Positions 1 through 64,000 of a DNA stretch of 64,000 nucleotides are shown one piece after another (the stretch's first letter is position 1; every line of letters begins with the position of its first letter). The notes beneath the pieces are model-generated. The model saw nothing but the letters and a program-made list of their open reading frames with translations, searched no databases and had not been told where the DNA came from. The DNA is from Photorhabdus luminescens subsp. luminescens. GTDB taxonomy: Bacteria > Pseudomonadota > Gammaproteobacteria > Enterobacterales > Enterobacteriaceae. Location: positions 434,001 through 498,000 of the forward strand of contig NZ_JXSK01000002.1 in the NCBI RefSeq assembly GCF_001083805.1, in the 5' to 3' direction. The position numbers and the translations under genes are program-made.

Positions 1-113
1 TTATTTGATTGTTCAATATTCATATCTGCGTAGAATCAGACTACCATTTTAAGGGTTATTTAATATAGCTTTAAAACCCAAAACCTCTTTTCATGGATGC
101 GTTAGAGAAATTT

Positions 114-875
114 ATGAGAACAACCATTCTGGCTACTGCTTTATTCACCACCGTCTCAGTTCCAGCTTATGCTGAATATCAAGGGGGCTTTGCTAATATC
201 AGCATGAACTACCTCGACTGGACCAACCATACCACACACAAGTCAGGGCAAACCTCTCATAAAGACGACTTTGCCTATTTGGAACTAGAAGGCGGAGCCG
301 GATTTGACTGGGGTGAATTATACGGGTTCTTTGATCTGGAAAATGCTTTCAACAGTCAGCATGCTGAACCAGGGGATAACCAAAGATACACTTTTAAGAC
401 AACCGGTCGCTTCTATCTGGCTGATACAGGTTTCAATCTCTATGGTCATGTTTACGGCACTTACTCGCTCCCAGGTACAGCACATGGCGGGAACTTCCAT
501 GAAGTAAATACCCTCTATGGTATTGGCTACAACACTGATTTCGCTGGTGTCTGGTTCAAACCGTTTGTTGCGCTGCACTATGTTGACCAAACTTTCTACT
601 CCGGTAATAACGGCTATGTCGTTGGTTGGGTTGCGGGTTACGACTTTCAACTCTGGGAAGAAAAATTCAGCATAACTAACTGGAATGAAATAGAACTTAA
701 CCGGAATGAACGCTACGGCAACGGTGGACGGAACGGTACCAATGGGGCAATAGCGTTATGGTGGACACCTCACCCATCCTTCACAACCGGCATTCAATAT
801 CGATACGCCGATCATAAATTAGGTGAAGACTTCTGGCAGGATGCGATTGTCTACTCCATTAAATATAATTTTTAA
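114..875 (+). CDS. OmpK/Tsx-like outer-membrane channel protein
   Basis: A 253-residue outer-membrane beta-barrel protein of the OmpK/Tsx nucleoside-specific channel family, expected to pass nucleosides or other small solutes. The N-terminus is a typical signal peptide ending near VPAYA, the chain is rich in aromatic and glycine-containing alternating strands, and the last residue is Phe (SIKYNF), the usual outer-membrane sorting signal. An in-frame ATG at 93 would add seven charged residues before the signal peptide; the ATG at 114 gives a normal signal sequence and is preferred. It is followed by a strong hairpin at 885 and so is probably monocistronic. Family call is from overall pattern; the substrate is not known. 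Confidence 0.75.
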   Translation: MRTTILATALFTTVSVPAYAEYQGGFANISMNYLDWTNHTTHKSGQTSHKDDFAYLELEGGAGFDWGELYGFFDLENAFNSQHAEPGDNQRYTFKTTGRFYLADTGFNLYGHVYGTYSLPGTAHGGNFHEVNTLYGIGYNTDFAGVWFKPFVALHYVDQTFYSGNNGYVVGWVAGYDFQLWEEKFSITNWNEIELNRNERYGNGGRNGTNGAIALWWTPHPSFTTGIQYRYADHKLGEDFWQDAIVYSIKYNF

Positions 876-884
876 TTATTGACT

Positions 885-919
885 TTAATTGTGAGCTGCC
901 AAAAGCGGCTCACAATTAA
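885..919 (+). terminator. Hairpin terminator after the OmpK-like gene
   Basis: A near-perfect 15-bp inverted repeat (arms TTAATTGTGAGCTGC and GCGGCTCACAATTAA, one T-G wobble) with a five-base CAAAA loop starts ten bases after the stop codon and is followed by an AT-rich tail. It looks like a rho-independent terminator. Confidence 0.75.
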
Positions 920-1224
920 TTTAATTCCTAAATAAAATGACCGCGGTGGAAATTTTTAAAGCAAATTTTTTTATTTTTTTCCTTTTGCCTAAAAAATATA
1001 AAATGATTCAGTACAAATTCATATTTCCGCACTATTTCGTTACAATTAAATAACCTTTTTAAGCTAACCTCTGATTAATCTTACAGTTGCATGTGATCCC
1101 AGTAACATAAAGGGTTAACAACCCCTCAACTAACTATTACAAATGTTTACACTCCAGTAGCCTTACCGTAGAATGCCCGCACTGATGAAACGACAATAGA
1201 GCTTTTGTTATTTGGAGTCGTTAG
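920..1224 (+). promoter_or_regulatory. Upstream region of cyoABCDE
   Basis: About 300 bases without a gene. The first half is very AT-rich. The second half must hold the cyo promoter. I see GTTAAC-containing stretches (around 1115) that could be part of ArcA-type sites and a TGTGA half-site near 1092, but none is convincing enough to call an operator. The Shine-Dalgarno GGAG at 1214 serves cyoA. Confidence 0.35.
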
Positions 1225-2160
1225 ATGAGACTTATGAAATACAATAAAAGTATTGGGATATTGTCAATACTGGCGGCTACTCTTATGCTGAGTGGCTGCG
1301 ATATGGTATTGATGAATCCCAAAGGCGCTATCGGCGCTGAACAAAAAACGCTGATACTTACGGCTATTGGCCTGATGCTAATCATCGTTATTCCGGTGAT
1401 CATCATGGCATTCACTTTTGCCCTGCGTTACCGCGAAGCCAACAAAAGTGCTACCTATCACCCTAACTGGGCACACTCAAATAAAATTGAGTTGGTAGTA
1501 TGGACCGTTCCTATCATTATCATTATTATTTTAGCAACCATTACCTGGAAAACAACCCACGAGCTTGACCCATATAAACCACTGGTCAGTGATGAAAAAC
1601 CAGTGACTATTGAAGTGATTTCTCTTGATTGGAAATGGCTATTCGTTTACCCGGAGCAAGGTATCGCTACAGTTAACGAAATTGCTTTCCCTGTCGGGGT
1701 CCCGGTTAACTTCAAAATCACCTCTGATTCTGTGATGAACTCATTCTTCATCCCACAGTTAGGTGGTCAAATCTATGCAATGGCTGGTATGCAGACTAAA
1801 CTTCACTTAATTGCCGATGAACCTGGCACTTATAAAGGTTTGTCCAGCAGCTATAGCGGCCACGGCTTTTCCGGCATGAAATTTACCGCTACCGCTACCG
1901 CAGATCGTGAAGGTTTTGAACAGTGGGTTCAAAAAGTGAAAGCCTCCTCTAAAACCTTGGATACCATGCAAGCATTTAACGAGTTAGCTAAACAAAGCCA
2001 GAACCATCCGGTTGAATACTTCTCAAGCGTTAAGCCTAACCTGTATCAAGACATTATTGCCAAATTTATGGGCAACATGAATATGCATGGCGGCCACGGT
2101 GCAACGACAGGTCATAACATGAATATGAGCGAAACTGCTCATGCCGGAGTTGAGGAATAA
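1225..2160 (+). CDS. cyoA: Cytochrome bo3 ubiquinol oxidase subunit II
   Basis: Subunit II of the cytochrome bo3 quinol oxidase, the proton-pumping terminal oxidase used under high aeration. The 311-residue protein has a lipoprotein signal with lipobox LSGC near residue 25, two membrane helices and a periplasmic cupredoxin-fold domain which, as in all quinol oxidases of this type, lacks the CuA ligands. The C-terminus is His/Met-rich ([19 protein letters not shown]). The start at 1225 is set by GGAG seven bases upstream; a second ATG at 1234 is too far from it. First gene of cyoABCDE. Confidence 0.97.
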
Positions 2161-2164
2161 AGTA

Positions 2165-4156
2165 ATGTTGGGAAAATTAACACTTGATGCAATCCCATTG
2201 CATGAGCCCATCGTCATGGTCACTCTTGCAGGGATTCTCTTCGCAGGGCTCGCGATTGTCGGAGCCCTGACCTATTTCCGTAAATGGAAATGGCTGTGGA
2301 GCGAGTGGTTAACCAGCGTTGACCACAAGAAAATCGGTATTATGTACATTATCGTGGCGCTGGTCATGATGCTCCGCGGCTTTGCCGATGCCATCATGAT
2401 GCGTGGTCAACAGGCTGTCGCCTCTGCGGGTGAAGCCGGTTTCTTGCCGCCGCATCACTATGACCAGATCTTTACCGCCCACGGGGTCATCATGATTTTC
2501 TTCATGGCGACACCGTTTGTCGTCGGCCTGATGAACATCGTGGTTCCACTACAGATCGGCGCTCGTGACGTGGCATTCCCATTCCTGAACTCACTGAGCT
2601 TCTGGTTCTTCGTCGTTGGCGTTGCGCTGATTAACATCTCTCTGGGTGTAGGTGAATTCGCTCAAACCGGTTGGTTAGCTTATCCTCCGCTCTCAGGTAT
2701 AGAATATAGTCCCGGCGTTGGAGTCGATTATTGGATATGGAGTCTTCAGATATCCGGTATCGGTACCTTGCTGACAGGCGTTAACTTCTTTGCGACGATC
2801 CTGCGTATGCGTGCGCCTGGCATGTCGATGATGAAAATGCCTGTATTCTCTTGGGCAGCACTCTGTACTAACGTACTGATCATCGCCGCATTCCCGATTC
2901 TGACTGTTACCATTGCCCTGCTAACTTTTGACCGCTATATGGGCACCCATTTCTTTACCAATGATATGGGCGGTAACATGATGATGTATATCAACCTGAT
3001 ATGGGCTTGGGGTCACCCTGAAGTTTATATTCTGGTGCTGCCGGTCTTTGGTGTTTTCTCTGAAGTGACTGCGACGTTCTCGAAAAAACGACTATTCGGC
3101 TACACTTCTCTGGTATGGGCAACCATTGCCATCACCGTATTGTCGTTTATCGTATGGCTGCATCACTTCTTTACGATGGGCTCCGGTGCGAATGTTAACG
3201 CCTTCTTCGGTATAGCCACCATGATTATCTCGATTCCGACAGGCGTTAAGATCTTCAACTGGCTGTTCACAATGTATCGAGGCCGTATTGAGTATAAAAC
3301 ACCGATGTTGTGGACTGTTGGCTTCATCGTCACCTTCTCTATCGGTGGTATGACTGGCGTTCTGCTGGCAGTTCCAGGTGCAAACTTCGTTCTGCATAAC
3401 AGCTTGTTCCTGATTGCACACTTCCATAACGTGATCATCGGTGGTGTTGTCTTCGGTTGTTTCGCTGGTACTGCTTACTGGTTCCCGAAAGCTTTTGGTT
3501 TCACACTGAACGAAAAATGGGGTGTCCGCGCATTCTGGTTCTGGATCACCGGCTTCTTTATCGCCTTTATGCCAGTTTACGCGCTCGGCTTTATGGGGAT
3601 GACCCGTCGTATCAGCCAAGATATCAACCCTGAATTCCATACTCTGCTGGTCGTTTCCGCGATTGGTGTTGCACTGATTGCCGTTGGTATCCTGTGTCAG
3701 GTCATTCAATTCTACGTTAGTATCCGTGACCGTGACCAAAACCGTGATCTGACCGGTGACCCTTGGGGCGGACGTACTCTGGAGTGGGCAACATCTTCTC
3801 CACCGCCGTTTTATAACTTTGCTGAAGTTCCACATGTTCAAACCCGTGATGCATGGTGGGATATGAAAGAAAAAGGCACAGCTTATAAACGTCCTGCTCA
3901 GTATGAAGAAATTCATATGCCTAAAAATGCCGGTGCAGGTGTAATTATTGCAGGTTTCAGTTTGCTGTTTGGTTTCGCCATGATTTGGCATATCTGGTGG
4001 CTGGTTATCGCAAGCTTTGCAGGCATGATTATCACTTGGATCGCGAAAAGCTTTGATGAAGATGTTGATTACTACGTACCCGTTGCTGAAGTTGAGCAAA
4101 TCGAGAATCAACACCATGAACAAATTAGCAAGGCAGGTCTGAACCATGTCAACTGA
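2165..4156 (+). CDS. cyoB: Cytochrome bo3 ubiquinol oxidase subunit I
   Basis: Catalytic subunit I, a 663-residue heme-copper oxidase identical in length to the E. coli protein. Heme and copper ligands are visible: His in [10 protein letters not shown], the cross-linked His/Tyr pair in [12 protein letters not shown], the paired CuB histidines in WLHHFFTMG and the two heme-ligand histidines in [12 protein letters not shown]. The ATG at 2165 has GAGGAA just upstream inside the end of cyoA; an earlier in-frame ATG at 2141 would overlap cyoA and has no ribosome site. It overlaps cyoC by 11 bases. Confidence 0.98.
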
Positions 4157-4760
4157 AACTATGACTAACCACAATCATGCCCACGAGCATCACGGGCACC
4201 ACGATGCGGGAGCCACTAAAGTATTCGGTTTCTGGATCTACTTGATGAGTGACTGTATTTTGTTCGCATGTCTATTTGCGACTTATGCAGTACTCGTTAA
4301 CGGAACCGCAGGCGGCTCATCTGGCAAAGAGCTTTTCGACCTTTCTTTCGTATTGATCGAAACTTTCCTACTGCTATTCAGTAGTATCACTTATGGCTTT
4401 GCCATGTTAGGCATGAATAAAGGAAAAGTCGGCCAGGTTAACGCCTGGCTCGCCATGACTTTCCTGTTCGGCCTTGGCTTCGTGGCGATGGAATTGTACG
4501 AATTCCATCACTTGATTATTGACGGCCACGGCCCTGACCGCAGTGCATTCTTGTCTGGATTCTTCGCACTGGTTGCTACTCACGGTATCCACGTTACCTG
4601 TGGTCTGGTCTGGATTATCATCATGATAATCCAAGTAACCCGCCGCGGTTTAACTGATGTCAATAAAACCCGTCTGAACTGCCTGAGCTTGTTCTGGCAC
4701 TTCTTGGATGTGGTATGGATCTGTGTATTTACCGTTGTTTATCTGTTAGGAGCTATGTAA
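4146..4760 (+). CDS. cyoC: Cytochrome bo3 ubiquinol oxidase subunit III
   Basis: Subunit III of the bo3 oxidase, 204 residues and five predicted membrane helices, same length as in E. coli. The N-terminal segment is unusually His-rich ([14 protein letters not shown]). Subunit III has no redox centre and stabilises the complex. The start lies inside the end of cyoB and the stop overlaps the cyoD start, so translation is probably coupled through the operon. Confidence 0.97.
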
Positions 4761-5092
4761 TGAGTCATTCCAATACCGCTCATACTGGAGCTAGCCACGG
4801 TAGCCTGAAGTCTTATCTGATCGGCTTTATTCTTTCAGTAATCCTGACAGTGATTCCGTTTTGGATGGTAATGGATGGTTCTGCCTCCCATACGACTATC
4901 CTGACAACAGTAGTCGCTCTGGCTGTGGTGCAGATTATTGTTCATTTTATCTACTTCCTGCACATGAACACTTCGTCAGAAGAGCGCTGGAACTTAGTAG
5001 CATTGCTGTTCACCATTTTAATTATCGGTATTGTTGTTGTTGGCTCACTATGGATTATGTACAACCTCAACATTAATATGATGGTTGATTAA
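4760..5092 (+). CDS. cyoD: Cytochrome bo3 ubiquinol oxidase subunit IV
   Basis: Small subunit IV, 110 residues with three membrane helices, needed for assembly of the CuB site. The ATG shares one base with the cyoC stop (TAATG). A longer reading frame upstream runs inside cyoC in another frame and is not real. The helix carrying [16 protein letters not shown] is typical of the family. Confidence 0.97.
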
Positions 5093-5105
5093 AGAGCTGC
5101 ATAAT

Positions 5106-5990
5106 ATGATTAAGCAATACCTGCAAGTAACTAAACCAGGAATTATTTTCGGCAATTTAATTTCTGTGATCGGTGGTTTTCTACTCGCCTCGAAAGGGGT
5201 GATTGATTACCCTTTGTTCATCTCGACTCTGCTCGGCGTTTCATTAGTCGTGGCTTCTGGTTGTGTATTTAACAATTACATTGACCGTGACATTGATCGG
5301 ATCATGGAAAGAACAAAAAACCGCGTCCTTGTAAAAGGACTTATTGATCCGAAAATCAGCCTGATTTATGCATCAATACTGGGTATTGCTGGCATAGTGC
5401 TGCTCTATGCAGCAGCCAATGCTTTAGCAATGCAATTAGCGATTATCGGTTTTGTTGTCTATGTAGGGGTTTACAGCCTCTATATGAAAAGGAAATCTGT
5501 TTATGGCACGTTGATCGGCAGTTTGTCCGGTGCTGCACCTCCGGTTATCGGTTATTGTGCAGTAACTGGTCAGTTTGATACGGGCGCATTGATCCTGTTA
5601 CTGATTTTCAGCCTGTGGCAAATGCCGCACTCCTATGCTATTGCTATTTTTCGTTTCAAAGATTATCAGGCAGCCAACATTCCTGTACTGCCCGTGATTA
5701 AAGGCATATCTGTGGCGAAAAACCACATTATCCTTTATATCCTGGCATTTATGATTGCAACCCTTATGTTAGCCATCAGTGGTTACGCTGGTTACAAATA
5801 TTTGGTTGTTGCAGCAGCAGTAAGCGTCTGGTGGCTAGGAATGGCGTTATCCGGTTACAAAACTGATAATGACCGCATTTGGGCTCGTAAATTATTTATA
5901 TTCTCCATTGTGGCAATCACTTCCCTGAGTGTCATGATGTCTATTGACCCGCATGTGCCCTCAGAAGCCTTCCTAACTTACGTCCGGTAA
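5106..5990 (+). CDS. cyoE: Protoheme IX farnesyltransferase (heme O synthase)
   Basis: Transfers a farnesyl group to protoheme IX to make heme O, the high-spin heme of the bo3 oxidase. 294 residues, multi-pass UbiA-type membrane prenyltransferase. The two Asp-rich motifs are present: [18 protein letters not shown] for Mg-diphosphate binding and the conserved loop [15 protein letters not shown]. Last gene of the cyo operon; the following hairpin ends transcription. Start chosen at MIKQYLQ, matching the E. coli N-terminus; an upstream ATG overlaps cyoD. Confidence 0.97.
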
Positions 5991-5996
5991 TTTTCC

Positions 5997-6031
5997 CTGA
6001 TGGCAGTGGCCCCCCCTTCTGCCATCAGTTT
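5997..6031 (+). terminator. Terminator of the cyo operon
   Basis: Ten-base perfect inverted repeat CTGATGGCAG / CTGCCATCAG around a pyrimidine-rich loop, followed by TTTCC, six bases after the cyoE stop. Confidence 0.8.
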
Positions 6032-6146
6032 CCTTCCAACCTATTATCTCCTCTCCTTAATACTTCAATATTATTAATTCAATTAACTATTTACCCCTTA
6101 TTGAAAACCTATCTACAATGACGCATCAAAATATTTCGAGGTAATC

Positions 6147-7523
6147 ATGAACGATAATAAAATGACGCCACTTGAGCTTCGGGCGACGTGGGGCCTAGGT
6201 TCAGTTTTTTCTCTGCGAATGCTAGGCATGTTCATGGTTCTTCCTGTATTAACAACCTATGGCCTTCATCTAAAAGATGCGACCGAAACACTTATTGGCA
6301 TCGCCATTGGCATTTATGGTTTAACCCAAGCAATTTTCCAGATCCCTGTCGGCCTGATTTCTGACAGAATTGGCCGTAAACCCTTAATTGTTGGCGGATT
6401 ATTGTTATTCGTCCTTGGTAGTATTATTGCCGCTCTCAGTGATTCCATCTGGGGCATAATAATTGGACGAGCGTTACAAGGCGCTGGAGCGATATCTGCT
6501 GCAATTATGGCGTTACTTTCTGATTTAACTCGTGAACAAAATCGAACTAAAGCGATGGCTTTTATTGGCATTAGCTTCGGAATAACTTTCGCCATAGCCA
6601 TTGTACTTGGCCCAATTCTTACGAATGCCATTGGATTAAATGGTCTATTTTGGGGAATTACCATTCTGGCCGGGAGTGGCATTCTGATAACATTATTTGC
6701 TGTTCCTTCCACAGATAAACACATTCTCAATCGTGAATCAGGCATTATTCGCCACAGTTTCAGTAAGGTTCTGGCTGATAGCCAGTTGCTAAAACTTAAC
6801 TTTGGCATTCTCAGTTTGCACACTTTGCTAATGGCAAGTTTTGTCGCCCTTCCCTTGGTGATGCAACAAGCAGGATTCCCTACCCAAAAACATTGGAAGG
6901 TTTACCTGATCACTATGCTAGTTTCATTTTTATCTGTTTTACCTTTCATTATTTACGCAGAAAAAAAGCGCCGCATGAAACAAGTGTTTTCACTGTGTAT
7001 CACTATGCTGCTGATTGCTGAAATTGTATTGTGGGCGGCGGGACATCACTTATGGGTAATTTTCATCGGCATACAAATTTTCTTTATTGCTTTCAATGTA
7101 ATGGAAGCTCTCCTGCCATCACTTATCAGTAAAGAAGCGCCCGCTGGTTATAAAGGTACAGCAATGGGTATCTATTCCACCAGCCAATTTTTAGGTGTCG
7201 CTTTAGGGGGCGGCCTTGGTGGTTGGTTATATGAGTTAAAAGGAGCACCGCTGGTATTTGCGGCAGGTATCGTTCTGACAATCATTTGGTTCATTATCAG
7301 CATAACAATGAAACAACCTCCTTATGTCAGCAGCATCAGAATTTCCCTACCAGAAAATATCGTCAATAAGGCATTGCTGGAACAAAAAATTCTTGTTCAG
7401 CCCGGCGTTTGCGACGTTGTTATTGTACCAGAGGAGCATAGTGCTTACATAAAAGTAGATACTAAGCTGACAAGCAGAACACAACTTGAACAATTGATAG
7501 CTAATAATAACACGATAGATTAA
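6147..7523 (+). CDS. yajR: YajR-type major facilitator transporter
   Basis: A 458-residue major facilitator superfamily proton antiporter with 12 membrane helices, followed by a soluble C-terminal ferredoxin-like YAM domain (about residues 390-458), the layout of E. coli YajR (454 residues). Motif A is visible as LISDRIGRKPLIVGG after helix 2. The physiological substrate is unknown. It sits next to cyoE as in E. coli, with its own ribosome site (GAGGTAATC before the ATG) and a palindrome downstream. Confidence 0.93.
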   Translation: MNDNKMTPLELRATWGLGSVFSLRMLGMFMVLPVLTTYGLHLKDATETLIGIAIGIYGLTQAIFQIPVGLISDRIGRKPLIVGGLLLFVLGSIIAALSDSIWGIIIGRALQGAGAISAAIMALLSDLTREQNRTKAMAFIGISFGITFAIAIVLGPILTNAIGLNGLFWGITILAGSGILITLFAVPSTDKHILNRESGIIRHSFSKVLADSQLLKLNFGILSLHTLLMASFVALPLVMQQAGFPTQKHWKVYLITMLVSFLSVLPFIIYAEKKRRMKQVFSLCITMLLIAEIVLWAAGHHLWVIFIGIQIFFIAFNVMEALLPSLISKEAPAGYKGTAMGIYSTSQFLGVALGGGLGGWLYELKGAPLVFAAGIVLTIIWFIISITMKQPPYVSSIRISLPENIVNKALLEQKILVQPGVCDVVIVPEEHSAYIKVDTKLTSRTQLEQLIANNNTID

Positions 7524-7576
7524 GTATCAAGCCCGATAACCCCTACTCACTCCGATTCGATATTAAGGAAGATTGG

Positions 7577-7610
7577 GAGTGGGGTATTCCTGGTCAGGAA
7601 TACCCCACTC
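7577..7610. terminator. Bidirectional hairpin between yajR and yajQ
   Basis: Perfect 14-bp palindrome GAGTGGGGTATTCC / GGAATACCCCACTC with a 6-base loop, between two convergent genes. It lacks a long T tract in either direction. Its arms resemble the palindrome at 30098-30132, so it may also be a member of a short dispersed repeat family. Confidence 0.6.
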
Positions 7611-7648
7611 CACATTAAACTAGATATATCAATCCATTGGGTGGAAAA

Positions 7649-8140
7649 TCAATCCCGGAAATTAGTAAACTGGAATGGCTGTCCCAACTCTGCGCCACGA
7701 ACTAATGCCATTACACTTTGCAAATCATCACGAGCTTTACCTGTCACTCTCACCTGCTCACCCTGAATCTGTGCTTGCACTTTCAGTTTACTATCCTTAA
7801 TCAGCTTCACGATCTTTTTCGCCGTAGGGGTATCAATCCCTTGTTTCAGAGTCGCTTCAACGCTGTAAGTCTTACCACTGTGCAACATATCCTCAGGGAT
7901 ATTCAATGCAGCGCCATCGATACCACGTTTAGCCAACTTCTCACGCATGATATCAACCAACTGATTTACCTGAAAATCTGACTCACTGGCAATCTTGATA
8001 GATTCATTTTTTTCATTTAGTTCGAAACTGGCGTTGACATTACGGAAATCCCAACGGCTAGCAAGCTCGCGCTGCGCATTTTCTACCGCGTTGCGAACTT
8101 CATGCATATCAATTTCTGAAACAATATCGAAAGATGGCAT
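7649..8140 (-). CDS. yajQ: YajQ nucleotide-binding protein
   Basis: 163 residues, same length as E. coli YajQ, a two-domain RNP-fold protein that binds nucleotides (cyclic di-GMP in some relatives) and phage or host RNAs. Start set at MPSFDIVSE by an excellent AGGAGGT just upstream; a 20-residue N-terminal extension in the longer frame has no support. C-terminal signature [19 protein letters not shown] is conserved. Confidence 0.95.
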
Positions 8141-8275
8141 TATCCATGACCTCCTGATAATCAATAAGTTGGCATGATAACCGCTTTCCATTGCCAGCAA
8201 AAGCTCTATACTTGGATTAGTGGGATCTTATTATTTCTATCCATTATCATAATAGCGTCTCTCCCGGAGGATCGT

Positions 8276-9148
8276 ATGAAGATAACCGTTCTTGGCTGCG
8301 GCGCTATAGGAAAACTGTGGCTGGCAGCATTATCACAACAAAAACATCAAGTACAAGGTTGGCTAAAAAGTTCCCGGTCTTATTTATCTGTTCATATTGA
8401 TGAAATGAATGGGGAAGTATTCAACCAGACAATCCCAACTAATAACAGCAACCATCTTGCTAATAGCGAATTACTGATTGTCTGTCTGAAAGCATGGCAA
8501 GTCGCTGATGCAGTGAATAATTTACTCCCTAAGATTTCACCTAATTGCCCAATTTTATTACTACATAATGGCATGGGTACCCAAGAAGAACTATTATCAG
8601 CGCCTAATCCAATACTTCTTGGCGTCACGACACACGGTGCATATCAGGATGACCAACAGGTTTATCATACCGCTTCCGGGCTAACCCATATTGGCTCAGC
8701 AACGTCAAATGCAACTGGGCTTAGCTCTCTGGCTAATGTATTACACCAATCTTTGCCAGACGTTGCATGGCATAATGAAATTCACTCTATTAGTTGGCTG
8801 AAACTTGCTGCTAACTGTGTCGTAAACCCGCTGACTGCACTTTATGAATGCCGGAATGGAGATTTGCTTCGCTACCCGGAACAATTGAATATTTTGTGCG
8901 AAGAAATTATTCAGGTTATGCAACGAGAGAACATACATACCACGATCGATAACCTGATTGCCTATGTCTACGATGTGATTAAGCTTACCGCAAAAAATTA
9001 CTCTTCCATGTTGCAGGATGTCCGCGCAAAACGTCGCACTGAAATTGACTATATCACCGGTTATTTATTACGCCGGGCTCGTGCACATGGTCTGGCAGCC
9101 CCTGAAAATACCCGTATCTATAACCTAGTTAAACATAAGGAAAGATGA
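8276..9148 (+). CDS. panE: 2-dehydropantoate 2-reductase
   Basis: NADPH-dependent ketopantoate reductase, making pantoate for pantothenate and coenzyme A. 290 residues. N-terminal Rossmann motif GCGAIG at residues 7-12, and the C-terminal helical domain carries the catalytic Lys in [16 protein letters not shown]. The start at 8276 follows CGGAGG; the longer frame upstream crosses the divergent yajQ start. Four-base-type overlap with yajL suggests co-translation. Confidence 0.95.
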
Positions 9149-9150
9149 TT

Positions 9151-9741
9151 ATGAACCCTTCAACACTCATCTGCCTGGCTCACGGTAGTGAAGAAACAGA
9201 AGCCGTTACAACTATTGATTTACTGGTACGCGCTGGCATCAGTGTTACGATCGCTAGCACCGCCAGCGATGGAGAATTGGTTTTAACTTGCTCCAGAGGC
9301 GTAAAATTGGTTGCTGATGTCCCTCTGGAAAAAGTTATTGATGAATCTTTCGATGCCATCATCTTACCCGGCGGTATGCAAGGCGCCGAGTGTTTCCGTG
9401 ATAATCCACTCGTTATCGAAAAAATCCGCAAGGCACATTATCAAGGGAAAATTATCGCTGCAATTTGTGCCGTGCCTGCTATCGTACTTGAACACCATAA
9501 TTTATTTCCTACTGGCAAAATGACCGGTTACCCCGGTTTGCAAGACAAAATTTCGTCCGACAAATGGATTGATTGCAGAGTCTGTTTTGATGATCACGTC
9601 AATCTATTGACCAGTCAGGGGCCAGCGACAGCTTTCGATTTCGCATTAAAACTCATCGAATTATTAAAAGGACGAGAAACAGCAGCAGAGGTGGCGGCTC
9701 AACTCATATTGCCACTGGGTGTATATTCTTATCAGGATTGA
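9151..9741 (+). CDS. yajL: YajL protein/nucleotide deglycase-chaperone (DJ-1 family)
   Basis: DJ-1/PfpI-family protein that protects proteins from oxidative and carbonyl damage (also called ThiJ). 196 residues from MNPSTLIC, exactly the E. coli length. The reactive Cys is in IAAICAVPA near residue 106, and the conserved Glu in EETEAV lies near the N-terminus. An ATG at 9145 overlapping the panE stop is an alternative start giving two extra residues. A hairpin follows at 9775. Confidence 0.94.
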
Positions 9742-9774
9742 AAAAAATAGGCAAAAACATCTTACTTTATACGA

Positions 9775-9803
9775 TTCGGGGTTCACGTAATAGGAACCCC
9801 GAA
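9775..9803. terminator. Bidirectional terminator between yajL and thiI
   Basis: Perfect 10-bp inverted repeat TTCGGGGTTC / GAACCCCGAA with a 9-base loop between convergent genes yajL and thiI. Confidence 0.75.
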
Positions 9804-9820
9804 ATGTATAATTAAAGCAA

Positions 9821-11269
9821 TTAAGGCCGATAAACTTTCACGTTATCAAAACCCTGCTCAGATAAATAAAGTGCCTGCAAACGACTCATTACTCCACGTT
9901 CACAATAGAGCAGATAAGTCTTCTCCTTTGGCAAATCACCAAACTGACTACTCAACTTATAGAATGGCAATGATTTGATTTCCACACCATTTAACTGCAA
10001 TGGCCGATCATCTTGTTCATCAGGAGAACGAATATCCAATAACACATCCGTTGGAGCGAATGCTGTCACCGTTTCAATTTCAACTACTTGCTCATTGCTT
10101 TGTTCTGCGATCTGGCGAATATCAATATTCTGAGCTTCACTGACAACTTTTTCCAAAATATTAAAATCGAAATTGGCTTCTTCCGCTTCAATTTTAGCTT
10201 TAACGGCTTTTACTGTCGGACTTTTGGAAATAACACCACAGAATTCAGGCATTGTACGGGCAAAATCCTCAGTGCCAATTTCACGTGCCAACCTGATAAT
10301 GTGCTCTTTATCATGAGAAATCAGCGGTCGCAGAATCAATGTATCCGATGCATTATCAATTAAACGCAAATTAGTGAGTGTCTGGCTGGAAACTTGCCCC
10401 AAAGCCTCACCGGTAACAATTGCCTGCACACCATAACGCTCTGCAACTTTAGATGCCGCTCTTACCATCATCCGTTTAAGCACCACCCCCATTTGGCCGT
10501 CATCAATTTTTTCCAAAATTTCAGCGACAACAGGTTCAAAATCCACCGCAACGAAACGGACTTTATGGGAACTGCCAAAACGATTCCAAAGATAATGAGC
10601 AACCTGCTTCACGCCAATTTCATGAGCAGAACCGCCAAGATTGAAAAAGCAATAGTGAACACGGCAGCCACGACGCATTAGCATATAGCTGGAAACACCA
10701 GAATCAAAACCCCCAGAAATTAGAGATAATACATCTTCCTGCGTTCCGATAGGAAAACCACCAATCCCCTCATAACGGGCTTTTACCAGAATCAGCACAT
10801 CCTGATCAATTTCCAGATTAACAGTCACATCAGGATGATTAAGTTTTACCTTCGCGGATTCAATATGCTGGTTTAAACCACCACCGACATAGCGCTCTAC
10901 TTCATTGGAAGTAAATGCATGTTTACCACGGCGCTTTACCCGAACACAAAATGTCTTATTGTGGAGCGATTCGCCATAAGCTTCATAAGCTTGTTCAAAG
11001 ATATGATGCATGTCACGAAACTCACGCTCCTCTACTTGCAGAATATGGTGAATACCGGGGATACGTGTCAGCGCATCACAAATTTGAGCACCAAGGTTTT
11101 CATCTTTAGTACGAACTTCGATATTATCCCAATGGCGAACCACTGCAATATTATCTCCTAACGTCTTAAGCACATTGCGAATATTACTGGCAAGAATTTT
11201 AATAAAGCGCAAACGAACAGTTTGGCTCTTGATCGTGATTTCCGGGAATAATTTAATAATAAACTTCAT
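9821..11269 (-). CDS. thiI: tRNA 4-thiouridine synthase / thiamine thiazole sulfur carrier
   Basis: 482 residues as in E. coli. ThiI activates U8 of tRNA with ATP and transfers sulfur from IscS, giving s4U, and also supplies sulfur for the thiamine thiazole. Domains in order: ferredoxin-like and THUMP RNA-binding (about 1-165), PP-loop pyrophosphatase with SGGFDSGVS near residue 183, and a C-terminal rhodanese domain with the persulfide Cys in [10 protein letters not shown] near 456. Divergent from xseB. Confidence 0.97.
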
Positions 11270-11466
11270 AGTGAGTTATAGTAGTGGTTAGGCGTTTTGA
11301 TAAATAAACCTGACAGTATGCCCGGTCGTCAAATCAGGCTGCGCAGTATAACACTATCTCGTTGGTATAGCGCGTAGAAAACGCAAAATCAGTTAAGGAT
11401 TTGTTTGCACCAGCATAATAAGATAGTCTGCAACCCTTAGGCGAACTCTGTAAATAGTAAAAAATT

Positions 11467-11745
11467 ATGCCAAAGAAAAATGCAATATCAGAAAGTACAA
11501 ACAGTACGCCAGAAACTGCACCGTCAATGACATTTGAAAGCTCATTAAAAGAACTGGAACAAATCGTCGCCCGGCTGGAATCAGGTGAACTGGCGCTGGA
11601 AGAAGCCCTAAGCGAGTTTGAGCGTGGTATTCAATTAGCCCGCCAAGGACAACAGACTTTACAACAAGCAGAACAGCGAGTGCAAATTCTGCTTAACGAT
11701 GACCCCCAATCTCCACTGAGTCACTTCTCCCCGGATACTGAATAA
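11467..11745 (+). CDS. xseB: Exodeoxyribonuclease VII small subunit
   Basis: Small subunit of exonuclease VII, degrading single-stranded DNA with XseA (not in the window). 92 residues against about 80 in E. coli; the extra residues are a Ser/Thr-rich insertion after the conserved MPKKN. The family core [15 protein letters not shown] through [15 protein letters not shown] is intact. Starts the xseB-ispA-dxs operon, with only four bases before ispA. Confidence 0.96.
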
Positions 11746-11749
11746 GCCT

Positions 11750-12667
11750 ATGTCTGAACAAAATTCAACCCAATTTAAAGAGCAGCTTAAAATCTGTCAA
11801 CAACGAGTCAATAACGTTCTGATAAGCACACTATCTTCACTGGCATTTGCAGACAGCCCACTAGTTCACGCGATGCAACATGGTACTTTACTTGGTGGTA
11901 AACGCCTGCGCCCATTTTTGGTCTATACAGTCGGTGAAATGTTTGGATTATCCGCAGATAATCTGGATGCGCCAGCAGCGGCCGTTGAATGTATTCACGC
12001 CTATTCATTAATCCATGACGACCTACCTGCGATGGATAACGATGATTTACGCCGTGGACAACCGACCTGCCACATAAAATTTGGTGAAGCTCACGCAATT
12101 CTGGCGGGAGATGCATTACAAGCTCTGGCGTTTGAAATCCTATCTAAAAGAGAAATGCCGGATGTTACAACAACAGATCGCCTCGCAATGCTTGCTGAAT
12201 TGGCAACAGCCAGTGGTATAGCCGGTATGTGCGGCGGCCAAGCCCTGGACTTGGCCGCGGAAGGCAAACACATTGATCTCCATATGCTGGAGCAAATTCA
12301 TCGCCATAAAACGGGGGCGCTTATTCGTTCCGCCGTCAGAATGGGTGCATATGGCGCAGGTCAAAGTGGACATGATGCCCTGCCTGAATTGGATCAATAT
12401 GCCCAAGCGATTGGTCTCGCATTCCAAGTTCATGACGATATTCTTGATGTCATTGGCGATACCGAAATGATAGGAAAACGCCAAGGCAGCGACCAACAGT
12501 TAAGAAAAAGCACTTACCCCGCATTATTGGGGTTAGAACAAGCACAAAAAAAAGCATACGAGCTGTATCAAGAAGCCTTAAAAGCCTTGAGCAAACTGGA
12601 AGATAAATCCTATAACACAACAATGCTGTGCGCACTTGCCAGCTTTATTATTGAACGTAACAATTAA
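11750..12667 (+). CDS. ispA: Farnesyl diphosphate synthase
   Basis: Geranyl/farnesyl diphosphate synthase condensing IPP with DMAPP and GPP; feeds quinones, undecaprenyl phosphate and heme O (see cyoE). 305 residues. First Asp-rich motif DDLPAMDNDD near 89-98 and second motif DDILD near 230, with GGKRLRP near 47. Second gene of xseB-ispA-dxs. Confidence 0.97.
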   Translation: MSEQNSTQFKEQLKICQQRVNNVLISTLSSLAFADSPLVHAMQHGTLLGGKRLRPFLVYTVGEMFGLSADNLDAPAAAVECIHAYSLIHDDLPAMDNDDLRRGQPTCHIKFGEAHAILAGDALQALAFEILSKREMPDVTTTDRLAMLAELATASGIAGMCGGQALDLAAEGKHIDLHMLEQIHRHKTGALIRSAVRMGAYGAGQSGHDALPELDQYAQAIGLAFQVHDDILDVIGDTEMIGKRQGSDQQLRKSTYPALLGLEQAQKKAYELYQEALKALSKLEDKSYNTTMLCALASFIIERNN

Positions 12668-12731
12668 GGTCTGCCGGTAAACTCACCCACTGGCAGCGCT
12701 ATTTAAATAAACACTTCTTAACGAGCATCAA

Positions 12732-14597
12732 ATGAGCATTGATATAGCCAAATACCCCACATTGGCATTAGCGGAAAATCCTGAAGAACTTCGTATGTTG
12801 CCAAAAGAGAGCCTGCCGAAGTTATGTGATGAACTTCGGCAATTCTTGCTAAACAGTGTCAGCCGCTCTAGTGGTCATTTCGCCTCCGGTCTTGGTACCG
12901 TTGAGCTGACTGTGGCGTTGCATTATGTCTACAAAACTCCTTTTGATAAATTGGTATGGGATGTCGGCCATCAAGCTTACCCCCACAAAATCCTGACAGG
13001 ACGCCGAGATCGTATTAATACGATTCGTCAAAAAAATGGGCTTCACCCTTTCCCGTGGAGAGATGAAAGTGAATACGACACCTTATGTGTTGGTCACTCA
13101 TCAACCTCTATTAGTGCGGGCTTAGGTATGGCAATTGCCGCTCAACGCGAAGGCAAAGGCCGCCGCACAGTTTGTGTTATCGGTGATGGCGCAATAACAG
13201 CAGGTATGGCTTTTGAAGCAATGAACCATGCCGGGGATATCGACCCGGATATGCTGGTCATTCTTAATGACAACGAAATGTCTATCTCAGAGAATGTTGG
13301 AGCGTTAAATAACCATCTGGCTCAACTTCTATCCGGTAAACTCTACACCACATTGCGGGAAGGCGGGAAAAAAGTCTTTTCCAACCTGCCGCCGATTAAA
13401 GAACTACTGAAAAAAACAGAAGAACATATCAAAGGCATGGTTGTTCCTGGCACTCTGTTTGAAGAATTGGGCTTTAATTACATTGGCCCCATTGACGGAC
13501 ATGATGTACTGACATTGACCCAAACGCTGAAAAATATGCGTGAGTTGAAAGGGCCACAGCTACTGCACATCATGACCAAAAAGGGCCGTGGCTATGCACC
13601 CGCCGAAAAAGATCCTATCAGTTGGCATGCGGTACCTAAATTTGATCCGACCACTGGCGCATTACCTAAAAGCTCCGATAACCGCCCTACTTTCTCCAAA
13701 ATCTTTGGAGACTGGTTATGCGAAGAGGCCGCTATCGACAAAAAACTGATGGCAATCACACCCGCCATGCGTGAAGGCTCTGGTATGGTGCGTTTTTCCC
13801 GCGAATATCCTGATCAATACTTTGATGTCGCTATTGCGGAACAACACGCCGTGACTTTTGCCGCAGGTTTGGCCATTGGTGGTTACAAGCCGATTGTCGC
13901 CATCTATTCGACATTCCTCCAACGTGCTTATGACCAGGTTATTCATGATGTCGCCATTCAGAATCTGCCTGTTTTATTTGCAATAGATCGCGGCGGTATC
14001 GTGGGTGCTGATGGTCAGACACATCAAGGCGCTTTTGATCTCTCATTCCTCCGTTGCATCCCCAACATGGTCATTATGGCGCCCAGTGATGAGAACGAAT
14101 GCCGCCAGATGCTACACACTGGCTATCATTATCAGCAAGGTCCAGTAGCCGTGCGCTATCCACGAGGAACCGGAACGGGTGCGGAACGCCAACCATTTGA
14201 ACAATTACCAATTGGTAAAGGCGTTATTCGCCGTCAGGGTAAGAAAGTTGCGATCCTGAACTTTGGTACCCTATTACCTGATGCAATGACAGCAGCAGAA
14301 TCACTAGATGCGACTGTTGTTGATATGCGCTTCATTAAACCACTGGATAAAGAATTGGTATTAGACATGGCCGATAACCATGATTTATTGGTCACGTTGG
14401 AAGAAAATGCCATTATGGGCGGCGCTGGAAGTGGCGTTAATGAACTATTAATGCAGGAAGGCCGTCTTGTGCAGATTCTGAATATTGGCTTGCCTGACCA
14501 GTTTATACCACAAGGTAGCCAGGAAGAAATCAGAGCGGATTTAGGACTTGATGCCGCAGGTATTCAAAATAGCATCAATAAAAGGCTATTTTCCTGA
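12732..14597 (+). CDS. dxs: 1-deoxy-D-xylulose-5-phosphate synthase
   Basis: First enzyme of the MEP isoprenoid pathway, joining pyruvate and glyceraldehyde 3-phosphate with thiamine diphosphate. 621 residues, one more than E. coli. Thiamine-binding [15 protein letters not shown] motif near 152, catalytic His in the N-terminal HFASGLG region, and the transketolase C-terminal half with [11 protein letters not shown]. Directly followed by a tandem repeat array, with no intact terminator visible. Confidence 0.98.
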
Positions 14598-14620
14598 GTG
14601 TATAAGGGTAATAGGGTATT

Positions 14621-14714
14621 TATCCTATTATCCTATTATCCTATTATCCTATTATCCTATTATCCTATTATCCTATTATCCTATTATCCTATTATCCTAT
14701 TATCCTATTATCCT
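14621..14714. repeat. 8-bp tandem repeat array, TATCCTAT x 11.75
   Basis: Eleven perfect copies of the 8-mer TATCCTAT plus six bases, starting 23 bases after the dxs stop. The preceding AGGGTAATAGGGTAT is roughly complementary to the repeat and may be the remains of the dxs terminator arm from which the array grew. Such arrays are expected to change length by replication slippage. Confidence 0.97.
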
Positions 14715-14968
14715 TACTATTATATATAGCAACATAGTTAATTAACCATATAATTTATTTATTGATAAAAATAAATGTGATTTTCATGCTAATTATGAAA
14801 ATTTGGCATATTATAATTAATATCTTTGTAAATTTTATTTTCTATAATAAATAGAAATTCATCATCAAACAAATAATAACTCATTTATTTAAAAATAATA
14901 ATTACATCTGTAGGTATAATTATTGTAAATGAAACATGGATAACTCGCAAAAAATGACGAACAAGGGT
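14715..14968. other. AT-rich spacer between two tandem arrays
   Basis: About 250 very AT-rich bases with no credible gene. A short frame starting ATGGATAACTCG at 14936 codes for eleven residues before it stops at the first bases of the second array; it could be the residual start of the interrupted Abi gene but has no clear ribosome site. Confidence 0.5.
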
Positions 14969-15171
14969 TAAATAAGTAAATAAGTAAATAAGTAAATAAG
15001 TAAATAAGTAAATAAGTAAATAAGTAAATAAGTAAATAAGTAAATAAGTAAATAAGTAAATAAGTAAATAAGTAAATAAGTAAATAAGTAAATAAGTAAA
15101 TAAGTAAATAAGTAAATAAGTAAATAAGTAAATAAGTAAATAAGTAAATAAGTAAATAAGTAAATAAGTAA
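14969..15171. repeat. 8-bp tandem repeat array, TAAATAAG x 25
   Basis: Twenty-five perfect copies of the 8-mer TAAATAAG plus three bases. Read on the plus strand it has stops in all three frames, so nothing upstream can be translated through it. On the minus strand it is open in all three frames and would encode a period-8 Leu/Tyr/Thr/Phe/Ile peptide, which is a composition effect. It abuts the 5' end of the surviving Abi reading frame. Confidence 0.98.
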
Positions 15172-15811
15172 TATAGGCAAATACAACCCTCTTGCCTATT
15201 TTGATGATTCATTTATCAACCCAAAGCATCTAGTACTACGTAAAAATGGTAGAAATAGCGCAAGAAATGAATGGCTAGAAAAACACTCAAAAGAGATATC
15301 AAAAAGCCGAGAGGATTTTATCAAATGGCATGAAAGACGATATAAAGGAATACCATTTTGGGTAGTTATTGAAATTTGGGACTTTGGTCTAATGTCGAAA
15401 TATTACGCTATGCTTAAAGATAAATACAGGAATGATATTCTTGCTAGGTTAGGTATTCCGCCAGGAAATGGCCCAATATTACAGAACTGGCTAAGTGCAA
15501 TGAATGTACTTAGGAATCGATGCGCACATCACTCCCGGATTTGGAATAAAGTTAACGAACCAAAACTCAAGCCACTACCAAATCATCCTTTTTTTAATAA
15601 ATTAGGATTAACTGATGATTCCTATGAAAGAATGTACGGCATGACTGCTATATTATGGTTCTTGATTAAAGAGATCGGCCCAAGTTCAAAATGGATATCC
15701 ACTGTAGCAGATTTAATAGATAGCAAGCCAGAACTACCCGGATGCAATTTAACAGCAATGGGGCTACCTAATAATGATGGATTCCCCCGAGCATTATTTG
15801 ATATAGAGTGA
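15164..15811 (+). pseudogene. Abi_2-family (AbiD/AbiF-type) gene missing its 5' part
   Basis: The plus-strand frame is open from the edge of the repeat array to 15811 (about 215 codons) and reads as the C-terminal two thirds of an Abi_2 family protein, a group linked to phage abortive infection. The family landmarks are present: PFWVVIEIWDFGLMSKYY and the RxxxxH-type motif RNRCAHHSRIWN. The expected N-terminal 80-100 residues are absent, and the first in-frame ATG is at 15392, inside the conserved region. A 139-residue product from 15392 would lack half the domain. I call it a truncated gene; expression of a short form cannot be excluded. Confidence 0.75.
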
Positions 15812-15965
15812 TCAACCAACCAGAATAGAACTGATGATGGTGGATTACTTATTTACAATGACTCTACTGATAACAAGAACATTAGTAATAAGAAAAAAGA
15901 TCTTATTCAGATATTTCTCCCGTCAATATTTCGGTAGAAATTTTAAGTTTCGGCGGGATAACCAC

Positions 15966-16238
15966 TTACTTACCGCAGTCTTTTTCAATGTCATGAATTA
16001 AATCATCCGCATCGTTAAAACGTGCATTCATTGAGCTTCTCGCCTCATTCATAGCCTCAACAGTAACTCTGTTAGGGATTTTCTTGATCTCGAAAGGTAG
16101 CGCCTTTTCTTTGGCCACCATCGTTACAGCAATGCGTAGAAAGTCAGACATTTTAATCCCAATAGCAGCTAAAACATCGGTTGCCTCTTGCTTAATTGCA
16201 GGATCTATACGTGTGCGAACATAAGTTTCAGTACCCAT
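15966..16238 (-). CDS. RelB/DinJ-family antitoxin without partner toxin
   Basis: 90 residues, ribbon-helix-helix antitoxin of the RelB/DinJ family, resembling E. coli DinJ (VRTRIDPAIKQEATDVLAAIGIK-type start, then ALPFEIKKIPN). DinJ represses its own operon and neutralises the RNase YafQ, normally encoded just downstream. Here only about 150 bases separate it from the convergent Abi fragment, and no toxin frame exists on either side, so it appears to be an orphan. Confidence 0.8.
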   Translation of the reverse strand: MGTETYVRTRIDPAIKQEATDVLAAIGIKMSDFLRIAVTMVAKEKALPFEIKKIPNRVTVEAMNEARSSMNARFNDADDLIHDIEKDCGK

Positions 16239-16427
16239 TTAATACCTCGTACATGCTGATTTTTGTAGTACTATCGTAGTCCTAATTTTGATATTAGGCA
16301 ATCTTAGCCCAGAGAAGAAAATGCTGAAGTATAAAGCAAAAAGCAACGATATTACCTTTCAGTGGCAACCTGTTCAGGCGTTCGGGAATTACAGTAATTT
16401 CATTAGACTTTCCATCTACACCACACC

Positions 16428-16919
16428 TCAAAAAGTCAAAACCTGATAAAACGCCAATAACCAAACGATAACGAAAGAAAATACAGCGGCGATAATATCA
16501 TCCAACATAATACCTAATCCGCCATGAATATAGCGATCAAACCAGCGAATTGGCCACGGTTTCCACATATCCAGAATTCGGAACACCACAAAACCGGTCA
16601 AAACCCATTGCCAGTTAACCACCGGAATTGCCATCAATGTGATCCACATACCGATAAATTCATCCCAGACAATACTACCGTGGTCATGAACCTTCATATC
16701 ATCAGAAGTACGCTGACAAATCATTATGCCGAAAAACATCCCGACAATAATAACCAACCAACAAATCCATTCGGGAAACTGAATCAACAATAACCAGAAT
16801 GGAATAGCCGCCGCCGATCCCATTGTCCCCGGCACAACCGGCGACAACCCACTGCCAAAACCTGTCGCTAATAGATGCCAGGGATTACTCATCCGTAAAC
16901 GACGCTTTGCCTTATCCAT
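16428..16919 (-). CDS. pgpA: Phosphatidylglycerophosphatase A
   Basis: Dephosphorylates phosphatidylglycerol phosphate in the inner membrane. 163 residues with several membrane helices and the conserved motifs [10 protein letters not shown] near the N-terminus, [11 protein letters not shown] in the middle and [14 protein letters not shown] near the end. Its start overlaps the thiL stop by eight bases. Last gene of the nrdR-ribD-ribE-nusB-thiL-pgpA group; the next gene in E. coli (yajO) is missing and the accessory insertion lies there instead. Confidence 0.95.
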
Positions 16920-17901
16920 GTGCTTCCTCGGTAATAAAGTGATCGAACCCTTTCAGATCTAATTTAATCTCTTTATTATTGCTGTAGTAACGAACTCCCT
17001 CCGATTCCGCCATAATCTGTCCAACACAGCTAAAACCAGCACCGGTATGCGCCAACGCAATTTCCAACGCACCGCGATTCCTCTCCGGGACGGTAAAACA
17101 TAATTCATAGTCTTCCCCACCACTCAAAGCCCACATCAAAGCTTGTTGTGGTTCAACATATTGTTTCATCGCATCAGAGTAAGGAATTGCATCCAGATTT
17201 ATTCTGGCTCCACATCGGCTGGCTTTCAGAATGTGACCCAAATCGGAAATCAAACCATCAGACAAATCAATAGCTGATGTCGCCAAGCCACGTAGTGCTT
17301 GCCCTTGCAAAATACGAGGTTGTGGCCTGAGATGGCGCTGAACCAACCAGTTGCGAGATACCGGATCAGAAATTTGCAGACGGTTTTGTAACAGGGCCAA
17401 ACCCGCCGCACTATCACCCAATGATCCACTCACATAAATCCAATCGCCATTTTTTGCGCCAGTACGCAGTAACGCCCTGCCTACGGGAACCAAACCATGA
17501 ATCGTCAACGTCAGACTCATCGGACCGCGGGTAGTGTCACCACCAATAAGCTGCATACCGTAATAACGCAATTGCTCAAACAAACTGTCACTGAAACTAC
17601 TCAGCCAGCGTTCATCCACTTCTGGTAATGTTAACGCCAATGAAAGCCAGGCAGGATCAGCGCCGACCGCAGCCAGATCACTAAGATTCACAGCGAGAGA
17701 TTTGTAAGCTAAATCTTCAGGGGAGATATCAGGTAAAAAATGAATGCCTGAAACTAAGGTATCCGTACTAACCGCCAATTGTTGTTTATCGGCCAACGTC
17801 ATCAGTGCACAGTCATCGCCAATACCTAAATTTACATCACGCCGGTTAGTCTCCTGGCGATCAAAATAACGTGCAATGAGGTCAAATTCGCCACATGCCA
17901 T
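16912..17901 (-). CDS. thiL: Thiamine-monophosphate kinase
   Basis: Phosphorylates thiamine monophosphate to thiamine diphosphate. 329 residues; start at [13 protein letters not shown] by homology with E. coli ThiL (325). Mg/ATP-binding motif GIGDDCA near 26-32, plus [11 protein letters not shown] and [10 protein letters not shown] 12-residue longer frame extends into the nusB intergenic hairpin and is not favoured. Confidence 0.96.
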
Positions 17902-17936
17902 AATAAAATCCCAAAAATTACAGATGATCATGAACA

Positions 17937-17958
17937 TAAGGCCGGTATCCCGGCCTTA
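17937..17958 (-). promoter_or_regulatory. GC-rich hairpin between nusB and thiL
   Basis: Perfect 9-bp stem TAAGGCCGG / CCGGCCTTA with a 4-base loop in the 99-base gap between nusB and thiL. No T tract follows on the minus strand, so it is more likely a processing or partial attenuation element than a full terminator. Confidence 0.5.
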
Positions 17959-18000
17959 CAAATCATCGTCTACGGTGGGAAAAACCCGACAAGCAGTAGC

Positions 18001-18417
18001 TTATCTTTTTCTGCGTACTGCCGGACCAGATTTATCCAATACTCCGTTCACGAATTTGTGACTATCTTCAGCACCGAAGACTTTTGCCAATTCGATAGCT
18101 TCGTTAATAGCCACTTTATAAGGGACATCATCACGATAACTTAGTTCAAACATAGCAACACGTAAAATGGCTTTTTCTACCTGACCTAACTCTTCGAGCT
18201 GACGGGAAAGATAAGGAGCCATCAAAGCATCCAGCCTAACTGCATTCACAGCTACTCCTGACAGCAATTCACGAAAATAGGTTACGTCAACGCCAGTGAC
18301 GTCCTGCTCCGACAGAAACTGTAATTCAACATCAGCAATGCTATTGCCAGATAATTGCCATGAATATATAGCCTGAACAGCGCACTCACGAGCACGACGA
18401 CGAGCAGCAGGTTTCAC
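18001..18417 (-). CDS. nusB: Transcription antitermination factor NusB
   Basis: 138 residues (E. coli 139). All-helical RNA-binding protein that with NusE (S10) binds boxA of rRNA leaders and prevents termination. Start [21 protein letters not shown] is conserved. Lies 26 bases after ribE, as in most gammaproteobacteria. Confidence 0.97.
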
Positions 18418-18443
18418 AAGATTCCCCTTAATTAAAACTAAAA

Positions 18444-18914
18444 TCAGCCTTTAATGGCATTAATTACATTGACCATTTCCAGTGCGGTTAATGCAGCTTC
18501 TGCACCTTTATTACCCGCTTTGGTTCCAGCGCGCTCAATCGCCTGTTCAATGCTTTCTGTAGTCAGAACACCAAATGCCACTGGGATTTCACTGGACATC
18601 GCCACATTAGACAGACCAGAACTACATTCACCAGCAACGTACTCAAAATGAGCGGTACCACCACGGATAACTGTACCTAGCGCGACAACGGCGTCATATT
18701 TACGGGTTTCGACCAATGTCTTCACTGTCAATGGTAACTCGTAAGCACCAGGAACCCAGACAACAGTGATATTCTCTGAGGCAACCTGACCGATACGTTC
18801 AAGCGCATCTATCGCGCCTCCTAACAGACTGTCATTAATGAAGTTGTTAAAACGTGCAATGGCAATCGCCACACGAGCTTGTGGAGCTGCAACAACACCT
18901 TTGATTACGTTCAT
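18444..18914 (-). CDS. ribE: 6,7-dimethyl-8-ribityllumazine synthase
   Basis: Lumazine synthase (ribE in E. coli, ribH elsewhere), 156 residues as in E. coli; penultimate step of riboflavin synthesis. Conserved N-terminal [20 protein letters not shown], substrate loop VPGAYELP and the catalytic His region [14 protein letters not shown] are all visible. Confidence 0.97.
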
Positions 18915-19040
18915 AGCCTTCCTTCTATCTGTTCATATCCGCAGGGGGGCGGATTCTATCATATTCTTTCGTTAGCCGCGCCTGCGGATTTAGCAACAGA
19001 GCATAAAAATAAGCAAACTAACTCATACTCACCTATTCAG

Positions 19041-20150
19041 TCAGTATACAGGCCGCAAGCGTAGACGAAGATCAGGTCCAACTTGCTGAACATCAAAAAT
19101 GTCAAATTCCGGCGCCTCTGCCAGATTTTTGAGTTCAGGAATAGTAAACAATCCACAAGCCGTATCACCTAACACTTTTGGCGCAACGTAAAGAACCAGT
19201 TCATCCACCAACCCTAAAGTTAGCAATGCCCCCGCCAGCAATGCCCCGCACTCAGTCCAGACCGTATTAATCTGGCGCTTCCCCAATTGCATCATCAATG
19301 ACACTAAATCTACTCCAGCACCATGAGCAGGTAACAGTATCTGTTCCACATTTTCAGATAATCCATATTCATCTGCTTTAGTGCGAGCCAGCCAACAATA
19401 ACCGGGCTGTTGTATTACCTGATGCTGAGGACCAACACGATTCTGACTGTCAACAATAACACGCACCGGTTGACAAAGATTTTCCTCGGGATAAACCGCC
19501 TGAGTTTCCGTATCCAATTCATTCCAACGAACCGTCAAGTGAGGATCATCAGTCAGAACAGTGCTACTGGAACTCAGAATCGCGCTACATTGAGCACGAA
19601 ATTTTTGCACATCATAGCGAGCTTGAGGTGATGTAATCCATTTACTTTCGCCAGAAATCAACGCCGTTCGCCCGTCAAGAGAAGAAGCCATCTTCAACTG
19701 AACATACGGGAACCCAGTACGCATCCGCTTCAAAAATCCCCGGTTGAGAGATTCAGCTTCCTCCATCATCAGCCCATGTTCTACTGCAATACCAGCCTGT
19801 TGCAGCTTATAAAGCCCTCTTCCTGCTACCTGTGGATTAGGATCTTGCATCGCCGCAACCACTCGGCTAACGCCAGCCGCAATCAACGCATCGGCACAAG
19901 GCGGTGTTTTACCGTGATGACTGCATGGCTCAAGCGTAACATAAACAGTTGCGCCTTTAGCTTTATCTCCGGCCATCCGTAAAGCGTGAACCTCCGCATG
20001 TGGCTCGCCAGAACGTAAATGAAAACCTTCCCCAACAATCTGTCCATCACGCACAATCACACAACCGACGTTAGGATTAGGTGACGTGGTAAAACGCCCT
20101 TGACGTGCCAATTCCAAGGCGTACGCCATATATTTTTTATCGTTATTCAT
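19041..20150 (-). CDS. ribD: Bifunctional riboflavin deaminase/reductase RibD
   Basis: 369 residues (E. coli 367). N-terminal deaminase domain with zinc motif HAEVHAL and PCSHHGKTPPC (residues about 49-90), then a C-terminal pyrimidine reductase of the DHFR-like fold (about 146-369). Start MNNDKKYMAYALELA lies four bases after the nrdR stop; a longer frame runs into nrdR. Confidence 0.97.
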   Translation of the reverse strand: MNNDKKYMAYALELARQGRFTTSPNPNVGCVIVRDGQIVGEGFHLRSGEPHAEVHALRMAGDKAKGATVYVTLEPCSHHGKTPPCADALIAAGVSRVVAAMQDPNPQVAGRGLYKLQQAGIAVEHGLMMEEAESLNRGFLKRMRTGFPYVQLKMASSLDGRTALISGESKWITSPQARYDVQKFRAQCSAILSSSSTVLTDDPHLTVRWNELDTETQAVYPEENLCQPVRVIVDSQNRVGPQHQVIQQPGYCWLARTKADEYGLSENVEQILLPAHGAGVDLVSLMMQLGKRQINTVWTECGALLAGALLTLGLVDELVLYVAPKVLGDTACGLFTIPELKNLAEAPEFDIFDVQQVGPDLRLRLRPVY

Positions 20151-20154
20151 CGAC

Positions 20155-20604
20155 TTAACCTTGCAATTTAGCAATCTCTTCGCCAAATTCACGAATATCT
20201 TCAAAGCTGCGATAGACAGAAGCAAAACGGATATAGGCGACTTTATCCAATTTCTTCAATTCATCCATGACCAGATTACCAATCATTTTGGATGGAACTT
20301 CCCGCTCACCGGTAGCACGTAACTGAGATTTAATATAGCTAATCGCCATCTCTACATCATCAGAACTGACCGGGCGCTTCTCCAGTGCTTTTTGCATACC
20401 ACGGCGCAATTTCTCTTCATCGAACGGCTCTCGGATATCGTCACTTTTTATTACTCTAGGCATAACCAGCTCAGCCATTTCAAAAGTGGTAAATCGTTCA
20501 TGACACTCAAGACACTGGCGCCGCCGGCGCACCTGCGAGCCATCCCCTACCAAACGAGAATCGATCACTTTGGTATCAACAGCAGCACAAAATGGGCAAT
20601 GCAT
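20155..20604 (-). CDS. nrdR: Ribonucleotide reductase repressor NrdR
   Basis: 149 residues as in E. coli. Zinc ribbon with CPFC and CLEC pairs near the N-terminus, followed by an ATP-cone domain (about 49-139) that senses ATP/dATP; represses nrd operons. Heads the nrdR-ribD-ribE-nusB-thiL-pgpA cluster. Confidence 0.97.
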
Positions 20605-20658
20605 ATCGTTTCCTGATGGTTAATCCAAACTAAATTTACAGTTTATCCTTAATCTGAA

Positions 20659-20697
20659 TAAAAAACACCCTGTCAGCCGGATACTCACAGGGTGTTT
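20659..20697 (-). terminator. Terminator after secF
   Basis: 11-bp perfect stem AAACACCCTGT / ACAGGGTGTTT with a 13-base loop; on the minus strand the stem runs into a T tract. It separates yajC-secD-secF from the nrdR group. Confidence 0.85.
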
Positions 20698-20719
20698 GAA
20701 CAGCATCAAGGTCGAATAA

Positions 20720-21688
20720 TTAAGGCAATAAAGATGGCTGATCAGCCCCTTCCTTCTCAACCTTTTGTTGGATCATGTGTTCACGCTTCATACCCAGTTT
20801 CAACGCTAAAGCGGAAGCAACGTAGATAGAAGATATCGTACCGATAGAAACACCGATTAACATCGCCAGTGAGAAACCTTTCAACATTGCGCCACCGAAA
20901 ATATATAACATCAGCACCACCAGTAAGGTAGTCGCGGATGTCATGATGGTGCGGCTCAATGTTTGCGTCAGAGAGACATTCATAATTTCATACGACGTAC
21001 CACGACGGATCTTACGGAAGTTCTCACGGATACGGTCAGAAACCACGATACTGTCATTCAATGAGTAACCGATAACCGACATCAGCGATGCCACAATTGT
21101 CAAGTCAATCTCGATATGGAACAGTGACAGAACCCCTAGCGTGATGATGACGTCATGGGCAAGGGCGAGAACCGCACCCAATGCTAAACGCCATTCAAAA
21201 CGGAATCCAACATAAATCAAGATACAAATAAGCGCCGCCAGTAACGCCATTGCTCCATCTTGGGCGAGCTCAGCACCAACACTCGGCCCAACAATTTCAA
21301 CACGAGTAACACTCGCATCTTTATCAATGGTGTCATTAATGACCTTAATAACCTTTTTACCCAGCTCCTCGTTAGCCGCCCCCGTAACCGGTGGCATACG
21401 CACCATCACATCACGGCTACTACCGAAATTTTGCAACAACGGATCTTCAAAACCCGCTTTTGCCAGGTTATCACGCATCTTATCCAGATCAGCAGATTGA
21501 CTGAGCTTGATTTCGATTACCGTACCACCGGTAAAATCGAGTCCCCAGTTAAACCCGCGAGTTGCCATCACAAAAACAGAAGCTACCAACAGCAGCAACG
21601 AAATTCCGAAAGCAACGTTGTCCCAGCGCATAAAATCATAGACTTTACGACCGTAGTTCAATTGTTCAACAGTATAATCCTGTGCCAC
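20720..21688 (-). CDS. secF: Protein translocase subunit SecF
   Basis: 322 residues (E. coli 323), six membrane helices and a periplasmic loop. With SecD it uses the proton gradient to help pull preproteins through SecYEG. Signature [12 protein letters not shown] near the N-terminus and the conserved [19 protein letters not shown] segment are present. Ten bases after secD. Confidence 0.97.
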
Positions 21689-21698
21689 AACGTGCTCC

Positions 21699-23546
21699 TT
21701 AAATTGATAGCTTCTTAATACGCTTACCGCCGTATAGCAGGTTGACGATTGCTCGAGTACCTACAATAGCGGTGAACATAGAAGTCGCGACACCAATTGA
21801 CGTTGTTATCGCAAAGCCTTTAATTGACCCGGTACCAACAGCATAAAGAATGACCGCAGTAATCAACGTGGTCAGGTTAGCGTCAATAATACTGGAGAAA
21901 GCCCCTTTATAACCTTCATGGATCGCTTGTTGTACTGTCCGGCCATTACGGAATTCTTCTTTGATGCGTTCGTTAATCAGTACGTTAGCATCAACCGCCA
22001 CCGCAAGCGTTAGCACAATACCCGCGATCCCCGGCATGGTTAACGTCGCCCCTGGTAACAGAGACATGATACCGACAATCAACACCAAGTTAGCCAACAA
22101 AGCACTGCTCGCAATCACACCGAATTTGCGATAGTAAACCACCATAAACAGAATTGAGGCAATTAAGCCCCACAGACAAGCTTCTAAACCTTGTTCAATG
22201 TTTTGCAGACCAAGAGTTGGCCCAATGGTGCGTTCTTCCACAATCTGAATCGGCGCAATCAGAGCGCCCGCACGCAACAGTAAGGATAACTGACGCGCTT
22301 CGGTTGCATTGGAAAGGCCTGTGATACGGAAATTGTTCCCCAAGCGAGTCTGAATATTAGCAACGTTAATCACTTCTTCATGCTTAACTAACACCGCCCG
22401 ACCATTAGCATCTTTCTTACCGCTGTCTTTATATTCCACAAACAGTGTTGCCATTGGCTTACCAACATTGTCTTTGGTGAAATTAGACATTGCTGTGCCA
22501 CCGGCACTGTCCAGTGAAATACTCACCTGTGGATTACCGTATTCATCGGCATCCGAGATTGAATCTGTAATGTGATCACCGGTCAAAATAACACGCTTAT
22601 ATAGCACAACCGGATTACCATCACGGGTGTCTTTCACCTCAGAATCACCTGGTACACGGCCTGATGCAGCCGCGGTAGAGTCAATACTGGTATTAACCAG
22701 ACGAAACTCCAGCGTTGCTGTCGCGCCAAGAATCTCTTTTGCACGAGCAGTATCCTGAATACCCGGTAATTCAACCACAATACGGTCAGCGCCCTGACGC
22801 TGAACCAATGGTTCAGCCACCCCCAATTGATTAACACGATTACGCAGAATGGTAATGTTCTGCTGCACCGCATAAGAACGGGCTTCGCGCTGACGCTCAT
22901 CGCTCATCACCGCTTTCAGGGTATTATTGGCTCCAATACTGAAAACTAAATCACGGTGACGACCAGTAAGATAGTTTTCTGCCTCATCACGCGCTTTTTC
23001 ATCGCGGAAGCGGATTTCTACACCGTAATTATCAATTTTACGAACAGTAGAATAAGGAATACCTTTTTCGCGCAAACCAGTGCGCAGGCCATCAATATTC
23101 TGCTCTTGCAGTTTGCCTAATGCGGTTTCCATATCCACTTCCATCAGGAAGTGCACTCCACCTCGCAAATCAAGGCCCAGCTTCATTGGCTCAGCGCCAA
23201 CCTTACTTAACCAGGTTGGTGTCGCTGGCGCCAGGTTCAATGCCACCACGTACTGATCGCCTAATGTGGACATCAATACTTCACGGGCACGAAGTTGAAT
23301 ATCGGAATTATTGAAACGAGCAAGAATCGCACCATTTTCCAGCGCAATAGATTTACTCGCGATTTGATTTTTTTCTAAAACATTATGGACTTGGGCCAGC
23401 GTTTGCTCACTGGCGGCAATGCCTCGCGCGCCAGTGATTTGTACAGCCGGATCCTCACCATAAAGGTTGGGAAGCGCATAAAGCAAACCGATGAGGATCG
23501 CAGCGATCAGCATCAGATACTTCCACAAAGGATAACGGTTTAGCAC
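21699..23546 (-). CDS. secD: Protein translocase subunit SecD
   Basis: 615 residues as in E. coli. One N-terminal helix, a large periplasmic region (P1, about 30-440), then five helices. Signatures [12 protein letters not shown] and [16 protein letters not shown] are clear. Operon yajC-secD-secF on the minus strand. Confidence 0.97.
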
Positions 23547-23573
23547 GGCAGTTCCCTTCGGGAAAATCAGAAA

Positions 23574-23903
23574 TTATAAAGCTTTCATTGTACCTTTCGG
23601 TAAAACGGCAGCGACGAAATCACGTTTAATGGTCACTTCAGTAGTATCATTCAGTGCTACAACGATATAACCCGTGTCAGAAACTTTAGTGACACGACCA
23701 ATCAAACCGCCATTGGTCATCACCTCATCACCTTTGGAAATAGAATCCATCAGCTTTCTGTGTTCCTTGGTACGTTTCTGTTGTGGACGCAGGATCATGA
23801 AGTAGAAGATCAGGCCGAAAACAACCAGCATGATGATCAAAGAATACGGGCTTCCCTGAGCCGGTGCGCCAGCAGATGCTGCTGCTTCAGAAATAATACT
23901 CAT
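23574..23903 (-). CDS. yajC: SecDF-associated membrane protein YajC
   Basis: 109 residues, one membrane helix (LIIMLVVFGLIFYFMILRP) and a cytoplasmic tail; accessory part of the SecDF-YidC complex. Start set at MSIISEAAASAGAP; the 13-residue extension upstream is not conserved. Confidence 0.96.
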   Translation of the reverse strand: MSIISEAAASAGAPAQGSPYSLIIMLVVFGLIFYFMILRPQQKRTKEHRKLMDSISKGDEVMTNGGLIGRVTKVSDTGYIVVALNDTTEVTIKRDFVAAVLPKGTMKAL

Positions 23904-23995
23904 TAAACTTCCCTCATTGTTATCAAATTCAATAGTAATCAAAAAACCAGCCGCAATATGCTATACACACTGAAACCAGTCAATCACTACTTAAG

Positions 23996-25120
<1,125 letters not shown>

Positions 25121-25270
25121 TTAACCTCCAAGCATCAGATAAACAGTCCGATGCTGTTATTTGAAACCAGACAAAATTAAAATTTACCGTTGAGCTGAGA
25201 TATTCACATAACCCTATTTTCAACAACTTCAACAATATATTCCAGTCAATGCCATAATCATTACATTGAA

Positions 25271-26338
25271 TTAAGAAATCTTTTCCTTGCAAGCCAAAGA
25301 ATTACGACGAATAAACATAGCATCGCCGTAACTAAAGAAACGGTATTTTTCTGCAACCGCCTCTTTATAAGCATTCATCGTATTTTTATAACCCGCAAAA
25401 GCAGAAACCAACATAATAAGTGTCGATTCTGGTAAATGGAAATTAGTAATCAACGCGTCTACAACCTGATATTCAAAACCCGGATAGATAAAAATTTGCG
25501 TGTCATTAAAAAACGGCGCAATTAACCCATCCTGACAGGCTTTCGCGGCACTTTCCAGCGATCGCACTGAGGTTGTGCCAACGGCAACAACGTTGTTACC
25601 TCGCGCCTTACATGCCAACACTGCATCAACCACATCCTGTGGCACCTCTGCATATTCGGCATGCATGATATGGTCTTCAATGGTCTCCACCCGCACAGGT
25701 TGGAAAGTACCGGCGCCAACATGCAATGTCACAAAAACCATTTCCACGCCTTTCTTACGCAGCGCTTCCAACAATGGTTCATCAAAATGAAGACCAGCGG
25801 TTGGCGCAGCTACCGCCCCAGGTCGTTCACTGTATACAGTTTGATACAACTCACGGTCTGCCTCTTCATCAGGACGATTAATATAAGGCGGCAAAGGCAT
25901 ATGACCTATGTCATCCAAAATGGACAGCACATCGCGTTTATCATCAAAACGTATTTCGAACAGACTATCATGACGGGCCAACATGGTTGCTTTAAGACTT
26001 TCATTGTCGCCCAACAATAACTCAGTTCCCTCTTTTGGCGCCTTGGAAGCACGCACATGTGCAAGTACCCGTTTATCATCCAACACCCGTTCAACCAGCA
26101 CTTCCAGCTTACCGCCTGTAGCTTTTCGACCGAAAATACGCGCAGGTATGACACGAGTATTATTGAAAACCAGTAAATCTCCGGCATTCAGCTTATCGAG
26201 AACATCCGTAAAAATACCATGCGTTAATGCCCCCGTTTCACCATCAAGCGAGAGCAAACGGCAGCCACTGCGTTGTGGTTGAGGGTAATGAGCAATCATT
26301 TCGTCAGGAAGTTCAAAAGTAAAATCGGAGACACGCAT
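25271..26338 (-). CDS. queA: S-adenosylmethionine:tRNA ribosyltransferase-isomerase
   Basis: 355 residues (E. coli 356). Adds the epoxycyclopentane group from SAM to preQ1-tRNA to make epoxyqueuosine. Signatures [16 protein letters not shown] at the start, AAPTAGLHF in the middle and [18 protein letters not shown] near the end. 150 bases separate it from tgt; I see no riboswitch there. Divergent from acpH. Confidence 0.97.
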
Positions 26339-26442
26339 TATATTTAATCATTCAGAAAAACAGGCGGACTAGTCTAGTGCCGCAACCCTAAGGGTGCAAC
26401 AAATAAGCACATAACTTCGCGGATTTATATTATAATCACCAA

Positions 26443-27039
26443 ATGAATTTTCTCGCTCACCTTCATTTAGCTACTCTGGCTGACAGTTCCCTGCTAGGAA
26501 ATCTGATGGCGGATTTTGTACGCGGTAATCCAGAGGGGCAATACAGCGCTGATGTGGTTGCAGGTATTCGCATGCATCGGCGGGTTGACGTATTAACAGA
26601 TACCCATCCATTGGTTATTCAAGCCCGTCACTTGTTCAGTAATCCATATCGACGGGTTGCGCCGATCACTTTAGATATTATCTGGGATCACTTCCTCTCT
26701 TTGTATTGGGATAAATTAGTTCCCACTTACTCATTACCGGCATTTATTCTCCATGCTCGCAACCAAATTGAACCTCATCTTTATTACACTCCCGAAAAAT
26801 TTCAGGAACTGAATGAATTTTTATGGCCGCAAAACTGGCTTATCCGCTATGCAGATCTTGCATTTATCGCAGATGTATTAACAGGCATGGCTCGAAGACA
26901 TCCCAGATTATCAGCTTTATCTGGATCATTTCAGGATATAGAGCAACATTATGCTGATTTTGAAGCACTATTCTGGCAATTTTATCCCTATATGATGGAA
27001 AAAGCAGAAAATAAGGATTTTTACTGCTTATCCCAATAG
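26443..27039 (+). CDS. acpH: Acyl-carrier-protein phosphodiesterase
   Basis: 198 residues (E. coli 193). Hydrolyses the 4'-phosphopantetheine arm from ACP. Start [11 protein letters not shown] with conserved His residues, then [12 protein letters not shown] and the metal-binding [10 protein letters not shown]. Adjacent and divergent to queA as in E. coli. Confidence 0.94.
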
Positions 27040-27064
27040 GTATTTGCATTCAAAATATCGCCTT

Positions 27065-27085
27065 TGTTTAAGCCCAGCTTAAACA
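27065..27085 (+). terminator. Palindrome after acpH
   Basis: Perfect 9-bp inverted repeat TGTTTAAGC / GCTTAAACA with a 3-base loop, 25 bases after acpH. Its T tract is poor, so terminator function is probable rather than certain. The rest of the 309-base gap to the peroxiredoxin gene is AT-rich and holds that gene's promoter; nothing else was recognised. Confidence 0.5.
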
Positions 27086-27348
27086 TGATTTATCTAAAGT
27101 CAGTAGAACTCACTATTTTCTACTCAATGAAACTCGTGTCAAACTAAGTAACTATGTTCCAAAGTTTACGAAGCAAACAACCTCATCCAAGCAACACAGA
27201 GAGCCATTACAGTAAAGAAAATAAAAATAAGGTATTGATAGGTAAAATCTATTGCAAAGATTAGTATTTTATCCTTTATTGGTGTACGCTAATTCCTTAT
27301 TCTATATCCAATTTTTACATAAACCCCGTAAAACTACAGGAGTAACTC

Positions 27349-27951
27349 ATGGTTCTGGTAACTCGTCAAGCCCCTGACTTTACAGCAGCAGCAGTCCTCG
27401 GCAACGGCGAAATAGTTGGGAATTTCAACCTGAAAAAACACCTAAATGGTAAATCTGCGGTTATCTTTTTCTGGCCAATGGACTTTACTTTCGTATGCCC
27501 TTCTGAGCTGATCGCATTTGATCACCGCTACGAAGAGTTCAAAAAACGCGGTGTTGAAGTTATAGGTGTTTCTTTTGATTCTGAATTCGTCCACAACGCA
27601 TGGCGTAAAACTCCTATCGATCAAGGTGGTATTGGCGAAGTTAAATATGCAATGGTTGCCGATACCAAACGCGAGATTCAAAAAGCGTACGGCATTGAGC
27701 ATCCAGATGCAGGCGTCGCTCTGCGTGGTTCTTTCCTGATCGACAAAAACGGCGTAGTTCGTCATCAAGTCGTTAACGATCTGCCTCTGGGCCGTAACAT
27801 TGACGAAATGCTGCGGATGGTTGACGCACTGCAATTCCACGAAGAGCACGGCGATGTCTGTCCTGCACAGTGGGAAAAAGGTAAAGAAGGTATGAGCGCT
27901 TCTCCAGACGGCGTAGCTAAATACCTGTCGCAAAACGCGACTAAACTATAA
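27349..27951 (+). CDS. Typical 2-Cys peroxiredoxin (Prx1/AhpC family)
   Basis: 200 residues. Reduces hydrogen peroxide and alkyl hydroperoxides. Peroxidatic Cys50 in PMDFTFVCPSE and resolving Cys171 in HGDVCPAQW, the layout of typical 2-Cys enzymes working as obligate dimers. It is closer to the eukaryotic-like Prx1 branch than to E. coli AhpC. No ahpF neighbour, so the reductant is probably thioredoxin or an unlinked AhpF. Strong ribosome site (CAGGAG) and its own terminator, so monocistronic. Not at this site in E. coli. Confidence 0.95.
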   Translation: MVLVTRQAPDFTAAAVLGNGEIVGNFNLKKHLNGKSAVIFFWPMDFTFVCPSELIAFDHRYEEFKKRGVEVIGVSFDSEFVHNAWRKTPIDQGGIGEVKYAMVADTKREIQKAYGIEHPDAGVALRGSFLIDKNGVVRHQVVNDLPLGRNIDEMLRMVDALQFHEEHGDVCPAQWEKGKEGMSASPDGVAKYLSQNATKL

Positions 27952-27977
27952 CCTTAGATATTACTTACCATATTCAG

Positions 27978-28006
27978 ACCAGCCGGTTATTCCGGCTGGT
28001 TTTTTA
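27978..28006 (+). terminator. Rho-independent terminator of the peroxiredoxin gene
   Basis: 9-bp GC-rich stem ACCAGCCGG / CCGGCTGGT, 5-base loop, then six T residues. Confidence 0.95.
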
Positions 28007-28171
28007 TCGCTGAAATTCCTCGTTTTGCCACCTTGCGCACAAAAACTTCCTCTTATCGATAACTATCACCACTTACAATTAAATTTACAATTGTTTAACA
28101 TTAAAATCAGTGCAAATAAAACAAGTCATTAGCTGACAAAATAACCTCGCCAAAAGACAGGAGCTCACAAC

Positions 28172-29932
28172 ATGTTGAAAACATGGAAAACACCACTGGC
28201 AATCATATCCTTGCTCGTCTCGTCCCACCTTTATGCCGCTTCGCAACCGGCTGTTGAAGCTAAAAATGGCATGGTCGTTTCAGCACAACATCTTGCTTCA
28301 CAAGTTGGCGTCGATATTCTCAAAATGGGTGGAAACGCGGTTGATGCAGCCGTTGCCGTTGGCTATGCCCAAGCCGTTGTTAATCCATGTTGTGGAAACA
28401 TCGGCGGTGGTGGTTTTATGACAATTCATTTGGCTGATGGTACCAATACTTTTATTAACTTCCGCGAAACCGCGCCAAGTGCAGCAAGTGCCGATATGTA
28501 TCTGGATAAAGAAGGCAATGTCATTAAAGAAGCCAGTTTATATGGTTACCGCGCGGCCGGGGTGCCAGGAACCGTGATGGGGTTAGACAGCGCCCTAAAA
28601 AAATATGGCAAATTAAGCCGTGAACAAGTCATGGCGCCTGCGATTAAGCTGGCTCGAGAAGGCTTTATACTGACCCGTGCAGACACTGATATTCTGGATA
28701 CCTCAATCAAACGCTTCCGCAAAGATCCAGAAGCAGCCCGCATCTTCCTACGCAAAGATGGATCTCCTTATCAACCGGGTGACAGGCTGATACAAACCGA
28801 TCTGGCGAATACGCTGGAGTTAATTGCCAAAAAAGGACAAGAATCTTTCTATCACGGAAATATTCCTAAACTGGTCGCCGAAGCGGCTAAAAAATCCGGC
28901 GGCATTATTACCGAAGCTGATTTCGCCAACTATAAAATCTCAGAAACAACCCCCGTCACCTGTAATTATCGAGGTTATAAATTTATCTCATCACCGCCAC
29001 CGAGTTCAGGCGGAGTAACCATGTGTGAAATTCTTAATATTTTGGAAGGTTACAACCTCAAAGAAATGGGATTCAACTCGGCTGATTATATTCACACCCT
29101 GACAGAAGCCATGCGTCATGCTTACATGGATAGAAATACTTACCTCGGCGATCCAGAATTTGTTAAAAATCCCATCGATCGCTTACTGAGTAAGAGTTAT
29201 GCTGAATCTCTACGTAAAAAAATAGAGCCAGGTAAAGCTACATTATCAGAGAATGTTCAGCCAGGTATTGGCCCCCATGAAAAACCAGAAACCACGCACT
29301 ATTCCATTGTTGACAAAGAAGGTAATGCAGTTTCAACCACCTATACTATCAATGGACTTTTTGGTGCTGTCGTCATCGCTCCCGAGACAGGTTTCTTCCT
29401 CAATGATGAGATGGATGACTTCACCACTAAAATTGGTGAGAAGAATCTTTATGGTCTCATTCAAGGCGCGACTAACTCTATTGCCCCTGGTAAGCGCCCA
29501 CTATCCTCAATGAGCCCGACACTTGTCACAAAAGACAACAAGATATTCCTTGTTCTGGGCTCACCCGGCGGCTCCCGTATTATCTCTATTACCCTGCAAA
29601 CTGCCTTAAACATCATTGAACACGGAATGCCTCCTCAAGAAGCGGTTAATAGCCCCCGCATTCATCATCAATGGTTACCCGATGAAGTTTATTATGAGCA
29701 ACGTGGTATTTCTAAAGACTCGCTGAATTTGCTAGAAAAAATGGGATACAAGATGGTGGAACAGATACCGTGGGGCGCTGCTGAAGTGATTATGGTTGGT
29801 TTACCTAAAGCCGCTGGCGCTTCAGCTAATTCTTCAGGCAATGATGCAGCCGTATCTGGTAAAGTTCGTGAAAACCATTTTTATGGCGCCAATGATGTCC
29901 GACGTCCGGCCGGCGCGGCTATTGGTTACTAA
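28172..29932 (+). CDS. ggt: Gamma-glutamyltranspeptidase
   Basis: 586 residues, periplasmic. Cleaves the gamma-glutamyl bond of glutathione and related compounds. Signal peptide MLKTWKTPLAIISLLVSSHL with cleavage after YAA. Autoprocessing site at Thr374 (TTHYSIVDKEGNA begins the small subunit), and the substrate loop PLSSMSPT and oxyanion GSPGGSRI are conserved. Spaced about 220 bases from the upstream terminator, with its own CAGGAG ribosome site. A long Ala/Gly/Ser-rich stretch (PKAAGASANSSGNDAAVSG) near the C-terminus is a typical variable loop. Confidence 0.97.
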   Translation: MLKTWKTPLAIISLLVSSHLYAASQPAVEAKNGMVVSAQHLASQVGVDILKMGGNAVDAAVAVGYAQAVVNPCCGNIGGGGFMTIHLADGTNTFINFRETAPSAASADMYLDKEGNVIKEASLYGYRAAGVPGTVMGLDSALKKYGKLSREQVMAPAIKLAREGFILTRADTDILDTSIKRFRKDPEAARIFLRKDGSPYQPGDRLIQTDLANTLELIAKKGQESFYHGNIPKLVAEAAKKSGGIITEADFANYKISETTPVTCNYRGYKFISSPPPSSGGVTMCEILNILEGYNLKEMGFNSADYIHTLTEAMRHAYMDRNTYLGDPEFVKNPIDRLLSKSYAESLRKKIEPGKATLSENVQPGIGPHEKPETTHYSIVDKEGNAVSTTYTINGLFGAVVIAPETGFFLNDEMDDFTTKIGEKNLYGLIQGATNSIAPGKRPLSSMSPTLVTKDNKIFLVLGSPGGSRIISITLQTALNIIEHGMPPQEAVNSPRIHHQWLPDEVYYEQRGISKDSLNLLEKMGYKMVEQIPWGAAEVIMVGLPKAAGASANSSGNDAAVSGKVRENHFYGANDVRRPAGAAIGY

Positions 29933-29961
29933 ACCAATAACCAAAAAATAGCTAATCTGTA

Positions 29962-30088
29962 TATACCCTATGGATTTCAAGATGCATCGCGACGGCAAGG
30001 GAGCGAATCCCCGGGAGCATAGAAAACTATGTGACCGGGGTGAGTGAGTGCAGCCAACAAAGAAGCAACTTGAAAGATAACGGGTATA
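29962..30088. repeat. ERIC (enterobacterial repetitive intergenic consensus) element
   Basis: A 127-base element, exactly the standard ERIC length, bounded by TATACCC and CGGGTATA, with the internal landmarks GGATTTCAAG, GAATCCCCGGGAGCATA, GACCGGGGTGAGTG and ACTTGAAAGATAACGGG. It is a full-length imperfect palindrome. It lies between the convergent ggt and brnQ genes. ERIC elements are non-autonomous and restricted to enterobacteria and some relatives. Confidence 0.95.
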
Positions 30089-30097
30089 GGCAATATC

Positions 30098-30132
30098 GGG
30101 ATGGGATATCCTTTTCTCAGGAACCCCATCCC
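30098..30132. repeat. Small palindromic element / possible terminator of brnQ
   Basis: Imperfect inverted repeat GGGATGGGATATCC / GGAACCCCATCCC with an 8-base loop, immediately after the ERIC element. Its arms resemble those of the palindrome at 7577-7610 (GGGGTATTCC / GGAATACCCC). Confidence 0.55.
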
Positions 30133-30185
30133 ACGCTTTCCCTGAACATCTGACGATGGCAAACAGTCAGAGAAACATAACATTA

Positions 30186-31517
30186 TCACTGATGCATTTG
30201 AGTCTCGCGGGTACCAGAACGCCCTAAAACACGGTCATAAATACCAGCCACAACTAAAACCAACAAGGATGGCGCTAACCAAGCTAGTCCTTGATCCGCC
30301 AGCGGTAAACGTGTTGCCCAGTTTGGTAACAAATAAGCCAGTGCTTCAGACGACTTAATCGCATCCAAAATACCAAATATCAGACTAATTAACATTACCG
30401 GAGCCAAAATACGGGTGAAATTGTGCCACCAGCACAGTGTAAAACTCAACACAATCAGAACGATACAAGGTGGATAAATAGCTGTCAGTACCGGTATAGA
30501 AATCTTAATCAAATGACTCAAACCAAGGTTAGAAGTCAACATGGAGAATCCGCCAAGGATCAAAACCAGTGAACGATAAGACAGGGGCAAATAACGGCTG
30601 AAAAACTCAGCACATGCACAAGTTAATCCAACCGCAGTCACCATACAGGCGACAAAAATCAGCACAGCCAGGAAAATACTGCCAACACCACCAAAAGTAT
30701 GATGAACATAGGCATGCAAAATGACCGCGCCATTTTCTGCATGAGGCACTAACGCTCCACTGCCAGCGCCCAACTTAAACAGGGAAAGATAAACCAGTAT
30801 CAGACCAAAGCCGGCGATAAAACCTGCCCACATTGCATAACGCGTTAATAATGAAGATGAGGCAACGCCTCTTGAACGCGCAGCATTCACAATAACAATC
30901 CCAAACACCATCGCCCCCAGCGTATCCATCGTCAAATAACCATTGACGAAACCACTGGAGAATGGAATTTGCTGATAAACATCAATCGCGGGAATTGAAC
31001 TACCGGCTGGCCAAAGTAAAGCAGCAACACCAAGTATACCTAACGCCAACATCTTGATGGGTGCTAACACATGCCCGACAGTATCAAGCAAACGGCCAGG
31101 GTAAAGGGAAACAGCAATTACCAGAACAAAATAAATAAGACTGTAGATAAACAGGGGTAACTCACCAGCACTAGTAAGCGGGGCAATGCCGACTTCAAAA
31201 GAGACCGTTGCAGTCCGAGGGATAGCGAATAAAGGACCAACAGCCAAATAACAAACCGTCGCCAGCAGCAAACCAGCAACTCTACCAATAGGTGAACTCA
31301 GCTCTTCAATACCACCGCCAACTTTTGCCAATGCGATGATTGTAATGACGGGTAAGCCAACCGCTGTCGTTAGGAAGCCTAGAGCGGCTAACCAAACATA
31401 TTCACCTGATTGTAACCCCACCATCGGGGGAAAAATAATATTTCCCGCCCCCACAAACAGAGCAAAAGTCATAAACCCTAATGCCCAAATATCCTTAGAT
31501 GATAAACGATGTGTCAT
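30186..31517 (-). CDS. brnQ: Branched-chain amino acid:cation symporter BrnQ
   Basis: 443 residues (E. coli 439), 12 membrane helices, LIVCS family importer of leucine, isoleucine and valine coupled to a cation. N-terminal signature [17 protein letters not shown] and [11 protein letters not shown] are conserved. Neighbours phoR as in E. coli but has its own upstream region. Confidence 0.96.
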
Positions 31518-31867
31518 AATGATTATTAATATTTTGTTACCATATTTATGGACTGAATAATATAAATACTGTCAATAGCTAAGCCCCTATTGACAATATT
31601 GAACCCTAATTTAACGATTTATTATCAAAATAATATTCACCAGGTATCTGTTGAAGACAGATTTATAGTGGTTATTATAGATAGAATCGCCAACAACTGC
31701 CCACAAGTAAAACTTTTATAGTGCCAGAAGGCAATAGATAAACCAGAATGCAGAAGTATATGCCGTACTCTTTTTCAAAACCAGTGATTGCTGTTAGCTA
31801 TCATTGAATAAACACTATATGATTTGCGTTTTTTTTAACCTGAAAAAATAATAATCAATTGCAAAGA
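31518..31867. promoter_or_regulatory. brnQ-phoR intergenic region with an inverted repeat
   Basis: 350 bases without a gene. At 31570-31595 there is a perfect 9-bp inverted repeat TGTCAATAG / CTATTGACA with an 8-base spacer, about 55 bases before the brnQ start. It could be an operator or an mRNA leader hairpin. The rest is AT-rich. Confidence 0.4.
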
Positions 31868-33205
31868 TTAATTATTACTGTTAATCAAACTATTCCTATC
31901 TCTCTTGCTGGTTATTTTGACAGGTACAATCAATCCTGTCGGTAGAGTAAAACTAAAGCGCGTCCCTTTCCCTATTTCGCTGGAAATTTCAAGATGAGAA
32001 TGGTGATGATGTAAGGCATGTTTAACAATCGCAAGACCGAGACCACTTCCTCCCGTTTGTCTGGAACGTGCTTTATCTACCCGATAAAAACGTTCGGTCA
32101 AACGAGGTAGATGTTCAGCACTGATACCTTGCCCATTATCTTTCACGGTAAATTCAGCACCGTGGGAATTCTTTTTCCAACTGACATCAATTTGAGTCCC
32201 TTTAGGGGTATGGTTAACCGCGTTATAAACCAAATTCGACATTGCACTGCGAAGCTGCTCTTCATTGCCGAACACTTTAAGTCCTTCACCAATATCAAAA
32301 TTAATCTTGTAACATTCATTACCCAGTGCCGTGGCTTCCTGACGCAGTACTTTAAGCATCAAAGGCACATCAACCACTTCATTCATATCAATCTGGGGAG
32401 CGACTTCAATTTTAGACAGTTGTAACAATTGCTTCACCAAACTGTCCAGCCTCCGGGTTTGCTCTTGCATCGTATTCAGCGCTTTCTTATTTAGCGGATT
32501 ATCCTCTGCCTGATCCTGCATCATTTCCAAATAACCCTGCAAGACGGTTAAAGGGGTACGCATTTCATGACTGACATTGGCAAAAAAGTCACGACGGGCA
32601 TTTTCCAGTGTTCGCTTCTGAGTCACATCTCTGGCAACCATTAAGAATTGACCCTCAGTATAAGGCATCACCCGAAACTCAACAGTGAAACCATTATTTA
32701 GCTCAATGGACAAAGGACGTGAAAAATCCCTGGAAAGGATATAGCGGCTAAAATCAGGGTAGCGGAGTAAATTAAAAATATGCTGACCATTGTCTTCAGG
32801 CCAACGAAAACCAAGTAAATGTTGCGCCAAACGGTTACACCAGAAAATATTACCTTCTGTTGTCATCATCACAATGGCATCGGGCAATGATTCCGCCCCA
32901 CTACGAAACCGTTTGATCAACATCGCCAACTCCCGACGCCGTTTTCGATTCCGTTGCTGCATCTGGTGAATACCATAGAAAATTGGCTCCCACCCTCCTC
33001 TCCCCGACGGCGGCAACATACTGCGATCCAGCCATAACCAATTGGACAGTTTCAGCAAGTTATAACCATGCCATATCAGCGCCAAAAACACCGAAACAAA
33101 TAAACACCAAGATAAATGACCAATAAATATCGACAAAATTAACGCAGGTAAACAAAAGAGAAACAGCTCTGAAACCAGTTTCTTCCAAGATAAACGTTCT
33201 AACAC
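31868..33205 (-). CDS. phoR: Phosphate regulon sensor kinase PhoR
   Basis: 445 residues (E. coli 431). Two N-terminal membrane helices, a PAS domain (about 95-200), then HisKA and HATPase domains. Phospho-acceptor His in [15 protein letters not shown] near 213, N box [12 protein letters not shown]1 VKDNGQGIS and G2 [10 protein letters not shown]. Inhibited by PstSCAB-PhoU when phosphate is plentiful. Encoded 23 bases after phoB. Confidence 0.97.
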
Positions 33206-33228
33206 ATTAGATTCTCCGGTGCGTGGAT

Positions 33229-33918
33229 TTAGTAACGAGTAGAAAAACGATAACCCGTACCACGAACGGTCTGCACCATTTTATCATGGCCGCCAATCTC
33301 TAATACTTTACGTAAACGGCGAATATGGACATCAACAGTTCTATCTTCAACATAAACATTTGCTCCCCAAACATAATTAAGCAACTGTTCACGGCTATAG
33401 ACCCGTTCAGGGTGAGTCATAAAGAAATGCAGTAATTTAAATTCCGTCGGCCCCATATCCAGCGCTTTATCCTGGCTGGTCACCCGATGGGACGTTGAAT
33501 CCAAAACCAAACCATTCATTTCGATAATATCTTCCATGACCATCGGTGAAATACGCCGTAATACCGCTTTAACTCTGGCAACCAACTCTTTAGGAGAGAA
33601 AGGCTTGGTGATATAGTCATCTGCCCCAACTTCGAGGCCACGCACCCGATCTTCCTCTTCACCACGGGCAGTTAACATCATCACCGGAATATCACGGATA
33701 TTATTATTCCGTTTCATCTGCTTAATTATCTGCAAACCAGAGCCGCCGGGGAGCATCCAATCCAATAACACCAAATCAGGATATGGCTCAGATAAACATG
33801 CCAACGCAGAATCGTAATCTTCTGCCTCTATCGGCTGATACCCGTTTTTTTCCAGAACAAAACAGACCATCTCACGAATCGGAGCTTCATCCTCAACTAC
33901 CAGAATGCGTCTTGCCAT
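33229..33918 (-). CDS. phoB: Phosphate regulon response regulator PhoB
   Basis: 229 residues as in E. coli. Receiver domain with acidic pocket EDE near the N-terminus and phospho-acceptor Asp in [10 protein letters not shown] (residue about 54), and an OmpR-type winged helix (ending [15 protein letters not shown]). Phosphorylated by PhoR, binds Pho boxes, including the one upstream of its own gene. Confidence 0.98.
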
Positions 33919-34009
33919 GATTAATCCCGTTAATATATTGAGTTGACATTCACTACGCCCTAAAGAACGAGGTTTTACGGCGCGCCTGATAACAGCCTAA
34001 TTTGAAAAA

Positions 34010-34041
34010 GCATTATGCGTCAGTTTTATGACAAATTTATG
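34010..34041 (-). promoter_or_regulatory. Pho box and -10 of the phoBR promoter
   Basis: On the minus strand, two 11-base direct repeats (CATAAATTTGT and CATAAAACTGA) span 34019-34041, followed by GCATAAT about where the -10 belongs. This matches the E. coli phoB promoter, in which PhoB bound to the Pho box replaces a -35. It implies autoregulation of phoBR under phosphate limitation. It lies in the 304-base phoB-sbcD divergent gap; no other site was recognised there. Confidence 0.88.
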
Positions 34042-34222
34042 AAATCCTGCCTTGGTTATCCTCTATCTGCAATCTATTTCGCAATAATTAATTTAACAAT
34101 TGTCATATTTCATAATGAATGCGAAGCCGCTCGGAGATATATTCACGAAATCGGATTTAAAAGCGACATTCAGAATACAGCGATTATAATCATGCTTCAC
34201 TTTAACCAATGACGGCGAAACT

Positions 34223-35458
34223 ATGCGTATTATTCACACTTCGGACTGGCATCTCGGCCAATATTTTTTTACAAAAAGCAGGGTTGCTGAACATCAACAT
34301 TTTCTGCGCTGGCTGATTAAACAGATCGAATATCACCAAGCCGATGCATTAATTGTTGCCGGAGATGTATTTGATACCGGCTCACCGCCCAGTTATGCCC
34401 GTGAGCTATATAATCGCTTTGTCGTTGAACTACAACCGACCGGTTGTCAATTAATTCTCCTTGGCGGCAACCATGATTCAGTAGCAACATTAAACGAATC
34501 AAAAGAACTTCTTTCCTGCCTGAATACCACCGTTATTGCTCATGCAGAAAAAGATCCACAAAAACAGATAAAAATACTCACCACCAAACAAGGCAATGCC
34601 GGTGCGATTCTTTGCGCAATCCCTTTTCTGCGGCCAAAAGATATTATGATCAGCCAGGCTGGTCAGTCAGGAGAACAAAAACAACTCGTATTACAAGAAG
34701 CCATTGCAGAACACTATCATCGACTTTATCAGCAAGCATGTGAATTACGTGATGAATTGAATTTACCCTTACCTATCATTGCTACCGGGCATCTGACGAC
34801 CGTTGGCGCTACTGTTACAGATTCAGTGCGGGATATTTATATCGGTACATTGGATGCCTTCCCGGCGCAAGCTTTTCCGCCGGTAGACTATATTGCGCTT
34901 GGGCATATTCACCGGCCGCAAGTAGTGGCTAAATCTGAACATATTCGCTACAGCGGCTCTCCTATTCCTCTTAGTTTCGATGAAGTCGGGCAAGAGAAAA
35001 GCGTCTGTTTGGTGGAATTTACCCAAGATAAACTGGCATCCATTAATCTTTTACCCATTCCGCAATATCAGCCCATGCAACTTATCAAGGGCAACCTGCA
35101 ACAGATTGAGCAACAGTTACAAACTTTTAATGACTACCAAGGAGAGCAACCCGTCTGGCTGGATATTGAAGTTGCCACCCAGGATTACCTGCATGATATC
35201 CAGAAAAGGGTTCAATCAATGGTTGCAGAACTTCCTGTCGAAGTCATTCTGCTACGACGTAGTAAAACACAGCAGCGAAACAAGCTAGCACAAGAAAACC
35301 GAGAAACCCTGACAGAACTCAGCGTCAACGAGGTTTTTGCCCGACGGCTTGCTCAATCGGCACTCGAAAATGAAGAACATAAAAAACGTCTGATCACTCT
35401 TTTCGAACAAACACTGAACGATATCTATCAAGCTAAAAATAAGGAGGAGCAGGCATGA
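34223..35458 (+). CDS. sbcD: Nuclease SbcCD subunit D
   Basis: 411 residues (E. coli 400). Mre11-type Mn-dependent nuclease that with SbcC opens DNA hairpins and processes double-strand ends. Phosphoesterase motifs in order: [30 protein letters not shown] and GHIHRPQ. Its stop overlaps the sbcC start (ATGA), so the two are translationally coupled. Confidence 0.97.
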
Positions 35459-38400
35459 AGATTTTGAGTCTACGGCTAAAAAACATTAATTCATTACAAG
35501 GTGAATGGAAAATTGATTTCACAGCCGAGCCGTTTGCCAGCAATGGTCTGTTCGCCATAACCGGCCCTACCGGAGCGGGTAAAACTACCTTATTGGATGC
35601 GATCTGCCTTGCGCTTTATCACGAAACCCCACGCTTGACGATTTCTACCTCACAAAATGAGTTAATGACCCGACACACCGCAGAATCACTAGCCGAAGTT
35701 GAGTTTGAAGTAAAAGGTGTCGCTTACCGTGCTTTCTGGAGCCAACGGCGAGCGCGTAATCAACCGAATGGCAATCTGCAATCCCCTAAAGCGGAGCTCG
35801 CCCTCAGTCACAGCGGTAAAATTCTGGCAGATAAGCCCCAAGATACGAAAGAGAAAATCATTGAAATAACTGGATTAGATTACGACCGTTTCACCAAATC
35901 CATGTTGTTATCCCAAGGGGACTTCGCCGCTTTCCTCAATGCCAAACCAAACGAACGGGCTGACTTATTGGAGGAATTAACCGGTACTGAAATTTACGGC
36001 ATCTTATCCCAACAAATTTACCAACAACATAAACAGGCGCAGTCAGAGCTGGATATTCTGCAAGCCAAAGCATCCGCCATTGATTTGCTAACCGCAGAAC
36101 AGCATCAACAATATCTGGAACAACAGCAACAACTCACTCATACGGAATTACAACTCAATCAGCAGATAAAAACATTGCAATATTCGGCACAATGGCTGAC
36201 ACGTGAGGAAGAACTTGAGCAACTTGTTACTGAAAACAACGCTTCCTTACAGCAGGCAGAAAAAGCGCTGACTCATGCAGAGCCGCAACTGCAAAAACTG
36301 GCTGGCAGTGAACCCGCAGAAACATTGCGCCCATTGCTGGATGATAAAAACCGAACACAATATGAACATCAGAGAATCAGCAAACAGTTGGCAGAGATGC
36401 ATCAGCAACTTCATCAACAACAACAGACACTCACGCCAATACAGCAAAATGTAACTCATGCAGATTCTGCCAGAGCAGCACACCAACAACACCGGCAACA
36501 ACAAGAAAAACTGATAACAGAACAGGTGATCCCATTAGATCATCAAATTGCGGTGCAGACTAAAGAGCTTAATCTTACTCAGCAACAAATCAGCGAACAG
36601 AAAACCGCACTTGAAAACCGTTGTCAGCAATATGACACAGCAAACCAGCGCGCCCTATCATTCACCAATCAAAGAAAACAACTGGAAAACTATTTCGAAC
36701 AACAACCTTATCATCAATATTTCGGTGAAAAACTGGCTTTTTGGCAACACCAATTCTCTTGGCGACAAGAACAGCAACAACAAATTGATCACCAAATGCA
36801 AAAAGTTGACGAGCTCACCACCGAAATCGCGCAACTTAATAATAACCTGAACAAACAAAGAGAAGACTTAAAACAACAGATTGAAAATAACCAACCGCTG
36901 GAACTGGCATTTGAGCAGGCTAAGCAACAATTTTTTACTCTGCAAAAGCGATATTCGCCGGAGAAATTAAAAAAACAATTAACTCAATATCAGGAACAGC
37001 TACCACTGCAACATAAACTGGAAATCCTGTCGCCGCAAATCTTGCAATTACAAGCCGCTATTGCCAGTCATCATATTCGCTTACAACAACCGGAAAAATT
37101 ATTAAAGGAGCTTCCTGTTCAGATTGAATCCATTAATAAACAACTCTCAGACAAACAACAACATTTAGCCGATCTTACTCAACGTATTCAGTTAGAACAA
37201 AAGATTGTCAGTCTGGAAAAAGAGCGGGCACAACTCAAGGAAGGCTCCCCTTGTCCACTGTGCGGTTCTGAACATCATCCTGCAATTCAAGCTTATCAAA
37301 ATATTGAACTGCCAAAATCAGAACAACGGTTAAAAGATTTACGTCTGCAATTCGATGAGTTACAAGCCACTAAAATATCATTAGTTAATAAAAAAGAGTT
37401 CCAACAGCAACAATACGACCATATTTTACAAGAAATTACCGATACTGAACCACGATTGAATATATTAACTCAACAATGGCAGGAAACTTGCGCGACATTA
37501 CAGATCGAAATTTCTCTTTCGGATAAACCCGCTCTTGAACTATTTGTGCAACAAAACCAATCTGCTCATCAGCTTTGCCAGACTCAATTAACCGAACTTG
37601 AACTAGCAGAAAAAACGTACCAGAAAACAGAAAAAACACTGGCCGCCCATCAAGAACACATTAAAGAAATTGAACAAAATATTGAACTGAGTAAGCATCA
37701 ATACAATACACAGAAAAAACACTTATCTGAACTGCAACCAGAGATACAACAACAGCAGCGTAAACTGACGGATGTCATCGAAAAAATGACATCAGAATTA
37801 CAACAATATGATTTATCACCGCCAATACTGAATGAGAGTGAAAACTGGCTGCAACAGCGTAGAAAAGAGTGGCAGATATATCAAAACTGTCATGAAAATT
37901 GGCAACAGATCCAAAAAGAAGAGGCGGTTATCCAAAATCAGATTGAATCATTGCATAAACAGAAAGAAGAATATGTATCCCGCTTAAATGGGCTTAATCA
38001 AACAGCACAACAACAGGCACAGCAACTCACAGAGACACAACAACAGCGCCAACAACTATTTGGTGAACAATCCGTTACGGAAATCACTCAGGCATTACAA
38101 CAACAATCTCAAAAGCTGGAGGAAATATACGAACAGTCACTGTCACATCTGCAACAAGCGCAATCCAACATCAATCAACTAACCGGCGCCATTTATGAGA
38201 CAGAAAAAAACTGTCACCAATCTGAACAACAAAAACAGCAGGCAGAGCAAAACTTCAATGTTGCGTTAGCAAAAAGCCCATTTACCGATCAGCATGCCGT
38301 TGAAGCGGCATTGTTATCGCAAGAGCAACGTAAGGAATTGCGACAACTCAAAGAACAGCTTGAACAACAGCAAATACAAGCCAATGCCCTATGCCAGAAA

Positions 38401-39141
38401 GCAACAGAGGCCCTGCAACAACACTGCAAAAATCGCCCTGAATTACTTGATCAATATACAAAATCACAACTAACCGAACAGTTGGAAAACATTACTGATG
38501 AGCTAAAAAGAAACACCTTACAACAAGGAGAACTGAAAAACCTGCTTGATAATGATGCGATACGCCGTCAACAGCAAAAATCCTTATTGGAAGAGATCAG
38601 CCATTGCCAACAAAATTATGATGACTGGAGTTATCTTAATAACCTGATCGGTTCGGCTGATGGCGCTAAATTCCGTCGCTTTGCTCAAGGATTAACACTG
38701 GATCATTTGGTTCATCTCGCCAATCAACGGCTGAAAAAATTGCACGGACGCTACGATCTGCAACGTAAAAACAGTGATGGTCTTGAGCTGCAAGTGGTTG
38801 ATACCTGGCAAGCCGATGCTATCCGTGATACCAAAACGCTTTCTGGTGGCGAAAGTTTTCTGGTCAGCCTCGCCTTGGCTTTAGCGCTATCTGATTTAGT
38901 CAGCAATAAAACCAGTATTGATTCACTATTCTTGGATGAAGGCTTTGGCACACTTGATCAAGAAACCCTTGATATTGCGCTTGACGCGCTGGATCATTTA
39001 AATGCTTCCGGTAAAACCATAGGCGTTATCAGCCACATTGAAGCCATGAAAGAACGGATACCCGTACAGATTAAGGTTAAAAAAATTAATGGGCTTGGGA
39101 TAAGTAAACTCTCACCTGAGTTTCGTTATGATAAGCAATAG
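35455..39141 (+). CDS. sbcC: Nuclease SbcCD subunit C, long coiled coil
   Basis: 1228 residues, about 180 more than E. coli SbcC (1048). Rad50-like SMC ATPase: Walker [15 protein letters not shown] near 38-51, zinc hook [11 protein letters not shown] near residue 600, ABC signature [19 protein letters not shown] and Walker [13 protein letters not shown] near the end. The extra length lies in the two coiled-coil arms, which are extremely Gln-rich (runs such as [15 protein letters not shown]), so the arms should be longer than usual. Confidence 0.96.
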
Positions 39142-39220
39142 CGGAAGACAATAGCAGAAAACAATAAACAGTATTCCCAAAGTGAACTGAATACCGCCAT
39201 TTTTTCCTTAGAAAGAGCAC

Positions 39221-39241
39221 TCCCGCCAAAATAAGGCGGGA
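39221..39241 (+). terminator. Hairpin after sbcC
   Basis: 7-bp perfect stem TCCCGCC / GGCGGGA with a 7-base loop, 80 bases after the sbcC stop; a weak terminator at best. It marks the end of the conserved chromosomal block. Confidence 0.4.
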
Positions 39242-39244
39242 AGG

Positions 39245-39510
39245 AAATTTCGGATGAGATCTCATCGATAATAAGATATTGGCTGATGCCAATGGGCAAA
39301 AATTTTCTACAACGGACAATACCCTCCCAGTCCCGTTACTCCAGAAAATATCTGGGTAAAGGCCGAGGACTCTCTCTGTACACTCTGATAGTCAATTACG
39401 TTGCCGTGAATGCGAAAAATATCGGGCTGAATGAGTATGAAGGCCACTCTTTCTATGACATGGTTTACAGCAACAAAAGTGCTGGAAGAGCATGTGAAAT
39501 AATATTTTTG
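39245..39510 (+). pseudogene. Tn3-family transposase remnant
   Basis: Two plus-strand frames together read as a piece of the C-terminal catalytic domain of a Tn3-type transposase. Frame one gives LADANGQKFSTTDNT, like the family's DGQKF segment; after a shift, frame two (within 39286-39519) gives SRYSRKYLGKGRGLSLYTL followed by NYVAVNAKNIGLNEYEGHS and FYDMVYSNKS, matching the family pattern of SYTLVANHVPVNAK..GANEHESHY..D..YNN. The rest of the roughly 1000-residue gene is absent. This sits exactly where synteny ends. Confidence 0.7.
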
Positions 39511-39519
39511 GAACGATGA

Positions 39520-39945
39520 ATAGTCCTGACTTATGATTTTCGAGGACTTTTGCACTAGATATAAAGATAGTATTCAATCGTAATAATAAAAATATATTTA
39601 TATTATTTTTGTTCTGAGCAGTTTATATGAAAACAAAATTTAATTAAAATTACATCCATATATATGTTAGTTAACTATATTTTATAAATTTTTATGTTTT
39701 TTATATGTTAAATTAAATTAAATAATTTACTTGCTGATAAAATATAGTTATCACCCGATAACTAAAAGAAATTGGAAAAAATATATTTTACTAAATATCA
39801 TATAAGAATGACTTAATAGTTATTAAATAGAATTATTAAAATTTACATAATAATAAATAAGTGATAAACGCAATGATGCTATAAAAAACAAACTGGTAGA
39901 AATCTATAAACAGGTTTGTTATTGAATTTCACATAAATGTGAATC
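39520..39945. other. AT-rich region without a gene
   Basis: About 425 bases, strongly AT-rich (many runs of A and T), with no frame worth calling. It may carry the promoter for the fragments and exporter gene that follow, but no convincing -35/-10 pair could be fixed by eye. Confidence 0.5.
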
Positions 39946-40092
39946 ATGAAATCATTAAATCAGCAAGCATACGAAAAAGTGATCATGAGTAAGGCTGGTG
40001 ATCTTGTTCTTTGGGATAATAAAATAACTCACAGAAGTACTTATCCGCTACGACACTCGGGCCTATGGGCTGGAGTATTCCAGCCGGAATAG
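39946..40092 (+). pseudogene. Fragment of a phytanoyl-CoA/TauD-like dioxygenase
   Basis: A 48-residue frame whose first 33 residues (KVIMSKAGDLVLWDNKITHRS) look like the C-terminal core of non-heme iron dioxygenases, where GDLVLWD..xxHRS carries the second iron-binding His. The N-terminal 200 residues are missing and the frame then runs out of frame into the thiamine-diphosphate enzyme fragment. Probably the scar of a deletion joining two genes. Family call is tentative. Confidence 0.5.
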
Positions 40093-40484
40093 GCGCTAGC
40101 TTCGCAGCACCAGACAGGAAATGTATGGTGATCACAGGTGATGGTTGTATGTTAATGCAGGGAATGGAATTATCCACTGCATCAAAATACCATCGTAATA
40201 TACTTTTTATTGTCTTCAACAATGCTTCTTATGCCGCAAGCTACTTTAATAATAAAGATAACAGAGCAGATTTAACGAAAATTCCTAATTATGATTGGTG
40301 TCAACTGGCTAAGGGATTAGGGGTAAATAGCTTTTGCGTGAATTCTCCTGAACAATTACAGGAGTGCCTAGTCGGGATTATGCAGCAAAACGCCCCTTTT
40401 TTGATTGAAATCAAATGTGATAGCCAACACGCTACGCCAAATAAGGAATACAACGGACGCATAAAAACACTCCCTCTTGTATGA
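40026..40484 (+). pseudogene. C-terminal fragment of a thiamine-diphosphate enzyme
   Basis: The frame reads TLGPMGWSIPAGIGASFAAP, then the thiamine-diphosphate motif GDGCMLMQGMEL ... NN, typical of the C-terminal domain of acetolactate-synthase-like decarboxylases. Only about 140-150 residues of a usual 550 remain, so it cannot be an active enzyme on its own unless it pairs with a separate chain, which I do not see. The open frame starts at a possible ATG at 40065. It directly precedes the exporter gene. Confidence 0.7.
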
Positions 40485-40497
40485 AAGGAGCAATGGC

Positions 40498-41679
40498 ATG
40501 AAATCAAAACTAATTATCATCAACTCGTGCGTTATCTTAGTACTCGGATTGTTTTCTATCGACCTCTATAATCCAGCACTTCCCATTATAAAAATGGCGC
40601 TCTCAATAACAGACAATCAGGCACAGAGCTTGGTTGTTTATTATCTCCTTGGTTTTGCAGTATCTCAGATTTTTTATGGCCCACTTTCTGATAAATACGG
40701 GCGTATTCCTGTAATCATATTTTCCTTATTATTTTCTGCTGTTGGTAACTATCTAACTTCTACCGCAGAATCATTTCACACACTCTCATTATTCAGACTA
40801 CTGACGGGAATTGGCGCAGGTGGATGCCCAGTTATTAGCAGAGCAATACTCAGTGATACTTTTAGGGATAAAACGGAATTATCAAAATCACTGGCAATTT
40901 TTTCTATGGCATCACAAGTTTCTCCTGCTTTTGCCCCTATTATTGGAGGCTATATCACTGAGTATCTGCCGTGGAAATTTAATTTTATCGCGCTAGCCAT
41001 CATGATGTTGTTAGGCGCGATTTTTGTCAAAATGACACTGCCGGAAACATCTCCGATGAGACCAAATAGCAATGGTAGACTGGCTGGTTTTCGAATTTTA
41101 TTATCAGATGTTAATTTTGTTGTATACAGTGTTGTCTCTGCTGTCTTGTTTGCCATTACCATTGGTTATTTTACTGCCAGTCCTTTCGTATTCCAGACCC
41201 AATTTGGGTTATCGTCATCACAGAACGGATATCTGTTTATAATCTATTCTGCTGGAATTGTAATAGGCTCATTGTTAACAAAAAAAGGATTATCACACGC
41301 TACACCCGAATATATTCTTAAAATATCTTTGCCATTATTACTGTCATTCACGGTAATAGCGCTCATTTTTATTCACTTCACTCAGATATTATCAATTGGA
41401 TTCATCATTATTTATAGTTTTGCGATAGGGTTGGGGTGTGGGCTATCTTCCCCTTTATTACTCGGGATAAGTTTACATGGTCATCCTGAACTATCAGGAA
41501 CGGGTAGCGCTTTACAAGGGGCGCTCAAAATGGCCGGGGCAGCTATTGTATTATGGTTTTTCTCCAGTGGTCATACAACAACTGCGACTGGCTTGATGTG
41601 GGGACTTTTTGCTCTTGCTCTGATTTGTTTCATTTTAATAGTTTGTACCCAGTACTGGGTGTCTGAAACAGAAAACTGA
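40498..41679 (+). CDS. Bcr/CflA-type major facilitator drug exporter
   Basis: 393 residues, 12 membrane helices, DHA1-type MFS proton antiporter of the Bcr/CflA group. Motif A is seen as GPLSDKYGRIPVIIF after helix 2 and the antiporter motif C-like segment SPAFAPIIGGYI in helix 5; helix 1 begins FSIDLYNPALP as in Bcr. Start at 40498 has AAGGAG seven bases upstream; the longer frame from 40477 overlaps the preceding fragment. Likely exports or gives resistance to a small molecule, and is a natural candidate exporter for the product of the biosynthetic operon nearby, though it is on the other strand 2 kb away. That link is inference. Confidence 0.85.
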   Translation: MKSKLIIINSCVILVLGLFSIDLYNPALPIIKMALSITDNQAQSLVVYYLLGFAVSQIFYGPLSDKYGRIPVIIFSLLFSAVGNYLTSTAESFHTLSLFRLLTGIGAGGCPVISRAILSDTFRDKTELSKSLAIFSMASQVSPAFAPIIGGYITEYLPWKFNFIALAIMMLLGAIFVKMTLPETSPMRPNSNGRLAGFRILLSDVNFVVYSVVSAVLFAITIGYFTASPFVFQTQFGLSSSQNGYLFIIYSAGIVIGSLLTKKGLSHATPEYILKISLPLLLSFTVIALIFIHFTQILSIGFIIIYSFAIGLGCGLSSPLLLGISLHGHPELSGTGSALQGALKMAGAAIVLWFFSSGHTTTATGLMWGLFALALICFILIVCTQYWVSETEN

Positions 41680-41706
41680 CATTTGTAGAACATATATGGA
41701 GAGAAT

Positions 41707-41937
41707 ATGGATCTTAAAATAACGGGGCGTTGGGCTGTTATATGTGCAGCCAGCGAGGGTCTGGGCTTTGCTTGCGCAGCGGCGTTAGCAAAATCCTCCG
41801 TAAACCCTCTTGACGACGGGGAGCAGTCACAGAGTCTGAAAAATTCAATTACCATGAAGCTGTATGATTGCTTTTCCAGTTTTATCAACATATTACAACG
41901 GCAGCGAATAATACAAAGCATGAAGGATTTCACCTAA
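41707..41937 (+). pseudogene. Short-chain dehydrogenase truncated after about 30 residues
   Basis: A good ribosome site (GGAGAG) precedes MDLKITGRWAVICAASEGLG, the N-terminal beta-alpha-beta of a classical SDR (TGxxxGxG variant CAASEGLG), with FACAAALAKS following. After residue 30 the frame enters unrelated sequence that, in another frame, is the gene remnant described next. It looks like a deletion junction rather than a functional small protein. Confidence 0.7.
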
Positions 41938-42085
41938 ATGATGTCGTGAGTTTTCAGAACAGTGAACGTGAAATTGTGACAGGCACCTCGGTGTGCCTGA
42001 GCAAAAAATCAGTCACAGTTCATACTGAAAATGGCATTCACTGAAATGCTGCGCCGCAATTGAGAACGCTGGTAACACATAACCG
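41815..42085 (+). pseudogene. Remnant of an unidentified gene
   Basis: One plus-strand frame gives TESEKFNYHEAV, a stop, LLFQFYQHITTAANNTKHEG, then FHLNDVVSFQNSEREIVTGT and VCLSKKSVTVHTENGIH, a second stop and NAAPQLRTLVT. The run of residues is protein-like (a small beta-rich domain of the kind that ends in a conserved W/NxAPQLL motif) and is broken by two stops. I do not recognise the family; it reads like a mobile-element or plasmid accessory gene. Confidence 0.4.
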
Positions 42086-43108
42086 TTTTACCTATTTTTT
42101 ATTACGTCATTTTTATAGTTTTCTTCGTAAAATAACAATGAAAAATCATTTTAACACCCACTTGTTAGTTATATAAAAGCTTTAATGGCCCCGTATTATC
42201 ACTTTTAAATAATTGTATCAGGTTAGATAAACGTAAAATAATCGGAGGATAACATCACCGATAAATGTATTAAATATAACAGAGAGTCAGCCGTTTTTAA
42301 CCACTCTGTATTTCTTTAAAATCTGGCATTAATGAAGCACCTATTTTTTCAATCCTTAGCTAACTAATCACCGATAGAAAGCAGCTTGCAATTATCCAGA
42401 CGTGAAAATGCAAGTAAAAAGATAAGCTGAACCATGTTAAAAAGATGATAAATAAAGCCTGTAACAGGTAAATAATTCTATTTTCCATTTCGTATTTAAC
42501 AATCCTATTTTTATTAAACTGATACTTGTTTTTTTCATTTTTACTTTAATAATTCTATGTTCCTTTTCTATCCTTAAAAAACAGAGAGTAAATGGTGCAT
42601 TACTAGCATTAAAATAAAAGCATATTTCTTTAACCATCTTTAATGCTGTTAATCTGGTTAACCTAAAAGTTCATCTGCTTTCTTTAACGATTATCTCTGA
42701 TTTTACGTAAATTTCTTACAGCCATGTAAAATAAACTTAAAATCTGCTTTTCTTGATTTTTTCTCTTTCAATGCCAATATAGCATCGAATTTTTTATCCG
42801 CTGAAAAAGAACCTTAACTACTTCTTTTTATCTTTGATGATTGACGTTTTCACCTGTTTTTTCACAATATGCTTGCTACTTTTTCCCGACGTTAAAACCA
42901 CACTGATAGATAAAAAACAACTTTCCTTAACACCTGCTTTATCACATACAGATAAAACATATCCAATCTTAGAGCAAGATTTCATTTTATTTATACCTTA
43001 CCCAGATATCACTTCGCTTTTAAAATAAGCATCCCTCCCTGACTATCTGATACCATAAACACAAGATCATAATTCGTTTAAAATCGGAAAACTGTTTAAA
43101 AGCAAAAT
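42086..43108. other. Roughly 1-kb AT-rich gene desert
   Basis: No reading frame with a ribosome site or recognisable protein pattern. A 64-codon frame at 42834 has no Shine-Dalgarno and an unremarkable hydrophobic start. The base composition is lower in GC than the housekeeping part. Probably degraded mobile DNA. Confidence 0.5.
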
Positions 43109-43273
43109 ATGTTAACTAAAGTTGTCATGACTGTGTTTTATACCTATAATCAAAGCATTACATCACATAGAAAACAACTAATTATATTATTTTGTGGAAG
43201 TGATAAAAGCACACAACCAAAAGATACACAGCAAACAAAGAAAATAGTTAAAGAAATTGAGAGATATTTATGA
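43109..43273 (+). pseudogene. N-terminally truncated RelE/HigB-type (Gp49-like) toxin
   Basis: A 54-residue frame whose C-terminal part, QLIILFCGSDKSTQPKD.. followed by KKIVKEIERYL, matches the C-terminus of Gp49-like RelE-superfamily toxins (pattern IVLLLCGGDKSTQ.KDI..A). Such toxins are about 100 residues, and an in-frame stop lies just upstream, so the N-terminal half with the start of the RNase fold is lost. The stop overlaps the antitoxin start by ATGA, the usual layout of this toxin-antitoxin type. Confidence 0.7.
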
Positions 43274-43572
43274 ACAAAGGGATCGAAATCAGCAACTATG
43301 AAATTACGGAACACCTGAAAACAGAAGAAGATATTCAACTGTATTTAGAAGAGGTGATGAAAGAGGATAATCCAGCTCTGATATTATCTGCATTGGGAGA
43401 TATTGCCAAAACCAGAAATATGAGCCAGCTTGCAAAAGAAGTGGGTATAAGCAGGGAAGGATTATATAAAGCCTTATCAGGAAAAGGAAATCCAACTTTT
43501 ACAACTATTTTGAAAATAGTAAAAGCGCTTGGATTAAGATTTGAGTTACAATCCACTAACGTTAATATTTAA
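43270..43572 (+). CDS. HTH antitoxin of the addiction-module antidote family
   Basis: 100 residues. The helix-turn-helix MSQLAKEVGISREGLYKALS near 52-71 followed by GNPTFTTILKIVKALGLRFEL is characteristic of the probable addiction-module antidote proteins (COG3636 type) paired with Gp49-like toxins. The gene is intact while its toxin is truncated, so it may persist as a regulator or neutraliser of related toxins. Confidence 0.8.
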   Translation: MNKGIEISNYEITEHLKTEEDIQLYLEEVMKEDNPALILSALGDIAKTRNMSQLAKEVGISREGLYKALSGKGNPTFTTILKIVKALGLRFELQSTNVNI

Positions 43573-43747
43573 ATCTAAGCTTTAACATATTGGTCACATG
43601 TAGATCTTCAATGATAATCATGGCGTGTTTTTTTCTGATTGTCATGATGACTTTATACAAGTCGTCGCAGCAAATATTAGCAACGCGGGTATACAGAAAA
43701 CTGCGCCTTATTAACCTTCCCCAGAAAGACGAGGTTTTAAGGCGCAT
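43562..43747 (-). pseudogene. IS200/IS605-type TnpB remnant
   Basis: A minus-strand frame of 61 residues containing RVANICCDDLYKVIMTIRKK followed by HAMIIIEDLHVTNMLK, which matches the TnpB pattern RIANIRRDxLHK.T..ISKNHAMIVIEDLxVxNM. The Glu of IEDL is the second RuvC carboxylate of TnpB. The frame is cut on both sides, so this is a relic. It lies just after the end of the biosynthetic operon. Confidence 0.7.
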
Positions 43748-43825
43748 TTTATATAGTATAAAAGCGATAAATTTTTTCCCTATAACTAGGGCAAAACCGA
43801 AAAAACACCGCGATATGGCGACTGA

Positions 43826-44575
43826 TTAATCCGCAGTAACCAGTTCCAATATTTGCTGTCTGACATGCTCGAAAATGAGTTCGCCTATTTCCGCACTTGA
43901 ACCGGATGTTTTAGAAAGAACGCCTCTCGTTGAAAATTCTTTTTTAATCGGTACTTGATAGATCCCAGCACGTGGCGGTTTATCATGATCAGGTCGCTCC
44001 GCTCTCACTAAATCGGGACGCAAATGCAACATTAAACTCGTTTCTGTTAACCCTGCATGCTCAGCATGCCAACCGGGAAAATCTACTAAATGTTCACGAG
44101 TCCAATCATCAGATACCAAACTCCACCAGCTAAATACGATAACGGAACGATCGTTAAAATGTCCCTCCGCCCGTAATGCGTCTACCGCTTCGAAAATAAA
44201 ACCTTCATTTTCAAAATGACCATTAATGATCACCAGTTGTTTAAAAGGTAATGAGCACAAGCTCTTAATTGTTCGGTTGATATAAGCGGTAAATGTTGAT
44301 CCATCCAGGTAAACCGTGCCGGGAAATTCAAGCCCACCTCCACTCTGCGGCAATGATCTGGCAGACACCGGCTGTACCGGCAAGGTGAAACCATTAATAT
44401 CCTCCGCCAACGCCCGCGCGAAAGCTTCCGGGATCACTGAATCCACATTCAATGGCAGATGGGGTCCATGTTGCTCAATTCCGCCAATCGGCCATATCAA
44501 CGTTTTACCTTCAACCGAGGTTAAAACCTGCTCGCTTGTCAGTTCCGCAAATTCTCTAATTTTATTATTATTCAT
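43826..44575 (-). CDS. Creatininase-family cyclic amidohydrolase
   Basis: 249 residues from MNNNKIREF. Creatininase family enzymes hydrolyse cyclic amide or amidine rings using two metal ions. All five metal ligands known from Pseudomonas creatininase occur here, at the same residue numbers: Glu34, His36 and Asp45 in GGIEQHGPHLPLNVD, His120 and Glu122 in INGHFEN. GWHAEHAGLTETSL follows. The start at 44575 has AGGGAT seven bases upstream; a start at 44596 overlapping the previous gene (ATGA) has no ribosome site. Last gene of the biosynthetic operon. I infer it opens a reduced pyrimidine ring made by the two enzymes before it; the true substrate is unknown. Confidence 0.85.
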   Translation of the reverse strand: MNNNKIREFAELTSEQVLTSVEGKTLIWPIGGIEQHGPHLPLNVDSVIPEAFARALAEDINGFTLPVQPVSARSLPQSGGGLEFPGTVYLDGSTFTAYINRTIKSLCSLPFKQLVIINGHFENEGFIFEAVDALRAEGHFNDRSVIVFSWWSLVSDDWTREHLVDFPGWHAEHAGLTETSLMLHLRPDLVRAERPDHDKPPRAGIYQVPIKKEFSTRGVLSKTSGSSAEIGELIFEHVRQQILELVTAD

Positions 44576-44592
44576 GATGTTATCCCTTTTTC

Positions 44593-45462
44593 TCATACTT
44601 TTTCTGACGTCTTGATTTGAGTATATTCATGAACAATGCGCTGCAATGTTTTATACATATGCCGATGCAGGGCAGTATAAACCTGCACCGTATTCGCCCC
44701 TGCCAGCATGTATTCATGAACATCATTACCATCCTGTACACCTCCCGATCCAAGTATTGGAATCATCACCCCTCGCTTACGCAGGTTATAAATAGCGGCA
44801 AGCACCATTGGTTTGATCCCCGGTCCAGAGTATCCGCAAACCCCATTAAGCAGCGCTTCGCCATTCGCTGTGTCGAATGCAATTCCCGAAATGGTATCGC
44901 TCAACGTTATCGCATCAGCCCCCCCTTCTACCGCAGCTTGAACACGCCCATACAAATTATCGCCAAGCGAGAGTTTGACTGCAAAAGGGGTATCCGTTCG
45001 CTCCTTCACCGCTTTGGTGTAGTTGAATACACGTTCAGGTGTATCTTCCGTGAAGTCGTCCGCATGCAAGCATGAAATACCTAACTCCAAAGGGGCATCA
45101 GTGACTTCCGAGATACGAACAGCCAATGAAGCTAACGCCTCAGGCGATTCAGCATGGATAGAAACTATTATCGGAAGCTGTTCCTCCTTAAATTCGCGCA
45201 GAAGCGTTAACCAATAATCAACGCTTTTCTTCGAATACGTCGTATTGTTCAACATCCCTGTACTGAACAAGTAGGTCTTTTCTGTATGCAATTTTTCTGA
45301 GCGCGGGTAAATCGTTTTTGTCACGACCGCCCCTGCGCCGTGAGCGATGAACTGGCGAATATTTTTAGCTTGATCAGAAAGCAGACCCGACCCAACAATA
45401 ATTGGGTTTTTTATCTTCATACCTAAAACATCATAGGTTGGTTCAACAACTTGATTTTCCAT
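44593..45462 (-). CDS. Dihydropyrimidine-dehydrogenase/dihydroorotate-dehydrogenase-like flavoprotein
   Basis: 289 residues, FMN-binding TIM barrel. The order VGSGLLSDQAKNIRQFI, GAGAVVTKTIYPR, LGISCLHADD, PFAVKLS, DAITLSDT and the phosphate-binding GSGGVQDGND is that of class 1 dihydroorotate dehydrogenases and of the C-terminal part of dihydropyrimidine dehydrogenase (PreA/PydB). There is no ferredoxin extension. Start at MENQVVEP follows GGGGT; a TTG-initiated extension of ten residues is less likely. Sandwiched between a CMP-N-glycosidase-like gene and a creatininase-like gene, it is probably a reductase for a free pyrimidine such as cytosine or uracil (inference). Confidence 0.8.
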   Translation of the reverse strand: MENQVVEPTYDVLGMKIKNPIIVGSGLLSDQAKNIRQFIAHGAGAVVTKTIYPRSEKLHTEKTYLFSTGMLNNTTYSKKSVDYWLTLLREFKEEQLPIIVSIHAESPEALASLAVRISEVTDAPLELGISCLHADDFTEDTPERVFNYTKAVKERTDTPFAVKLSLGDNLYGRVQAAVEGGADAITLSDTISGIAFDTANGEALLNGVCGYSGPGIKPMVLAAIYNLRKRGVMIPILGSGGVQDGNDVHEYMLAGANTVQVYTALHRHMYKTLQRIVHEYTQIKTSEKV

Positions 45463-45558
45463 CGTAACCCCACAAATTACCCATTCCAGCAAACTTGCTA
45501 TCTAACCCGCCTTTCAATTTAATAGAGAGGCGGTATATCCTAAAAAGACGCTCAATAG

Positions 45559-46047
45559 TTACTCAACTGCAAAATTCCTGAAAATATCGCTAATTTGTCC
45601 CGGATTTCGACGGAAATCGTGAATATCCAATTTCGACAAATTGCAAATGTGTTCCAATCCCTTCAACAAATGACTGCCGCCACGCACAATCGGTAGTTGA
45701 GTGATCAACAAGACAGGCCGTTTCAGAGCAGAAGCCCAACCAAGTTCAATATGTGTACCGTCAGTACGCAATAATTCATCACCTTGAAGAACCGGAAGAA
45801 TAGGCATGAAAAAATCACACTGCTGCATCCATTGGAAATCCCGTTTCGATACCATCTCCGGCGTATAATGGGGTGTATCAATGCCGAATTTCTCGGTCAA
45901 ATGTGCCGAAAATACCCTGCCGTTCAGTGCCTCTACCGTCTTAACCGCCAATTGAATGGTCATTCTCAACTCTTCATGAAAACCACCATCGTAAATTGCG
46001 GATTGGATCGGCCCACCGATGAAAACGCTTTTATTTGCCAACGACAT
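45559..46047 (-). CDS. BlsM/MilB-type CMP N-glycosidase-like protein (nucleoside 2-deoxyribosyltransferase superfamily)
   Basis: 162 residues. Nucleoside 2-deoxyribosyltransferase fold: N-terminal SVFIGGPIQ, then FSAHLTEKFG, then KRDFQWMQQCDFFMPILP, and the nucleophile Glu101 in GTHIELGWAS. These segments line up with MilB and BlsM, which hydrolyse CMP or hydroxymethyl-CMP to the free base in mildiomycin and blasticidin synthesis. I infer it liberates cytosine (or another pyrimidine) from its nucleotide. Seventh gene of the operon, 129 bases after the aminotransferase. Confidence 0.78.
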   Translation of the reverse strand: MSLANKSVFIGGPIQSAIYDGGFHEELRMTIQLAVKTVEALNGRVFSAHLTEKFGIDTPHYTPEMVSKRDFQWMQQCDFFMPILPVLQGDELLRTDGTHIELGWASALKRPVLLITQLPIVRGGSHLLKGLEHICNLSKLDIHDFRRNPGQISDIFRNFAVE

Positions 46048-46176
46048 AACGCTCTCCTTAATTTTCTTTACCCAACAGACTATGAGCCGTCGTTTCAGAG
46101 CACCGAATTCAGCACAGCCAGAGGATAGGATGCCTGATAATTCAATAGGTTATCGCTCACAATAGGCCAGTTTGAT

Positions 46177-47967
46177 CTAGCTATATCGAGGAAGCAGGTT
46201 GTTTTCCTCAAGTTCATCCAAGCTATCTACAAATGCCAAATAAACTTTTTCCAGATGAGTGTCATCATGTGCATCAGAGATAAACCAACAACGCCATTCC
46301 CAGATATAAACCCCTCTCATCAACAGGTTGTAGTAAAGCAAATCCATGTTGTCACGATGGACTAATCTAAAAAATGAGGAAAACGATCTTACTTCGATGG
46401 GAACCCGACGACTTAAGAACAATTGATTCAAACGTGAAACAAACCATTCAGTACGCCGAGTCAATGCGTTGGTAAAAGATTGTCCTCTCCTCTTAATCTC
46501 CAGCAAAGCGGCCTTCGCAGCGGCCATGCAAAGCGGATGTTGAAAATAGGTCCCGCCAAAGAATGTCGGCTCCGCTGCGGGGAAGCTATCATCGTTGAAA
46601 TTCCAGTTTCCACCGTCAATCGAATCCAGCATATTTTTCCTGCCGGTAATGACGCCCAATGGCATTCCACCACCTATCGTTTTGCCATAAGTCACAATAT
46701 CCGCTTCAATGCCGAATAACCCTTGGATACCGGCAGGATGGGTTCTGAAACCTGTCACAATTTCGTCAAATATCAGCAGAATATCTAATTCTCTGGTCAC
46801 TTGACGCAAACGTCGCAAGTAATCTGGATTGCTCAGTCCTGGGTCACGAGTGGGTACCGGCTCGACCAACACCGCAGCGATATCAGTGCTATTCGTTTTG
46901 AGAAACTCAATGGCTTCATTGGAACCAAACTCAAACACCGAAACATCCGCAACCATATTTTCAGGTATGCCCACTGAAACAGGCTTTGTCGTATTAACTT
47001 CATCATATTCACTGGCTCTCGCCAGTACCGCATCCCAATGCCCGTGATAACTGCTAGAAAAAAGCACAATATGATTACGACGAGTAAGCGCCCGCGCGGC
47101 CCGAACCGCATTCATCACTGCTTCCGTTCCACTATTGACAAAAGCAACGCGATCCATGCCAGTAATCTCTTTGATAAGTTCAGCCACTTCTAAGCCTATC
47201 TCATGCCGGGTTCCCAAACCAAAACCATTGTCTATTTGCTGAGTGAGCGCTTTAACTACAAAGGGTGGACTATGACCAAACAGATGCGCGCCAAATCCCA
47301 TCGTCATATCAATGTAATCATTACCATCAATATCCTGGACGATAGGCCCGGCAAACTTGGTGCAAACAATCGGGTAAAGTAGCTCCTTTATGGACGGTTT
47401 AAAGCCAATCCCAGAACGGCTATCCGCAATATTTTTACGTACCGCTACCGAATGCGTTTTTGATTTAATCGTTCGCTCGTTATATTTAGCTATGAATGAA
47501 ACCAGATATTTTTTTCTCTCCTCAGATTCAATCGGTAGCGCACTTCTCGACATCCATTGAAAAAAGCGTTCTTTCTTAGCCGGTGGAATATCTGGCGTAT
47601 CGGGTTGATCAAGCCTTTTTTCTTGATCAGCCAAGACCGGTTGAGGTCGAATTACCGCATGGTTATCTTCCACAACATTATTTTTATCTACCGTAATATC
47701 GTTTTTACCTGTCGTAATACTGTTTTTATTCGCCATCAAGATATATTCACTGAGTTGACGAACCGTTTGTAATTCTGCGAAAAATTGCCGTACTGAAAGT
47801 TTTATACCAAATCGTTTATGGATAGGCTCCAATGCTTCGAATAACAAAAGTGATTCCGCGCCTAATTCAACTAACGGTATTTCCAGTTTTATCTCTTCTT
47901 TGGGTAAACCAAATGTTTCTGCAAAAATAGAGATTATTTCTCTCTGAATAATTTCAATATCACTCAT
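46177..47967 (-). CDS. ACP-aminotransferase didomain protein
   Basis: 596 residues. An acyl carrier domain at 1-78 with phosphopantetheine Ser39 in LGAESLLL, a low-complexity Asn/Asp/Gln-rich linker, then a class III PLP aminotransferase of the glutamate-1-semialdehyde type (about 165-590). PLP motifs seen: NSGTEAVMNAVRAAR, SSYHGHWD, LLIFDEIVTGFR and the Schiff-base Lys near 428 in TYGKTIGGGMPLGV. Such on-line aminotransferases, as in iturin/mycosubtilin synthetases, convert a beta-keto acyl-ACP to a beta-amino acyl chain. Here it follows a lone ketosynthase, fitting beta-amination of the polyketide product. Confidence 0.9.
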   Translation of the reverse strand: MSDIEIIQREIISIFAETFGLPKEEIKLEIPLVELGAESLLLFEALEPIHKRFGIKLSVRQFFAELQTVRQLSEYILMANKNSITTGKNDITVDKNNVVEDNHAVIRPQPVLADQEKRLDQPDTPDIPPAKKERFFQWMSRSALPIESEERKKYLVSFIAKYNERTIKSKTHSVAVRKNIADSRSGIGFKPSIKELLYPIVCTKFAGPIVQDIDGNDYIDMTMGFGAHLFGHSPPFVVKALTQQIDNGFGLGTRHEIGLEVAELIKEITGMDRVAFVNSGTEAVMNAVRAARALTRRNHIVLFSSSYHGHWDAVLARASEYDEVNTTKPVSVGIPENMVADVSVFEFGSNEAIEFLKTNSTDIAAVLVEPVPTRDPGLSNPDYLRRLRQVTRELDILLIFDEIVTGFRTHPAGIQGLFGIEADIVTYGKTIGGGMPLGVITGRKNMLDSIDGGNWNFNDDSFPAAEPTFFGGTYFQHPLCMAAAKAALLEIKRRGQSFTNALTRRTEWFVSRLNQLFLSRRVPIEVRSFSSFFRLVHRDNMDLLYYNLLMRGVYIWEWRCWFISDAHDDTHLEKVYLAFVDSLDELEENNLLPRYS

Positions 47968-48017
47968 ATCAACCTCACTTTCCTCAAAATGAAGACGATC
48001 TCTACCGGTTTTACAGC

Positions 48018-49718
48018 TCAGATTGCCGTTCTTTCAAATGGATAAGTTGGAAGCGGGAGCCGTTTACGATATTCGTTCTGGTAAAAAATATCCCAATTGA
48101 TACTTCCCCCCGCCTGCCAGACAGAAGCAGGCGAAATATACCTCTCTTGTAGTTCACTCAATTGAGGGGCTGCCACCAAAGATTTATCTAGCAGGCCTAA
48201 TTTCAGTTCATGGATATCACGCGCGACAATCGCCTTGCGTATGAGTAAATGTCGTCGTCCACGCTGCAAAGTAAATGCCACATCAGCAATATTCGCTGCT
48301 GGGTACCGTTCAAAATATTTCACTAAATCCAACATTTTTTGCGCTAATGCCGCCTCAGTACGCGCACTCAGCGGGATCAGATGTGCGGCCGCCAAGGAAG
48401 GCATGTCAGGCTTTGTCGCCGGTGGTTCGGCAACGACAACATGAATATTGGTGCCGCCGATCCCAAACGAGCTAACACCAGCAATTCTCGCGGCCTTATC
48501 GTTATCCCAATCTCTGGATTCAACAGGCACATAAAATGGGGACTCAAGGTCCCGCAGTTCAGCACAAGGAGATTCACAATTCATTGATGGCGGAATAATG
48601 CCTGAATTGACAGCATAGATAGCTTTTATCAGCCCGGCGATACCTGATGCGCAATCAGCATGACCAAGATTGGATTTAATCGAGCCTAAAGCACACGATC
48701 TGGCCGATACGCCAGCAAATACTCGTCCTAGCGCCCGTAATTCAATCCCATCACCAACGGGTGTGCCAGTCCCATGCGCTTCAATCAAACCAATTTGATC
48801 AGCTCGGACATCAGCCGCCGCAAGCGCACGACGGATCACTTGCTCCTGACCAGAAATACCCGGCGCGCTATAACCCGCCTTGACAGCCCCATCGTTGTTG
48901 ATTGCCGATCCTTTGATAACCGCTAAAATCGGCTCGCCATTAAGCAGAGCATCCTCCAGACGGCGTAATACCACAAACGCGGCGGCATCAGAGAAAATCG
49001 TACCGTCAGCTTTCTCGTCGAATGCGCAAACTCGTCCTGTCGGAGACAATATTCCCCCTGCATGGTAAACATAGCCAACATGAGCGGGATACCTGACGCA
49101 AACGCCCCCTGCCAGCGCCATGTCACTTTCACCTAACAACAAACTGTTGCAAGCCATGTGCACAGCAACCAATGAACCTGAACAAAAAGTGCCTACACTG
49201 ACAGCAGGTCCTAAACAGTTGAGCTTATACGCCACACGCGTTGCCAAAGCATCTACAGAACTTCCGCCAAATAGCAGCATAGCGTCGGCAGGAGAATGGT
49301 TCAGCGTCGATACATCAGCCTGCCAGGTACTCCGACGAGAACCGACAAACACTGAACAGATCCCTGCGTCTGCCCCGCTGGAATAACCACTCAGTTCAAG
49401 GGCCTCATGGCAAACCTCCAGACAAATCCGTTGCTGGGGGTCCATTTTAGAAACTTCTCTCGGCATTATTTGAAAATAGCTGTAATCAAATGCCTCTGGA
49501 TTTTTGAGGTACGCACCACGCGGAACGTAATGCCATCCGCCTTCGTCCGCATCAATGCCCCGACTATGAAGTTCTTGATTGGTATAACTCGAAATCAGTT
49601 CCCGTTTCCCTAAGATCGCATCCCAAAGATCTTGACTCGAATCCGCATTAGGAAAACGTCCAGCTATGCTGGTAATCGCAATATCTGTTGAATCATGCAT
49701 TTGTGTTTTTGATTTCAT
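48018..49718 (-). CDS. Stand-alone polyketide ketosynthase
   Basis: 566 residues: a ketosynthase (about 10-440) and the usual post-KS linker, then it stops at a region ending KRLPLPTYPFERT, the typical post-AT/KS dimer linker end. No acyltransferase, KR or carrier domain. Catalytic triad intact: Cys179 in GTFCSGSLVAV (unusual context; DTACSSS is normal), His315 in EAHGTGTPVGD and His353 in NLGHADCASG. It should decarboxylatively extend a chain on a separate ACP, most simply that of the next gene's ACP-aminotransferase. Confidence 0.93.
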   Translation of the reverse strand: MKSKTQMHDSTDIAITSIAGRFPNADSSQDLWDAILGKRELISSYTNQELHSRGIDADEGGWHYVPRGAYLKNPEAFDYSYFQIMPREVSKMDPQQRICLEVCHEALELSGYSSGADAGICSVFVGSRRSTWQADVSTLNHSPADAMLLFGGSSVDALATRVAYKLNCLGPAVSVGTFCSGSLVAVHMACNSLLLGESDMALAGGVCVRYPAHVGYVYHAGGILSPTGRVCAFDEKADGTIFSDAAAFVVLRRLEDALLNGEPILAVIKGSAINNDGAVKAGYSAPGISGQEQVIRRALAAADVRADQIGLIEAHGTGTPVGDGIELRALGRVFAGVSARSCALGSIKSNLGHADCASGIAGLIKAIYAVNSGIIPPSMNCESPCAELRDLESPFYVPVESRDWDNDKAARIAGVSSFGIGGTNIHVVVAEPPATKPDMPSLAAAHLIPLSARTEAALAQKMLDLVKYFERYPAANIADVAFTLQRGRRHLLIRKAIVARDIHELKLGLLDKSLVAAPQLSELQERYISPASVWQAGGSINWDIFYQNEYRKRLPLPTYPFERTAI

Positions 49719-49792
49719 GTTAATTCTCTTTCCCGAACATGTTGGTCTTGCTGATCTTCGCTAGAGCACACCGCCTTGATTACGCTTTTTTT

Positions 49793-52700
49793 CTATTTGC
49801 ATCGTTTTTTCTCTACTTGCATCGTAAGAGACGCCACAGTGCTCGATTCGAAAAGATCAACCATAGATACCGCAACATTAAAATGAGCATTAACTTGTCT
49901 CACCAACTCAGCCCCGACCAGTGAATCTCCCCCTAAATCGAAAAAGTTCGATTCATGATCAACAGCGCAGCGCAGTACACCGCTCCAAATGGCTGCCATA
50001 TCATCGATAATGGATTTATTTGATGCCGAGGGAGATGCCATTGCCGGCTGTGCCGTATCCGCTGGCAGTGAATTTTCCACAACATCATGCAACCGCTCAT
50101 TCAAAGGTAAGGCGGAGACGGCAAAACGCGGCTCTGCATGGCAGGTGGAGAAAATAATATCCAACGCATTAACGACATCGGCATGACGTAACGGGCGAGC
50201 ACGATTTACGCTGTATTTGAAGCTATTCGATTCATCCCAACCTTCCCATCCATCCCAATCAATGGCGAAATAGGGTTTATCCAAATGGTGGGTTGAAGCA
50301 AATGCAGCACAAGCTTCGTTTGCCGCAGCATAAGGCGCAAGCCCCAATCCCCCCGCGAACACTGACAGAGACGAGATAAAACAGCCAAACCTCAGCGGGC
50401 GATCGGCGAATATTTCATGCAAAACAGCAGCCCCTTTTAACTTTGGCTGCATCAACTTTTCCCAAGCGTGATGGTCAGAATTTTGCAGCCACCGGATCGC
50501 TGCCTGACCAGAAAGCCCGGCGGCATGGATAAAACAATTCGCTGCCCCCAGTCTGGATTCCACGCGGGCAAGTTCCGCCAGCACATGGGCTTTGTCTGTC
50601 ACATCAGCGGTAATCACGGCAAAATCCGCCCCCATATTGCGCAATTGCGCTATCCGTTGGCTCTGCAACGTATCAGACTGAGTGAGATCTCTGGATGTCT
50701 GGCCGAGCAGGATAAGTTTCGCGTTAAACCTGGTGACCAGATATTGTGCAATGCCAAAACCAACCGTTCCTAATCCTCCGGTCACTAAACAGATCATGTC
50801 TGATGAAATATTTTCGCTAACGACTGGGTTTACAACGTCAAAATAGCGTTCCCAACGCCAACCTTGACGCATGGCAACCGTGTTCTGATCACGGGCAGTG
50901 AAAAGCTCAGCCACGATATATCGAGCATCATTAAGACAGCTAAGCTCTTTAGCAGGTATGTCGATAACTTTCATTATTATGCCCGGCAATTCCTGGCTGA
51001 TCGCCGAAATGGATGCTAGCGCCGTAGCCCGTTCAATGTTCCGTGGTTCGCTGCCCATCACGTCAACAAAACCGGGACCGATCAAGGTTAACGATATGGC
51101 CCTATTTCCCATTTGGGAAAACGCTTTTACCCAATTAAATAGCGTAAATGGGAATCGATCTTCCTCTACCGGCACGTTATCCGCTGACGGGATATCACCC
51201 AAAATAAAGAGGATATGATCTGGTGTATGCGCTTGTTGCTCCTTCAACCTTAGCATCAAACGCTGAACACTGACGGGATCATTAACGTCGATGATAAACG
51301 CTGTATCATCGAAAGCTGTTTTATGGAAAGCTGTTTTATGGGGAGAAAGGACACAATTTTCATGCACTTCAAACACGTTTTGCCCCAGTTCACGCAGTAC
51401 ATCCGCGATCGGGCAAATTTCTTTACCGCTGTTATCGTAGAAAATCAGCCAGTTACGCTTAGCCGCCGATGATGATACCGGGGACAAGCGCTGTGTTCGC
51501 TTCCAACGTTCAACATAAACGCCGACTGACTGGTCAGAAGTTTCAGAGTTTGCTATCGGCTGACCAGTATGAGGTTCTGGTTTGTACTCGGTTAATGTCG
51601 AATCTGTGTACCAGCAGCGCCGACGTTGCAAAGGTTGAACCGGTAGTGGAATACGTTGAACAATTTCCCCATCCCGCAATATCGACCAATCTATTACCAA
51701 ACCACGTTGCCAGAGCTTGCCGACCAGTTTGACCAAAACCGGATCGTGCTCTTCATAAACAACATCCAAACGAATAATGTTTTCAGGGTTTGCAACGATT
51801 GCAGAGAAACTATCAGACGAATAGTCCAAAACTAATATCACATCATTTGCTGATATGACTTCATTGTGTTGCGGTAAGCTCGGAAAATCTCCATTAATTA
51901 ACATCGCCTTTACATTATTGCCATCAATCATGCCGTGATGTTTAGACCAAAAACTTCCGGGTAAAGCTATACCACACTCAGCGAAATTACCACGCTCAGC
52001 AAAATGCGGTGTCACATTTCCTAGCAACTTATCAACGATTTCAGGCAGTGTCAGCATACCTAGCGAGCAAGCAACAGCAAGGTCATAACGACTATCGGAT
52101 ATGATGAATATTGGCGTCGAGATCATCTTCCGCCAACAATTGATCGCCGCGATTATCGCCACAAGATTGGCAATTTCTCCCTTATTGCCATTATTTTCTG
52201 TCATTTCAGTGATATCGATTTTACCGATGCTATGGGAAATATCGGTCGGCAATTCAGCAAGCAACCTATCCACTTCTTGCCAATAGCCAGGCATCTGCAT
52301 TGATAAAGCGGATCGAATAGCAGGACCGAGCGCCATCACCAGACGTTGCGGTTCAGAGATTTGTGCAGTGACGGTGAAATCCGCATTTCTGATACCATCA
52401 ATCAACATTTTCACATCTTTAGCATACAAACAGGCTCGATATGGCTGAGCTGCACGACCTTCCGCATAAGTAAAAGCCACTTCATCAATATGTGTATCGG
52501 GTTTAGCCTCCAGCATTTTTGCCAAATTAGTACTCAATGTGTTCAAGGCATCAGCATTGCGTCCCCCTAACGGAATGGCTCGCCAGCCAATGCTATTTTT
52601 ACCTGACCTTCGTACCGGCGCTTGCTCCAAAATCATGTGAACATTGCTGCCGCCGGCGCCAAAAGAGCTCACTCCTGCCCGTCGTGGCCCTTTCACCGGC

Positions 52701-53905
52701 CAGTTGATGGGAGTGGTGTTGATAATGAAAGGACTTCGCTCAAGATTCATAGCAGAGTTGGCCCTGCTGAAAGTCGGATGCGGCGCAATGGTACCGGTCT
52801 TGAGCGCCATGATCGTTTTGGCTAATCCGGCAACGCCAGCCGCTGCCGCTAAATGCCCCACGTTAGCCTTGATCGATCCCAACGCACAAAATCTCTCACG
52901 ATCCGTATTCTGGCGGAAAGCCTGACAAAGCGCGGCATATTCTACTGAATCCCCAAGCGGCGTTGCGGTACCATGCGCCTCGATCATCCCTAATTCATCC
53001 GGCCCAATCCCGGCGAACGCCTGAGCATCCAAAATGAGTTTTCGTTGCCCATCTACCCCCGGCGCCGCAAAGCCAGCCCGCGCTGAACCATCATTATTTG
53101 CCGCTGAACCGAGGATCACCGCATGGATGGTATCCCCATTGCTAATCGCTTCATCCAATGGCCGTAGCGCCACCAACCCCGCCCCATCGCCAAAGAAAGT
53201 CCCTGATGCCTTCTCATCGAACGGTCTACAATAGCCATCCTCTGAGAAGATCATATCGTTCTGATAAAAATAACCCGGTCGAGAATAGGCATACACAGAA
53301 ACACCACCAGCGAAAGCAATCTCGCATTCACCAAGCAAGAGGCTTTGTATCGCCATATGTACTGCTGTCAGGGATGTCGAACAGCCGGTCAAGACGGCCA
53401 CACTTGGCCCGTCAAAACCGAGTTTGTATGAAATCCGTGCCGGGAGATAATCCTTATCATTAGTCAGCATGAGCTCTGTCCCCATTAATGAAACCAGATC
53501 ACACTCAGATTTAATGACATTAGGCAAATAAGTATTCATCGAACTGCCGGTAAAAACCCCGATACGCGGGCGCCGGAAAGGATTACCATAACCCGTCACT
53601 TCGGCCAGTTCCCATGCGCATTCAAGCAGCATTCGATGTTGAGGATCGAGCAATTCAGCTTCTCGCTGGCTGATTGAAAAGAGATCCGGGTCAAACAGAT
53701 CAATATCCGGTAAACACGCATCGACAGGAACATAATTTTTTGCCGTGAATATATGCCGTGCTACCCCAAGGCGAATCAGCTCTTCCTGACTATATCTTTT
53801 AGCAAGTATTCGGCCTGCAACAAGATTCTCCCACAGCGCATCCAAGCTATTCGCCACAGGTAACCGACAAGTTACGCCAATGATGGCAATCGCATTATCA
53901 GACAT
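49793..53905 (-). CDS. Type I PKS module KS-(degenerate AT)-KR-ACP
   Basis: 1370 residues. KS at 1-430 with Cys175 (TGCSTSLTAV), His311 (EAHGTATPLGD) and His351 (NVGHLAAAAG). Residues about 530-690 resemble an acyltransferase skeleton but the GHSxG nucleophile elbow is replaced by ISDSRYDLAV near 603 and no catalytic His motif is visible, so it is a decayed AT or docking region. KR at about 850-1235 with cofactor motif VTGGLGTVGFG near 1040 and active Ser/Tyr in SSLSVF and YAAANEA. ACP at about 1290-1365, Ser in LGGDSLVG near 1327. Overlaps the NRPS gene by eight bases, so the two are co-translated. Malonyl loading must come in trans. Confidence 0.93.
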   Translation of the reverse strand: MSDNAIAIIGVTCRLPVANSLDALWENLVAGRILAKRYSQEELIRLGVARHIFTAKNYVPVDACLPDIDLFDPDLFSISQREAELLDPQHRMLLECAWELAEVTGYGNPFRRPRIGVFTGSSMNTYLPNVIKSECDLVSLMGTELMLTNDKDYLPARISYKLGFDGPSVAVLTGCSTSLTAVHMAIQSLLLGECEIAFAGGVSVYAYSRPGYFYQNDMIFSEDGYCRPFDEKASGTFFGDGAGLVALRPLDEAISNGDTIHAVILGSAANNDGSARAGFAAPGVDGQRKLILDAQAFAGIGPDELGMIEAHGTATPLGDSVEYAALCQAFRQNTDRERFCALGSIKANVGHLAAAAGVAGLAKTIMALKTGTIAPHPTFSRANSAMNLERSPFIINTTPINWPVKGPRRAGVSSFGAGGSNVHMILEQAPVRRSGKNSIGWRAIPLGGRNADALNTLSTNLAKMLEAKPDTHIDEVAFTYAEGRAAQPYRACLYAKDVKMLIDGIRNADFTVTAQISEPQRLVMALGPAIRSALSMQMPGYWQEVDRLLAELPTDISHSIGKIDITEMTENNGNKGEIANLVAIIAAINCWRKMISTPIFIISDSRYDLAVACSLGMLTLPEIVDKLLGNVTPHFAERGNFAECGIALPGSFWSKHHGMIDGNNVKAMLINGDFPSLPQHNEVISANDVILVLDYSSDSFSAIVANPENIIRLDVVYEEHDPVLVKLVGKLWQRGLVIDWSILRDGEIVQRIPLPVQPLQRRRCWYTDSTLTEYKPEPHTGQPIANSETSDQSVGVYVERWKRTQRLSPVSSSAAKRNWLIFYDNSGKEICPIADVLRELGQNVFEVHENCVLSPHKTAFHKTAFDDTAFIIDVNDPVSVQRLMLRLKEQQAHTPDHILFILGDIPSADNVPVEEDRFPFTLFNWVKAFSQMGNRAISLTLIGPGFVDVMGSEPRNIERATALASISAISQELPGIIMKVIDIPAKELSCLNDARYIVAELFTARDQNTVAMRQGWRWERYFDVVNPVVSENISSDMICLVTGGLGTVGFGIAQYLVTRFNAKLILLGQTSRDLTQSDTLQSQRIAQLRNMGADFAVITADVTDKAHVLAELARVESRLGAANCFIHAAGLSGQAAIRWLQNSDHHAWEKLMQPKLKGAAVLHEIFADRPLRFGCFISSLSVFAGGLGLAPYAAANEACAAFASTHHLDKPYFAIDWDGWEGWDESNSFKYSVNRARPLRHADVVNALDIIFSTCHAEPRFAVSALPLNERLHDVVENSLPADTAQPAMASPSASNKSIIDDMAAIWSGVLRCAVDHESNFFDLGGDSLVGAELVRQVNAHFNVAVSMVDLFESSTVASLTMQVEKKRCK

Positions 53906-56900
53906 CTTGTTCCCCTTTTAGCAAATGAGTTTGTTTCTCCTTCAACGCTTTTCTTGCATTCAACGTTTTCTGACGTCGCGTTTGGGTTGATTTATCCGCA
54001 ACGTCTACCGGTGTTATCGGTTGCAGAGGGCTTAAAAAATAATTAGCTAACTTTCGAATAGTTGGAAAACGGAATAAGTCTGAAAGGGCTAAAGTGTCAC
54101 ATCCCGGTAATTGCACGAGCTGTGCATGGATTTGCGTCAGTGCCAATGAAGTACCGCCAATATTAAAAAATGCATCATCCAGCCCGACGGTTGCTCTTCC
54201 CAACACTTCACACCAAATTCTCGAAATTTCAGCGAAAATCGAATCAGCAGGTAACACAGGCGCCAGTCTCAACGAACTGATATCGGTCAATTGCCCCGCT
54301 TTAATCAAGCCATTTAATGTTCTTCTGTCGATTTTGTTGTGAGCATTACGCGGCAATTCATCAGCCAGCATAATCCTGCCAGGTAACATGTAGGTGGGGA
54401 GATAAGCTCTGAGATGATCGCGAATAGCGGATTCGTCGGGAAGGCTATCCTTACTGACAGGTACGAATATGGCGACTAAACGATCAAGCCCTTCGTGAGA
54501 TTCAATAATAACGGCAGCGTCCGCAATAGCATGATGGCGATTGAGACAATCCTCAATTTCAGCAATTTCAATTCGATAACCCGAAACTTTTACCTGGTCA
54601 TCCACACGGCCGCAAAAATGGATTCGTTCCCCATCCCAATAGGCTAAATCACCGGTTTTATAGATACGTCCATGATGAATATAGGGATCAGCAATGAAAC
54701 ACTGATTAGTTAACTGTTCAAGACCAACATAACCACGGGCAACGCCACGACCGCCAATGTAAATTTCGCCAATCTCACCTATCGGAGGTGTTTGCCCCGC
54801 AGGATTTAACAGGTAGACCGTTGCGAAATTTAACGGTTTACCAATGGGGATCACATTGTAGTCAGTCAGCTCTTCCGTTACTTTCTCCACGGTGGTGTAA
54901 ATTGTTGCCTCTGCCGGGCCATACATATTCCACAATGTCCACCGCGTATTCAAATAGGGCCGAATCGTGGCGCTGAGTAGCGCTTCGCCACAAATTACCC
55001 AATGCTTTATCGCATAAGACCTTGGCCGCGCCTGAAACTCAGATAACAGGCTTTTCAAACTGGATGGCGTCTGGGTGATAATCGTTACCTGCTCTGCCGC
55101 GATAAGATCCAGCAATTTGTCAGGTTGGTTGCGTATATCATCGGGCACAATGACTAAAACCCCGCCAGAACACAGAGCGCCCCAAATCTCCCACACAGAT
55201 AAATCAAAACTGGCTGCATGGAACCAAGTCCACACCTCGCCTGACGCGGGGGACAAATATTCGTCCATTGCCTTAAAACAGGAAACAACGCTGCTGTGTT
55301 CAACATCAATGCCTTTGGGAATCCCGGTGGAACCCGAAGTGAAAACACTGTATGCAATCGAAGCGGGCGTGCAATGATTAAACGTAGCATGATCAAATGT
55401 ACCGTGATCAACAGGCCCTGACGCCAGAGAGGATTCTGTAGCCGCAATGGTCATCAGCTTAGCTTTACACTCGTTATCTGGGTCAACATCAGCGTTAACA
55501 ACGATAAGCTTCATCTCTGATTGCTCGACAATCTGCGCCAGACGGTTCTGCGGCAACCGGGGATCTAACGGTACGTATCCCGCGCCCGCACGCATAATAC
55601 CAAGCATAGCCACCACCGCTTCCAGTGAAGGCAACAATGCAATCCCGACGCGATCGCCGGGCACAACTCCATTTTGGATAAGCTGAACAGCGACCTCCAA
55701 CGACCAACGCTGCAAATCCAAATAAGTTAATGTATCGGCGCTATAACGAATCGCTACTGACGCCGCTTGTTGCGTCACCCGTTGATCAAAAAGCGAAACG
55801 AGGGTTTGGTTTGACACTTCCGGGAGAACACCAGAATTAAGCGGACCAGATGGCAGATTGTAATCCTCTGATTTGGGCGCCAACAAAGTATTAATCTCTT
55901 CATCAGGGTCTGCGATCAGCATTTCAATCGCCTGTTTGAAGCGCTCTGCAAATATCCGCAGGCCTAAATGCGAGAAAAAATGTTTATCCGCTTTAAACTC
56001 GCATCTTAAGTAGGAACCTGCATCCAAAAACAACAGTTCAATATCAAGCAAGCCTTCCTGCTGACAAACCCTGAATGGGGAAATAGTCCGTCGCGCCCAT
56101 GATGCCTGAACAGAATCATCAGCCATCTCCAGCGCTACCCAACGCGATTGCCCCACCTGCCCTAGCATATTCACCGCAGCCTGAAATAATGGGTTACGAT
56201 CATCATATCGTTCCACAGCCAGGTGTTCGACAATTTGGCTGAGACAAAAATTTCGATTATCAAGAGCCGATAACAATTGCTCCTTCGCTGCCAATAGAAA
56301 GTGGTGAAATGTCTGTCCGACGGATAAACGTATGGGCAACGTATTAAACAAGCAGCCGATAATGTGCTGATGAACCGAGTGACGCATTGATACCGGCACC
56401 CCCATAACGATATCGGCAGCTTTTGTCTCTCTGGCAATGTAAGCACTCCATGCGGCCAACATGACCGTAAAGACCGATCCACCTATTTTTGAAGCAAGCC
56501 GCTTGATTTTTTTGGTTGTCTCTTCACCAATACTAAACAGAATGGATGACTTGTCATTAGGGCCTTTGCGCCAAAAACTATCCCATTGCAACACGGCTGG
56601 CGGCTGCTTTAAACATTCACTCCAATAAGCTTTCGATTCTTCCGCCGCTTCGCTTTGGTAATACTCTTGCTCTTTGACTGCATAATCCTTGAAATCCTCA
56701 GCGGGAGGTAACCAAGAATCGTCATCTTCGCCAAGTTCAGCCAGATAATAGTGTTCAAGCTGATCCCACATCAGCCCCATTGAAGTAAAATCCGACACAA
56801 TATGGTGAACACACATATGTAAAACGTATTCTTCCGCACTGACCACGTAGATACCGAAACGCAGACACGACGCTTTTTCTAATTGAAAAGGGATGGAATG

Positions 56901-57224
56901 AAAGTTCTGCACTGCATCTTCAAGCGCCTCCTGGCTCAAGTTCGTTGCATCGAAAACCTCCAATACCGGCGGTAAGTGTTCGTTAATGACCAACCTTGGC
57001 TCGCCATTCACATTAACGAAAGTGTTTCTCAGGATGGCATTCTTGGAAACGAGCCGGTTGACCGCATAGCGAAAAGCATCGATTTGAAACGATCCGTGAA
57101 TACGGAATGCCATGGAAATATTATATTTGGAATCGCCAGGGGTATAATTGTCAATGAACCATAAAGCTCTTTGCTGCATGGACAGCAATTCTTCATCACC
57201 AGTCTGTGGGCAATTTTTATACAT
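53898..57224 (-). CDS. NRPS module C-A-PCP
   Basis: 1108 residues. Condensation domain 10-445 with HHIVSDF (His140, His141, Asp145; the usual final Gly is Phe). Adenylation domain about 475-965: A3 FTSGSTGIPKG, A5 NMYGPAEATIYTT, A7 YKTGDLAYWDG, A8 GRVDDQVKVSGYRIEIAEIE and the catalytic Lys in AHNKIDRRTL. PCP with Ser1026 in IGGTSLALT. The eight-plus-two specificity positions, mapped by eye on GrsA, read D-L-W-T-V-C-M-I-Y-K; I cannot match this to a known amino acid. The C-terminus (residues about 1065-1108) is a basic linker leading into the PKS by an eight-base gene overlap. Confidence 0.94.
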   Translation of the reverse strand: MYKNCPQTGDEELLSMQQRALWFIDNYTPGDSKYNISMAFRIHGSFQIDAFRYAVNRLVSKNAILRNTFVNVNGEPRLVINEHLPPVLEVFDATNLSQEALEDAVQNFHSIPFQLEKASCLRFGIYVVSAEEYVLHMCVHHIVSDFTSMGLMWDQLEHYYLAELGEDDDSWLPPAEDFKDYAVKEQEYYQSEAAEESKAYWSECLKQPPAVLQWDSFWRKGPNDKSSILFSIGEETTKKIKRLASKIGGSVFTVMLAAWSAYIARETKAADIVMGVPVSMRHSVHQHIIGCLFNTLPIRLSVGQTFHHFLLAAKEQLLSALDNRNFCLSQIVEHLAVERYDDRNPLFQAAVNMLGQVGQSRWVALEMADDSVQASWARRTISPFRVCQQEGLLDIELLFLDAGSYLRCEFKADKHFFSHLGLRIFAERFKQAIEMLIADPDEEINTLLAPKSEDYNLPSGPLNSGVLPEVSNQTLVSLFDQRVTQQAASVAIRYSADTLTYLDLQRWSLEVAVQLIQNGVVPGDRVGIALLPSLEAVVAMLGIMRAGAGYVPLDPRLPQNRLAQIVEQSEMKLIVVNADVDPDNECKAKLMTIAATESSLASGPVDHGTFDHATFNHCTPASIAYSVFTSGSTGIPKGIDVEHSSVVSCFKAMDEYLSPASGEVWTWFHAASFDLSVWEIWGALCSGGVLVIVPDDIRNQPDKLLDLIAAEQVTIITQTPSSLKSLLSEFQARPRSYAIKHWVICGEALLSATIRPYLNTRWTLWNMYGPAEATIYTTVEKVTEELTDYNVIPIGKPLNFATVYLLNPAGQTPPIGEIGEIYIGGRGVARGYVGLEQLTNQCFIADPYIHHGRIYKTGDLAYWDGERIHFCGRVDDQVKVSGYRIEIAEIEDCLNRHHAIADAAVIIESHEGLDRLVAIFVPVSKDSLPDESAIRDHLRAYLPTYMLPGRIMLADELPRNAHNKIDRRTLNGLIKAGQLTDISSLRLAPVLPADSIFAEISRIWCEVLGRATVGLDDAFFNIGGTSLALTQIHAQLVQLPGCDTLALSDLFRFPTIRKLANYFLSPLQPITPVDVADKSTQTRRQKTLNARKALKEKQTHLLKGEQDV

Positions 57225-57338
57225 AACGTGTCAAGCTCCATAAATACTTAAACAGTATCCCCACCCTCTAGCTAAGCCAGCCTCGTTACAGAGAGGGCAA
57301 AGTTTGTGCTTGGTGTTACTCCATCAGCCAACGGCTCG

Positions 57339-59030
57339 TCAGAAATAGCGTTTCAGCTTTTCAACCAGCTCAGAAATGCTACAGTCGTCAAAAAAGACCG
57401 ACATGGGGACTAATTTCCCAATGATCCCACGCAACCGCTGAGCAATCGTAACCGCTGACATGGAGTCCATATCAATCTCACTCAACTTCGTGTCGGCAGT
57501 CACATTTCCTCCTGCAACCAATTTTTTCAGCTCTTCTATCACTATTTCAGTCATTGCCTGCCGTTGCTCCTCATGGGAAGGTTTCTCAGGCGTGACCATA
57601 GCATCATCGCTTTGCGTAGAACCGAAAGCCGCCGACTCTATATCATTCACCGGCTCTTGCTGGTAAATCATCCGCTCCAGAGCAACCTGACTAAAGTTTC
57701 CAGCAATCAACCCGGCATAATGGGGAATATCCGCTCTGATGACGGTATCCATGATATTTTTAATATCACCCCCAGGCTCCCAAGCAATCGCCGTACCTGG
57801 TAACCCAATCGCAACCCGATATCTCATCAAAGCATCCACGAATGCATTCGCGGCAGCACATGCCCCCTGACCTGCAACGCCAATAATCTCTGATAGTGAA
57901 GAAAGTGTAATGAATCTATCCAGACTTAACTCTTGAGTTGCCAGATGCAGGTTCCAGACTCCCGCTATTTTCGAGCGGAAAACTTTTTCAACCGAACGGC
58001 TGTTTAACGTGGTAAGCAGAGCATCTTCAACAACGCTTGCCAAGTGGTAGATCCCCCGTAAAGGGTGACCTGTTCTATCAATACGTCGCAACACCGCTTT
58101 GACGTCTTCAATATCGGCTACATCACCTTGGAAAAAATGGAGATTGCAACCTTGTGCTTTTCGCTGCTCAAACTCAGTGATGAAATTAGCCGGCGGAGCG
58201 GAGCGCCCCATCAACGTGACGTGTCTTGCCCCGGCCGCAAACAGCCTCTCGGCCAGCATACGCCCAGTATCGCCAAATCCGCCGGTGATAAGATAGTTTG
58301 CATTCTGTTTTATCTCCGCCTGTTCTTGGCTAACCACTAACGGCCCAACCTGACGCTGCCAAGTACAGTGATCGCGAATGAGAAACTCTCTCTGTTCATG
58401 CTTAGTTGTCATGACAGCAAGAACCGATGCTATCTCTTCATCGCCAACCTGTTTAACCGGCAAATCAATCAAGCCAACTTCAATAGCGGGATACTCTTTC
58501 GCAATAACCCGGCCTAATCCCCATAAACCACTGCCAGACAAACCTACCGTATTAAATTGCTCGCCAGACACCTGTACACCTTGGGTCAGGACCCAAAGTT
58601 GCGGTTTTGCTTCGTGATGGCGCTCAGCAATTCTGTTAGCGATAAGACGTAAACTTTCGAACTCACGTAATTCATGCGCCGCAATATCCGCAGCGTTCAA
58701 GAATTTCTCGTGACTAGCTAAATAGATCAGGGTGTCCGTGTTCCCTATTGAGTCAATTTGAGAAGCAGGATTTGCGCCAAGATCAATACCAACAACATCA
58801 ATTCCCTTCGCTCCAATCAATTCCTTCACATGGCGAGTAAAATCGGCGTTTCTGCTAATGACAGTACATTGAGTTAATAATGAAGCATTGGTCAATACGA
58901 TATTACGTTTCACCCAATCCAGATTGAATAGTTGCATGCCACTCTTCTCCAAATCACGAAACAAAACATCACACGTGTAGCCCGTTTTAAGCTGCACATT
59001 ATCAAGACGTATCAGGCTTTCATCCCCCAT
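57339..59030 (-). CDS. KR-ACP didomain protein with defective KR
   Basis: 563 residues. Residues about 40-240 form the structural KR subdomain, then the catalytic subdomain with YLITGGFGDTG near 246 and Ser378/Ser380 in LSSLSEIIG. The invariant Tyr (YxxxN) is replaced: the motif reads GQGACAAANAF with Cys391 (codon TGT) where Tyr should be. So ketoreduction is unlikely. An ACP follows (about 490-560) with Ser523 in EIDMDSMSA. It has no KS or AT, suggesting that it acts as a carrier or scaffold, or as a dehydratase-like or product-template role that is not obvious from sequence. Second gene of the operon. Confidence 0.88.
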   Translation of the reverse strand: MGDESLIRLDNVQLKTGYTCDVLFRDLEKSGMQLFNLDWVKRNIVLTNASLLTQCTVISRNADFTRHVKELIGAKGIDVVGIDLGANPASQIDSIGNTDTLIYLASHEKFLNAADIAAHELREFESLRLIANRIAERHHEAKPQLWVLTQGVQVSGEQFNTVGLSGSGLWGLGRVIAKEYPAIEVGLIDLPVKQVGDEEIASVLAVMTTKHEQREFLIRDHCTWQRQVGPLVVSQEQAEIKQNANYLITGGFGDTGRMLAERLFAAGARHVTLMGRSAPPANFITEFEQRKAQGCNLHFFQGDVADIEDVKAVLRRIDRTGHPLRGIYHLASVVEDALLTTLNSRSVEKVFRSKIAGVWNLHLATQELSLDRFITLSSLSEIIGVAGQGACAAANAFVDALMRYRVAIGLPGTAIAWEPGGDIKNIMDTVIRADIPHYAGLIAGNFSQVALERMIYQQEPVNDIESAAFGSTQSDDAMVTPEKPSHEEQRQAMTEIVIEELKKLVAGGNVTADTKLSEIDMDSMSAVTIAQRLRGIIGKLVPMSVFFDDCSISELVEKLKRYF

Positions 59031-59207
59031 ACGTCAAATTTTATGCCTATGAACCTGCTAACTCTCCCACATTCCCCTTCGCACATTTACTAACGCTAAC
59101 TCTTCAACCAATCAGCAATGATCAGCGCCAGAGAGCGACAGCGCTACTACTTACACAACCATAAAATGATGCAACCATAAAAAGCGAAAAAACGGTGGGA
59201 TATGCTA

Positions 59208-60521
59208 TTAATAACCAGAGAAAAATGGCTGTTCAATTCCAAGTTCTCCAATCATTTCTAACCAAAGGTCCATTAAACGAGGGGGTAAAATCTGTAGATG
59301 GCAATCTGGCCTGGAAGAAATAGTAACCTCCATCGTATCGGCATAGATCTCTATATCCATGCTCAATGGTATCTCTTGCGACTCATCATCGGGTTTCCCA
59401 ATACGTATTTTTTCAGGCGACAGTTCATAACCAATAACATTGGGAGACCGTCGTTGATCACCAACGAAATTGAAAGAAATTGCGGGAAGTTCAGGCCATC
59501 CAAAGATGGAATTAGGCACAAAGTAAGTCGCAGCATAATCCGCCGCTTTTTCCATCGTGTTATTGAACTCTTGTACCGCATGCTGGAGAGTGCTATCCAG
59601 CGATGACTCTGGATCAATATTAAATTTAACTTTGATTGGAAATGATACTGACCCGACAAGATTAGCCACCGAGGTTTCCCAATACCCCACAAAATGAGGA
59701 CTGATCCACAACAGCATATTCAGGCTGCCCTTCCCAAAAACAGCAGCTAGTGCCTTTAACCAACTACCTAACAACAAATCCGCAATACTGACACGATGTC
59801 GCTTAGCCAAAAGACGTATCCTATTTAAGGCTTCGCCATCAAGCTGCCTGACTTCTGTTACGGCCTCAGACAATCTGCTAATGGGTAGTGACTCAACACT
59901 CCGACCACCAAGAATATTCAAGGTAGGCTGTTCAACTTGTTGTTCATCATCAGGGATAACAGCTTTTACGATTTGCCGGTGTCGTTCATACAACTCAGCG
60001 CAAAATTGCTCATAATTTGCGGCATGCTCAAATGCAAGGGGCTGACCACTCACTGACATTCTGTATGCCTTTGAAAGATCGCGCCATAAGATCCTGCTGG
60101 AAATACCGTCACAAACCAGATGATTGAATATCAATACTAATCTTTGATCACGGGCACAATCGCCATCAAACAGGCAGTAACGCAATAACGGCGGATTTGC
60201 CAAATTCATGGCAGCCCTAACCTCAGCAATGTAGTTTGATATTAAGCGTCGGCGATCACATTGACTATCGGTTTGCTCTCTGACTTCAAAAGCCTGATGC
60301 AATAATTCACTGTCAGGCGGCACGAAATCCATCTGCATATCCATCCCGCTACCGACAAATCGTGCTCTCAGAACAGAATACTTATTCAATAGATATTCAA
60401 TCGCTACCTTGAGGTGTGCCGGTTCCAATCGCTCCAGGGGCATGAGTACTTCACCGACACATAATTGATCAACTCTCAGCGAATATCGCAAATCATATAA
60501 TTGCCCTAATTGAACACGCAT
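59208..60521 (-). CDS. Stand-alone NRPS condensation-like domain protein
   Basis: 437 residues from MRVQLGQLYD, preceded by AAAGGTGA. A single chloramphenicol-acetyltransferase-fold condensation domain: active-site motif NHLVCDG (Asn133, His134, Asp138, Gly139), where the first His of HHxxxDG is Asn but the catalytic second His is kept, plus the late motif ISFNFVGD. No adenylation or carrier domain. Free condensation domains join a carrier-bound acyl group to a soluble or trans-loaded amine; in congocidine-type pathways such enzymes replace normal NRPS chain release. First gene of the operon. An upstream ATG at 60599 has no ribosome site. Confidence 0.88.
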   Translation of the reverse strand: MRVQLGQLYDLRYSLRVDQLCVGEVLMPLERLEPAHLKVAIEYLLNKYSVLRARFVGSGMDMQMDFVPPDSELLHQAFEVREQTDSQCDRRRLISNYIAEVRAAMNLANPPLLRYCLFDGDCARDQRLVLIFNHLVCDGISSRILWRDLSKAYRMSVSGQPLAFEHAANYEQFCAELYERHRQIVKAVIPDDEQQVEQPTLNILGGRSVESLPISRLSEAVTEVRQLDGEALNRIRLLAKRHRVSIADLLLGSWLKALAAVFGKGSLNMLLWISPHFVGYWETSVANLVGSVSFPIKVKFNIDPESSLDSTLQHAVQEFNNTMEKAADYAATYFVPNSIFGWPELPAISFNFVGDQRRSPNVIGYELSPEKIRIGKPDDESQEIPLSMDIEIYADTMEVTISSRPDCHLQILPPRLMDLWLEMIGELGIEQPFFSGY

Positions 60522-60860
60522 AATATTCACCTTTCCATTGCAAGCCCTGCGGGCAGAAGCGAAATTAAGACGTTGTGCAGACTCCACATTCTTCTGCATA
60601 CAAACTAATCGGATAACACAGCGTTTACTTTTGACAACCAGAGAAAGCGAACATGCAGAGTAAAAAAACGGGAATTGATAGCCCGGCTACCCCGCATGGA
60701 ATGATAATTAGCGTCATTTATTAAGGTACTAAAAATACAGTGACAATTTTAAAAGTAGCAATAAAAAAAGAAACCTCCACGAATCAATCCAGATATTTGA
60801 GCTGGACCAAAATAATTAATACATTATTACTATCAAATAAGTAATTTGGTTAACGTTTTG
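60522..60860. promoter_or_regulatory. Upstream region of the biosynthetic operon
   Basis: About 340 bases with no gene between the condensation gene and the IS630 remnant. It is AT-rich and should contain the operon promoter on the minus strand, but I could not fix a -35/-10 pair or an operator. Confidence 0.4.
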
Positions 60861-61070
60861 CTATAACCATACCCTCACTTTCCGGTTTTTATAAATACCA
60901 TCGTTATCAAAAATCAACGTGATACTTTCTGCACGGCGATATTGGAAATTCATTTCCTTTAACAGGGTGATAAATAAATCAGAATTCTTTCTTACTCCAC
61001 TGACATACATGACTTTACCTGTTTGTGCATTGAGACAGCCGGTAAAATCATAAGTTAAAAAAATAACTTT
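60861..61070 (-). pseudogene. IS630-family transposase remnant
   Basis: Minus-strand frame of about 65 codons reading FTGCLNAQTGKVMYVSGVRK, NSDLFITLLKEMNF, then ESITLIFDNDGIYKNRKV and a stop. This matches the region around the second catalytic Asp of IS630/Tc1-type transposases (pattern ITLILDNYxIHKS). The family His is Tyr here and a stop lies just upstream, so it is dead. It bounds the biosynthetic operon on its 5' side. Confidence 0.75.
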
Positions 61071-61136
61071 TAATCACAGTTTAAAACCTGCTCTGGTTTT
61101 GTGGGGATTTCAATTAAGGGCTTTGGAATTTGATAT

Positions 61137-61331
61137 TTATGACCGTACCTTTAATCGACAAGCTCCGGTCGGGCAACCACAATTAACCAAGTGTCCCTCA
61201 AGCGCGGCAGGTATTCCTTGTATATTGAACAAGTTAGAACCTTCCGCAATAGCGCCGGTTTGTTTACAGGCGGGACAAAACACCGGGTCACCTTTAAGGA
61301 TAACTTTTTTTCCTTCCACTACACTTCGCAT
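61137..61331 (-). CDS. Short PAAR-domain protein (type VI spike tip)
   Basis: 64 residues. PAAR-like pattern ILKGDPVFCPACKQTGAIAEGS, then GIPAALEGHLVNCGCPTGAC, with Cys/His residues that can bind zinc at the tip. PAAR proteins cap VgrG spikes in type VI secretion and recruit effectors. It is shorter than the common 85-95 residues and begins with the less usual MRSVVEGKKVILKGD, so it may be a minimal variant. Last gene of the effector locus; four bases after the immunity-like gene. Confidence 0.7.
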   Translation of the reverse strand: MRSVVEGKKVILKGDPVFCPACKQTGAIAEGSNLFNIQGIPAALEGHLVNCGCPTGACRLKVRS

Positions 61332-61334
61332 GAT

Positions 61335-62486
61335 TTACTCCGTTATATTTTCCGTTTCTCGTATTAAATGCCATACAGTTGTGCCCGTCTCTGCACCTTC
61401 AACATCAAAAGCCGTCGCCCCCTGAGCAAAGAAGTACTGCTGACCCGGCAGGCTATCGGTTCGCCAGATCCCGCCGACCAGTGCCGGATGGTTACCTCTC
61501 AAAGGGGTCACTTGCAGAGGCCCACGGTCATAACGGGCATACCAGGCCAAGGTGGAAGTTGAATTAAAATGACCTTCACCATAGAAGTGCAATGAATGGC
61601 CTTCACGGGGAATGACCCGTATCGGACGTATCAGTTGGTTAATAGCAAAATAACTTTCCGGGACACTGCCCGGTAGCGGCGTTAAGTCCGGGTATTGACC
61701 GGCCCGGATCATCAGACCATTGGAGTAAGGCGTAATCACCACATCCGGGTAGAGGTGGCGGGCCAGCACATGACGTATCCAGAATTCCCCACCCAGTCGG
61801 TTTACAAATCGTTTGGACAGAAGGGTGATCCAGTTAATGCCACGGATGGAATGTCCATACTGTAATTTGGCTGTATGAACCGCAGAATTAACTTGCAATG
61901 CAGGGTAACGTTGCGCTAGCTGGTATTCTAAGGGAAAGTAGTCATGGTAATCTCTGGGCAGCACCAGACAATAACCGCAGTCCCCACTGTCCGGTTCGAG
62001 TTGTTCACACAGAAAATCTAGCCAGGCCATAAAGCGGGTCATGCCCTCTTGTTCTTTCAGATAATCCCAGGGCAGCACCAGACTCAGGTAAGAGCTACTG
62101 TCGTCACCATCAATTTCTCGGGAATCCAGGTAATGCATCAGATAGCGAGGGGCTTCATAGAGATTTTTGGCGTCACTAATATCCCAGGTAGAAAGCTGGT
62201 TTTTTTTCTGATTAAGAATACCTTCTTCCACTTTGGTAATATTTTCCGGTGAATATTTTTTTAATCCATTCAGTGAATGACGATGAAAACGCAAGTAAGG
62301 GCCAAACTCTTCGCGAAAGCGGCGATAGCAGGCCAGAATGCGTTGTTTTTTCTCCTGGGTGTAGCCTTGTTTAAAAAACAGGGTGATAGATATCCCAAGA
62401 CGAGAAACAGTCAGCCCATCGCCATTGAGGAAGGTAAATGCGGCCAGTTGTGATCTCAACTGGGCAAAGTAATCTGAAGTATCCAT
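61335..62486 (-). CDS. DUF3396 (type VI immunity-like) protein
   Basis: 383 residues, no signal peptide, no membrane helix. The overall pattern (EGMTRFMAWLDFLCEQLEP, SAVHTAKLQYGHSIRGINW, then NGLMIRAGQYPDLTPLPGS) is that of DUF3396, a family described as immunity proteins of type VI VRR-NUC effectors. It follows the VRR-NUC gene by 16 bases, so it most likely protects the producer against that effector. The PAAR gene follows immediately. Confidence 0.85.
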   Translation of the reverse strand: MDTSDYFAQLRSQLAAFTFLNGDGLTVSRLGISITLFFKQGYTQEKKQRILACYRRFREEFGPYLRFHRHSLNGLKKYSPENITKVEEGILNQKKNQLSTWDISDAKNLYEAPRYLMHYLDSREIDGDDSSSYLSLVLPWDYLKEQEGMTRFMAWLDFLCEQLEPDSGDCGYCLVLPRDYHDYFPLEYQLAQRYPALQVNSAVHTAKLQYGHSIRGINWITLLSKRFVNRLGGEFWIRHVLARHLYPDVVITPYSNGLMIRAGQYPDLTPLPGSVPESYFAINQLIRPIRVIPREGHSLHFYGEGHFNSTSTLAWYARYDRGPLQVTPLRGNHPALVGGIWRTDSLPGQQYFFAQGATAFDVEGAETGTTVWHLIRETENITE

Positions 62487-62501
62487 ATTCTCTCCGTTAA
62501 T

Positions 62502-63860
62502 TTATGAAGCGGTGGCGAATGTCACACTCGCCAATATTGCCAGGACGGCGGCTAACGCTGCGGCGCTGGCTGCTGCTGCGGCAGCTAAAATTTCCACCAA
62601 CGCAATCAGTGCGGCAGCGACGGCAAGGGTGACCAGAATAACAACAGCAACACCGGCAATAATCACCACCATTTCCAGCATGCCTTCACCCACCTCTTTT
62701 AATATCTGCATCCAGCTAATGTTTTTCAGCTCTTCCAGGGTGATATCTGATCCCTGTTGCACAGTCTGCCACTGGGCTTTTATTTCGCTCTCCGTCCAGG
62801 TCACGATTTTCCCCGTTTGTTCACTGACCCAGGAAAACGCGTAGCTGGCCTGATGGCTTATCGGGTCAATAATTTCTTCACACACCCACTTGCCGGCTTG
62901 ATTGAACCAGACTCCAAACTGGGCAAGAAGCTCCCGGGTACTGTCGCGGACATAATTCAACCCGTTTTCAGCCAGACCCGCCACCTCCTGCCCGAGGACA
63001 ACCCAATCTTCATAGCTGGGTAAAAACGACCAGCGGGAAGTACTGAGCAACGGTGGATTTTTTGTCAGGGGTTGCGGAATGGTCCCCGGTACCCCCTCTG
63101 CGGGAGGAGCGGGTAAAGCTTCGTCATCAGGCGGCGAACCCGGCGGTAGAGGGGCTAGTGGGATGGGATTTTTATAGTGTTGGGAACCGGGTTGATAATG
63201 TTTTCGCCACGCTTCATCATACTGTTTTTGCTCCTCAGTGCGATTATCTATGACGCGCATTACACCAAAACGTTTTTCTGTCGCAATTAGCATATAATCC
63301 AATTCCTGATCTCTACTTAGATCATCCCCCGGAAATTTCACCTCAATCAACATTTTCAGATTATCAGGGTGCACAGAACCATCAAAGTAGGTGGCATTTC
63401 TGCCCGGCCAGCGAAGAGCCTCATCTTTAACCAGAATAATATCGGGCCGACGGATACCAACAACCCCAAATTTCTCCGCGTCTTCGGCAGAAGGTCGGGC
63501 AAACGGATTACTGGACTGCGGCAAATTACCACCATAACGCTGTTTAGAGTCTTGACTGGTCGCCAGCATGGGTAAAGGGACATCCTGCTCTCCTCTGATA
63601 GCAAACACCACTTCCGCTTTATAGGGCCATAGAAAGTCATGCTTAAGCTCCTCAACCTTAATCAACCCACTCATAATGACTTGATTAAGAAAGCGGATAG
63701 CCCCCAGTTTGGTAATAATCATTGCCGGCAGGCGCAGGGCATATTCGGCTTTTCTCGCCAGATAACAGGGATCTTCATCAGCAGGAAAGACCCCTATTTC
63801 CATCGTACAGGTGATTGATGTGACAGCCGGGCACATCTTGCCGTTGTTGGATATTGCCAT
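62502..63860 (-). CDS. VRR-NUC nuclease type VI effector
   Basis: 452 residues. A PD-(D/E)XK nuclease of the VRR-NUC kind in the first half: RRPDIILVK (Asp140), then MLIEVKFPGDD (Glu173, Lys175) and the following DQELDYMLIA (Gln185, Tyr189). A Pro-rich linker (PLAPLPPGSPPDDEALPAPP) separates this from a C-terminal region ending in a long Ala/Val/Ile hydrophobic stretch (about 395-452). The layout resembles TseV effectors, which cut DNA in competitor cells. The start is set by GGAGGAATAAGT before ATG. Cognate immunity is probably the next gene. Confidence 0.85.
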   Translation of the reverse strand: MAISNNGKMCPAVTSITCTMEIGVFPADEDPCYLARKAEYALRLPAMIITKLGAIRFLNQVIMSGLIKVEELKHDFLWPYKAEVVFAIRGEQDVPLPMLATSQDSKQRYGGNLPQSSNPFARPSAEDAEKFGVVGIRRPDIILVKDEALRWPGRNATYFDGSVHPDNLKMLIEVKFPGDDLSRDQELDYMLIATEKRFGVMRVIDNRTEEQKQYDEAWRKHYQPGSQHYKNPIPLAPLPPGSPPDDEALPAPPAEGVPGTIPQPLTKNPPLLSTSRWSFLPSYEDWVVLGQEVAGLAENGLNYVRDSTRELLAQFGVWFNQAGKWVCEEIIDPISHQASYAFSWVSEQTGKIVTWTESEIKAQWQTVQQGSDITLEELKNISWMQILKEVGEGMLEMVVIIAGVAVVILVTLAVAAALIALVEILAAAAAASAAALAAVLAILASVTFATAS

Positions 63861-63862
63861 AC

Positions 63863-64000
63863 TTATTCCTCCGTAAATTCCATAACATGCTCTACCGGTG
63901 TGTTATCACTGGCCTGATATAAGGTTTGCTTCGGTTTAGGTGGGTTTTCTGGTGAACTCAGTTGCAGATTTTCTTCTGCCGCACTCTGTACCGTCATCGT
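63863..64000 (-). CDS. C-terminal end of an upstream type VI locus gene (partial)
   Basis: The last 45 codons of a minus-strand gene that continues beyond the window, ending in VEHVMEFTEE. The part seen is polar (SSPENPPKPKQTLYQASD) and not diagnostic; by position a VgrG or an effector adaptor is expected. It ends two bases before the VRR-NUC start. Confidence 0.5.
   Translation of the reverse strand, partial: TMTVQSAAEENLQLSSPENPPKPKQTLYQASDNTPVEHVMEFTEE

Follow-up and report, generated by a model that had tools for sequence, protein, structure and literature searches.

A nine-gene operon in Photorhabdus luminescens subsp. luminescens probably directs the synthesis of a sperabillin-type, antibiotic-like amide that joins 3-aminopropionamidine to a 3-amino-5-hydroxy acyl chain. 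The operon lies in the 64,000-nucleotide stretch of DNA analysed here (the window), and we infer its chemical steps, its amino acid and its product from features that can be observed directly: the genes, their order, their conserved catalytic motifs, the spread of the cassette and the collinearity with two longer Pseudomonas clusters. The enzymes of the last three genes (the trio) most likely turn CMP into the small amidine, being the trio also found in a Streptomyces that makes congocidine-type compounds, and the chemistry is already known in kind. More tentatively, we propose that the trio is a portable cassette leading from CMP to 3-aminopropionamidine, in which a creatininase-fold enzyme would hydrolyse the acyl-amidine of dihydrocytosine and set CO2 free, and that it would feed a shortened Photorhabdus sperabillin line to give an undescribed short- or variably-acylated relative. 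If true, this would explain genetically how sperabillin-type antibiotics arise; the literature searched contains no gene cluster for them.

Layout of the operon

ORF calls on the window place nine frames, all of them open, at 43826-60599 on the minus strand, and together with the Pfam domains they bear out the nine genes, single strand and gene order of the initial annotation; the first gene has its earliest in-frame ATG at 60599, rather than the start at 60521 given there. The features are as follows:

59208..60599, minus strand: P0009, free-standing condensation-like protein (Pfam Condensation, 61 bits; NHLVCDG motif)
57339..59030, minus strand: P0008, KR-ACP protein (Pfam)
53898..57224, minus strand: P0007, C-A-PCP NRPS module (Pfam)
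49793..53905, minus strand: P0006, KS-KR-ACP PKS module (Pfam; KS and KR motifs intact)
48018..49718, minus strand: P0005, KS protein (Pfam; catalytic motifs intact)
46177..47967, minus strand: P0004, ACP and class-III aminotransferase (Pfam; motifs intact)
45559..46047, minus strand: P0003, CMP N-glycosidase-like protein of the GGPIQ clade (Pfam, PDB sequence search)
44593..45492, minus strand: P0002, DHODH-fold flavoprotein, DHO_dh (Pfam, motifs)
43826..44596, minus strand: P0001, creatininase-family hydrolase (Pfam, 189 bits; motifs)
43807..43822, minus strand: weak terminator-like hairpin directly past the last stop (17 such sites in the region against 19.6 expected by shuffling)

Neighbouring genes are spaced by -8 to 177 bases, the final two sharing a 4-base overlap; the promoter scan was uninformative (20 promoter-like sites against 31.6 expected). 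The joining of the trio to an NRPS/PKS line is supported, and the line includes an ACP-linked aminotransferase. Counting against the proposed pathway, Pfam detects no acyltransferase (AT) or thioesterase (TE) in the nine operon proteins, none of which is a transporter, and no electron-donor gene for P0002 lies within the operon. The genome has eight acyltransferase matches, every one on other contigs.

The trio and its predicted chemistry

The labelling of P0003 as a CMP N-glycosidase of the BlsM/MilB kind holds: it scores 26.8 bits against Pfam Nuc_deoxyrib_tr, below the cut-off of 28.8, and each of the six distinct PDB sequences that it matches at E<=1 is an N-glycosidase of CMP or hydroxymethyl-CMP, with no deoxyribosyltransferase among them, which speaks against an identity as a salvage deoxyribosyltransferase. 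In MilB, Glu103 is catalytic and Glu62 and Asp78 contact the base and ribose, according to passages of PMC4081090. P0003 has in common with MilB, BlsM and BcmB the fold family and the residues Glu62 (the reader of the 4-amino group), Asp78, Gly99 and Glu103, which are conserved in 38 of 38 GGPIQ sequences. In contrast, the GGPIQ sequences form a separate clade (support 1.00), in which all 38 members have Ile in place of Phe22 and Gln at position 23, and the F-L-(G/A)-(G/A)-P-F motif of MilB and BlsM gives way in the window to F-I-G-G-P-I-Q. Where the N-glycosidase occurs without the other two trio genes (13 loci), it adjoins a relative of a cytosylglucuronate-synthase-like gene in 12 cases, which again points to cytosine; the match to that family is weak (41.8 bits against a cut-off of 300, from a scan of L035 only).

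P0002 had been labelled dihydropyrimidine-dehydrogenase-like, and this needs correction, since it scores higher against class-1 PyrD (166 bits) than against PreA, a subunit of dihydropyrimidine dehydrogenase (107 bits), and both scores are far under the curated cut-offs (269 and 335, respectively). Nor is it plain PyrD, as indicated by the sub-cut-off score, by a second DHO_dh match on contig C10 that is the genome's own PyrD, and by its motifs: P0002 has ELGISCLH and LSDT where PyrD has ELNISCPN and MINT, and the Asn residues of ELN-SCPN and IN(T/S) in PyrD are presumably substrate contacts. EL-G-ISC and SD(T/S) are present in 24 of 24 trio loci.

For P0001, every metal-ligand position of creatininase is conserved, in keeping with the five ligands initially annotated; we take these residues to be E-H-D and H-E. 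The motifs EQH...D and NGH(F/Y)E occur in the window and in 24/24 trio loci, and the score against creatininase sensu stricto (TIGR04448) is 206 bits, under the curated 235.

Taken in order, P0003 would hydrolyse CMP to cytosine, and P0002, a predicted cytosine reductase, would yield 5,6-dihydrocytosine. P0001 is the predicted ring-opening enzyme and would hydrolyse the C2 carbonyl of dihydrocytosine, which sits in an O=C-N=C-NH2 unit such as creatininase opens in creatinine; the resulting carbamate would lose CO2 to leave 3-aminopropionamidine. Because attack at C2 would give this amidine, the route, if true, would account for a ureidopropionase being unneeded and makes a ureido cap unlikely; the ureido-capped block envisaged earlier would not be a product of dihydrocytosine ring opening if the amidine survives.

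A complete trio is found in 24 of the 46 loci with an N-glycosidase, in the same gene order in 23 of these, and its genera, which span Proteobacteria and Actinobacteria, are Photorhabdus, Pseudomonas, Streptomyces, Kutzneria, Amycolatopsis and Chromobacterium; a plasmid from Agrobacterium, typed as conjugative, also bears the cassette. In S. netropsis (locus L024) the trio lies within a pyrrolamide-type cluster, with genes for a LuxR regulator, a free-standing C domain, a UDP-sugar dehydrogenase, an epimerase, a glycosyltransferase, DegT and an ABC transporter as neighbours. The 3-aminopropionamidine block of the pyrrolamides reportedly derives from CMP. Another S. netropsis strain makes pyrrolamides with 3-aminopropionamidine as their common precursor (PMC4047045), and the passages of that paper that name this block do not name a CMP route to it. 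The operon resembles the congocidine and distamycin clusters in having these three enzymes, identically ordered (51-54% identity to the S. netropsis trio), and a free-standing C domain nearby, as in L024, whereas the nine Photorhabdus genes include no sugar-nucleotide or pyrrole-type genes and the chain is NRPS/PKS-built. The initial annotation had proposed the logic of the congocidine and distamycin pathways with a creatininase fold replacing the dihydropyrimidinase; the shared logic survives in that a pyrrolamide-type cluster has the trio, but the replacement does not, since S. netropsis has the same creatininase (51% identity), which is the cassette's own ring-opening enzyme and no dihydropyrimidinase stand-in.

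In S. noursei (locus L048) the trio stands beside homologues of AmcH, AmcF, AmcE and AmcC, all over their cut-offs, a combination that we take to fit amidinomycin. Compared with amipurimycin/cispentacin-type (amc) clusters, L048 combines genes of the amc kind with the trio, and the Photorhabdus operon differs from the amc clusters and amidinomycin in its acyl part. The amc genes are those of the amipurimycin cluster, and an amidine goes unmentioned in the passages seen of the cispentacin paper (PMC10698177). Context annotation covered six non-Photorhabdus loci (L024, L023, L048, L050, L026 and L087), a set that does not extend to L025, L028 or nine more loci from Streptomyces, and in all six the neighbours of the trio are genes for biosynthesis or export. 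A literature search with the trio family names together with NRPS returned nothing; if our reading is true, mining genomes for the trio would be a way to find amidine natural products in Gram-negative and Gram-positive bacteria alike.

Two other roles for the trio can be weighed against this evidence. It could supply a ureido or carboxamide block for loading on the line, either 3-ureidopropionamide or, by way of uracil, 3-ureidopropionate and beta-alanine, given that dihydropyrimidinases attack C4 and give ureido products. We consider this improbable: the hydrolase belongs to the creatininase family with its motifs intact, a genome search with TIGR02033, one hydantoinase/dihydropyrimidinase model, gave a single weak match (24.9 bits against a cut-off of 393.25), a species with pyrrolamides based on 3-aminopropionamidine carries this trio too, and the 4-amino reader Glu62 is invariant. 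It is less probable still that the trio works in pyrimidine salvage or in supplying nitrogen, as a mere neighbour of the assembly line, a role that would suit its survival with the ACP-aminotransferase in two genomes (G300 and G295) that have lost most of the line; that very retention of the aminotransferase, the six biosynthetic or export contexts and the separate PyrD all argue against it.

The assembly line and its longer Pseudomonas form

Two Pseudomonas genomes (S30 and G499) carry a longer collinear cluster, complete in both, in the order MFS, C, two PKS modules, C-A-PCP, KS-KR-ACP, KS, ACP-aminotransferase, trio, TE. Relative to these, the window is without the two acyl-chain modules, AT, TE and MFS, the rest being present, and the single KR-ACP protein P0008 occupies the place of the two modules. 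P0003 also has a match in a third genome of Pseudomonas (G397, 32%), in which the 13 kb examined contain no trio match >38% identity.

Six passages from a survey of Photorhabdus and Xenorhabdus gene clusters (PMC9177418) contain nothing on the operon. The initial annotation knew of no described compound that fits, and for the longer Pseudomonas form there is one. The sperabillins are an old antibiotic from Pseudomonas fluorescens YK-437 (Takeda); their structure comprises a C6 unsaturated acyl group, a Gly- or Ala-derived 3,6-diamino-5-hydroxy acid and a 3-aminopropionamidine amide. The domain logic of the longer line fits this structure, and the predicted product of the two clusters matches it. 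Counting against the fit, a hexadienoyl chain requires two dehydrations, and the search of the two S30 acyl modules revealed just a single DH domain.

In the Photorhabdus line, the PCP of P0007 would carry Gly or Ala, acylated through the C domain from the P0008 ACP. The A-domain pocket reads D-L-W-T-V-C-M-I-Y by eye, its letters placed against GrsA positions and an alignment to LgrA; LgrA is its best match, the second module of which we take to be specific for Gly, and this match and the bulky pocket residues back the guess that the substrate is probably Gly or Ala. P0006, in which Pfam finds no AT between KS and KR, would add a malonyl unit and reduce it to the hydroxyl, and P0005 would add a second on the P0004 ACP, where the predicted task of the aminotransferase is to convert the beta-keto group to a beta-amine; the malonyl units would require an acyltransferase from elsewhere in the genome. 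P0009 keeps the second His of its NHLVCDG motif and has relatives at the same position in both Pseudomonas clusters (36% and 41%); its predicted role is to couple 3-aminopropionamidine to the chain held on the ACP and to release that chain. An orthology between P0009 and the S. netropsis free-standing C domain was considered and rejected, since the two show no detectable relationship (BLASTP E 0.18), a point against the proposed pathway.

Reduction of the line within Photorhabdus

By sequence comparison, the Photorhabdus line is a reduced, partly decaying form of the longer line, a feature absent from the initial annotation. P0008 is apparently a remnant of a two-module acyl-chain PKS: in the window its KR catalytic Tyr is Cys and its ACP Ser is intact, and the KR is without the Tyr in 5/6 Photorhabdus genomes. 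Among nine trio-bearing genomes, two (G300 and G295) have lost KS, KS-KR-ACP and A-domain parts. These losses, together with the KR change, mean that some strains may have a non-functional line. In addition, P0009 is fragmented in G300, P0008 was not found in G299, and 3 of 12 genomes have no N-glycosidase; P0009 of G299, with a stop near its C-terminal end, was not counted as broken.

The same observations could mean that the operon is the remnant of an ancestral Pseudomonas-like line, stripped of the acyl-chain modules and of its AT, TE and exporter, and that the product is no longer made. We think this unlikely, although less so than either alternative role for the trio: in the window the nine frames are open and the motifs of the KS, P0006 KR, ACP, PCP and aminotransferase are intact, and seven of eight named Photorhabdus loci retain KS, KS-KR-ACP and C-A-PCP within the extent of each locus. 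Pairwise dN/dS is 0.02-0.34 for every gene, well below 1, and 0.02-0.16 for the trio and aminotransferase. The full Pseudomonas line, the reduced Photorhabdus line and the deletion forms offer a natural series for studying assembly-line shortening.

Operon, setting and spread of the trio

The initial annotation had described nine genes on one strand that join an NRPS/PKS line to a pyrimidine-dismantling trio, and ORF reading of the window, with its small or overlapping intergenic gaps, and Pfam domains bear this out.

Operon and neighbouring genes
43826-60599, - strand: nine-gene operon; Pfam domains in transcription order C-like, KR-ACP, C-A-PCP, KS-KR-ACP, KS, ACP-aminotransferase, N-glycosidase-like, DHODH-like, creatininase
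40477-41679, + strand: MFS-type transporter gene (family by eye), about 2 kb past the operon end
61335-63860, - strand: two genes upstream of the operon

No AT, TE, exporter or electron-donor gene for the DHODH-like flavoprotein (P0002) is among the nine operon genes. The MFS-type gene, 98% identical to a copy in the same place at locus L022, is not counted in the operon.

A pattern-based scan of the genomes of 84,980 species with the N-glycosidase (P0003) gave 46 loci, the closest named records being Photorhabdus (at most 94%); the gene is present in 9 of 12 genomes of this genus. Sought together in other genomes, the three genes are indeed found as a unit: the trio is complete at 24 of the 46 loci (eight Photorhabdus, Pseudomonas sp. 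S30, 14 actinobacteria and Chromobacterium haemolyticum), in the order N-glycosidase, DHODH, creatininase at 23. The C. haemolyticum trio (L050:8293-13243), in a different order, lies beside a MATE exporter and a gene that matches lysine-2,3-aminomutase over a short stretch. A plasmid search returned seven records, and the neighbourhood was read for one, Agrobacterium tumefaciens plasmid NZ_CP116695.1 (L087:7187-11187), which is typed conjugative and carries a trio (DHODH 52%, creatininase 47%, N-glycosidase 41%) in the Chromobacterium gene order with a MATE exporter adjoining; diaminopimelate-decarboxylase, 2OG-Fe oxygenase and LuxI/LuxR-type genes are nearby. In Amycolatopsis coloradensis (L026:1376-18068) the trio sits in a further cluster, amid A-PCP, KS, condensation, amine oxidase, luciferase-like and chorismate-binding genes.

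Predicted chemistry of the trio

The CMP N-glycosidase-like label of P0003 holds, as the protein's PDB matches at E<=1, six sequences in all, are without exception CMP or hydroxymethyl-CMP N-glycosidases. A tree was built from 47 sequences: the window, three PDB chains and 43 of the 46 loci. In it a group of 38 marked by the motif GGPIQ stands apart from MilB/BlsM at support 1.00, and the Photorhabdus proteins join Pseudomonas sp. S30 (0.98) and next S. netropsis (0.92). All 38 GGPIQ sequences conserve Glu62, Asp78, Gly99 and Glu103 (MilB numbering) but have Ile in place of MilB Phe22; MilB Glu62 contacts the 4-amino group, according to PMC4081090. Thirteen GGPIQ loci are without DHODH and creatininase genes, and at 12 of them (the exception, L045, is cut by a contig end) the N-glycosidase adjoins relatives of four genes of locus L035: one weakly matching cytosylglucuronate synthase (41.8 bits, cut-off 300), a DegT aminotransferase, a kinase-like gene and an ATP-grasp-like gene. 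With Glu62 and its companions kept, and with one neighbour weakly like cytosylglucuronate synthase, cytosine is likely the product both with and without the trio partners.

The L035 gene set (763-10516) has relatives in L027, L029, L030, L033, L034, L036, L038, L041, L043, L047 and L051, the hosts being Xenorhabdus, a single Enterobacteriaceae MAG and Bordetella ansorpii; it may be a Gram-negative pathway to a cytosine nucleoside antibiotic, and no description of it was found among the matches listed in the literature searched.

P0002 had been called dihydropyrimidine-dehydrogenase-like; class-1 PyrD is the top-scoring model, yet P0002 stays under every cut-off and is not plain PyrD. The 24 trio loci carry EL-G-ISC-(L/I)-(N/H) and SD(T/S) at the places of PyrD's ELNISCPN and MINT; the Asn residues of the PyrD motifs bind orotate, and Asp at PyrD's Asn position would suit the amino group of cytosine. 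The sole other DHO_dh match in the genome is a separate gene on contig C10.

The third protein, P0001, scores 206 bits against the creatininase model (cut-off 235), and EQHGPHLPL-VD, NGH(F/Y)ENE, SWWS, GWHAEHAG and SGGG occur in all 24 trio-locus creatininases. By our reasoning creatinine and dihydrocytosine have an O=C-N=C-NH2 unit in common, and P0001 would cleave the acyl-N bond of dihydrocytosine to free an amidine; the other fragment would be a carbamate that decarboxylates, and since CO2 would be lost by this route, a ureidopropionase would not be needed.

The 3-aminopropionamidine of pyrrolamides probably derives from CMP. The S. netropsis trio shares its cluster with a LuxR regulator, a free-standing C domain, an ABC transporter and genes for sugar nucleotides. 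The excerpted text of PMC4047045, which mentions neither the trio nor CMP, describes pyrrolamide clusters with free-standing C domains in another S. netropsis strain, and lists 3-aminopropionamidine among the two precursors that pyrrolamides have in common. In S. noursei the trio adjoins AmcH, AmcF, AmcE and AmcC homologues, each over its cut-off.

A longer line in Pseudomonas

P0003 matches occur in 3 of 398 genomes of the Pseudomonas genus, including S30 and G499. The S30 line reads MFS, C, ACP-KS-AT-KR-ACP, KS-AT-DH-KR-ACP, C-A-PCP, KS-KR-ACP, KS, ACP-aminotransferase, trio and a reverse-oriented TE; by tblastn, G499 has the same gene order, its C, PKS and TE being 39-50% and its MFS 63% identical to those of S30, and its trio 66-72% identical to that of the window. 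A loading ACP and two extensions with one DH would give a C6 acyl chain with at least one unsaturation, followed by Gly or Ala, a hydroxyl and a beta-amine, and ending in an amide with 3-aminopropionamidine. The product so predicted is close to sperabillin; a hexadienoyl chain would require the single DH to act twice. In the literature searched, sperabillin appears only within reference titles.

Apparent reduction and possible decay in Photorhabdus

Against the second PKS of Pseudomonas, the KR-ACP protein (P0008) matches the C-terminal part (35% over 405 aa) and is without KS, AT and DH. Its ACP Ser motif is retained in the window, where the KR Tyr is Cys; this Tyr is missing in five of six Photorhabdus copies and retained in that of P. 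khanii. Six of the nine N-glycosidase-bearing genomes have both P0008 and the C-like P0009, two of these six with a counted stop inside one of the two matches; G299 has P0009 only, G300 P0009 fragments and G295 neither. Both G300 and G295 have lost KS-KR-ACP, most or all of KS and parts of the A domain, and retain the ACP-aminotransferase and trio. dN/dS was taken pairwise to the window, not from a tree, with some strains counted twice, and the losses may be of recent date; values are 0.02-0.11 for creatininase, 0.09-0.15 for DHODH, 0.08-0.16 for N-glycosidase, 0.07-0.14 for aminotransferase, 0.12-0.22 for KS, 0.17-0.22 for KS-KR-ACP, 0.15-0.34 for C-A-PCP, 0.23-0.27 for KR-ACP and 0.17-0.29 for C. 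Two Photorhabdus loci, L071 and L074, have internal deletions of KS-KR-ACP and KS sequence, with the ACP-aminotransferase and trio stop-free.
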